A stretch of 64,000 nucleotides of DNA, from positions 2,654,452-2,718,451 of the forward strand of contig RPFO01000156.1 of assembly GCA_009746045.1 (NCBI GenBank), written 5' to 3'. Below are positions 1-64,000 of the stretch, one piece after another. The notes beneath the pieces are model-generated. The model was given only the letters and a program-made list of their open reading frames with translations, did no database searches and was not told the DNA's origin. The stretch's first letter is position 1, and each line of letters starts with the position of its first letter. Made by a program: the position numbers and the translations under genes. This stretch comes from Mesostigma viride (lineage: Eukaryota > Streptophyta > Mesostigmatophyceae > Mesostigmatales > Mesostigmataceae).

Positions 1-813
1 CTCTTCGAGGACACAGAGCACGTGCAAACATGGCTTGACTGCCTGGCTCTCGAGGCCCGTGCAGTGGGCCTGAGGTCAGTGCTCAAGAAGACAGAGGCCC
101 TGGCGGTTGGGCTCACCATTTCACCGCCGCCCCTCTATCTCCTGGACGGCTCTCGAGTCCTGTATCGGGACCGCGTTAAGCTGCTGGGCAGCCTGCTCCC
201 TAGCTGCGAGGTTGATGTGGACCATCGCATCTCCCTCGCCTGGCACGCTTTACGCCAGTACCGGGCCCTGTGGCGCAAGCCCCTGGGCAAGATCGAGAAA
301 CAGGACCTGTTCAAGGTCCTCGTCCTTCCTGTTCTCACGTATGGCGCCGAGACGTGGACCCTCACCGCCGACCTGGCCCGCAAGCTGGACGGCGCGGTCA
401 CCAGCATGCTGCGTTCCATTTTCAGAGTAGGATATGCTGCTCATGTCCGCAATGAGGACCTGTACCAGGGCATGCCCTATATCACCAGCACCATTAAGCA
501 ACGCCGCCTGCAGCTAGTAGGGCACCTAGCTCGCACCAACCAGGTAGACACCTCACGTGGCCCCCCCGCAGGACTGCGACCAGCCCAGCCTGGCCGGCAC
601 CTCCTGACGTGGGCTGGGCCCAGTGATGTTAGACGCCGCAAGGCCCGCACCTTCAAAGAACAGCTAGTAGAGGACATGGGGGGCCTAGGCCTCTCCGTGA
701 TTTGGAAGAAGATGATGGACAAGGCCAAGTGGGCCCAGGTCATAGAGGACAACGAGCCCCCCCCAGTGGGGAAGCGCCCGCGTGTGCAATCCCGCGGGAG
801 GCACGCCAGATAG
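1..813 (+). pseudogene. Non-LTR retrotransposon reverse transcriptase, C-terminal part (5-prime cut by window edge)
   Basis: The frame is open from base 1 to the stop at 811-813, so the protein begins outside the window. It reads like the region just after the catalytic box of LINE reverse transcriptases: a helix ending in LKKTEAL, then LLGSLL, then the common GAETWTLT block near residues 115-122, then an RRLQLVGHLAR block. The last 90 residues are Pro/Arg/Lys-rich. It lacks the restriction-like endonuclease domain seen in families A and B, so it belongs to a different LINE family. Whether the full element is intact cannot be judged from here. Confidence 0.8.
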
Positions 814-1082
814 CTCCCCCTAGGGCAGCGTGCGGCTGCCTAGATAGATGTTGTAGTTAGAATGCTGTTAGAAAGATGTAGTATGTAGCCAATGTAGATA
901 GATTAGACCGGTAGGAATGTTTGCACCCATCCATCCATCCATCGGGGTTAATGCTCCGTGACTCCCCAACGGGAGCACGAGTCTAATTAATTAATTAATT
1001 AATGGCTTCTCCGTTAATGCTCCGTGACTCCCCAACGGGAGCACGAGTCTAGTTAATTAATTAATTAATGGCTTCTCAGATG
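814..1082 (+). repeat. LINE 3-prime UTR with duplicated hairpin tail
   Basis: Sequence after the reverse transcriptase stop. It holds a CATC run and then two nearly identical ~65-bp units. Each unit has the hairpin CTCCC-CAAC-GGGAG (962-975 and 1028-1041), then a (TTAA)n tail, then ATGGCTTCT. The tail has been tandemly duplicated. Confidence 0.7.
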
Positions 1083-1144
1083 TTGCTGGCCGACCTAGTG
1101 GTCCCAGCTCAGTTTGAACAATGCATTCACTCCCTCTCTCTTGC

Positions 1145-1336
1145 TTGGACTAGCTGCTATGCATAACAAGAAGAGGTGGCAGAAGATTGTCCAGGCTCAC
1201 ACGCCAGCCCATGTGGGCAGGCCCCCTCCCCCCAAGCGGAAGGGACGCTTTGCTGAGTAGCGTAGTTTGGATTTTCTAGACTAGATTAATTAATTAATTA
1301 ATTAATTAATTAGTTAATTAATTAATTAAACACGTG
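1145..1336 (+). mobile_element. LINE C-terminal fragment plus (TTAA)n tail
   Basis: It encodes the end of a LINE protein in the pattern KKRWQKIVQAHTP...PPPPKRK and stops at 1258-1260. A short 3-prime UTR and a long (TTAA)n tail follow. The same C-terminal pattern recurs at about 63755-63850 on the plus strand and, inverted, at 46227-46330 and 63360-63425. These are 5-prime-truncated copies of one family. Confidence 0.65.
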
Positions 1337-1470
1337 CTCCCGTTGGGGAGTCACGGAGCACCGAGGTGCTTTTAATCCCGGCCTGTGTGTGCATGCACAA
1401 CAGGAGAAAGGGCAGAGACCCCCAGTCTCCTTCATGCCAAAGGCATGCCACAGCTGCATTCGGGCGCGCT
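1337..1470 (-). mobile_element. LINE 3-prime end, inverted, tail-to-tail with the preceding copy
   Basis: The hairpin CTCCC-GTTG-GGGAG (1337-1350) is followed by a segment with GGTGCTTTTAATCCC and CCTTCATGCCAAAGGC. The same segment recurs at 29370-29480. Its AATT tail is shared with the plus-strand copy that ends at 1336. Confidence 0.6.
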
Positions 1471-1479
1471 ACCTAAACT

Positions 1480-1765
1480 AGATAGCTTAGAGTAGAGTAG
1501 CTTAGTTCGATTCCGCGGCTTCGCCCACCTCCCTCCATCCAGCGGGGAATATGTGCTACATGATCTCCCAACGGAGTCATGTTATAATTTAATTTAATTT
1601 TACGTGCTTCTCAGCCGAGAGTGACTCTCTGCATAGGCAGAATGTATTATAGAGTGACTCTCTGCAGTAGCCCAGAATGTATTATAAAAGCCATACATAT
1701 GCCACTTCTCAGGGATATGTGCTACATGTACTCCCAACGGAGATATGTTACACTTTAACATAATT
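1480..1765 (+). mobile_element. Two LINE/SINE 3-prime tails
   Basis: The first tail (1480-1605) matches the last 120 bases of the window: a TAGTTCGAT segment, then GTGCTACATG, the hairpin CTCC-CAAC-GGAG at 1565-1576, and a TTAATTTAATT tail. A second tail has the same hairpin at 1731-1742. Between them an 18-bp phrase, GAGTGACTCTCTGCA, occurs twice. Confidence 0.55.
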
Positions 1766-1925
1766 TATCTTCCCCCCTACGTCCGCACCTTAGCTGCTGG
1801 AATACATAGTGGTGCAGGTGCACTTTGTGCACACAGAGCAGGTGTAGTTAATTACACCCTACCCTTGCAGGAGGTACAGCCCAGAATCGGTAAGCCACAT
1901 GCCCCTTCTCAGGGATATTAATTAA
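1766..1925 (+). mobile_element. SINE-like element, 5-prime-truncated copy
   Basis: It shares the segment from CCGCACCTTAGCTGCTGGAA to GCCCCTTCTCAGGG with the copy at 22230-22505. It ends in a TTAA tail fused to an inverted copy. Confidence 0.6.
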
Positions 1926-2330
1926 TTAATTAATTATCAACATCACTCCGTTGGGAGTAGATGTAGCACATAGCCCTGAGAAGGGGCATATGGCTTTTAA
2001 TACATTCTAGGCTACTTCATGCAAGGGTGGGAATGTAAGCTACCCCTGCTCTAGGTGCACCGAGGCACCTGCACCCTCATGGTCTATCACGCTATGCCCG
2101 GGTAAGGGGGGAGCATGCCTGTGAGGGAGGAAGATCATCATGGCTATACAAGAGCTAGGACATGGCTTCTCGACAGAGAGCATCTCTAGAGCTGCATGGC
2201 ATAGCATGGCTAAATTCTTAATGCAACATCCATGGGGGTCCCATTATAGACAAAGCATGGCTAAATGTTGAAGGCATCATCCATGGGGGCCATTATGGGC
2301 GCACATGCGCGTGGGCCACATGCTAGGCTA
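1911..2330 (-). mobile_element. SINE-like element, near full length, inverted
   Basis: The reverse complement starts GTGGCCCACGCGCATGTG, as does the copy at 42216. It ends with the CTCC-CAAC-GGAG hairpin (1946-1957) and a TTAA tail. No open frame longer than background is present, so a non-coding SINE-type element parasitic on the LINEs is the likeliest reading. Confidence 0.6.
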
Positions 2331-2339
2331 AGCCTTACT

Positions 2340-3335
2340 AATCTACACTACTGGTATATATATTAAAAATATAATTACTTACAGCAGAGTGAAATCACTC
2401 AAACCAAAGCAAACGCCCAGCTATAAACCTATATACAGAGCCATGTCAAAGCTCTATACTACGATAAGACCAATGGAAACGCCTAACGGAGGAACCTAAT
2501 AGCCCTGCTGCACCGCAAAATCAGCCCGCGTACGGCGGAGCATGATGTCAGCCATGGCCCGAGTCAGCGCCACCGACAAGCGCTGACGCCAATATGACGT
2601 CCAGGTCCGCGCCGACCATGGGGCCCGCTGGCCCTCCAGGTCCAGCCGGTCCTCCCGGAGCCGGCAACACTCCTTGAAGAAGGCGGAGGTCAGGGGCCCC
2701 ATGGCCCCAAACTCCTCCAGGACAAAGGGCACCACACGATGGTGCCCGACGTCGCCGTAGGCCAGGAGCTTGGCCCGCTCCGCCCGGTCCGCCGTGTAAC
2801 CTGCCGTGAGGGAGGCCCCAGCCACGTGGCTAAGAGCCAAGGGCCGCGCCACCGAAACGTCAATAAGCAGATGCCGGCCACCCCCCTCAAAGTCCAGCAC
2901 CACGATGTCAGGCCGGCACCTGGTTGGGGGAATAGAAGGCAGCGCCATCCGCATCCTCGGACCGGATGTTCGCGTGGGGGAAAACCGACCGAATCATGGC
3001 GAGCACCACTGTCAGGAGGACAGTGTGCAAATACAAATACCAATTCTGATTCTGTTGGCCCCCCATGCAGGCAAGGTAGTGAGTCCCCGTGGGATCCAGC
3101 GGCTGCCCACAGCTACCACAAGGCCGCCCGGCCGGAACAAGAGGCTGCGGGGCAAATAGCTGGTGCCGGAGCGCCACCGAGTAGTGGCTGGGAGCCAAGG
3201 CGAATGGGGGGGCCATGGGAAGAGCACGAAGGTACGCCGAGCCCACACTCCGCAAGGAAAGCGAGAACAGCCACGCACGTCCCTGGGCGTTGAGGTCCGC
3301 GAAAAGAGCAATCCAATCAGCCGTGTGCAGAATAC
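2340..3335 (-). pseudogene. Family A non-LTR retrotransposon: zinc knuckle plus restriction-like endonuclease, and 3-prime UTR (copy A1)
   Basis: Read on the minus strand, a knuckle of the form C-x2-C-x7-H-x4-C (CGSCGQPLDPTGTHYLAC) comes first. Then come QNQNW, the PD...D core (RPDIVVLD, then LIDVSVARP) and a C-terminal helical region ending RADFAVQQGY with stop at 2496-2498. This is the layout of the restriction-like endonuclease at the C-terminus of R2/CRE/NeSL/Dualen-type elements. Compared with the copy at 45393-45830, four extra bases (2917-2920, CACC) shift the frame just before the catalytic PD, so the copy is broken. The 3-prime UTR runs to the TA-rich stretch at about 2350. The reverse transcriptase is missing. 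Confidence 0.75.
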
Positions 3336-3363
3336 CCGCGTAGGTTTTCTGGTATATATATTC

Positions 3364-4620
3364 CTAGTCTGAGGTGGCAGGAGGGGGCTGCCAGGGCTTG
3401 TGGTCAACGTGGATGACCGCCCCCCTCCAGTATACCGGCTTCCCCCTTGCGCTCTGCCGGAGCTGAAGGTAGGTCGGCCATAGCTCGCGTCGCCGTTGTT
3501 GCTGGGCCAGGGTCAAGTCGTCGTCCAGCGTGAAGCGAGTCTCCGAGAGCTTCTTGCGGCATTTAAGGAACGCCAACTTGTCCGCCATGTACTTAAAGGT
3601 GAGGAGCACGGGTGCCGGGCCAGCCTTCCCCCGCGCGCGGGGGAGGCGGACAGCCGACATGTCCAGCTCACCAGTGAGTAACATGGGGGCAAGAATGGCG
3701 CGCTTAAATGCCTCAAGAAGGCTCGTGGAGGTCTCACCTGCCTGCTGGTCGAAGTGCTTGACGATGACATTGTGGCTGCGCCGCGCGATGTCGGCTTCCT
3801 CGCGAAGGTCGAGGGCTTGTTGCTTGAGTTGTGCCGAGATGGTGGAGGTGGTGGAGGTGGTGTGCTGCTTAAGCAAGTCCGCCCAGGTGGAGGGAGCATC
3901 GCCGGCCGGGCCAGCAGGCGCCGGCTGGGCGGCGATGTCCTTCACCGCCTGGGCGGTGAGGCCGGCGGTGTCATGCAAGCTCTCAAGGGCGTTGGCGGTG
4001 GCTTGAAGGCGGTGGTCGAGGTCGAGGAGCTGGGCTTTGATGTCGGCAGTGGAGGCGGAAATGGCAGTGGAGGTGGAGGCGGCGGCGGTGGAAATGTGAG
4101 GAAGTTCAGCAGTCAGCGTGCCGCCGATTGCTGCTATGTCGGCAGCAAGGGGGGTCACGTGCTGCTGAAAGGCTTCCGTGAGGATGGAACGGAATGCGGG
4201 GGCGGAGATGGATGGAGCCCAGATCTCGCCGTCAGACTTCTGGAGAAGAGAGTTGAGGACGGCGTGTTGGAGTTGGGGGCGGGGACACCCGAACATCTGG
4301 CTGATGTTGTGCCAGCGTCGGCCGTCGTCGACGAGGAGGCGTCCAGTGGCGTGGAGATGGAGGCACAGGTCGTAAAGCGAGGCGTAGTCCCCGAAGAAGA
4401 TGCAGTGCATAGCATCGTACGGGGAAATGGTGGTCCAGTCGTAATCATCGACCTGGAAAGGTTGGGGCCGAAAGCGCGGTTCCGAGAAGCGTGTTTCCGC
4501 CCAGCGTGGCCCTCCAGTTTTGTCGGCGGGGCGGGCGCGTTTAGGGTCAGGCGATGCCGATGGCGAGGCATTGAGGCCGGGAGGTTGCTGGGCGACCACC
4601 AGTGCACGACTAGTGTCACC
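3364..4620 (-). CDS. Retrotransposon ORF1-like protein (family A)
   Basis: A continuous minus-strand frame of about 418 codons. It has a basic N-terminal stretch (KRARPADK), a Ser/Thr/Ala-rich middle likely to form long helices, and a C-terminal block APVLLTFKYMADKLAFLKCR...LWPTYLQLR. That block resembles the RNA-binding/CTD part of L1-type ORF1 proteins. The nominal first Met lies in an unrelated tail sequence (hairpin relic at 4641-4652), so the true start is uncertain and the 5-prime end is probably truncated. It is followed almost directly by the endonuclease segment of copy A1 with no reverse transcriptase between them. A degraded second copy lies at about 24440-25720. Confidence 0.65.
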   Translation of the reverse strand, partial: GDTSRALVVAQQPPGLNASPSASPDPKRARPADKTGGPRWAETRFSEPRFRPQPFQVDDYDWTTISPYDAMHCIFFGDYASLYDLCLHLHATGRLLVDDGRRWHNISQMFGCPRPQLQHAVLNSLLQKSDGEIWAPSISAPAFRSILTEAFQQHVTPLAADIAAIGGTLTAELPHISTAAASTSTAISASTADIKAQLLDLDHRLQATANALESLHDTAGLTAQAVKDIAAQPAPAGPAGDAPSTWADLLKQHTTSTTSTISAQLKQQALDLREEADIARRSHNVIVKHFDQQAGETSTSLLEAFKRAILAPMLLTGELDMSAVRLPRARGKAGPAPVLLTFKYMADKLAFLKCRKKLSETRFTLDDDLTLAQQQRRRELWPTYLQLRQSARGKPVYWRGAVIHVDHKPWQPPPATSD

Positions 4621-5166
4621 AGGGATATGTGCTACATGTACTCCCAACAGACATATGTTCCAATTGAATTTTCATTTTTAATTAAACCAGTAGTATATTG
4701 ATTCATGGTAGTGTGTAGTTACGGGGGGCAGAGCCTGGGGGGCTTCTTGTTTCTTGTCGCTTGTTGACACACACATTTCTGGCCAGACCTGGTTGTCCCC
4801 AGTGATACATGTCCCCTCCCCGCTGGCCAGTCAGCCTGGGGCTTCTCAGGGAGGTCTGGGAGCGGAGCTAGTCGGGCCGTGGGTTGCGGCCTTACTGCTG
4901 CTAATCAGGCCTGCATCATGCCATTGTCCAGCGACCCCTGGGAGTGCTCCCACTTTCTTGCAGCCAGAGAGGAACCTGGCTCTGGCAGCGATGTCGTCGA
5001 AGGGTGCAGGGGGCACTGGTGGGGGGGCTGGATTGTTCCCAAGCAAACATATGGTAAAACACAATTACCTCACCAACTAGGCCATCCACGAGCACTCCAG
5101 CGCGCGTGTCTGCCCCATGCACATTATGGTCAGCTCATGGAATGACCGGTCAGCAACCAGCCCGGG
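4621..5166. other. Spacer between retrotransposon A1 and the RIO1 stop
   Basis: It starts with a mutated plus-strand tail (GTGCTACATG, then CTCCCAACAG). The rest is the 3-prime flank of RIO1. No gene, repeat array or clear TGTAA poly(A) signal is visible for the minus strand. Confidence 0.4.
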
Positions 5167-21092
<15,926 letters not shown>

Positions 21093-22229
21093 CTCTTAGG
21101 CACACCCCTACCCGTGCCTAAGGTTTGATACGAAAGCGATGATCGGCAAAAATCTTCAAACCCTTATCCAAATTACCTTGGAATACCACGACGCGGATCT
21201 AAAGAGTGTAAATTAGAGGCAATCAGAGGCGCCAAAATGGCCGCCATTTGTGAGCAAGCTGCCAGCAAGAGCTGTGTCAAGACAGGATACAAGTGTACAA
21301 GCCCGGACGGCGGTCACTGCGGGCGCGGCGCAGCGAGAAGTACTGCGCTGGCATCCCTGCTAGTGGCGCAGCCACGCCGCGGTAACGCGCCACGTGTGAA
21401 TCGATTCAGTACGGTAGAAAGAGGGGCAAGCTCCAACAGTGGCCCTTGCACGTGACCCGCCTCGCGCGGCTCCAAATCCATGCCATGCAGCCCAGGCCGG
21501 CATATTTACGAGCGGCGCAGCAGCTGAGCATCCACGCTAAAAACATGAGCCTCTAGCGAATGCTTGAAATCGAGATGGGTAGGGGAACAGAAAGCTCAAG
21601 CAGACTTTCCCGCTCTCGTGTCAGTAATTGCATAAATTATTTTGCACAGTCAGTCGGTTATAGTATGCCTCTACTAGCCGCGCGCGTTAATTAGCTTCTG
21701 ATCTCTTATGATAACGCGGACTATGATGACCGTGAGTTGAACACTCACTAGATGGTGACAGTAAGGCCAGCCGGCATTATGCTTATATGGTTACTATGCA
21801 TACTGAGATTTGGAATGGTAGTGCCGGTAAGCAGATAGTTCATAATTCACAGTATACTGTCTACGTACGATGGCCGCAATGCTGCCTGTGCACGTAAGAG
21901 CTGCAGCGAAGCCACGTGTAGTGTTGCTCAACTGAATGGGGCCAGGGCTCGGCTATTCCCTACTGATCCACTTGGAGTCTAAATGGAGCACGAGTGCCAT
22001 TATATTCATAACCGACATTTGCATAAAGTTTCGCCATCTATAGACTGCCTAAGCTACCTATACAGCTGTTCCGGAATCCGGATGACTACACCGATCGTGC
22101 GATCCGTCAAGAAGGGCGGGGATGGCTGAACATCGTGGGATGGACTTTATCCGCCGGTTTCTTGAATCCAAGTATATAATGTATGACATTAGACTAAGTA
22201 CCTGTGTATATGGCAGCCGTATGAACAGG
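21093..22229. promoter_or_regulatory. RIO1 upstream region, no gene seen
   Basis: The RIO1 promoter should lie in the first few hundred bases. No clear TATA box or other element could be assigned. The rest looks unique and AT-richer, with no supported coding region. Confidence 0.3.
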
Positions 22230-22505
22230 CGCTTTAAGAATTTTGCCAAGCTTTGCATATGCAGAGAGCTACTCTCAGCTGAGACGCCATGCCTAGCCAT
22301 TGTTTAGCCATGATCATCTTCCACCCTATGCCCGCACCTTAGCTGCTGGAATACATTGTGGTGCAGTTGCATTTTGTGCACCCAGAGCAGGTGTAGTTTA
22401 CACCCTACCCTTGGAGGAAGTAGCCCATATGCCCCTTCTCAGGGATAAGTATCATGTGCTACATGTACTCCCAACGGAGATATGTTCCAATTTGATTTAA
22501 TTTGA
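22230..22505 (+). mobile_element. SINE-like element
   Basis: Shares the phrases CTGAGACGCCATG, CACCTTAGCTGCTGGAATAC, TTTTGTGCACCCAGAGCAGG and GCCCCTTCTCAGGG with the copies at 1766 and 42216. It ends in GTGCTACATG, then the CTCC-CAAC-GGAG hairpin at 22468-22479, and a TTTGATTTAATTTG tail. Confidence 0.6.
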
Positions 22506-24430
22506 GGCGCCTGGCCGGATCCAAGAAGGTTTGCCCATACCCAGTCATTCCCAAGCGGACAAGTTGTACTACTAGCCGGGGTGGGTGCCACATCCGGGGA
22601 AGCGCCAACCCTATCTCCATGCACAACCAAAAGATATCATGTGTGCTTTGCTGAGATCTGATCCTCATAATGCTCCTTGTATTGTTCGATCGCGCACATG
22701 AAGTTAACTCTTCAACCGTCTGGACTGGAACCACCATAACGGACTGAGTTTGGGTATCTTTGTGCGCCTGAGAGTATCTAGCCTAAAAACATTTTCTGGC
22801 CCACTCTTGGAACCAAGCATGCTTTTATGTTGAATAAAGTTTGGGTAATGTAGTTGGTCACATATCCATGGCCCATGCGTGCTATAAATAGCACCCCCCC
22901 CAGGGGGGTACGGTGCACATGGGGTTGGAGACATATATAATGCATTATAGACCATCTACACAAATCAGGTGGCCCTGGCCTTTTAAAGGCAGTTTATTAG
23001 GATCACAGGCATGCCATCAATGCATTCACAGCATGAAATGTCACAGAACTGCACATGCTAGCTAGCAAACAGCCCAAAATAGCTCAGACCGTTATAACGG
23101 TGCAAGCTATTTTGGGACGGTTGCTAGAACTGCCGTATAGGTTTCCTATCCCAAAGTGGCACAAAACAACTAGATGGCCACAAAAGCAATGCCAACACCA
23201 TGTCCAGCATATAAGACACAAGCTCATGCTATACAATAGGTGTAAGGCTCATATCAAGGCCTAAAGCGCGCGTACAAAGGGTGGCAAGGAGCTACATCAC
23301 TAACACACCCAATGAACGACAAAACACCTCTATGTTCTTGGAAACAATGAATAAAACAATAGGAATAAGTTGGTATAATGCTCCCATGCAAACAGGTTAT
23401 GGGTATCTCCACGATTTTCACATGCAATGGATGCAAAACAAGAAGGTGGGCGTTGGCCAGCAAAACAAGAAGCCACGCCTAACACTGGTCAGAAAAAGAA
23501 CTTGTCTCGGGGTGCTTGACCAAGGAAAAGCATTGGGTAATCAACGTTACCATATTAGTGACCGATAACAATCGTTACCTCGCTATTTCCGTTGCAGCAT
23601 CAGCTAACGGTGACCAAACATGGTCCAAAATCTGCTTGACCTGATGGTATTCCCCAACCATGACAAGCCGATGCGTAGAGGCAGCAAAACAACAAAAAGA
23701 CAATCACAACCCCTCGGTAATAACTCTGATATTAGCTTTAAACGATAATACAACTATATACGGCTAATAGAACACGCTTGGAGGCTAGAACGTACCAGGT
23801 CGGTACAGCAGATTACCTTTCTTGCGCGAGCCAGCACGCCAGAGTAATGGACGTAGCCTCGAGCCTTTACTGGCTGCCAATGCTAATAAATCTTGTTGGG
23901 AACAACGTACTTAATTGATCGATGCGCAGATGTCTGGGAAAATTCGGCCTAGCAACATGCAGCACTCGCACCATCACTGACTGGCCGCTAACATCATTTG
24001 CTGCGCCGACCAGCACCCCGACCCATCTACGCATCTCCAAACCTTCCATGGCTAGGGATATTAAATTTTTAGGACATAAGGATCATGCCTACAAAATTTG
24101 AGTCCAATACGTCAAGCCATTCTCTCGTACCAGTCAGTTCTTTGCACCGCCATAGCCGTGCGCGTCAATATTTTTCCTGCACGTCGGTCCCGTTGGACCA
24201 TGGTACCCCCCTAACTTTGCTCAAGCATATCTCCCTGGCCAGGTGTCCAAAGTACGGTCTGAAGTGCTCTACGGAAAGCTGACGTCTAGATCTTTCGATC
24301 CCCCCAGGTTTGACCGTTAAATTATTATTGGCGCGGCGCCTGGTTAGCGCACAAACTCAGTCCGTTAGAGTGGTAGGACTTCAACTGGTACCACGAAAAC
24401 GGCGCGAGAACGGTTTAAGAACATATGCAT
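22506..24430. other. Intergenic stretch without recognisable genes
   Basis: No supported gene or tandem array. A small inverted motif, GCTATTTTGGGACGG, lies near 23107 against CCCAAAATAGCTCAGACCG near 23080. The material looks like old, unidentifiable repeat sequence. Confidence 0.35.
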
Positions 24431-26100
24431 GTACATGGCCACGTCAGCTATAAGTCTTACTAATCTACACTGCTGCTATTGTTCCTGGCTGGGATTGCTG
24501 GGGTTGCTGGGGCGGCAGGGGTCGTGCCAGGGCTTGTAGTTGACATAGATGACGTACCCGGCCCCCCTCCAGTACACCAGCAATTCTTGATCAGTCCCTG
24601 CTGCCTGCTGGAGTCATTGGAGGTACTAGGTCGGTCATAGCGGCTCCCGCCGTCGCCGTTGTTGCCAGTGCGCCAGCTGGGTCAAGTCGCGATCCTCCAC
24701 TGTGTGTAGAAGGTCCCTACGAGCCTCTGGCTTGCTCGACAATAGAGAAACAGCAGATTAAGTACGCAATGTGCTTAAAGGTTCACTCGCGGGGTAAGGT
24801 AGCCTGGACTGCCCCCGCTGCTGCTCACGAGCAGCAGCGGGGGCAGTCCAGGCTACCTTACCCCGTGAGCACTGAGCGGGGAAGGCGGATAGCCTCCAGC
24901 TTCAAGAGCTCACCGATGAGGGCCATGGGGGAAGGAATTTTTGTCTCAAACGCCTAGCTTCATTTTGGCAAGGGACTCGGAGTTCTCCCCTTGCAGCAAG
25001 TGCTGTCGGAGTGCCAGGCTGAGAATGACGTTATATGCGCAGCTTGTCGAGCTCAGCCTCCTCGCGGATGTCAAGCGTACGTATGTACGTTGCTTGAGCT
25101 GCGCCCGGCGATGGCGAAGGTGGTGCCTGGTGTGGTTCATCAGCATATGGCTGCCCATGCAGGTCTGGCGGTGGGAGGTGCCTCGCCGGCTGGGCCAGCG
25201 GGGGGCCGCTGGCCAGGCGGCGCTGGCGGCAAGGTCCCCGGCCGTCCACCGCAGTCCCGGCGCAGTCGGCGGGCCTGTGCGGTGTTTTGCAGCAGCAGGC
25301 ACTCCGGCAATGGCGATGGAGTTAAACACCATGCATCGCCATTGAAAGGACAGTCCTTTGAGGAGCTTGTCGGCCATGTCGAGGAGCTGGCCGGGCAATC
25401 GGTGATGGTGGCGGTGGCGGTGGTGCATGGCGGTACGTGGTCACTGGCGCGGTAGAGGCGAGGAGCTTGGAGGTGGCGGTGGTGGTGGAGGAGAGCCGCC
25501 CTCTCCAGGGGAAGCTCGGCAGTAAGCGTGCGTGACCCATGGCCGCCACATCTGCGCGTCGAGGGGGGTCACGTGCTGCTCGATCGAAGGCCTCCTTCTT
25601 GAGGATGGAGTGTTACAGGTGATTCACGGAGATATGGAAGTGGTGGTGGTGGCCCAGACTATCTTGGCGAGAGACGGCGCCCCGGTCGCCCGAGGAGGGA
25701 GCAGAGGGCAATGAGCTGCATTCAAAGGCGGGGGCGAGAGAAGCTAGCCGGGCAGGGCTGTGCACATGGGCTGCTTTCAACCGCTGGCTTGCGGCCGCTC
25801 GGCACATGAGACGTCCGGTTGCGGGCGTGAAGGTGCTGGCACACGGGCAAGAATCGAGCGCGCGTCCCATGATGAATGAAAAAGTGCGTGCATGAAGTGG
25901 CCTGGATTTTCTTGACCAGCTGCTTGCCAGCATGGCAACTGCTGACCTCGGTGACGTCAAAGGGTCCTTCATCCCAGCTCGGCTAGGAAGGGGGCGGTTC
26001 CTCAGGGCGACTGTGCTTCGGCTCTGACAGCCTGCATGGCGAAGCTGATGGCGAGGCGAGCCGGCCGGGACGAGCCGAGCGGCAACCACTAATGCTGGAA
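24430..26100 (-). pseudogene. Degraded family A ORF1 copy
   Basis: 24525-24680 aligns with the C-terminal coding end of the ORF1 at 3375-3520 (CCAGGGCTTGTAGTTGACAT, CCCCCCTCCAGTACACCAG, CGTCGCCGTTGTTGCCAG). Weaker similarity continues to about 25720. Many frameshifts are present. The 3-prime flank ACTAATCTACACTGCTG matches the flank of copy A1 at 2338. A perfect 36-bp-arm palindrome sits inside it. Confidence 0.55.
24791..24864. repeat. Perfect palindrome, 36-bp arms, 2-nt spacer
   Basis: The left arm 24791-24826 (GGGGTAAGGTAGCCTGGACT...) is exactly inverted in 24829-24864, with AC between the arms. No mismatch is present. Confidence 0.95.
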
Positions 26101-26139
26101 TAGTGCCACGGCTGCCACCGCTGCAGCGTTCCGCAGGCC

Positions 26140-26335
26140 GGAGCGCCTGCCACCTCTTCTTGGTCTGCAGAGCAGTCCAAGCAAGAGAGAGGGAGTGAAT
26201 GCGGTCATGCGGTCACCAACGTAGCTGCAGACCACTGGAGGTCGGCCTGCAATTGCTGTGTAGCTCATGGCAGGTTTACCCAGCTAGCTAATTTCTAGGA
26301 ATGTCCTCAGTTGGGGCCAGGCCAGGTCAGGATAT
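26140..26335 (-). mobile_element. LINE C-terminal fragment, inverted
   Basis: CCACCTCTTCTTGGTCTGCA, CAAGAGAGAGGGAGTGAATG and CCACTGGAGGTCGGCCTGCA match the inverted LINE fragments at 46300-46450 and 63410-63510. Confidence 0.55.
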
Positions 26336-26632
26336 TCCGCATATATATATTATAAAAATATAATTACTTACAGCAGAGTGAAATCACTCAAACCAAAGCA
26401 AACGCCCAGCTATAAACCTATAATATACAGAGCCATGTCAAAGCTCTATACTACGATAAGACCAATGGAAACGCCTAACGGGAGGAACCTAATAGCCCTG
26501 CTCCACCGCAAAATCATGCAGCCCGCGTTCGGCGGAGCATGATGTCAGCCATGGCCCGAGTCAGCGCCACCGACAAGCGCTGACGCCAAGAGGACGTCCA
26601 GGTCCGCGCCGACCATGGGGCCCGCATATATA
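26336..26632 (-). mobile_element. Family A retrotransposon 3-prime end (copy A2)
   Basis: 3-prime UTR (ATAATTACTTACAGCAGAG onward) and the last ~40 codons of the endonuclease ORF. It is 5-prime truncated at a TATATATA stretch (26626-26637), where an oppositely oriented family B copy begins. Confidence 0.75.
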
Positions 26633-26636
26633 TATG

Positions 26637-27095
26637 CATACCCTTTGTCCTTGATGAGGAGTTCGGGGCCATGACAGCGGAGTTTTTCCACGAGTGCTGC
26701 CAGCGCCGTGAAGACCGCCGGCCTCGACCTCGAGGGTCAGACCGCCCCGTGGTCGGCCCGCACGTGGTCCTCGTATTGGCGGCAGCGCCTGTCACTCGCC
26801 CTCACTCGCACCGTGGCTGATGTGTTATTCCGCCGCACCCGGGCCGACTTTGTCGCAACCCATGCGGTCTAGATCCCTTCCAGGCCTGCATGGTGGGCCG
26901 GCAGCGCTGTTGCTGCGTGTAGTTTTGTGATGTCTAGTAACTCTAGTTAGTTGTCCCTTGTGCCGCTGGCGTGATCCTTGGATGTTTGTGTCAGATTACT
27001 ATTCATTTCTTCAGGGTTATTCTCCCAGTTATCGGGTTTTCCCTTATGTTGCATGCCTATCTCACCTCCGTAATCTATCATTCTCAATGAATATA
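26637..27095 (+). mobile_element. Family B retrotransposon 3-prime end (copy B1)
   Basis: Encodes the endonuclease C-terminus (VLDEEFGAMTAEFFHECC, with a frameshift near 26718, to RADFVATHAV and stop). A 3-prime UTR ending ATTCTCAATGAATATATA follows. It is almost identical to 28215-28655. It begins and ends in TA repeats. Confidence 0.75.
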
Positions 27096-27180
27096 TATAT
27101 ATTAAAAATATAATTACTTACAGCAGAGTGAAATCACTCAAACCAAAGCAAACGCCCAGCTATAAACCTATATAAAAATA
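27096..27180 (-). mobile_element. Family A 3-prime UTR only (copy A3)
   Basis: About 75 bp of the family A 3-prime end, tail-to-tail with B1 and flanked on both sides by TA repeats. Confidence 0.7.
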
Positions 27181-27221
27181 TATATATATATATGAATATA
27201 TATATATGGCAATGAATATAT

Positions 27222-28655
27222 ATATGGTGGCCACTCCATGCGCTTGGCCACCCTCCCCTGCCGCATGGGCGGGTGTAAGCTCACCCTCGCCGCCCGCCTC
27301 GCCCGGCCCCGCCGCCTTCCTTGGCTCTGTTGCTCAGGCCTGGGCGGAGATCCGCCGGTTGGTCCCCATGCAGCGCCGTCAGCGCCATTCCCGACTTGGT
27401 CACCCATCCCCCTTCCCCTTTGTGCAGGCTGTGCAGGATTCAAGATTACGTACCTCGGGATCCAGCAGGCTTGTGACCTCGTCCGCCCCGCTCAGGCCAT
27501 CCACCGTCGCCTGCCCCGGGGCACGCCCGGCGTGTCCACTGTCGTCAGTCCTAGTGTCTTCCCTGCCTGCGTTCATGAAAAACAACAAAAGACCTACGCG
27601 GGTGCCGACCGGGATGGGTCTGCATGCATGCGAGCTTGAACGATCAGGGGAAGGCTTGGCTTCACTCCGTTTCCCTTGAGGGGAGCGTGGGGTCCGCATT
27701 CCTGCGCGCCCTCCCCATGAGCCCTTTGTTCACGCTGGTTCCGGCCCTTTACGCCATCGCTCTCCGCCACCAGCTCTTTGCCCCGCAACCTCTCCTCACG
27801 GCGGGGGCGTCCTGCGGCAGATGCGGGCTTGCTCTGGATACTACTGGGACGCACTACTGACATCGCGTGCATGGGTGGCCAGCAGAACCAGAACTGGTTC
27901 CTCTATCTCCATACCCGGCTCTCCTCCGGGTGGTGTGTGCCATGGTTCGGTCGGTCTTTCCCCACTCCACCATCAAGTGCTAGGACGCAGATGGGGCCGC
28001 CCTCTACTCACCCAACCACCGCCTCGACATTACCGTGCTTGACTACGACGGGCAGGGTTGCCACCTGCTCATCGATGTCTCCGTGGCTCGGCCGCTCTCC
28101 GGTCGCCACATCCTCCGGGCGGCGGTGGATGCCGGCGCTGCTGCCGCTGTGGCTGAGCGCGACAAGTTTGCCTCCTACGGCAATGTGGGGCCCCACCGGG
28201 TCATCCCCTTTGTCCTTGAGGAGTTCGGGGCCGGCATGGGCCCCAAGACAGCGGAGTTTTTCCACGAGTGCTGCCAGCGCCATGAAGACCGCCTCGACCT
28301 CGAGGGTCAGACCGCCCCGTGGTCGGCCCGCACGTGGTCCTCGTATTGGCGGCAGCGCCTGTCACTCGCCCTCACTCGCACCGTGGCTGATGTGTTATTC
28401 CGCCGCACCCGGGCCGACTTTGTCGCAACCCATGCGGTCTAGATCCCTTCCAGGCCTGCATGGTGGGCCGGCAGCGCTGTTGCTGCGTGTAGTTTTGTGA
28501 TGTATAGTTAGTTGTACCTTGTGCAGCTGGCGTGATCCTTGGATGTCCGTGTCAGATTACTATTAATTTCTTCAGGGTTATTCTCCCAGTTATCGGGTTT
28601 TTCCTTATGTTGCATGCCTATCTCACCTCCGTAATCTATCATTCTCAATGAATAT
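27222..28655 (+). pseudogene. Family B non-LTR retrotransposon: reverse transcriptase end, zinc knuckle, endonuclease (copy B2)
   Basis: The longest family B copy, 5-prime truncated in TA repeats. It starts with the late reverse transcriptase block RLATLPCRMGG followed by PAAFLGSVAQAW. It continues with HQLFAPQPLLTAG, the knuckle CGRCGLALDTTGTHY, QNQNWFLYLHT, and LDITVLDYDGQG...LIDVSVARP, and ends RADFVATHAV with stop at 28440-28442. A frameshift near 27855 breaks the knuckle, another lies near 27985, and the catalytic PD has become LD. It is therefore dead. The 3-prime UTR (28443-28655) ends ATTCTCAATGAATATAT. Confidence 0.8.
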
Positions 28656-28935
28656 ATATTAAAAATATAATTACTTACAACAGAGTGAAATCACTCAAAC
28701 CAAAGCAAACGCCCAGCTATAAACCTATATACAGAGCCATGTCAAAGCTCTATACTACGATAAGACCAATGGAAACGCCTAACGGGAGGAACCTAATAGC
28801 CCTGCTGCACCGCAAAATCAGCCCGCGTACGGCGGAGCATGATGTCAGCCATGGCCCGAGTCAGCGCCACCGACAAGCGCTGACGCCAATATGACGTCCA
28901 GGTCCGCGCCGACCATGGGGCCCGCTGGCCCTCCA
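28656..28935 (-). mobile_element. Family A copy A4, 3-prime half (split by the 16.5-kb transposon)
   Basis: 3-prime UTR and the C-terminal endonuclease codons, ending GGCCCTCCA at 28935. It continues at 45393. Apart from single-base differences it is the same as copy A1. Confidence 0.85.
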
Positions 28936-29285
28936 CACTAGGAACTCAATTTCTGAGAAAATTCTCAAAAACCCTCAATTTTCTCACCCCTTTGAGAAAA
29001 AAGGTGAGAAAAGTGAGAAAAATCTCAATTTTTTTCCGCAAACGCTAGGCAACAAAATCTCACCAGGGTGAGATTTTGGTGAGAAAAAGGGGGTTTGGGT
29101 GAGATTTGGGTGAGAAAAAACCCTAAAGTGAGAAAAAAGGTGAGAATGGGTGAGAAAAAGTGAGAAAAAGTGAGAAAAAGTGAAAAAATTGAGAAGTTTC
29201 TCACCAACACGAGAAAAATCACTAACACGAGAAAAATCACAAGTCAACGTGGTGAGAAATTTCTCACCAAGAGTGTAACACGAAA
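28936..29285. repeat. Left subterminal repeat array of the transposon
   Basis: Many copies of GGTGAGAAA/GTGAGAAAA with a central palindrome TCTCACCAGGGTGAGA near 29068. They mirror the right end and are probable transposase-binding sites, by analogy with CACTA and Mutator elements. Confidence 0.75.
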
Positions 29286-29339
29286 AAAATCATGAGCTTT
29301 ATTTCATTAAGTCATTAATATGAAAATAAACTCAGCACC

Positions 29340-29490
29340 ACTAATTAATTAATTACATGATTAATTGAACTCGTGCTCCCGTTGGATCACGGAGCACCGA
29401 AGTGCTTTTAATCCCTGTGTGTGCACAACAGGAAGGGCACAGACCCCCTTTCTCCTTCATGCCAAAGGCATGTCGCAGCTGCTATTGGAC
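29340..29490 (-). mobile_element. LINE 3-prime end inserted in the transposon
   Basis: An AATT tail (29342-29365) is followed by a mutated CTCCCGTTGG hairpin, then GTGCTTTTAATCCCTGTGTG and CTCCTTCATGCCAAAGGCAT. It matches 1337-1450. Confidence 0.6.
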
Positions 29491-29929
29491 CCGATAAACG
29501 ATCCGGCAATCTGTGGGTGCAATAAGACCCATGTGAGCATATCATAACGGGTGCATGGGCAAGTGATCTGAGCATTGCCATGACGTAGCATGGTTGTACA
29601 AGGACTAAGCTAAGGCTATGGCTGGTTGTGTACCGTGTGTTAGCGGTGCACGTGACTAGGTATAATGGCTCAGCTAGGCAAACATTCTAGGCATGGCTGC
29701 CATGGCGGCAGAGACTGCCAATGATTACAAGCTAGGGCTATTCTAGCCCGCAGGGGGCGTCCACATCTCGTGGTTGATCATCAGGTCCCCGCCCCTCCAG
29801 TAAACCTTGGGACGTCAGGATTGTTGATTCCCAGCACGTTGAACGCGTTGTGTCAGCACAGCGATCCCCCCTGCATCCAAACAAAGGCACACCGATAACC
29901 AAGAAAAGAGTATGCAAATGTGCAGCCTT

Positions 29930-30610
29930 GTTCATTGAAATTATGGCTGGCTTACGCAAAGAGCGACTGTAAGATGACCTATACAGTGGGGCCGGAAACA
30001 GCTTGCTTGATCAGGGCGTGTTTTTCGAGCTTCACTGGCCGGGAGTGTCTAGTGGTGAGAACCATTGCTGCGATCGCTTTCCCACCATTTACGAGGAAAT
30101 ACCCGCAAATGAAAAACCACTGAAACGGTCTAGCTTGATTCAGTCATTGCATTAGCCACATGCCATCATGCATGTTTCCAAACGTCCAAGAACTGCCCAC
30201 GGTGCAAATGCAAAAATCCGGAGGACACGACATCATTGCTTCATATTTGTATGCAGAAGAATAAAAAAGTAACATGCATTAAGGGCCCGCCTGCATAAAG
30301 GGCCTGAATTCTGATGCGGGCCCAACGGCAGCACCGCCAAAGCAGATAAGGGCCCGCAGTCTGATGCGGGCCCCACGGCACCACCGCCATAGCAGAGCTC
30401 GAAGGTCGTGGTGCGCGTGAAACGTACGTACCTATGCCCTTTGTCGGGAGTTTTTGTAAACATCAGACACTGATTTCTTCAGACGATGCACAAGGCTGGG
30501 CGCGGCGCAGCGTGCGCAAGGCTGGCGTGCGCAAGGCTGGGGAGTGCGCGAGGCTGGGAGTGCGCAAGGCTGGGCGCGGCGCGACTTGACAGCTACCCAC
30601 TGGTGCGGCG
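29930..30610. repeat. Inner inverted repeat, left arm
   Basis: Two blocks, 29930-30230 and 30449-30600, recur inverted and in mirrored order on the right side (about 43970-44105 and 43500-43685). The second block contains the phrase GTGCGCAAGGCTGG repeated four to five times. Confidence 0.7.
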
Positions 30611-30784
30611 TAAAACTCCAACCGACGTAAAAGTGTGGCTTGCAAAAGGCGCCAAATTTTGAGCAAGCAGGACTTGGGTCAAATTCGCCGATGCGACCTC
30701 TGGTGATCATGGCCGCAACTAGCCGACTGCAATCCTCGTGAAGAACGTCGCGGCTTGCGATTTCATTTCATAGGCACTATCATC

Positions 30785-32505
30785 ATGGCTAGGGCCGTGA
30801 TTCTAGCCGTTATTTATTTAGGACTCATGTTAACGGCATGCAGGGCCTTGTCATATGTGAACATTACAAGCGATGAATGGGTACGTTTTCCCCTTTTGTT
30901 ATACTTTGATAATTTACGTTCTAGGTATTGTTCTACGTTCTAGGTGTTGTCTAGATATTGTTTACAACTTGGAAAACGCTGCCATAAATCTGCTTATCAC
31001 GCTCTTGGTTAAAAAAAAAAAATCAATTGAGCAAGATATCTGCAGCTTCGGTTGGCGCTCCTCATGCGTGCAGGATATTGACAGCGGCGCCAAGCCGGAC
31101 ACGATTATGACGCTCTGTATGCGCATAACGCCAGCCATGGCTGCCAAGTGCGTGTTGGAAAACAGCCCACACGCTACTCTTCATTGCAACGTGGCTACGA
31201 TTGAAGTTTATGTTGAAGGGGGTACCATCCTGGCGGCGTATCAGGTGAGCGTTTGTCAGCTAGCCATATGATGTGTAGCCTGGCCTGCCGAAAAATTCAC
31301 CGTAGGGCCTGGGTTTGAGGACTAGGATTTCTTTTATTTCATGGACTGTCATACGTACACACTTGTAAAGCATTACAAATGACGCTTGGCAGGGCACGCT
31401 CGGTAAAATAAATTGTCATTCCGACATCATGTTAGCGACAGCCCTGCCCAGCGTAATTTGTAAGGCTTTACAACTTGTACTGTACCCTGCTGAGGCCCTT
31501 GGACAGTTTTGATGAGCGGAAAGCTCAAGGCCATGGTTTAAAACAGAAAAGGGACCTCGAGCGCAATGCAGGCTTCGTGTATGTGCAGGCTTCGTGTAGT
31601 GAATGTATAGAATACTGAACACAAGAGTGGAAGGTAAGGTGCAGTCATGCGTGCGTGCATGAAGGTACAATATCCCTGGGTCCTTGCCCCTTGGCCCTTA
31701 ACTCGGTATTTGTTGTCTGGTAGAGTATGCCATGTGATCTTTACCGGGTAAACTCAGCATGGCTTCTTCAATGCCTAGCGGGGCTATACAACTGAAAGTG
31801 GTAAAATTGTTTATGTGCTTGCTGTACGGGGTCTTTGCCACCTGCATTGTGGTGACTGCGCGTCCTTATTGGTTTGTTTGTTGACTCACACCTTGTGTTA
31901 TTATATTTCCGCCTAAATAAGACGTACAAAAGACGAGAGCAATAGCTCTGACAAGCCATCAAAACTTTTTCTATCATTTTCCCCCCCTGAAATTCCCGTC
32001 CAGCCCATGCAATACGACATTACTCCAATACTCTGCATTATAGGTTTACTGATTTCTTTTACTATTACAACCCACAAATTGCTTAACTTTCTGGTTCTAA
32101 ATTTTTCTTCTATTGTTTGTCTCCCCCCCTCCCGCCCCTCCCCTCTGCTCCCCCCCGGCATCCTCCCTGTAATGAACCATAAAAAAGGTCGTCGGAACCG
32201 GCCAATGGGGTGGAGAGACGTTTGAAGCTTCAGGGGCATCACAGGTGCTCGCTCAGTTATGGGAGATTACTCGGGACACTGCCTTGCATTATGGCGCATG
32301 GGTTGGGCCCAAAGGGGCTCTGGTGCTACATGACAGAAGCCTTAAGGCGATGGTGATGGGCGGCATCCTGGCCCACTCAACAGTGCCATTCACGAGCAGT
32401 GTGCTTGAGGGCATGGCAAGACACGGCACGACTTATCACAGCGGGAAAGAAGGTTTTAAGGACATGAACGGAGCTGAGTTGTGTCCTCCTGGCCTTGGCG
32501 GTGAG
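30785..32505 (+). CDS. Candidate cargo gene exons 1-3 with signal peptide (unrecognised)
   Basis: Three exons with GT/AG borders, all phase 0: 30785-30880, 31074-31244 and 32245-32505. The first encodes a typical signal peptide (MARAVILAVIYLGLMLTAC). The second encodes a Cys-containing stretch (PAMAAKCVLENSP, HCNVATIEVYVEGG). The third encodes an 87-residue stretch with GAWVGPKGALVLHDRSLKAM and TSSVLEGMARHGTTYHSGKE. I do not recognise the family. Joining to the poly-Asn exon at 33029 keeps the frame, so this may be the start of one long gene. The exon chain is an inference without transcript support. Confidence 0.4.
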
Positions 32506-33028
32506 GTGAGTGATACAGGGCTGAAATGGGGACGTCGTTTGTAAGAACATTACGCCATCACTGATGTTTCTTTAACCAGGCGGGACGGTTGTTGGCCTGA
32601 CAAAAGTGAGTGAATACAGTCTAGGGTTTAGAGCAGTAGTGCATAGGGTAAATTAAAGTCCGTGTTATTTTTCCACCCACTAGACCTGTGTGGCATCACT
32701 ACCACATCCAAGTTCTTCATTCATGCGGTCTCCTGAAAAGGTTACCAAATATTTGCACCCTTGCTTGCATGCGAGCTTTGGTTGTTCTTAATAACAGGAG
32801 TGTGCATGGCAATAGATAAGTATCATTGGGTTGGGTAGACCAGCCGGGCCCCCCAATCCGCCAACACCATACTGGCTTCCACACACATGGTTGTTTGTTG
32901 GTAGTGCATTTGTTATGATTGTTTTTAGCTTGCAAGTTTTAAGGTGAGTATTTTTTGCTAGAGAAAAAGGATTTAAATGATGTTATGTTTCTTTTCTTTT
33001 TTTTTTTTTGCTACTTGTTCTGGTGCAG

Positions 33029-34153
<1,125 letters not shown>

Positions 34154-34427
34154 GTATGCCGTATTTATCCGCTCGTTGTACTAGGGTGTATTGCACTTGT
34201 GGCCACAAATTTGCACCTTTTCATGTGGCACCGTTCCTCTGCGGACTTGCGTTTAACCAGTTGGGCTACAATATAGTTAAGTACATTTGTTTTGGCCCCC
34301 CTCCGAGGTTACCTTTTTTTTTTTTTTTTCCTGGTCCCCCTTTGAGGACAAAGTGTTGCGCTTAATTCATGATCTTGTATGTGTATGGATTTATGTGTCT
34401 TCTTCGGTGCACGCGGGGGCGGGGCAG

Positions 34428-34709
34428 TGCGAGATCGATGACCACCAGCAAGCCACTCCGACTCCAGCTCCAAGTGCGAATCATGGGCATCCATCTCCCT
34501 CTTCGCCGCCATCCCCACAAGCTCGACCAGTGGTCGTGAAATGCATGGGTCGAACGAACAAACGATGGTGCACCAAGCGGGGTCTAACTCAAGTAGACAA
34601 CTCGGCGCCATCAAGACTTGTGCTGGAAAGCATACAAGGGAAGTACTACTGCCCAGATTGTGCCAAGACACGGCGCCACGGCTTCAAGGCGAAAGGGAAA
34701 ACCAGGTAA
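34428..34709 (+). CDS. Small exon with Cys-rich, basic end (unrecognised)
   Basis: Acceptor GGGGCAG at 34427. It encodes CEIDDHQQ, a Pro/Ser-rich linker and a terminal module with VVVKCMGRTNKRWCTKRG and GKYYCPDCAKTRRHG, which looks like a small zinc-binding fold (C..C...CxxC). It stops at 34707-34709 (TAA), unless the GTAATG there serves as a donor to a further exon. It may belong to the transposase transcript. Confidence 0.4.
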   Translation, partial: CEIDDHQQATPTPAPSANHGHPSPSSPPSPQARPVVVKCMGRTNKRWCTKRGLTQVDNSAPSRLVLESIQGKYYCPDCAKTRRHGFKAKGKTR

Positions 34710-35329
34710 TGAAAGGCAGTGATGGCTCGTTTTTTTATGGATTTGACCAAGCAAATTTTTTTCGCATTACTATGAGCCTAACTCCTGAACCTCGTGCTAG
34801 TGTAAAGGTGTTACGCGACTCGATCATTCTGTCTGCGGCACTGCGAGCTCTCTTATGCGGATCAAACCTGCGTCATTTGCCTGCGCCGCGCCATCCCTGC
34901 TCAACAGCGGCGGCTTTGCGAGCTGCCCCGGTCCCAACAGCGGGGTTGGCGTCGTGCCCGCGCCTGGGCTCAGCCCCCCCCAACGGCCGCCTTACTGACT
35001 GCCCCGTGCGCAAGGTAATTGCTTGTTAGAAGAATGCGCGCATCATGTGTTGATGCGCCTCTCGATTACATGACCCCATGAAATTAGTTTGGTGTATAAA
35101 TATACATATAATTTAATGTTGTATGCATCAAATAAGGGGTTAGTTAGCCTCTCACCGTCTCAAGTAACCCAGTGGGTGAACGGTTAATGGGTCGGCTACG
35201 GTTATTGGGTTGTTTTATAGGGTCCCGAGGTTAAGGTTGATAAACGTTGCTCGAACTCATTCCATGTTGTTTGCTGTCTCACTTAGTCTTGTTCACACAC
35301 TACACTTGCTATTGTGTCTCATTGCACAG

Positions 35330-37139
35330 GGACGCTCCACGGGACATAGGAGGGGATTGCGATCTTGCCAAGAATATGCCGACGGGGCCTTGGGAATCCT
35401 GGGTCGCCGCTCGTGCCGCAATTCAATCATGGGCTGATCATGGTGAGCATGGAGCCTTCGCGTTATGCGCCCGCTACGTGGCTCAGAGCAGAACAGAGCG
35501 CCGGGAATTCTGGTGCGATGGTTGCGGTGTAGCTAATCATCAAGGCAAAAAACAGACAACATCCAAGAAGACGAATTGTGAGTGGCGAGTTGTGATTGCA
35601 AAGCGGAAGGATGGGATGTTTTATGTCACAAAATACCCATTGCCCGTGACAAGCCTAAAGCCAGGGCACCTTCCCACTGGCCACAATCATGAGCTAAGAC
35701 GTCCCGGGACCATTGCTGCTCTCTTGGACCCCATGCTTCGAAAGCTGCCTGATGAGGTGAAGGCAAGGATATTGTTGTGCAGGAAGAGCGGGGTCGACCT
35801 GCCAACAATCCTGACAATGATCGATAAGGAATTTGGGGAAAACCGCACGTGGATTGATAGCGATGTCAGGAATTTCCTGCGGCGGTCTCCTGAAGATAAC
35901 TTGTCGTCTGCGTCGAAGTTGGTCTCCTGGTGCTATGCCCAGCAAGATGCCGATCCTCGTTTCTACTGGAAGCATGCTGTTGATGGCAACAACCGGCTCA
36001 ACCTTCTTTTCTACGCGACGGGGGACATGAGGGAGCGTTATGCCATGGCTTGTGATTCCCAGGCGGTTTCTGTTGACGCGACCCACGGCACGAATAATCA
36101 TGGCATGAAGCTAATCTTCTTCACGGGTGTGTCTCCTTACGGGAAAAATGACATTTATGGAGTTGCCCTAACAGTGTCGGAGCACGAGCAGGCATTTGGC
36201 TGGATATGGGACCAGTTCGCTGAGTGCATGCATGGGCACTTGCCGAAGGTTGCCATCACCGACGAAGACCAGGCCATGGCATTGGCGATTACAAAGCGAG
36301 GAATCACTCATCATCTTTGTATATTCCACCTCTTCATCATGAATGTGACAAAGAACATGAGGCGTTGCTTCGGTGACGAAGCTGCGTGGGAGAAGTTTTA
36401 CCTGGCATTGTGGCGGCTACGCAACCAAACCGATCTTCGCAGCCGTGAGCACTTTGACAGAGATTTTTTGCAGGTCCTTCTTCTCCTTCCCCAGAAGTAT
36501 TGGGGCCCCAAATGCCGCACGTTGGCCCATTGGTCCAACCTGCCCTACCTCCAGGCTGGTCATGTCCCTCGTCATCCTCGCATGTTGAATGCGCACGTTG
36601 AAAAGGATGACATGTTGCGCCTCGGACGTTTGACAGCCAGCCTGCTTGCCGCCGTCTTGGGTATGTTTGAAAGCGATGTCGCTGGCCACTTTGGTTTCAA
36701 ATGCGGACACGCTCGTGTGATAGAAGCATTGCGGCACCTGCGCCGCGAGTCTGCTAGCTGTACAGAAGATCTGATTACTCGTGTGCGTTTGTGCTACGGC
36801 ATCATGCACGAGTCAACTGCCAAGTCAGATTTTCTGGACAGCTTCCCGGATGCTACCATGACATCATGCCCCACGGCGGTCTCACAAGACGACAGTCGGT
36901 TTGCAGCGACGACGGATGGCTTGGTGCAGGGTTGGGTTTCATTGGCTGACAAGACATGCACGTACGATGATGGCGTCCTACTTGAAGTCAAGACCCACCC
37001 TACGTTCATGGAGGGGCCGACCTTGCGTGCTGGGGAGGAACGGTACGTATGTTTCAATCCAATTTACCACCGCAACACTGTAAAGAGCCGGTATGGACAC
37101 CCACAGCTCTGCACACATCTTGATTATCCAAGCAATTAG
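35330..37139 (+). CDS. FAR1/Mutator-like transposase, N-terminal and catalytic part
   Basis: After an acceptor (TTGCACAG at 35329) comes a FAR1-type zinc finger with EFWCDGCGV, a Cys and a GHNHEL end. The MULE catalytic fold follows: SVDATHGTNNHG (first Asp), FFTGVSPYGKNDIYGVAL, HEQAFGWIWDQF, ITDEDQAMALAI (second Asp) and THHLCIFHLFIMNVTKNM. The remainder to the stop at 37137-37139 is less clear. TTTTTTGCAG at 36461-36470 and GTACGT at 37043 are possible splice sites. It should continue into the exon at 37989. Function: a DDE-type DNA transposase acting in the nucleus, probably on this element. Confidence 0.75.
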
Positions 37140-37988
37140 TGTACAAGTGTTTCGCCTCCGTGGCTTACCATTATGCATCATCAGCACAACAAGTTTTAAC
37201 AGTGATTGCAAACCACGGTTTATTATGTGTCATGCAAGGTCTACCAAAAGGCGGTGTCACCATTGCATTTTTAGGCCCAAATGCATGTGTCACCCGAAAT
37301 GCATCTAAACCTTAAACCTTCCTCAACCTTTTCATGAAACAATCAAAGGTTCATTACAATATCTGATTTTCTTGCCAACTAGTTTTGCCTGTTGGCTTAG
37401 CCCCCCCAACATGGCCCGGGTAGCACGTGTTCGCCGCCCTCATCAGGGGGAATAGTATCACATTTGGTCAATAGGCCATACCAAGTCATGCTTGTTGCCC
37501 CAACCAACTAGAGCATATTCTCAATGCCCATTCCCGCCATCCAAGCTATGCCTCCTGTTTACCGCCGCAACACCGGTTGCCAGCAGCCCATTACTCACTT
37601 CACCCGCCGCTTGCTACACAAGGCCTTGCCGCCTTGCCCAACATGCTGCCTGCTTCGCCTCGTTCGGCCGAATTTCGCAAGTAACCTTGCAGTTCCAAGT
37701 ACCTCAGGTTTGCTTGACATTCCCCCTCCCTCACCCCCTCCCACCCCCCCTCCCTCCCTTTTAGAAGCTACATACACCGCTACGTTCAAGAAGTATAAGT
37801 ATTTATCTATATATTATACAAAGTTGACAAGATATTTATCACACACTTAGTTTCAGTTGGCTAACTCGCTTTCTATGTCGTGTGCCCAAGGGGCTTTTTG
37901 TTGTGCATCGATGAATTACGCCAGACATAGGTGTAACTTTTCTGTACATGTTCTTGTTGTCGCTCTGTTGACTTGTTGTCGCTTCACA

Positions 37989-39592
37989 GGCAATGCACTA
38001 TTGTGTGGAAGGACGCGCATCCCCTGGAGAAGATGCGACTGTACCATTTTGCCCAGCTTCAGTGGCAAATGAAGGTGAAGAATATGCGTTGTGGCCTTCT
38101 CCTCAGCTGGACGATGGAGAACGGCATGCGTGTGTTCGAGGTGCGTCGAAGCGATGAGTGGTTGTCGCTAGCGACTGATATTGCGAACATCTTCTGGGAC
38201 GAGTACGTAACCTACAAACAAAGCCCGGTGGAGAACTTTCAGAATCGTTTTCCTGGGTATACTTCCTTCATAGATCTTACACAACAACTTTGCGAGGTGG
38301 TAAACAGCGTCTTTGTACCCAGCTGCAGAGCCAAGATTGCTGAGGATGCGCGATTTGTGGCTGCTGGTAGTGATGGCTACAACCAGGTGTTTGACTTGTT
38401 GTATCCACCCGCCAAATGTGAGCGGTCTCACATGGACAAGCTGTATGACACCGCGCGTAAATGGGCCCGCCGCTTTACTTGGGGTGACTCAACATTTGGG
38501 ATGAGCTCTTCCCAAAGGTCCGAGGTCACGCACAACGCGATAAAAAACCGTGTGGACAAAACCACGCAGTTGGAGGAGCTCCCTGTTGTGCTGGCTGATT
38601 TGTGGCAACGGCGTGCGGAGTCACATGAGATCGAGCTTTACCGTCGATCTAAGCACCACCTGAACCGCATCAGTCCCATAGCCCACCCGGTTTTGGTTGA
38701 TGCTGAGACAAAGTTAGCCAAATATGCTTTTGACAAGCTGAAAATCCAGTTAGCAATGGCGTTTCATTACATAGTTGGTCCCGTGTATGATGGCAACCTG
38801 GTGGAGGTAAAGTTATCTCCAGAGAGCTCTGGGAGCCAGGCTCGCCGAGAACAACTGAAGGAGGATGAGCCTACGGTAGTGTCAAGGATTGTTACTCTTG
38901 GCAGCGACAAGCACCCCATTGCTTGCAGTTGTCAATATGTTGTCCACATGGGCCTCCCTTGCAGGCACGTGCTTGCTGTGGAGCTAATTGCTGTGTGGCT
39001 TCAAGCAAAGGCTCTGCCGTTGCAGTGTGTCCACCAGAAGTGGTTGTTGCCTTTAGATCAGGCAAATATGCGCAATGAGTCTTTCAAAGCGATGACAAGG
39101 CCGCAGCATCCTACACCCCGCTTGGTTGTTGACCCAACCACCCCCTCCAACGTGGAGGTGACACCAAACTATGCCAACTTGATAGCCCTTAGCCGCCGCC
39201 TTGTTCAATTGGCGGTCGAGTCCCGTAAGGAAGTGGAAATCATGCAGCATATAGAGCGTGGAATTGAGATGTGTGTTTCCGACAACCCCGGTCTTCCAGC
39301 CACAACCCCGGGCCCTGCACAACCGATGATAGCTCAGCACCCACTCCCAGTCAATGCGCAAGCAACATCTGCGCCAACCCAACAGCCCTTGTTATGTGGC
39401 AACCCACCAATCGCAAAGCCGCGGGGAAGGCCTAAGGTCCACGGGGCTCAGTCTAGGAGGCACCGCAGTGCTTGCGAGCCGGATAGAGCAGCTAGTCGCA
39501 AAGGCAAGCAGCCTCGTAGTGCAACTGCACAGTGTGAAGAGGGGCCTATTTCCAAAAAGCCATTCTTCCGTGGCTCCCACCCTACCTCCTAG
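37989..39592 (+). CDS. Mutator-like transposase, C-terminal part with SWIM zinc finger and AT-hook
   Basis: The acceptor is CTTCACAG at 37988. The region has the MULE late block WARRFTWGDSTFGMSSSQRSE, then the SWIM finger CSCQYVVHMGLPCRHVLAVE (CxC...CxH, about 38925-38985). A Pro-rich linker and a basic tail with an AT-hook core (KPRGRPK, about 39415) come last. The stop is TAG at 39590-39592. The 37140-37988 gap has no matching frame and is taken as an intron. The exon itself is fully open. Confidence 0.75.
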
Positions 39593-41264
39593 TTCATCCC
39601 CTTCAATTAGTCCATCCCAGCCTTGTCCATTGTACCACTCGGTCACGAGATAGCTGCCCTTGGGTGGTGCCATGTCCGACGGATGAGTTAAAATGTTGTT
39701 ATTGTATTAAAGCATGGATAAAATAATTGCATTTTCATTTTAGCAACATCAAAGAGACAACATAACATGTTCATAATTCAATTGTGATTGATTTGGGTTT
39801 GATAAACAGTGCTCTCAACGTTTTCCAATTCATCTACACCTTAGTCATGAATTTCAATACAAAATGCTAGTGGGATGGTGATGCATGGAGCATGAATTAA
39901 TGGATTAAAATATTTACTCATATAATTTTAACACCTAAAAAGTGATTTCAGTCGTCACATGCAATGTTGGGCTACCACCTCTTTTGTTTTGGAATTTTGG
40001 CACAGTATCGAGAAAGAGGTAATTCCAAAGTTTGCCAATGACTGCATGGTCTCGGAGCTAAACCAAGAGTTGTGTGTACGACCCTCATTTGTCGTGGCAT
40101 GATCCACGTAGGGTCTGAGTACAAGGCTAACCAGGACAGTCATAATGCGTACACTCTATGCTCCTAGTACTTGTTGATATTGACATATTCTCCAGATTTC
40201 TGGCCTGCGCCGGTAGTCGCTTTGATATTGCATTCATTATGCTCACGTGATGCATGTCACGATAATATTATACTGTCTAACGTATTAGTTGCATTGAATT
40301 GAAACGTTACTCCGTTGGGAGATCACGTAACACATGTCCGGTAGTCTGTAATATTAAGGCAGATGGTGCGCAAGGATAGATGGCAAGTAGTGATGAAGGA
40401 GACCACCCCCAAGTCTGTGGGGGCTCCGCGTGTGACCAAGTATGGCATTCATAGCGATTCGGGCCGCGGTGCCCACACCCCTGTAACTAGGACCTAGATA
40501 GCTTATACCATCCATTCCATCCCATGTTCCCCTCCCACTGAGGACTTATGCTCACGTGACGCAGTCACGTGTCTATTAATTAATTAATTAATGTCCGGTA
40601 GGGGCACCTCGGGTAACCCGCTACGGTCGGCACAGTGCCACCGGCCGCGGGGCCCACAATCCTGCTACCCGTGCTTAGATAGTTTCTTTCGCATGTCATC
40701 CATTCCCTTCATGAGGATACTGCTCACGCAGTCACGTGGTATTAATTAATTAATTAAATGTCCGTGAGAGGGGGTACATGGTCTATAAGCGTGCTAAGCA
40801 ACAACCTGCAAATGATGTAAACTTAATAATGCTCACGTGATGTTTGTTAATTATAATATTGATAATTGTCTCTTGTTCACGTGGTTCAGTCACGTTCTTA
40901 TCGCACGCAATTGATAGCACTGTTACGAGTTAACCCACCTCTATGTGAGAACCTGTACGTCTCCACCGTTGGCACTCGAATGGTACCTATCACCACTAAA
41001 GATGATTTAGAGGAATCGTTCGCGACAGCTAGATTGCAATGAAGCTTGATACATGTTCAGCTGCAATAAAACACATTTCCCAATTAACACAAGCAACAGC
41101 TATTGTGTGGGTCGACAACAACCAACTAACTATGAGCCCAACTCGAACGTATCGACGTTGGCTAGACTGCCATTATTGTTCTCACGACAGACCATACATT
41201 GAGGTGCTCACAGAACGCTGGCACCAAGGGCAGAGGACATACAGGTAAAAACCATGACATGAGT
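39593..41264. repeat. AT-rich tract with repeated CACGTGAC-GCA-GTCACGTG hairpin tails
   Basis: At least five tail-like segments (near 40238, 40548, 40727, 40833 and 40875) carry GCTCACGTGA/CAGTCACGT followed by TATTAATTAATT. Two of them are followed by ATGTCCG. One CTCCGTTGGGAG hairpin lies at 40309-40321. A partial repeat X end lies at 40195-40235. No gene is seen. Confidence 0.6.
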
Positions 41265-42214
41265 AGGAACGGGCATGGCATGACTAGGAACGTGTACAGC
41301 ATGACTAGGAACGGGTATGGCATGACTAGGAAGTAGGAACAGGTATGGCATGACTAGGAAAGAGCATGGCATGACTAGGAACGGGCATGGCATGACTAGG
41401 AACGGGTGTGGCATGACTAGGAACGTGTACAACATGACTAGGAACGGGATGGCATGACTAGGAATGAGTATGTCATGACTCGGAACGGGTATGGCATGAC
41501 TCGGAACGACCATGGCATGACTAGGAACGGGTACAGCATGACTAGGAACGGGTATGGCATGACTAGGAATGAGTATGTCATGACTCGGAACGGGTATGGC
41601 ATGACTCGGAACGACCATGGCATGACTAGGAACGGGTATGGCATGACTAGGAACGGGTGTGGCATGACTAGGAGCGTGTACAGCATGACTAGGAACGGGT
41701 ATGGCATGACTAGGAACGGGTATGGCATGACTAGGAACGGGTATGGCATGACTAGGAACGGGCATGGCATGACTAGGAACGGGTGTGGCATGACTAGGAA
41801 CGGGCATGGCATGACTAGGAACGGCCATGGCATGACTAGGAACGGGCATGGCATGACTAGGAACGGGTATGGCATGACTAGGAACGGGTATGGCATGACT
41901 AGGAACGGGTATGGCATGACTAGGAACGGGTGTGGCATGACTAGGAACGGGCATGGCATGACTAGGAACGGCCATGGCATGACTAGGAACGGGCATGGCA
42001 TGACTAGGAACGGGTATGGCATGACTAGGAACGGGTATGGCATGACTAGGAACGGGTATGGCATGACTAGGAACGGGTATGGCATGACTAGGAACGGGTA
42101 TGGCATGACTAGGAACGGGCATGGCATGACTAGGAACGGGTATGGCATGACTCGGAACGACCATGGCATGACTAGGAACGGCCATGGCATGACTAGGAAC
42201 GGGTATGGCATGAC
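41265..42214. repeat. 21-bp minisatellite, ~45 copies
   Basis: The unit is GGCATGACTAGGAACGGGTAT with variants (CAT, TGT, CTCGGAACGACC). The 21-bp period keeps frames open on both strands, giving long repetitive frames that are not genes. It resumes at 42660. Confidence 0.95.
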
Positions 42215-42659
42215 GTGGCCCACGCGCATGTGCGCCCATAATGGCCCCCATGGATGATGCTTTCAGTATTTAGCCGCGCCCAGCCTACAATGGGACCTCC
42301 CATGGATGATGCATTAAGAATTTAGCCATGCGATGCCTATGCAGGGAGTTACTCTCTGCTGAGATGCCATGTGTACACCAGCTATAGCCTAGCCACATAC
42401 CCTCCACCCCATATGTCATGCAGGCCTTCTAGGCCCTCTCCTCAAGCCCCCCCCTGGGTGCCTGTGCTTGTTAAGGAGGCATGAACCATCATGGCGGTGC
42501 AGGTGCACCTTGTGCACCCAGAGCAGGTGACAGTTGTACATCCTCCACCTGCAGGTTGTAGCCCTGATTGTATTACAAACCCATAGATGCCCCTTTCTCA
42601 GGGCTATGTGTTACATATGCTCCCAACGGAGCTATCATTTTAATTAATTAATTAATTAA
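42215..42659 (+). mobile_element. SINE-like element inserted in the 21-bp minisatellite
   Basis: Starts GTGGCCCACGCGCATGTG, ends with the CTCC-CAAC-GGAG hairpin (42621-42632) and a TTAA tail. It is flanked on both sides by ATGGCATGAC from the minisatellite, consistent with a ~10-bp target duplication. Confidence 0.75.
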
Positions 42660-42772
42660 TGGCATGACTAGGAACGGGAGTGACATGACTAGGAACGACC
42701 ATGGCATGACTCGGAACGACCATGGCATGACTAGGAAGGAGCATGGCATGACTAGGAACGGGTATGGCGGCC
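42660..42772. repeat. 21-bp minisatellite, continuation
   Basis: Five further units on the right side of the SINE-like insertion. Confidence 0.9.
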
Positions 42773-43490
42773 AAGCACGTGGGCGGGTTCGTGCTATTCG
42801 TACCGTTGATGCTGAAGAGTCACAGGTATCGTTGGAACGGAACGGTCCAGGGGTCGCAGGCGGTTCTTCCCGGGACTGATCTTCCAGCGCTGCAAGAAAA
42901 TCACGAACATGTCCCTGGTTGGGTAAAGAAAGCAGGCAAACCCCGACCGGCCGACCGCGTCCCCACCGTGCATGTACCTTGGTAAGACGTACGTAAGGTT
43001 CTGTGGGCTGAACTGACCGCGCTTCAAGAATATGACGATTTGAAGCCACTATGAAGGTATATGCAAACCATGTCGGCGTCATCCGCTCGACCCCTCTTAC
43101 TCAGATATAGTTGGATATGCAGCATAAAAAGCAACGGGGAGAAATTGTCAATGACTATGATCCCCCAACTGTGGGTGTTAGGAAATAGAAAAAGCATGGC
43201 AGGCATAGCTTGCGTGCAACATTGGGGGTCGGAAATTCTAGTCGGGGGGGTCAGTGGACTCCAACGTGGACTCGATACTCAGATTGATTGATTATTGAGG
43301 GTAAACTGCACGACTACAGGCTCTTTGCGCGCGCCACATGTTAAGTAATCATGCCATCAGCTGCCATTTTGAACGCATCATAAGGAAACCCGTCGGGTTA
43401 AAAACTAAGATCTAAACGGCCATCACCACTCGCATCGACGACGAAATTCGGCTAAGTCCAAAGGCAGCCGATACGATTTACGTCGTTTGC
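42773..43490. other. Unassigned part of the transposon
   Basis: A minus-strand frame of about 110 codons (VGVCLLSLPNQGHVRDFLAALEDQ in part) is open here, but no family is recognised and no splice context decides it. Confidence 0.3.
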
Positions 43491-43496
43491 AGTTTT

Positions 43497-44230
43497 ACGC
43501 GCCAGCCTTGCGCACGCTGCCGCGCCGCGCCCAGCCACGATGCACTCCCAGCCTTGCGCACTCCCAGCCTCGCGCACTCCCCAGCCTTGCGCACGCCAGC
43601 CTTGCGCACGCTGCGCCGCGCCCAGCCTTGTGCATCGTCTGAAGAAATCAGTGTCTGATGTTTACAAAAACTCCTTTGTCGGTAGGTGCCGTTGGGGTCA
43701 AATTGGGTGCCGCCAAAATCGGGCCGACGCGTCAATAGACTGAGGCCGTCGATGAGTGCCATCATGCGGCTTGGGTCACTTCTGTTGGAGAACTTCAGCT
43801 AAGTTAACTTAACGCAAACCACTGGTCGCCCGCGTCGGGAACCGGCCCAACGGCTCTCCCGCAACAGAAAATTACGCGGCATACTGCATAAGTCGTCGGA
43901 TGGTTACATTTCGACGGTCAAGATTTCATGATGAGGTTTGCGTTCAATTTGCCGCAGTTTGCCGCCCAGAGAAAGTAGTTGTTGGACTCGTTGCCCACGA
44001 TGAAACACAATCAAGCAAGCCGTTTCCGGCCCCACCGTGTAGGTCATGTAGTCGCTCTTCACGTCAGCCAGCCGTAATTTCAATGCACAAGGCTACACAT
44101 TTCCATCTCCATTCATATTCATAATCCTGCACGACTCGAAAACGCGGACAAGATAACGGCAGGCTCGAGCTACCATGGTCCGGATTCTCCCGATTTCTGG
44201 CCTGCGCTGGTTGTCTCCTTGATATTGGCA
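43497..44230. repeat. Inner inverted repeat, right arm
   Basis: Mirror of 29930-30610. The outer end (44180-44225) carries the ATATCAAGGAGACAACC phrase in reverse complement. The inner end carries the GCCAGCCTTGCGCAC repeats. Confidence 0.7.
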
Positions 44231-45090
44231 ACTCTCTCCGGTAAGAGATTTTCCGCAGTTTGGCTGTTTCGAAACGTTAATTAAGTGAGATGCCTTCGGA
44301 TCAGGAGACTCACACAGCCGCGAAATCATGCCAAAGGTCATATGTTCGATCCCTTGCTGGTAGCTTCTGAGCTTTCTTATTTTCTGTGTTCCGCGGAATC
44401 TCAGATTTGGGCCGCTAGCGTTTTCACGTTTGTTGCTTTCTGATCCGACGACAACGTTGTGCCTTGCTCGTGTGACATCTGGCGCATGGTGTGATTCATG
44501 TGTATGGTGCTGCCTTGCCACATGGGGCTGCTTTGCCATAAGAGTGAGTGTTGGGTTCTACACATTTGCTGCATGGACCGTTAGGTGCTGGTGAGCTCTT
44601 CCTTGTAGAACGCTTACATCTATGTCAAGGATCTGATTTCTTTTCCTCTTGCGTATATTGTGTCGGTTTGTTTATTTCTTGCAGGGACCACGAGAGTAAA
44701 ATGCAAGCGGTTCCACTTTCAAGTCAGCATGTGACGCCCTGTCGACCGGCACGCTTTGTTAGCTAGCTACCATATAGTATTTGATGATAGGCATTGAATG
44801 CGGAAGATGTCATAACGCCATAACAGACTGTGTTGAACAGGCATTGAATGCCGAAGATGTCATAACGCCATAACAGACTGTGTTGAACAGGCATATTTGA
44901 ATGCCGAAGATGTACATAACGCCATAACAGTGTTGAATAGTTGAATCAACGGGTTCTTGCAGCTGTAAACATTAAAATTATTCAAACATTTAATGAAAAA
45001 ATCATTATTGTTCGTGCTGTTTTGAACAGCGGTTGTTACTGGCACTGCATGCATGTGTCTGCTGCCAGCATATTGCATTATGGGTGTGTT
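44231..45090. repeat. Transposon right part, three 50-57-bp tandem units
   Basis: GCATTGAATGCCGAAGATGT followed by CATAACGCCATAACAG is repeated three times at about 44790-44935. Otherwise no feature is recognisable. Confidence 0.5.
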
Positions 45091-45094
45091 TTTC

Positions 45095-45392
45095 AGCGCT
45101 GTGTTTTCTCACTTTTCTCACGTCCTGATTTTCTCACTTTTCTCACGTTTCACACCTCCCGTTTTTCTCACTTATCTCACGTCCTGTTTTTTGAGATTTT
45201 TCTCACGTTTTTCCCCTTTTTTCACCTTTTTGGGGCAATCTCACCCGGGTGAGATTGCCCTTTTCTCACCCATTCTCACCCATTTCTCACCCTATTTTCT
45301 CACTTTTCTCACCCATTCTCACCCATTTCTCACCCATCTCACCCTTTTTCTCACCTTTTCTCACCCATTCTCAAAGCCGAGTTCCTAGTGCA
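45095..45392. repeat. Right subterminal repeat array of the transposon
   Basis: TTTCTCACC/TTCTCACCC units (the inverse of the left array) with a palindrome TCTCACCCGGGTGAGA near 45238. It ends GAGTTCCTAGTG. Confidence 0.75.
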
Positions 45393-45832
45393 GGTCCAGC
45401 CGGTCCTCCCGGAGCCGGCAACACTCCTTGAAGAAGGCGGAGGTCAGGGGCCCCATGGCCCCAAACTCCTCCAGGACAAAGGGCACCACACGATGGTGCC
45501 CGACGTCGCCGTAGGCCAGGAGCTTGGCCCGCTCCGCCCGGTCCGCCGTGTAACCTGCCGTGAGGGAGGCCCCAGCCACGTGGCTAAGAGCCAAGGGCCG
45601 CGCCACCGAAACGTCAATAAGCAGATGCCGGCCACCCCCCTCAAAGTCCAGCACCACGATGTCAGGCCGGTGGTTGGGGGAATAGAAGGCAGCGCCATCC
45701 GCATCCTCGGACCGGATGTTCGCGTGGGGGAAAACCGACCGAATCATGGCGAGCACCACCGTCAGGAGGACAGTGTGCAAATACAAATACCAATTCTGAT
45801 TCTGTTGGCCCCCCATGCATCAATGAATATAT
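45393..45832 (-). pseudogene. Family A copy A4, 5-prime half: endonuclease domain
   Basis: An open minus-strand frame from GGQQNQNWYLYLHT through RPDIVVLDFEGGG and LIDVSVARP to EDRLDL, where the transposon interrupts it. Here the PD...D core is intact, unlike in A1. It is 5-prime truncated at a TATATATA stretch (45827-45836). Confidence 0.8.
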
Positions 45833-45836
45833 ATAT

Positions 45837-46225
45837 GGTTGGCCAAGCCGCTGGGGGCCGGCCATGCAGACCAAAGGCGGTGTCTACCTGACCGGTGCAA
45901 GCAAGATGTCCTACGAATGCTAGCTATCGATCCTACTACGCTGCCTGATCTCGTCCGAAATGCGAGGCATACCCTGATACCAAGACGCTAATGACCTATG
46001 TGTGGAAACCCCTACATTCAGGACCTGTCGAAGCATCTTGTAAACCGTGCCGTCCAGCCTGGCGGCCAGCGTGTCGATCCGTGAGACTGTGTCCATGCCA
46101 TGGGGACATCATACATAGCACGTATATCCTTGCCTGATGGATGGGGGCGGAGCGAAGCCGCGACACCTAACTAAGCTAACTCTAAGCTAGCTAGCTAGTA
46201 TAGAAATTAAATCCGAACTACTCTA
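45837..46225. other. Unassigned spacer with LINE-like scraps
   Basis: GGCCAAGCCGCTGGGGGCCGG and GCCTACCTGA-type phrases recur at 46500 and 63590. No gene is seen. Confidence 0.35.
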
Positions 46226-46570
46226 CTCAGCAAAGCGCCCCTTCCTTCTGGGGGGGGGGGGGGCTTGCCCACAGGGGCTGCCGCGTGTGGGCCTGGACAA
46301 TGGTCTGCCACCTCTTCTTGTTTTGCATAGCAGTGGCCAAGCAAGAGAGCTCTAGGGAGGAAATGCGGTGTTCATGAACTTGGCTGGGACCACGAGGTCG
46401 GCCAGCAACTGCTGTGTATAGTTCATGCATGGCAGGTTTACCAACCTTTCTGGGAATGTCCTTGGGGCCAGGCCGGATCAGGATATGCCGCCGCCCTGGC
46501 TGGCCAAGCCGCTGGGGGGCGGCCAGACCCTAGGGCGGTTTCTACCTGGTGTGAGCAAGATCGATATCCT
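46226..46570 (-). mobile_element. LINE C-terminal fragment, inverted
   Basis: In reverse complement it encodes KKRWQTIVQAHT and a proline-rich end with frameshifts. It is followed by CTGCATGCATGGCAGGTTTACC, also found at 26270 and 63520. Confidence 0.6.
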
Positions 46571-46800
46571 ATACGAATGCATGGGGCAGCCCTACGGCCC
46601 CGGCCGCTATGCTTTTGCGATGTCGAAGCGTTATTGCACCCGCACAGGGCCGGGATGCCGGATCGATCGTTTCGACGGGTGTGATTACAAGTGCATGCTG
46701 TGGCATGAGGGAAGGGGGGGGTCTCTGCCCCCTTCCCGTTATGCGCACTGTGGTGCTCCGTGACTCCCAAACGGGAGCACGTGTTGCAATTAATGCATGA
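46570..46800 (+). mobile_element. LINE 3-prime end with hairpin tail
   Basis: Ends GGTGCTCCGTGACTCCCAAA-CGGGAGCAC (hairpin at 46763-46777) and an AATTAATG tail. Confidence 0.55.
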
Positions 46801-47154
46801 AAAACAGCTAGAGCAGGATAGTGTCCGATTTGATATTTATTCAGCACTAAATCAATGATATCAATGTTTCCGCAAATTACTAGTTCACAACCTCGGAAGT
46901 CCCCAGTCGGGGTTTGTCACATTTTGACTACAGTAAGCATGGTGCCCATCTTCTGAGGCCATGACGTAGCCAGCCAGCCATGTCATGATTAACTATGGAA
47001 ACCGACAAGGACATGAACACTATCCTAGAATAGGCGCTAGCATCCCCGACTCCGCCGTAGTTTAGAAGACCGCTAGTTGAAAACCAGACGGTTGGAAGCC
47101 TGTACAAAACAGCATACACCAAAACACATAAAAAGAACACCCATCAGCCACGGG

Positions 47155-47159
47155 TTACA
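47155..47159 (-). terminator. TGTAA poly(A) signal for IFT81
   Basis: TTACA on the plus strand is TGTAA on the transcript strand, the usual signal in volvocine algae. It lies about 56 nt downstream of the IFT81 stop. Confidence 0.45.
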
Positions 47160-47214
47160 TAAAGAGACATAAGTCAAGCCTCATGACAGTAGAGAAGTAG
47201 CTCTGTTGAACTTT

Positions 47215-47415
47215 CTAGTTCGCAAGCCAAGCCACGAACTTATGCCCAAGGCAAGATCTGAGCAGCATAAGAATGAACATGCCACTCACCCCTTCGTTCA
47301 CTTCCATCACATCCCCGCTGCCGGTGTTGCCCTTGTACTGGTAGAGCTTCATAGACAGAATCTTCTTCAAGTCCTGGCACATGCGCACTTGCTCCATGTT
47401 GGGCCGCTCCGACTC
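47215..47415 (-). CDS. IFT81: IFT81 last exon
   Basis: [20 protein letters not shown] then [21 protein letters not shown], then a hydrophobic end to TAG at 47215-47217. A consensus donor GTGAGT lies in frame after NEG (exon end 47290), so the last 25 residues may be read-through of an intron and the true C-terminus may lie in another exon. Confidence 0.7.
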   Translation of the reverse strand, partial: ESERPNMEQVRMCQDLKKILSMKLYQYKGNTGSGDVMEVNEGVSGMFILMLLRSCLGHKFVAWLAN

Positions 47416-50400
47416 CTGCACAGTAAGAGCACACACACAGAGTGCATATGCAATGCAGATCAGACGCAGTCATAACTAGGCGGATGCAGAGCACTGTTGT
47501 GCCATGCAGGCTCCATAGGTCGCCTATTAATTAATTAAACACTTGCTCCCGTTGGGGAGTCACCGAGTATTAACCCAAATGGATGGAGGTCGCCTATACT
47601 AGCCTTTGAGTTCAGGAACGTTTGGAGGAAAAATCACTATCATGCCTGTGAAAGGCCAAGAAAGAGGAAGATGAAGAAAGGTTGCAAGGGTGTCATAAGA
47701 TACAACAGCAACACCGCCAACACGGATGAACAAATGCTGCCTACTGGTCCGTGAAGGAAAACCTAAAGTCATCGTAGCTTCAGCCCATATTCGACATGGG
47801 ACATGTGGCATGCTTTCCACGGCTATAGGAGGATCCCGATCCAAAAGCGGATCAACCTGCACCTCGAACGGAAGAAAACTTCTGGCCGGTAATATGTGCA
47901 GATGTGCAATATACAGACCATACGATACACTTATCATACATACATCAACTAGACAGCAAAGGCAATGTGTGTGACATGATTGCTTGCTATACCAACTTGA
48001 AACTTGCAGTCTGCATCTACTATGGCCCTGGCTGCCGGCACCCTTTGCACCCCTCACCGTGATCCTGCGGAGCTTCTCCTTGAGCTGCTTGGTCAGCTCC
48101 CACCCCTAGGGACACACTCCAGCTATAATGACACCCACTGCCTGCCCCTCCTCCCTCACCTTGATCCGGCGGTGCTTCTCCTTGAGCTGCTTGGTCAGCT
48201 CCTCCTGCGACGCCACCTTGTTCTCATAACGCTCCTTGAGCGACGGCTCGCCCACGCCCACCTGTGGCTTGTTGGAGCTCTTCTCCTCGTACACTGCGGT
48301 GTGTATGGTCAGGAGAGGCGAAGATAAGGACAAGCCAGTAAGGAGAGGCCTGGACAAGGACAAGCCCTAGTAAGGAGAGGCCACAAAAACAAAAAAGACA
48401 ACGAAGGAGAGGCCACGATAAGAATAAGCCGCGGTAACGAGAGGCCACGATTACAACAGGAAGTGACTGCGACAGCAGGCGGTGAAGAGACCACAACAGG
48501 CGGCGTAGAGGCCACGACAGGCGGCTATGGCAACGAGGCCAAGAAAACAAGCCACGGCTTGGGGACACATCGGGGGGGAACGAACGAGGGGTCATGACTA
48601 GGCCAACAACTCATTACCATGCAAAGCAACAAAGGACGACAGAGACTAGATGATATCCCCATGCATGATGCAAATCCACAAAAGAGGCCCCAATGAAAGG
48701 TGGCAGTGCTTTACAGCAAGAGGGGTAGTGGTACGCAGGGTCTCGTCAAGGTAGCAGGGTAACCCTCTGCAAATAACACTACAGGGTATTAACAACATGA
48801 GGTTGAAAACCGGACAACCATGGCCACGAAAACATGCAAAGGAGTGGCTCACCCCGCTTGATGTCGGCGTCCACCACGCTGAGCTGGCAGCTGAGCAGGT
48901 GGTAGCGGCTCTCCTCGGCCAGGCACGTGCTGCGGTAGCCGTTGAACTCCTCCTCCAGCTTGCTCTTCTTGCTGCAGGGTGGAGGGGTGGGGTGTAGGTA
49001 GCAATATTTTTTGGATAGTTTGTTTAGTAACTATTTCGTTCCGTAGATGGGGCACGGGGTTCCACCAGGTTATCAGATACCACTGCTGAACAGCTAGACA
49101 CCCTCCCACCAGCTTGCTCCTCTTGCTGCAGGGTAACAGGGTAGCGTTTGGGTTGCCAGCATTGTTCCGTAGATGGGGCAAGGGGTTCCACCTGAGGCAC
49201 CGCCGCTGAACAGCTAGATCCTTCAGCTCCCACTTCTTGCTGCGGATGGAGGGTTTAGCGTTGGGGTTTTCGGCACTGCTTGGAAAGGGGCAAAAAAGTC
49301 ATCTGCCTAAAGAACTGTAGCATACCGGACTCACACCCGTAACAAGCTACTGGGCGGTCAACGGGAAGAAAACTACATCGGGGTAGTGGTAGGTGACTGG
49401 GGGCAGGTTCTTTCCCAGCTCCACGATTCCGCGCCACTCTCGATGGTGACCCCCAACCCCCTCACGCAACCGCCCCTGTTGATAGTTACTAACACCTTCC
49501 TTTCAACCTTCAACCAACCCCCTTGTATTCATAAACCACGTCCACCACATTCTCCTTGGTGATCACAACCTGCTGATGGGTACTAACACCTTCCTTTCAA
49601 CCTTCAACCACCCCCCTCGTATTCATCAACCACGACCACCACATTCTCCTTGGTGTTCACAACCTGTTGATGAGTACTAACACCTTCCTTTCAACCTTCA
49701 ACCACCCCCCTCGTATTTATAAACCACGACCACCACATTCCCCTTGGTGTTCACAACCTGTTGATGGGTACTAAAACCTTCCTTTCAACCTTCAACCAAC
49801 CCCCTCGTATTCATAAACCACGACCACCACAATCTCCTTGGTGTTCACAACCTGCTGATGGGTACTAACACCTTCCTTTCAACCTTCAACTGACCCCCTC
49901 ATATGCAATATCCATACACCACGACCACTACATTCCCCTTGGTGCTTGCAAACCAGATCCCACGTACCCATCCATGGTCACCAAGGCCTTATCGTACGCT
50001 TTCTTCCTGGCAGTGTGCTCCGCCTCCACCTCCACCCCAAGTACCTTACATACTTCACCCTCTAAAGATGGTTCATCTAAGACACGGCACTTACCCATCG
50101 ATCGTCACCAGAACCTCGTCATACGCCTTCTTCTTGGCCGTGTGCTCCGCCTCCACCTCCTGGTACCGCTCGCGCGTCGTGCGCAGCTCCTTGATCTGCG
50201 GCGCGAGGCTGTTCTTGCGCTCCTTGATCTTGCTGTTGATCTCCGCCACGTAGCGGCTGATCTCCTCAAGCGTCGCGCCCTTGTCGATATCGATCTCGGC
50301 CTTCACCGCCGAGACCTTCTCGAGCTCGTTCTGGGTCTCTGAGAAGCCGGCCACGCCGCGCTTCTTCTCGATGTCCCCCACGCGCTCGGTCAGCTGGGCC

Positions 50401-53400
50401 GCTTGCTCCGACAGGATCCCTTCCGTGCGGACCAGGACGCCGTACTCGGTGCGCAGGTCCGCCTAAGGAGGGGGGACGGAGAGGGAAAGAAAGTAAAGAC
50501 GGGGGATGAAGGTATAAGGCGGGAAAGGGCGGTGAGTTGGTTTGGTTTGGTTTGGTTGCTTCGCTTTGGTTTGGTTTGGGCTGGGTTTGCCTGGGTTGGG
50601 TTGGGTTGGGTTGGGTTGGGGCAAGAGGGGGAGCACGCCATCAGCGTGGGGGGATGGGGAGCAGGATACGTATGGCCTTGATGCAAGGGTTTGGCGCACA
50701 GAACAAAAGCTATCATCGGTGCTATAATTGTTGACAATTTTAAGAAAAACACTCGCTATTATTTTGTTGAATGGGTCACAACTACTAGAGTGAAAATAAG
50801 CCTCGATGCTGCTCCACAGGTGGAGTAGCTGCAGAGTAATAAAAATGCAATGAGATCAGGCCAGCCAGCCGCTGCCATGTGGCAGCTTGAAGGCCATCTG
50901 GCTCTTGCCACACACTTGATCATTTCAAAGTACTTTTGCCTACTTTTTATCGCAGGCAGGGACATACAAGAGCACTGGAGCTGGCAGCACCCACCAGCTC
51001 CTTTTTCAGCTTGGCGAACGCCTGCCTTTTGCCACACACATTTGATTTATCACAGACTGGGAAACAGAAGGGTACAGGAGCAGCACCCACCAGCTCCTTC
51101 TTTAGCTTGGTGTACGTCTGGCTCTTGCCGCGCAGGGAGGCTGCGTAGCGCTTGAAGTCCTCCCCTTTGAGCATCTTGTCCTTCTGGTCATCCACCTGCG
51201 CGCCAAGGGATTATTTATAGCATAAATACATCAAAGCAGGTTTTAAAAGTACATCAGGAGCTCAGATAAAGCAATGATCAAACTAAGGATACCAAACGAA
51301 AGAACCAGTATTGCGAAAAAGAGCTTGCCAAAAAAGATACTGAATTACATTTAGCCCTCGTCCAATGAATGACCCGGCCAAATGTAGAACGTGCAGCCAC
51401 TGCGACATGACGAGCAGAATGCTAGTCCGCCCACTGTCACTGGATGCAAAGTACGTGGAACACACTCACATGTAACTCTCGTTCTTGCGAGTGGCACCAG
51501 CAAGCATTTTCTAGCAAGCGGCACGGCATTTTCTAGCAAGCGGCGAGGCATTTTCTAGCAAGCGGCACGGCATTTTATAGCAAGCGGCACAGCATTTTCT
51601 AGCAAGCGGCACGGCAGCTTCGGTAGTACTCCGCGGCACCATGGACACAACAACAACAGCAGCCATCAGCAACAGCCATCAGCACATCTTAGACAGGGAA
51701 ACGAGCTCTGCACCACAACGCCATCAAAGGCCCCTATCGGGATGTCCTTGTCCCCCAGCTGTGCCCTTGCAGAATAAGCGACCCACGCACCAACCCACTG
51801 GCATGTTCTTGTCCTCCATCTCGCGCAGCAGCAGCCGCTTCTTCATCCACTCCTATCCATAAACTACAAAGGCTAGTCTATTATAACCTGGTCTAACCGC
51901 CCTTGCAGGCCCTCACCTGCATGTTCTTGTCCTCCAGCTCACGCAGCAGCAGCCGCTTCTTCATCCACTCCTATCCATAAACGACAAAGGCTAGTCTATT
52001 ATAACCTGGTCTAACCGCCCTTGCAGGCCCTCACCTGTATGTTCTTGTCCTCCAGCTCGCGCAGCAGCAGCCGCTTCTTCATCCACTCCTATCCATAAAC
52101 TACAAAGGCTAGTCTATTATAACCTGGTCTAACCGCCCTTGCAGGCCCTCACCTGCATGTTCTTGTCCTCCAGCTCACGCAGCAGCAGCCGCTTCTTCAT
52201 CCCCTCCTATCCATTAACTACAAAGGCTAGTCTATTATAACCTGGTCTAACAGCCCTTGCAGGCCCTCACCTGTATGTTCTTGTCCTCCAGCTCACGCAG
52301 CAGCGGCCCCTTCTTCATCCACTCCTATCCATAAACTACAAAGGCTAGTCTATTATAACTTGGTCTAACTGCCCTTGCAGGCCCTCACCTGTATGTTCTT
52401 GTCCTCCATCTCGCGCAGCAGCAGCCGCTTCTTCATCCACTCCTATCCATAAACTACAAAGGCTAGTCTATTATAACCTGGTCTAACAACCCTTGCAGGC
52501 CCTCACCTGCATGTTCTTGTCCTCCAGCTCACGCAGCAGCGGCCCCTTCTTCATCCACTCCTATCCATAAACTACAAAGGCTAGTCTATTATAACCTGGT
52601 CTAACAACCCTTGCAGGCCCTCACCTGTATGTTCTTGTCCCCCATCTCGCGCAGCAGCAGCCGCTTCTTCATCCACTCCTATCCATTAACTACAAAGGCT
52701 AGTCTATTATAACCTGGTCTAACCGCCCTTGCAGGCCCTCACCTGTATGTTCTTGTCCTCCAGCTCACGCAGCAGCAGCCGCTTCTTCATCCACTCCTAT
52801 CCATAAACTACAAAGGCTAGTCTATTATAACCTGGTCTAACAACCCTTGCAGGCCCTCACCGGCATGTTCTTGTCCTCCAGCTCACGCAGCAGCAGCCCC
52901 TTCTTCATCCACTCCTATCCATAAACTACAAAGGCTAGTCTATTATAACCTGGTCTAACAACCCTTGCAGGCCCTCACCTGAATGTTCTTGTCCCCCATC
53001 TCGCGCAGCAGCAGCCGCTTCTTCATCCACTCCTATCCATTAACTACAAAGGCAAGTCTATTATAACCTGGTCTAACTGCCCTTGCAGGCCCTCACCTGT
53101 ATGTTCTTGTCCCCCATCTCGCGCAGCAGCAGCCGCTTCTTCATCCACTCCTATCCATAAACTACAAAGGCGAGTCTATTATAACCTGGTCTAACAGCCC
53201 TTGCAGGCCCTCACCTGTATGTTCTTGTCCTCCAGCTCACGCAGCAGCAGCCGCTTCTTCTCGGCGAGCGCGTCGAGCGTGGCAAACACCTGCTCCTTCT
53301 TGCGGGATACCATGGACGCCATCTGCATCTGCTGGCGCAGCATGTCGCCCTTGTTGCCCTGCTGCAGCCGCAGGACGTCTTGCTTCTCCTGCATCTCGCT

Positions 53401-56400
53401 CACCTCCGACTGGACCACCATCAGCTCTTTCTGCACGCGTGGGGGGGGGGGGAGAGGAAAGAGGTGGTGTGTGTGTGGGGGGGGGGGGGAACGACGGTAG
53501 GGGGGCACGGGATGGCATTAGGGTGCTGGGGTGGGGGGAGACGGGGTGGGGTGGAAAGGGTTGGAGTTGGGGAAGGGGAGAAGGGAGAAGGGAGAAGGGA
53601 GGGACATAGAGGGGGGAGACTTATTGCAAATACGTAACGCTGGTGACATAGACATGAATGGCAAGATATCGCTGGAAGATCCTGATGCTTGCGCTGATTC
53701 GGCAATCCGCTATGGGCAACGATCCACGAATTCACTATAGGCAAAGAGCGGCACGCATACCCAGAGGGCAGGTAGGCCGCATGGGTAGCGCTGCGACCAC
53801 CACAAAAAATTACACACACAAACAAATCGCGCTGCTGTATGCGTGACGGATACAGGCCCCCTGCTGGCAAAACTACCGTGCAAAACGTGGGCTCTGCGGG
53901 CTTGTGCAAGTGCGGCTGTGCAAGTTAAGAAACCACACAATCAGGGTGCATGATGGCGGTATCACGGCCAGCCGAAATACAGGCCGGATATCCCTAAGCC
54001 TTCGCAAATCAAACCCCGTCATCTCGCTCTATCTACCTGGCACTCTGATTACTCAGCCCCCCCTCCCTGCCCACATTCCTCCCTCCCTCACACACACAGA
54101 AAGCCATGCGAACGAAGCCCGATACAATAAGACATGTCAAGGCTGTTGGGAATAATAGTATCTCAGGTAGTATATAAATGGTAGTACATAATAGTATCTC
54201 AGGTAGTATATAACTGGTAGTATATAATAGTATCTGAGGTAGTATATAACAGGAAGTACATAATAGTATCTGAGGTAGTATAGCACTGGTAGCATATTAT
54301 AGTATCTGAGGTTGTATATAATAGTATATAACTGAGGTAGCAATAGTACATAACTGAGGTAGCGATAGTACATAACTGAGCAGAGGCCTCACAAGCAATG
54401 GCGAGCAAATCAAAGGAGGCCATACACGTGGCGCAGCCACGACAGCGACCCAAACCATCCTTTTACTGGATCATCCTTTTACCTCCAAACCATCCTTTTA
54501 CCAAATCATCCTTTTACCTCCAAACCATGGCTTTACCGAATCATCCTTTTAGCTCCAAATCATCCTTTTACCGAATCATCCTTTTACCTCAGAACCATCC
54601 TTTTACTGAATCATCCTTTTACCTTTGCACCATCACTTCACCGGATCTTATCACATGACGTTACCTGCAGGGCGTTGAGGTCGGACTCGGTGTGGACGGG
54701 GTCATTGAGCACGCGCTCCATCGCCTGCATGCGCGTCCGCTTCTTCTCGATCTCCTGCGCCCACGTGGCATAGGGAAAGACGCATTGAGAAAGGTTGTTG
54801 TTGTTGTTGGTGGTGGAGGAGGGACGGGAGAAGGAGGGAGACAAGCGGGAGAGGGAGATACATAACAGGGGGCACACAACCAAGCACACCAGCGCCATGT
54901 CAGGGAGAAGATGCGCTGAGTGTGCACCTACTGAAGCCTGCAAGCGATCCATCTCAGAGCAGCTATTGGATCGACACCGATTGCCCTTTTCCATGTCCAG
55001 CCTTCCCTTCAGCCTGTTTGCTTCCTGGATCCTCCCCCGTTTCCCCCAACCTCGCTTCCCTGTGGCCGTCCGCCAAATAGCGCTTTGGACGCAACAATGA
55101 TCGCTGCTGAACTATTACTGAGGCATTATTACACCGCGTGTTGCCGCCACTGGACACCTAGGGACTACCAGCTGGGTCCCATAAACGGAGGCACACACTC
55201 ACTAATGACAACATGTGCCCCAACGCATCTTGCTTCTGGCATCCCATTTCACCTGTGTCCAATCCTCCTTTCAACCCCAGCCCCCCCTCCAGCCTCCGTG
55301 CTCATGTTGGGCAGCTCTTACAGTGAATCAGTCCTACCCAACCACTCATTCCTCCCAAGCCCTCCAGTTTAGAACAACTAACCCTTCCCCGCTACCTCAC
55401 GCAAGTTCTCCGTGACCGCATATTGATATTAGCCCTACTCTTATTGGCGTGTTTGCCTTTCTGGTCTGTAGTACTCTACCCATAACCATTGATCTCACCG
55501 CCTCTCCCCTTGGGAGGCTTCTCGGTGACTGCATGTCAATTTCGCACCACCATAACTTCTTCTCATAATCTCCAACTTCAACCAACCAAACCCTTCCCCA
55601 ACCCAACTTCGGCAGCTTGTCAGTGACTAAACATCGGCTCTAACAACCAAACTAAACATGTTGAGTTCTTTTAACAGTAGTACATACTACTTGTTCTTTC
55701 AACATACTGCTACTAATAATCAAATTCCCCCACCCACCTTGGGCAGCTTCTCGGTGACCGCATATCGGTTCAACCCCGTCTCGTCCGCCAGATGCTGAAG
55801 CAGTGCCGACGCGCTGCTGTCCGACGCGCTCGCCCGGATGTCCCTCAGCCGCGCCACCGCGCGTGTGTGCCGCAACTCCGCGTGCTCGAGCGCCGCCTTC
55901 TGCTCCCGCAGCTGCTCCTTGAGCTTGGCCTCCTCCTCGTGCTGCTTGCGCAGCTGCTGCGCGGCGGCCAGCATCGCGTCAAAGGAGGGCGTGGACGCCA
56001 GCTTGGCCTTGGTCTTGGCGATCTTGGCGCTCAGCTGCTCGCGCTCGTTCTCCTTCTCCACTATCTGCGACTTGACCTCGGCTGGGTTCTTGCCCACCTT
56101 GCGCACCGAGTCCACCTGGCGCACCGGGTTTGTGGGGTGGGGTAAGAAATTTGGGATGTTTGCCAGTTTACGGCATTTGTGGGTGGGGGGGGGAAATTGT
56201 CATGTTTGTTGGGCGGGGATGAGTAGGTGAGGGGTTGGGATGCATCGAGAGTGGGCATGTGTGTTGGGAAGGGGTGGGGGGGAACGGAGGCTAAGAAGGG
56301 TTGAAAAGGGACATTGGGTGTGGGAGGAGGGGGGGGGGGGAGGATTTGAGGTGTGTGTGTATGCGTGTGTGTGTGTGTGCGTGCTTGGTTGGTTGGTTGG

Positions 56401-59400
56401 TTGGTTGGTTGGTTGGTTGGTTGGTTGGTTGGTTGGTTGGTTGGTTGGTTGGTTGGTTGGTTGGTTGGTTGGTTGGTTGGTTGGTTGGTGGGTGGGTGGG
56501 TGGGTGGGTGGGTGGGTGGGTGGGTGGGTGGGTGGGTGGGTGGGTGGGTGGGTGGGTGGGTGGGTGGGTGGGTGGGTGGGTGGGTGGGTGGGTGGGTGGG
56601 TGGGTGGGTGGGTGGGTGGGTGGGTGGGTGGGTGGGTGGGTGGGTGGGTGGGTGGGTGGGTGGGTGGGTGGGTGGGTGGGTGGGTGGGTGGGTGGGTGGG
56701 TGGGTGGGTGGGTGGTGGGTGGGTGGGTGGGTGGGTGGGTGGGTGGGTGGGTGGGTGGGTGGGTGGGTGGGTGGGTGGGTGGGTGGGTGGTGGGTGGGTG
56801 GGTGGGTGGGTGGGTGGGTGGGTGGGTGGGTGGGTGGGTGGGTGGGTGGGTGGGTGGGTGGGTGGTTGGTTGGTTGGTTGGTTGGTTGGTTGGTTGGTTG
56901 GTTGGTTGGTTGGTTGGTTGGTTGGTTGGTTGGTTGGTTGGTTGGTTGGTTGGTTGGTTGGTTGGTTGGTTGGTTGGTTGGTTGGTTGGTTGGTTGGTTG
57001 GTTGGTTGGTTGGTTGGTTGGTTGGTTGGTTGGTTGGTTGGTTGGTTGGTTGGTTGGTTGGTTGGTTGGTTGGTTGGTTGGTTGGTTGGTTGGTTGGTTG
57101 GTTGGTTGGTTGGTTGGTTGGTTGGTTGGTTGGTTGGTTGGTTGGTTGGTTGGTTGGTTGGTTGGTTGGTTGGTTGGTTGGTTGGTTGGTTGGTTGGTTG
57201 GTTGGTTGGTTGGTTGGTTGGTTGGTTGGTTGGTTGGTTGGTTGGTTGGTTGGTTGGTTGGTTGGTTGGTTGGTTGGTTGGTTGGTTGGTTGGTTGGTTG
57301 GTTGGTTGGTTGGTTGGTTGGTTGGTTGGTTGGTTGGTTGGTTGGTTGGTTGGTTGGTTGGTTGGTTGGTTGGTTGGTTGGTTGGTTGGTTGGTTGGTTG
57401 GTTGGTTGGTTGGTTGGTTGGTTGGTTGGTTGGTTGGTTGGTTGGTTGGTTGGTTGGTTGGTTGGTTGGTTGGTTGGTTGGTTGGTTGGTTGGTTGGTTG
57501 GGTGAGTGGGTGGGGGGCGGGGGGGGCACATTTGTTTGTAATGAGTGTTTGGATAGTAGGGGGTGGGGCATCCATGTCATCTTGCGTCTGTGTGTAAGTG
57601 GAGGTGCTGGCATCGATAAGTGCACTATGTACTTGGGCGCCTCATCCTTGGGTTCACGCCATCTCCATTCACCGATTGACCGTGCAGCACAGCCACTGGG
57701 GTCATGGCCCAGCACTCCTAGGGCACAAACCCACATAGCTGCTTGTGCACCTCCTTCAACTCCTGCAGCGCCTTGACCTCTCCTCCCTTCACCGCTTCAT
57801 GTGATTGCATCCATCCCCACCACCCCACGCACCTGCTTGTGCACCTCCTTGAACTCCTCCTGCAGCGCCTTGACCTCCTCGTGCAGCGCGAGCACGTCCT
57901 CGTCGGCAAACATCTCTTCAGGGATGTCCACGTCCACCAGGTAGCGCGACAGATACGCGCGCTTCTGCAGCATGGTGGTCTGCGCGCGGGCAAGGGTGGA
58001 CAGGCAAGGCAAGGCAAGGCAGGCAAGGCAAGTCAAGTGGGCAGATGAGCAGATGGAACAAGGGAGAGCGAGAGGTAGGCACATGGGGGTCTGCGCGTGG
58101 GCAGAGGGGAGGGGAGGGCAAGTGGGAAAGTGGGCAAATGGGCCAACGAGCAGATAGATGGTCTGATTGTCTGATGGTCCAGTGGGCAGATGGGTAAAAG
58201 GGTACAACAGGCAAGCGGGCAGGCAGGCAAAGCAGGCAGGCGGGGACATCGCGACCATCACCACGACGTGGCCATCGCCCCGGCGTTTGACCAAGACTTT
58301 GGTAGGAATGCACCTTATGACCATCGCAGTGACCGACCAACAGTTTGACAGGACCAATCGATAGATACGAGCATCACAGCCAAGTATATATATTCATCTG
58401 TGGTCACATCTATCTACATGTATTGCTGTTTGTTACATATAATACTAGTATATAACACCATAATGGCAACCAATCAATACTTTGATGGGAGTGCTATATA
58501 TAAGCACCACAATATATATACTCATTGAGAATTACGGAGGTGAGAGTGGCATGCAACATAAAGGAAAGTAAACCCCGAAAAGAAGAACCCTAAGGACAAT
58601 AGTAAGAATGTGACACGGACATGCAAGGATCAAGCCTGACAGCACAAGGTACAACTAACCACAACACAAAACTACGACACGCAGCAACACCTCTGCCGGC
58701 CCACCAGGCCGGGGAACTGACCTTCACCGCCTGAGTCACGACAAAGTCGGCCCGGACGCGGCGGAACAACACATCAGCCACCGCCGGAGTAAAGGAGAGG
58801 GACAGGAACTGCTGCAATTACATGAACCATGTCCGGGAAGACCACGGGGCAGTCTGACCCTTGAGGTCGGGACAGTCTTCCCGCTGCGGGCAGCACTCGT
58901 GAGAGAACTCCGCTGTCTGGGGGCCCATGGCCCCGAACCCCTCAAGGACCAACCACGATATATGTCATGGATATATATAAATGACCACTACGGCAACTGG
59001 GCAATTATTTTGTGTGTGACGACTGACGCACCTGGGGGAGCAGCCATGCCAGGATGGGGTAGATGACGTCAGGCGTCCCACTGTGCACGCCTTTCCGGAA
59101 GGTGACGCTGTGGAGGCACAGGCAGGAGTAAAATGGGAGCGCTCGGCGGGGAAGGTGAGGACCATGGCTTAACCGCGAAAAGAAAGGGCAAGTAGGGCAA
59201 GGGGAAGGGCAAGTAGTGGTGGGGAAGGGGAAGTAATTGGCGGTCCTGGGTGGCTGGTAGGTAGGGGGGGGCGTGGTTGGGCTTGGGGGTTTAGGGACGT
59301 AAACCCGGGCTGCCATACCAATCCCAAACCGCTGATTTATATGACAACCCGTGAAGCGGCCGCCCCTACCACGCTCCTGCCGGGCACAAGCCTACAAAAG

Positions 59401-60915
59401 GAATCAGCGAATGCTTGGTATAGTAGAGACGAGATGTCGTGCCTTCTCCCCTGTCTTTTCCAGTACCAAATCCTAGAGACGGAGCGAGAGATATTCATGT
59501 CATCGTGGCCGAGGGAACGGAGCTTTAAGCTGGGGGCTCAAGGAGCCTATGGCCATCAAGCCCCGGCACCCAGCCAACCATTTCAAAAAGCACTTGATGA
59601 TCTATCTCCATACATAGCGTGCATGCAGATGGGTATGAACTCGACAAAGAACTACCACAGCATTGCGGGAGGGGTACCGTTCCAGGAGGGGGGAAGCCAG
59701 CTGGACAACCCCTGTGCCAACGCTAAGATTCTATAGCTGAGGAACGAGGCACGCCATCTCAAGCACTAGTCGTTGGGGGTGACTGGGACAGGGCAAGACT
59801 CTCGTGACGCAGCGCGGGCTTGAATAGGAAAGCAGGCCAGGATTCCAACAACAAAGGCATGGCCTTCCTTACCATTTGCTCAAGCATACCAGCAGCGCAA
59901 GTATTTAGGAAAGTGTATGTGCTTTTGCATATGCTAGTGGACAGGGGCGGCAGGGAAAGGATCGAATAGTAAGCCCCGCCTAGTGTCTCTATCTCGGCCG
60001 TCTCCCGAAGCACTATCCTTCCCCCTCCTCTCGCAGGTGGTAACCCACCCGCCACCCTCGAACCTCGTTTAGGGAATGATTGGTAGTATCTGTTCTAAAC
60101 TCAATGGCTTGATGACGTACGCATCAAATGTGGGCCGATATTTGAGCGTCTTGAGGAAATCCAGCATGCGGTACGTGGTGACGTCTGGCGGCTCATCCCG
60201 GATGTCCTTGGCCTGCTCAGTATGCCACGTAGACAGCGCATGGAGAAAGGAGGCGTTAACGCTCAGCAACGTAGCAATAGGGTGGGCCAGCGACTCGATA
60301 CCATGCCTGCCCAGCGAATTCGCACATTCTTGGTAGCAGGAGTTCCCACTGTCAGTAACGAAACAGCAAGGAGATTAATTGAGGAGGCCAACTTCAGCAT
60401 TATGCGCGTAATTAAGATTGAGCGGAATAAAGGGATGATGAGGGAGCGTCGTCGAAAAACCGGCGGTCATGATCGAGCAAAATGGAAGACCTGCGCTGAA
60501 GGAATGCGCTGAAGGAAGACGATGTAATGCTTCACGTCCTTGCTAAAGGTTCTTGTTTGAGGAGGCTAGATGGAGTAACCCATGAAGGCAGGTTCATACG
60601 AATGGATTCTCTTTCAAAGCCATACCACAGCTCGTCACGTATTTACCTGCTGCGGGTCAACCTTTGCGAAGACGTCATTTAATAGCTGACGCAGCTCAAG
60701 GGCAGATTTGGAACTGCACAGCAACCGAGCGGGCGCAAAGGAAGCTAGGTGAGGATATTCTCATAGGAGGTGACCAAACGGCAAAAACGTTATATACAAC
60801 GAAAGGCTGAGGCTAACGACAAAACGAACAAAACTTACCTGAAGTGCACGAGAGTAAGATTGTAGTCGAAGGGGGGTGCATTCAGCTTATCGACAATAAG
60901 TTGAATTTCGCTCAT
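47215..60915 (-). CDS. IFT81: Intraflagellar transport protein IFT81, 13 exons, 689 aa
   Basis: Exons in transcript order: 60839-60915, 60647-60713, 60121-60212, 59032-59107, 57833-57979, 55738-56115, 54665-54754, 53215-53430, 51091-51195, 50095-50462, 48853-48971, 48160-48293, 47215-47415. All have GT/AG borders and agreeing phases, totalling 2070 nt. IFT81 is a core subunit of the IFT-B complex, which pairs with IFT74 and binds tubulin through an N-terminal calponin-homology-like domain (family knowledge). Seen here: that domain at residues 1-125 ([47 protein letters not shown]). Coiled coil follows from about 130, with [19 protein letters not shown] and [14 protein letters not shown]. Length matches the family. 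The start is the only in-frame ATG before the conserved domain. Confidence 0.94.
47480..48159. repeat. IFT81 intron 12: hairpin tail and exon echo
   Basis: A LINE tail with hairpin CTCCC-GTTG-GGGAG lies at 47546-47559. An echo of the exon 12 3-prime end (TTCTCCTTGAGCTGCTTGGT) lies at 48052-48112. Confidence 0.65.
48294..48852. repeat. IFT81 intron 11
   Basis: Loose tandem copies of AGGAGAGGCC/GACAAGGACAAGCC and GAGAGGCCACGA at 48305-48545. No gene is seen. Confidence 0.5.
49100..49255 (-). repeat. Echoes of IFT81 exon 11 5-prime edge
   Basis: CAGCTTGCTCCTCTTGCTGC-AGGGT (49110) and CAGCTCCCACTTCTTGCTGC (49225) copy the exon edge and acceptor at 48955-48980. Between them TTCCGTAGATGGGGCA and AGGGGTTCCACC recur. 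Confidence 0.65.
49477..49975. repeat. 94-bp tandem repeat, ~5 copies
   Basis: The unit starts GATGGGTACTAACACCTTCC and includes TTCAACCTTCAACCACCCCC. It lies in IFT81 intron 10. Confidence 0.85.
49974..50042 (-). repeat. Echo of IFT81 exon 10 3-prime end
   Basis: GTGTGCTCCGCCTCCACCTC and TACGCTTTCTTCCTGGCAG copy the exon end (50120-50160). The echo is about 120 bp downstream. Confidence 0.8.
50463..50860. repeat. GGTTT/GGGTT-rich stretch in IFT81 intron 9
   Basis: TTGGTTTGGTTTGGTT changes to GGGTTGGGTTGGGTTG at 50535-50620. It is short, degenerate simple sequence. Confidence 0.7.
50868..51034 (-). repeat. Two echoes of IFT81 exon 9 3-prime end
   Basis: CAGCACCCACCAGCTCCTTT...CTTTTGCCACAC (50981) and CAGCTTGAAGGCCATCTGGC...TTGCCACAC (50882) copy the exon end at 51083-51130. 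Confidence 0.7.
51500..51625. repeat. ~29-bp tandem repeat, 4-5 copies
   Basis: The unit is GGCATTTTCTAGCAAGCGGC plus ACGGC or GAGGC. It lies in IFT81 intron 8. Confidence 0.8.
51795..53214 (-). repeat. 118-bp tandem array of exon 8-derived mini-exon units, ~12 copies
   Basis: In transcript direction each unit has an AG (GGATAG), then 54 nt encoding [18 protein letters not shown] (or variants such as [11 protein letters not shown] and LLLREMGDK), then GTGAGGGCC. The remaining 64 nt run from GT to the next AG. The array ends at the real exon 8 end. Units differ by a few substitutions and none has a stop in the 54 nt. They are either cryptic cassette exons or a silent intronic satellite. Confidence 0.9.
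53215..53430 (-). CDS. IFT81: IFT81 exon 8
   Basis: 72 codons, [17 protein letters not shown] to [13 protein letters not shown], phase 0 at both ends. The last ~45 nt and the donor are the source of the 118-bp array immediately downstream. Confidence 0.9.
54140..54390. repeat. AT-rich tandem repeat (AGTATATAA units)
   Basis: Repeats built on TATCTCAGGTAGTATATAAC/TGGTAGTACATAATAG in IFT81 intron 7. Confidence 0.75.
54450..54640. repeat. Short tandem repeat CATCCTTTTACC
   Basis: About ten copies of AATCATCCTTTTACC/CAAACCATCCTTTTACC close to IFT81 exon 7, in intron 7. Confidence 0.75.
55385..55640 (-). repeat. Three echoes of IFT81 exon 6 3-prime end
   Basis: Segments at about 55385-55430, 55500-55545 and 55590-55640 copy CCTTGGGCAGCTTCTCGGTG-ACCGCATATCGG (exon end at 55738-55770). 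They include CTTGGGAGGCTTCTCGGTGA and CTTCGGCAGCTTGTCAGTGA. Confidence 0.75.
56383..57501. repeat. (TTGG)n(TGGG)n(TTGG)n tetranucleotide tract, ~1.1 kb
   Basis: About 26 TTGG units, then about 95 GGGT units with two single 3-base slips (near 56713 and 56789), then about 157 perfect TTGG units. It lies in IFT81 intron 5. The long Pro-Thr-Asn-Gln and Gly-Trp-Leu-Val frames across it are simple-repeat artefacts. Confidence 0.97.
57733..57786 (-). repeat. Echo of IFT81 exon 5 3-prime end
   Basis: CTGCTTGTGCACCTCCTTCA-ACTCCTGCAGCGCCTTGACC copies 57833-57875 about 100 bp downstream. Confidence 0.8.
57995..58240. repeat. G/A-rich low-complexity repeats in IFT81 intron 4
   Basis: Runs of GGCAAGGCAAGGCA and GGGCAGATGNGC units. 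Confidence 0.6.
58495..58960 (-). pseudogene. Family B retrotransposon 3-prime end in IFT81 intron 4 (copy B3)
   Basis: In reverse complement it encodes the endonuclease C-terminus from [15 protein letters not shown] to [11 protein letters not shown] with frameshifts. A 3-prime UTR ending ATTCTCAATGAG follows. TA-rich runs flank both ends (58508-58521 and 58957-58980). Confidence 0.75.
59032..60915 (-). CDS. IFT81: IFT81 exons 1-4: calponin-homology-like tubulin-binding domain
   Basis: Exon 1 gives residues 1-25 plus part of Ser26. Exon 2 gives [20 protein letters not shown]. Exon 3 gives [20 protein letters not shown] and [10 protein letters not shown]. Exon 4 gives [20 protein letters not shown]. 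Intron 3 (59108-60120) shows no identifiable element. Confidence 0.88.
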
Positions 60916-61686
60916 TTTTTCGTAAGTTAATACACTGAGCCGCAGGTTCTAATTTTGGTGTTCATGTAGGGGTGTAACCCCACAATTATAGTACACTACG
61001 GCCTAACTCTCTCGACGCTCCGCACGATTGTGTCGATCTCTATCTCTCTGTTTTAATACCTGCTGACCTCCGAAAACTCAAGATGCGGCCATGCACCAAT
61101 ATTTTACATTCCAAGACGCCATGGTTTAGGCGAGTTTTGTTTTGCCCGCATGAAAGCAAAGAACCTTAAGCCATAATAAAATACTGGGACATCCGCACAC
61201 CAGCAAAGGCAGCCTATTTTTGAGCGCCCTTCATGGCTCATGGCTTGCACGGTTGCACCCCCGCATTTCTGTACTTTGGGGGTGGCATCTAATAAGAGGC
61301 TTGTACTACAACTATTACAACAAGGGCTCCAATCAACCCCAACTTTCCCCGCGCACAAATTGTACGGATGGAATCCCACTGTTTTTTGGTCTGCACACCT
61401 GGCGGTGTCAGCATCTTCTGCTCAGCTCAGTCAGCTCGTGTTGATTACGGGAGAAGGTTCATCTGGGTATGAAGTCCTCATCATACCGCCGTTCCATACC
61501 AGCGAACCTAATTTCCCCAAGTCTCACCTCGGATCGGCGCCATTTTTTATGCATTGATGGTTGCCGGTTCCCGGCATCAACACACACATTTCTGATATCG
61601 GCAGCGCCTCGGTGGAAATATATTCCGCTGGGCGGATTCAATTGCAAACCTTCATATCATAGGTGAAGGCATTGCACTGCGGTATC
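60916..61686. promoter_or_regulatory. Shared upstream region of IFT81 and the WW-domain gene
   Basis: 771 bp between two divergent start codons with no other gene, so both promoters should lie here. No individual box could be assigned with confidence. Confidence 0.45.
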
Positions 61687-62607
61687 ATGTCTTGTAAAGG
61701 GGTTGCGTTGCTTATAGCTGTCCTGTTAGTGGCGCGCTGCTCCGACGCGAATGATGCAGAAAAAGCCCCGGTATCATCCTTTGACTTTGGCCAGGGCATG
61801 GAGAAATACGAGCTGACGTGGTTTAACGAATGGTGGGAAGAGTGGAAATCCGAGAAATCCGGGGTCCCCTTCTATAAAAACAAGGACACCGGGGAGGTTC
61901 AATGGGAGCACCCGTACAGAGTGTCGGATGATGCGGGCATGGGCATCCCCGTAAACACCGGGTTTGAAGCGCACGCGCCCTCACTAGACGAGGAGCTCTG
62001 GGAGAACGATGACTGGAAGGAGTGGAAGACCGAACGAGGAATGTCCTTCTTCGTGAACAAGCGAACCGGCCATTCCCAGTGGGGTGATCCCCGCAACATC
62101 GTGACACCATCCGGGAACAGCAAGGGCGCTGCCAACAACCGTGACAGCACCGCGGCCGCGCAGCAGAAGGCCGCCCAGGAGAAGGCCTCTCAATCGACTC
62201 CAAAGTCGGCACGCAGTGACGCATCCGGGTCGGCGGGCGCAGCCGGTGTACGGCGGGCGACGGGTTGGGAGGACGACGTTTGGCAGGAATGGGTGGACGA
62301 GAACGGTCGCCGCTTCTATCAAAACAAGGTCATTGGGTACACCCAGTGGAAGCACCCGTACGACCGCACCGGGATGAAGCTGGCGCTGTCGGTGACCGCG
62401 TGCTGTGTGGCGGTGGGCGCCGTGATCGTCTACTTCAACTGGGGCAAGTTTGACAACGAGTACTGGAAGCGGCAGGAGCGGAAAGAGATGCGTAAGCTGA
62501 GGCGCAACAACCGCGACAAGCTGCCCGGCGTGGGCAAAATCTCGGGGCAGAAGGTCGGGGGAGTACAGGACGCGGGGCGCAAAGGCAGTGCCTGCGGAGG
62601 CAAATGA
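61687..62607 (+). CDS. Single-pass membrane protein with three WW domains, 306 aa
   Basis: Intronless, ATG at 61687, TGA at 62605-62607. A signal peptide (MSCKGVALLIAVLLVARCSD) is followed by three WW-type modules: residues about 46-76 (WWEEWKSEKSG...QWEHP), 106-135 (WKEWKTERGMSF...QWGDP) and 195-224 (WQEWVDENGRRF...QWKHP). Each keeps the aromatic pair, the second Trp and the final Pro. The linker 140-190 is Ala/Ser/Gln-rich. A hydrophobic helix (231-250) and a strongly basic tail (KRQERKEMRKLRRNNRDK) follow. Predicted type I topology puts the WW modules in the ER/Golgi lumen or outside the cell. WW domains bind Pro-rich ligands, and volvocine extracellular matrix is Pro-rich, so a matrix or secretory role is possible but unproven. 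Confidence 0.8.
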   Translation: MSCKGVALLIAVLLVARCSDANDAEKAPVSSFDFGQGMEKYELTWFNEWWEEWKSEKSGVPFYKNKDTGEVQWEHPYRVSDDAGMGIPVNTGFEAHAPSLDEELWENDDWKEWKTERGMSFFVNKRTGHSQWGDPRNIVTPSGNSKGAANNRDSTAAAQQKAAQEKASQSTPKSARSDASGSAGAAGVRRATGWEDDVWQEWVDENGRRFYQNKVIGYTQWKHPYDRTGMKLALSVTACCVAVGAVIVYFNWGKFDNEYWKRQERKEMRKLRRNNRDKLPGVGKISGQKVGGVQDAGRKGSACGGK

Positions 62608-63350
62608 GCGCGTCAGGGCAGCGCGTGCTTATCGTGGCCACTTATCATAACAAAAGGAGGCAGCATTGCTGCATGGTTGTCTGTCGTGGGAACATCGGAA
62701 TTTGGTTGGCAATGCCGGTGTGGGCGAAGGTGCACCTGTCTGGGCGCAGGTGTCATGTGGGATGTTTTCGTGTTGATCCCAGGTTTAGGGGTTATTCTGC
62801 ACAGAGACGTGCACCGCAGCACGATCCAGCTTTGAGGCTGGGATCTTTCCTGTGTGGTAAATGTACTTTTAGCTGCCGGGAGGCCGGTGTACTTTCAAGG
62901 CCATCCCGTATGCTTTTGAGGGGGGAGAAGGGGGGGGCATTGACGCGTGGGCAAATGGCAGGAATGAGGTCGCTAATTGCCGCTTAAGATGGGTAAAAGC
63001 ATGGACCTTCTACCCTTTTATACCGTCAAGAGGAATGCATCATTATCGGAGTGCTACTCTTCCTGGACGAATGGCTCCATGGTTTTAACCTGCTGCATGG
63101 CTCATTCTCATTCTGCATGTTTCGATATGCATCATGCACACCATGAGCTACCTCCACAAACCTGTCAGCAATCGATGATAAACCATTTAGGCTTTTTAAA
63201 GGACGTCCATAGTCAATCGATCAGGGGAACTGAACCCCCACTCTGAGCGATGCAGCTTGTCCCCATGGGAGGAGCTTTGTGGAAATGCATTGCAGGCTAA
63301 ACCATATCTTGCTATCAATAGACAATGTGGCTGTTTTTTGCCCAGTTTCT
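62608..63350. other. Downstream flank of the WW-domain gene
   Basis: No gene or array is recognised. Only a short G run (62920-62937) stands out. Confidence 0.35.
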
Positions 63351-63660
63351 CCCTGTGGGGGGGGGGGCTTGCCCACAGGGGCTGGGGTGTGGGCCTGGAC
63401 AGTGGTCTGCCACCTCTTCTTGTCCTGCATAGCAGTTCAATCAAGAGAGAGGGAGGAAATGCCGCGGTGTGCAAACAGGGTTGGGACCACTAGGTCGGCC
63501 AGCAACTGATCTGAAGAGTTCATGGCAGATCTACTAGCCCGTCTGGGTTTGTCCTTGGGGCCAGGCCAGGTCAGGATGTGCCGCCCTGACCGGCCAAGCC
63601 GCTGGGGGCCGGCCAGACCGAGCTAGCTAGGGCAGTGCCTACCTGACTGGTTCGAGCAAG
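63350..63660 (-). mobile_element. LINE C-terminal fragment, inverted
   Basis: In reverse complement it encodes QDKKRWQTTVQAHT and a proline-rich end. Flanking phrases (GACCACTAGGTCGGCCAGCA, GGCCAAGCCGCTGGGGGCCGG) match 46380-46520. Confidence 0.6.
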
Positions 63661-63699
63661 ATGTCATGCAAATACTATCCTACGCTGCCTAATCTCATC

Positions 63700-64000
63700 C
63701 GTAATATGTAGGGGGCATACCTAGACTCTCTCTCCCGTCTTTGGACTGTCATGCAGGACAAGACGCGGTGGAAGAAGATTGTCAAGGCGCACACGCCCGA
63801 CCCTGTGGGCAAGCCACCTCCCCCCAAGCGGAGGCGGCGTTTTGATGAGTAGTGTAGTTAGGTTTCTCTAGATAGCTTAGAGTTAGTATAGTTCGATCAC
63901 GCGGCTTCCTCCACCCCATCCATCATGGAATATGTGCTACATGTCCTCCCCACGGCGGCATGTTATAATTTAATTTAATTTAATTTAATTTAATTTTTAA
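63700..64000 (+). mobile_element. LINE C-terminal fragment with 3-prime tail
   Basis: Encodes MQDKTRWKKIVKAHTPDPVG and KPPPPKRRRRFDE with stop at 63849-63851. It continues with the 3-prime UTR, GTGCTACATG and a mutated hairpin, and a TTAATTTAATT tail running to the window end. Confidence 0.7.

Follow-up and report, generated by a model that had tools for sequence, protein, structure and literature searches.

A window of 64,000 nucleotides from the flagellated eukaryote Mesostigma viride (the whole stretch of DNA that was analysed) very probably contains a nest of transposons, in which a Mutator-like element (MULE) lies inside a CACTA-like element that itself lies inside a retrotransposon copy, A4. 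Nested transposons as such are ordinary and common, and the present nest is an unusually clean example. It provides a base-precise record of successive transpositions, with target-site duplications of 15, 2 and 9 bp and, not far away, a copy of the empty site. It also corrects an easy mis-assignment, in which the CACTA-like element is credited with the transposase of the MULE. Among literature titles, none describes the locus, which is not proof against publication.

What is the evidence for the outer insertion? A4 has a nearly identical relative in the window, copy A1. Among the matches listed in a self-comparison of the window, which reach ~53.1 kb, positions 28652-28935 pair with A1 2356-2638 (99.3% identity) and positions 45391-45819 pair with A1 2637-3069 (98.8% identity), and the two matches overlap within A1 by exactly 2 bases. 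Once the insert is removed, the two parts of A4 (28660-28935 and 45393-45819, both probably on the minus strand, 99.3% and 98.8% identical to A1; the former would be the 3' part if the copy is read on that strand) join against A1 without a gap or mismatch at the junction. The empty site is thus part of A1 (2364-3068, minus strand), and the whole alignment has 2 substitutions and 5 gap columns in 706 columns. The first-pass annotation described a DNA transposon with 12-bp ends in a retro-copy, a 2-bp duplication and an empty site nearby, and this alignment of filled and empty sites bears out each part: the fit is exact, and CA is duplicated (28934-28935 and 45391-45392, plus strand). The inverted ends are CACTAGGAACTC (28936-28947, plus strand) and its exact inverse (45379-45390, minus strand). 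Because these 12-bp ends have CA on both sides, the outer element proper extends from 28936 to 45390 (16,455 bp); the earlier figure of 16,457 bp (28936-45392) identified the insertion correctly and misplaced its right limit by counting in the duplicated CA. Judged by the few substitutions between A1 and A4, the insertion looks young, as had been proposed.

On either side of A4 stands a direct repeat of 15 bp, TCAATGAATATATAT, at 28645-28659 and 45820-45834 (plus strand). Among 996 random pairs of stretches of the same size, the longest match was 11 bp; matches of at least 15 bp occurred in 2 of 5000 pairs in a larger run (22 and 38 bp) and in 2 of 1992 pairs in a differently sized run (16 and 19 bp). 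A1 has a 14-bp duplication of its own, CTGGTATATATATT, at 2351-2364 and 3349-3362, and A4 is the shorter of the two copies at one end. A target duplication of variable length (15 bp in A4) and 5' truncation, both present in A4, are marks of a non-LTR retrotransposon. The open frame of A4 (143-144 aa) matched no Pfam family in a search for a reverse transcriptase or endonuclease.

The outer element consists of 1,512 bp on the left (28936-30447, plus strand, including the left copy of the 9-bp duplication that flanks the MULE) and 1,708 bp on the right (43683-45390, plus strand, with no Pfam match), a total of 3,220 bp without the MULE. Two features are those of CACTA/EnSpm elements. First, the terminal inverted repeats (TIRs) are of the CACTA..TAGTG type. 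Second, there are subterminal arrays of GTGAGA, at about 28960-29270 on the left (plus strand, limits set by eye) and, inverted, at about 45100-45373 on the right (minus strand). GTGAGA or TCTCAC occurs 12 times in the first 400 bp of the outer element (at most 2 in 500 shuffles) and 18 times in the last 400 bp (at most 4 in 500 shuffles). In a scan of positions 1-63900 with 400-bp windows and 100-bp steps, the only windows with at least four copies were those overlapping the two ends; the arrays noted earlier are real. Each array region also includes a hairpin with the same core: CAAAATCTCACC-AG-GGTGAGATTTTG on the left (29053-29078, plus strand, 117-142 bp from the end) and GGGCAATCTCACCC-GGGTGAGATTGCCC on the right (45233-45260, plus strand, 130-157 bp from the end). 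The target duplication, by contrast, is 2 bp (CA) by the empty site and not the 3 bp of the plant type. No Pfam family, and hence no CACTA-type transposase, was detected in the outer 3.2 kb, so the superfamily is assigned from termini and arrays, and the label can be "CACTA-like, non-autonomous" at most. The outer element is best read from its sequence as a non-autonomous CACTA-like element. Allowing 2 mismatches, five matches to the outer TIR were found in the window, including the two true ends (3.78 expected); those at 9267, 30043 and 60340 were considered as extra termini and set aside as within chance.

The inner element covers 13,226 bp (30448-43673, plus strand). Its left TIR (30448-30572, plus strand) and right TIR (43549-43673, minus strand) are identical over all 125 bp, and BLAST extends the match more weakly beyond that point (170/198). 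They are flanked by the 9-bp duplication CTTTGTCGG (30439-30447 and 43674-43682, plus strand), a sequence found on either strand of the window just at these two sites. Random position pairs yielded a 9-bp match in 185 of 200,000 cases when a slack of 3 bases was allowed on either side. The window contains no empty site for the MULE, so its insertion is deduced from the TIRs and the target duplication. MULE, RNase H-like and SWIM domains were identified with Pfam at 35244-39592, within the inner element: PF10551 (MULE) with an E-value of 1.2e-15 and 58.1 bits (cut-off 27.6), the SWIM zinc finger PF04434 with 1.6e-05 and, in the frame of exon 2, PF21056 with 1.5e-07, along with a weak FAR1-like match (0.099) below the cut-off. 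A six-frame Pfam scan (E-values up to 0.1 or 1) that took in the 16.5 kb, on the minus strand all but 30448-30659, found nothing beyond these transposase domains; weak or split domains can escape such a scan. MULEs have long TIRs and 7-12 bp duplications, according to a passage of PMC10741241; the inner element has both, together with a transposase domain, and by these sequence features it is a Mutator-like element.

The transposase can be read as a predicted gene of three exons and 1,158 aa, all on the plus strand, with proposed introns at 34706-35329 and 37043-37989. Proposed exon 1 (34545-34705) has the only ATG of six tried that reads through, exon 2 (35330-37042) encodes the MULE/RNase H-like domain (PF10551, PF21056), and exon 3 (37990-39592) encodes the SWIM zinc finger (PF04434), a basic tail and the stop. 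The spliced model contains the motifs VDATHG, TDEDQ and QRSE, which may supply the D-D-E triad; the third catalytic residue would be the E in QRSE, by comparison with FAR1-type transposases. The predicted gene may be active. The frame of exon 2 had no sequence relative in the PDB at E-values up to 0.1. Exon 2 (35331-37041) had no match in a set of viral contigs and six pattern matches, none confirmed, in a set of genome contigs; near records may be missing from both sets. Seven viral contigs match the MULE TIR over its first 17 bases, which is about chance by a rough, uncomputed estimate.

How might the nest have been assembled? Retro-copy A4 would have landed and made its target duplication of 15 bp. 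By cut-and-paste transposition, A4 would have received a non-autonomous CACTA-like element of 3.2 kb, with duplication of CA. That element was presumably mobilised in trans: its transposase would come from another source and recognise the CACTAGGAACTC ends and, probably, also the GTGAGA arrays and the hairpins; the arrays may be binding sites for that transposase or a helper. The 13.2-kb MULE would have inserted within the CACTA-like element, duplicating CTTTGTCGG, and a small repeat whose tail is of the (TTAA)n type would have landed in a minisatellite of the MULE. Another order of events is a serious contender, though less probable than not: the MULE entered the CACTA-like element elsewhere, and the CACTA-like element carried all 16.5 kb into A4 as one piece. 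This is a variant of the nest and differs in the order of events alone. Nesting by itself gives no order for the two insertions, an insertion of a 20.5-kb CACTA element is reported in part of PMC2613891, and both insertions look young (MULE TIRs identical at 125/125; A1 and A4 with 2 substitutions in 706 columns). Nothing speaks directly against such a move, but stepwise insertion in place has no need of a large one.

The first-pass annotation had instead seen a single cut-and-paste transposon of 16.5 kb, with the MULE-type gene and the inner inverted repeats as its own. Both ends of the 16.5 kb and the 2-bp duplication are indeed real, and the transposase does sit between the outer ends. However, the inner inverted repeats run precisely up to a direct repeat of 9 bp, which marks an insertion of its own, and long TIRs with a 9-bp duplication are typical of MULEs, whereas 12-bp ends with a 2-bp duplication are not (by the account of MULEs in part of PMC10741241). 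The 9-bp duplication that borders the inner TIRs makes a single large transposon encoding its transposase very unlikely, and this reading is rejected: 13,226 bp of the insertion are a separate MULE, to which the long inverted repeats and transposase exons, real in themselves, belong. Nor is the size as unusual for a cut-and-paste element as was suggested, given the 20.5-kb soybean CACTA element in a passage of PMC2613891. Least likely is a misjoin of the 16.5 kb at A4 during assembly, for although A4, A1 and other retro-copies are alike within one window, the 15-, 2- and 9-bp duplications and the inverse ends agree independently and the empty site is base-precise, signatures that a misjoin would not create.

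How does the nest of MULE, CACTA-like element and A4 compare with known systems? PiggyBac elements target TTAA, whereas the outer element duplicated CA. The piggyBac element "Kenshin" has CACTAGA ends, like the outer element (PMC4298943). The same paper covers animal TRC-type CACTA elements, which share the 2-bp target duplication; the TRC-type element that it describes begins with CCC and not CACTAG. The ends of CACTA elements are short and of the CACTA..TAGTG form (PMC10741241), and the wider group around them makes duplications of 2-5 bp (PMC12730594, in part). The soybean Tgmt* element, as covered by part of PMC2613891, has TIRs starting with CACTAG and subterminal arrays with hairpins, as in the outer element, but a 3-bp target duplication rather than 2 bp; compared with CACTA/EnSpm elements, the present copy is without a detected transposase. 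The inner element shares its transposase domain, SWIM finger, long TIRs and 9-bp duplication with Mutator-like/MuDR elements that have a SWIM-type transposase. MULEs are usually below 5 kb, with examples above 8 kb known (PMC10741241, in part), whereas the inner element is 13.2 kb, its length swelled by the minisatellite and the nested repeat.

The minisatellite has a 21-bp unit, ATGGCATGACTAGGAACGGGT, and occupies 41254-42214 and, resumed, 42659-42768 (plus strand). It holds ACTAGGAAC, the 9-base core of the outer TIR, 37 times; elsewhere in the window, this core is found just at both ends of the outer element. It is a long shot that the minisatellite serves the transposase of the outer element as a decoy or as a docking site, or that it is a relic of CACTA-like ends which the MULE captured and multiplied; if true, either would tie together, within a single mobile unit, two transposon families that are unrelated. 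The repeat with the (TTAA)n-type tail that splits it (42215-42657, plus strand) has a 72% relative at 1917-2319 on the opposite strand and is flanked on both sides by GGCATGAC (read by eye). It may be SINE- or LINE-end-like. A tRNA-derived SINE was considered, and ARAGORN and Rfam (at gathering scores) were negative across the window.

A second inner inverted repeat is not explained by the MULE: 29912-30011 matches 44106-44010 at 86/100. Its arms extend over 29912-30227 and 44010-44225, with relatives at 9139-9440 and 9020-9235. Taken singly, three repeats of this arm family had no TIRs accompanied by a direct repeat up to 8 bases from their limits. When arms were paired in four ways as the two termini of a single element, direct repeats within 12 bases were at most 2 bp long, in a test that recovers the 9-bp duplication of the MULE and the 2-bp one of the outer element. 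The arms look like pieces of a dispersed repeat in opposite orientations. Exons of an IFT81-like gene for flagellar transport also lie in the window.

The 16,455-bp insert (28936–45390) in retrotransposon copy A4 is a nest of two elements rather than a single transposon, with a Mutator-like element (MULE) sitting inside a CACTA-like outer element. The first-pass annotation had placed a 16.5-kb insert with a 2-bp CA duplication in A4, and both points hold. Retrotransposon copy A1, in the same window, lacks the insert, and the A4 flanks, once joined, align to it with an exact junction; the BLAST pieces 2356–2638/28652–28935 and 2637–3069/45391–45819 overlap in A1 by the 2 duplicated bases. The ends of the insert are 12 bp long and perfectly inverse. 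A4 itself is bordered by a 15-bp direct repeat. Among 996 random pairs, the longest match was 11; a larger run gave at least 15 in 2 of 5,000 pairs, and a run with other sizes at least 16 in 2 of 1,992.

What argues for a nest? First, the best inner inverted repeat (170/198, BLAST) begins with 125 identical bases (30448–30572 versus 43673–43549), and both of these terminal inverted repeats (TIRs) stop exactly at the 9-mer CTTTGTCGG (30439–30447 and 43674–43682), which occurs at no further place in the window. Any 9-bp match, with a slack of 3 bases allowed on either side, was found in 185 of 200,000 random position pairs. Long TIRs with a 9-bp duplication are a Mutator-like hallmark (PMC10741241). 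The ends and CA duplication of the supposed single transposon stand, but the interior holds a MULE with its own duplication. Second, the 16.5 kb contains matches to PF10551 (MULE; E 1.2e-15), a ZSWIM-type RNase H-like domain (E 1.5e-07) and SWIM (E 1.6e-05), with a weak FAR1 match (0.099) under its cut-off. These domains fit a Mutator-like identity. Transposase exons are present as claimed, but they lie in the separate inner element. No further domain appeared in six-frame scans, with stops masked, of the 16.5 kb except the minus strand of 30448–30659, a method that may overlook weak or split domains. A GT-AG intron model with proposed exons at 34545–34705, 35330–37042 and 37990–39592 predicts 1,158 residues read through, and the ATG at 34545 is the only one of 6 tried to do so.

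A4 is older than the insertion of the outer element. A1 and A4 differ by 2 substitutions and 5 gap columns over 706 columns, a likeness that bounds the age of A4, and with it that of anything inserted in present-day A4, provided that gene conversion is not preserving the similarity. The likeness gives no date for MULE entry into the outer element, which may have come before or after the latter's arrival in A4. Since the MULE was possibly already there, “16.5-kb transposon” may still describe the unit that moved.

Subtracting the MULE, together with a single copy of the 9-bp duplication, leaves 3,220 bp of outer element. GTGAGA arrays at both ends are directed inward, with 12 (left) and 18 (right) copies per 400 bp, compared with at most 2 and 4 in 500 shuffles per end. 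Across the window, 400-bp stretches with at least 4 GTGAGA or TCTCAC occur only at these ends; by a looser GTGAG/CTCAC count, a long, complex, CTCAC-rich minisatellite (14109–15523) is equally rich (up to 18). Hairpins with the common core TCTCACC..GGTGAGA lie 117–142 bp from the left end and 130–157 bp from the right. The literature describes subterminal repeats in CACTA elements (PMC2613891, PMC8978399), with stem-loops within them (PMC2613891). The duplication is 3 bp for a soybean CACTA element, in contrast to the 2 bp here; it is 2 bp for TRC-type CACTA elements (PMC4298943) and 2–5 bp in the wider group (PMC12730594). Because it shows no transposase, the outer element stays at CACTA-like at most. 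It also holds two oppositely oriented partial copies of a dispersed repeat (29912–30227, 44010–44225), with one copy outside it at 9020–9440, and a short repeat (29342–29482) 83% like 1303–1457, with TTAATTAA runs at one end.

Within the MULE, a 21-bp minisatellite (41254–42214 and 42659–42768) is interrupted by a repeat (42215–42657; relative at 1917–2319, 72%) whose tail is of the (TTAA)n type. By eye, GGCATGAC flanks this repeat on both sides, which within an array is weak evidence of duplication. The minisatellite unit includes ACTAGGAAC, the 9-mer core of the outer TIR. On the plus strand of the window, 37 of 38 occurrences lie in the array and the remaining one is the left outer TIR; the single minus-strand occurrence is the right. 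By rough reckoning, a single unrelated 21-bp unit would share this core by chance with a probability of about 6e-4; the window has several minisatellites, and the match was noticed after the fact.

Elsewhere, minisatellites with periods of about 76 and 118 bp lie at 17908–18817 and 51796–53260 (copies about 93–98% alike). IFT81-like exons at about 55.7–58.0 kb point to a flagellated eukaryote; they are about equally distant from PDB entries 8bd7_F (E 1e-11), presumably a Chlamydomonas structure, and 6ian_C (E 2.1e-10). Between exons of this minus-strand gene is a TTGG/TGGG tetranucleotide repeat of about 1.1 kb (56390–57500). Further on, a 314-aa open frame (61663–62607) has, by eye, several WW-like stretches.
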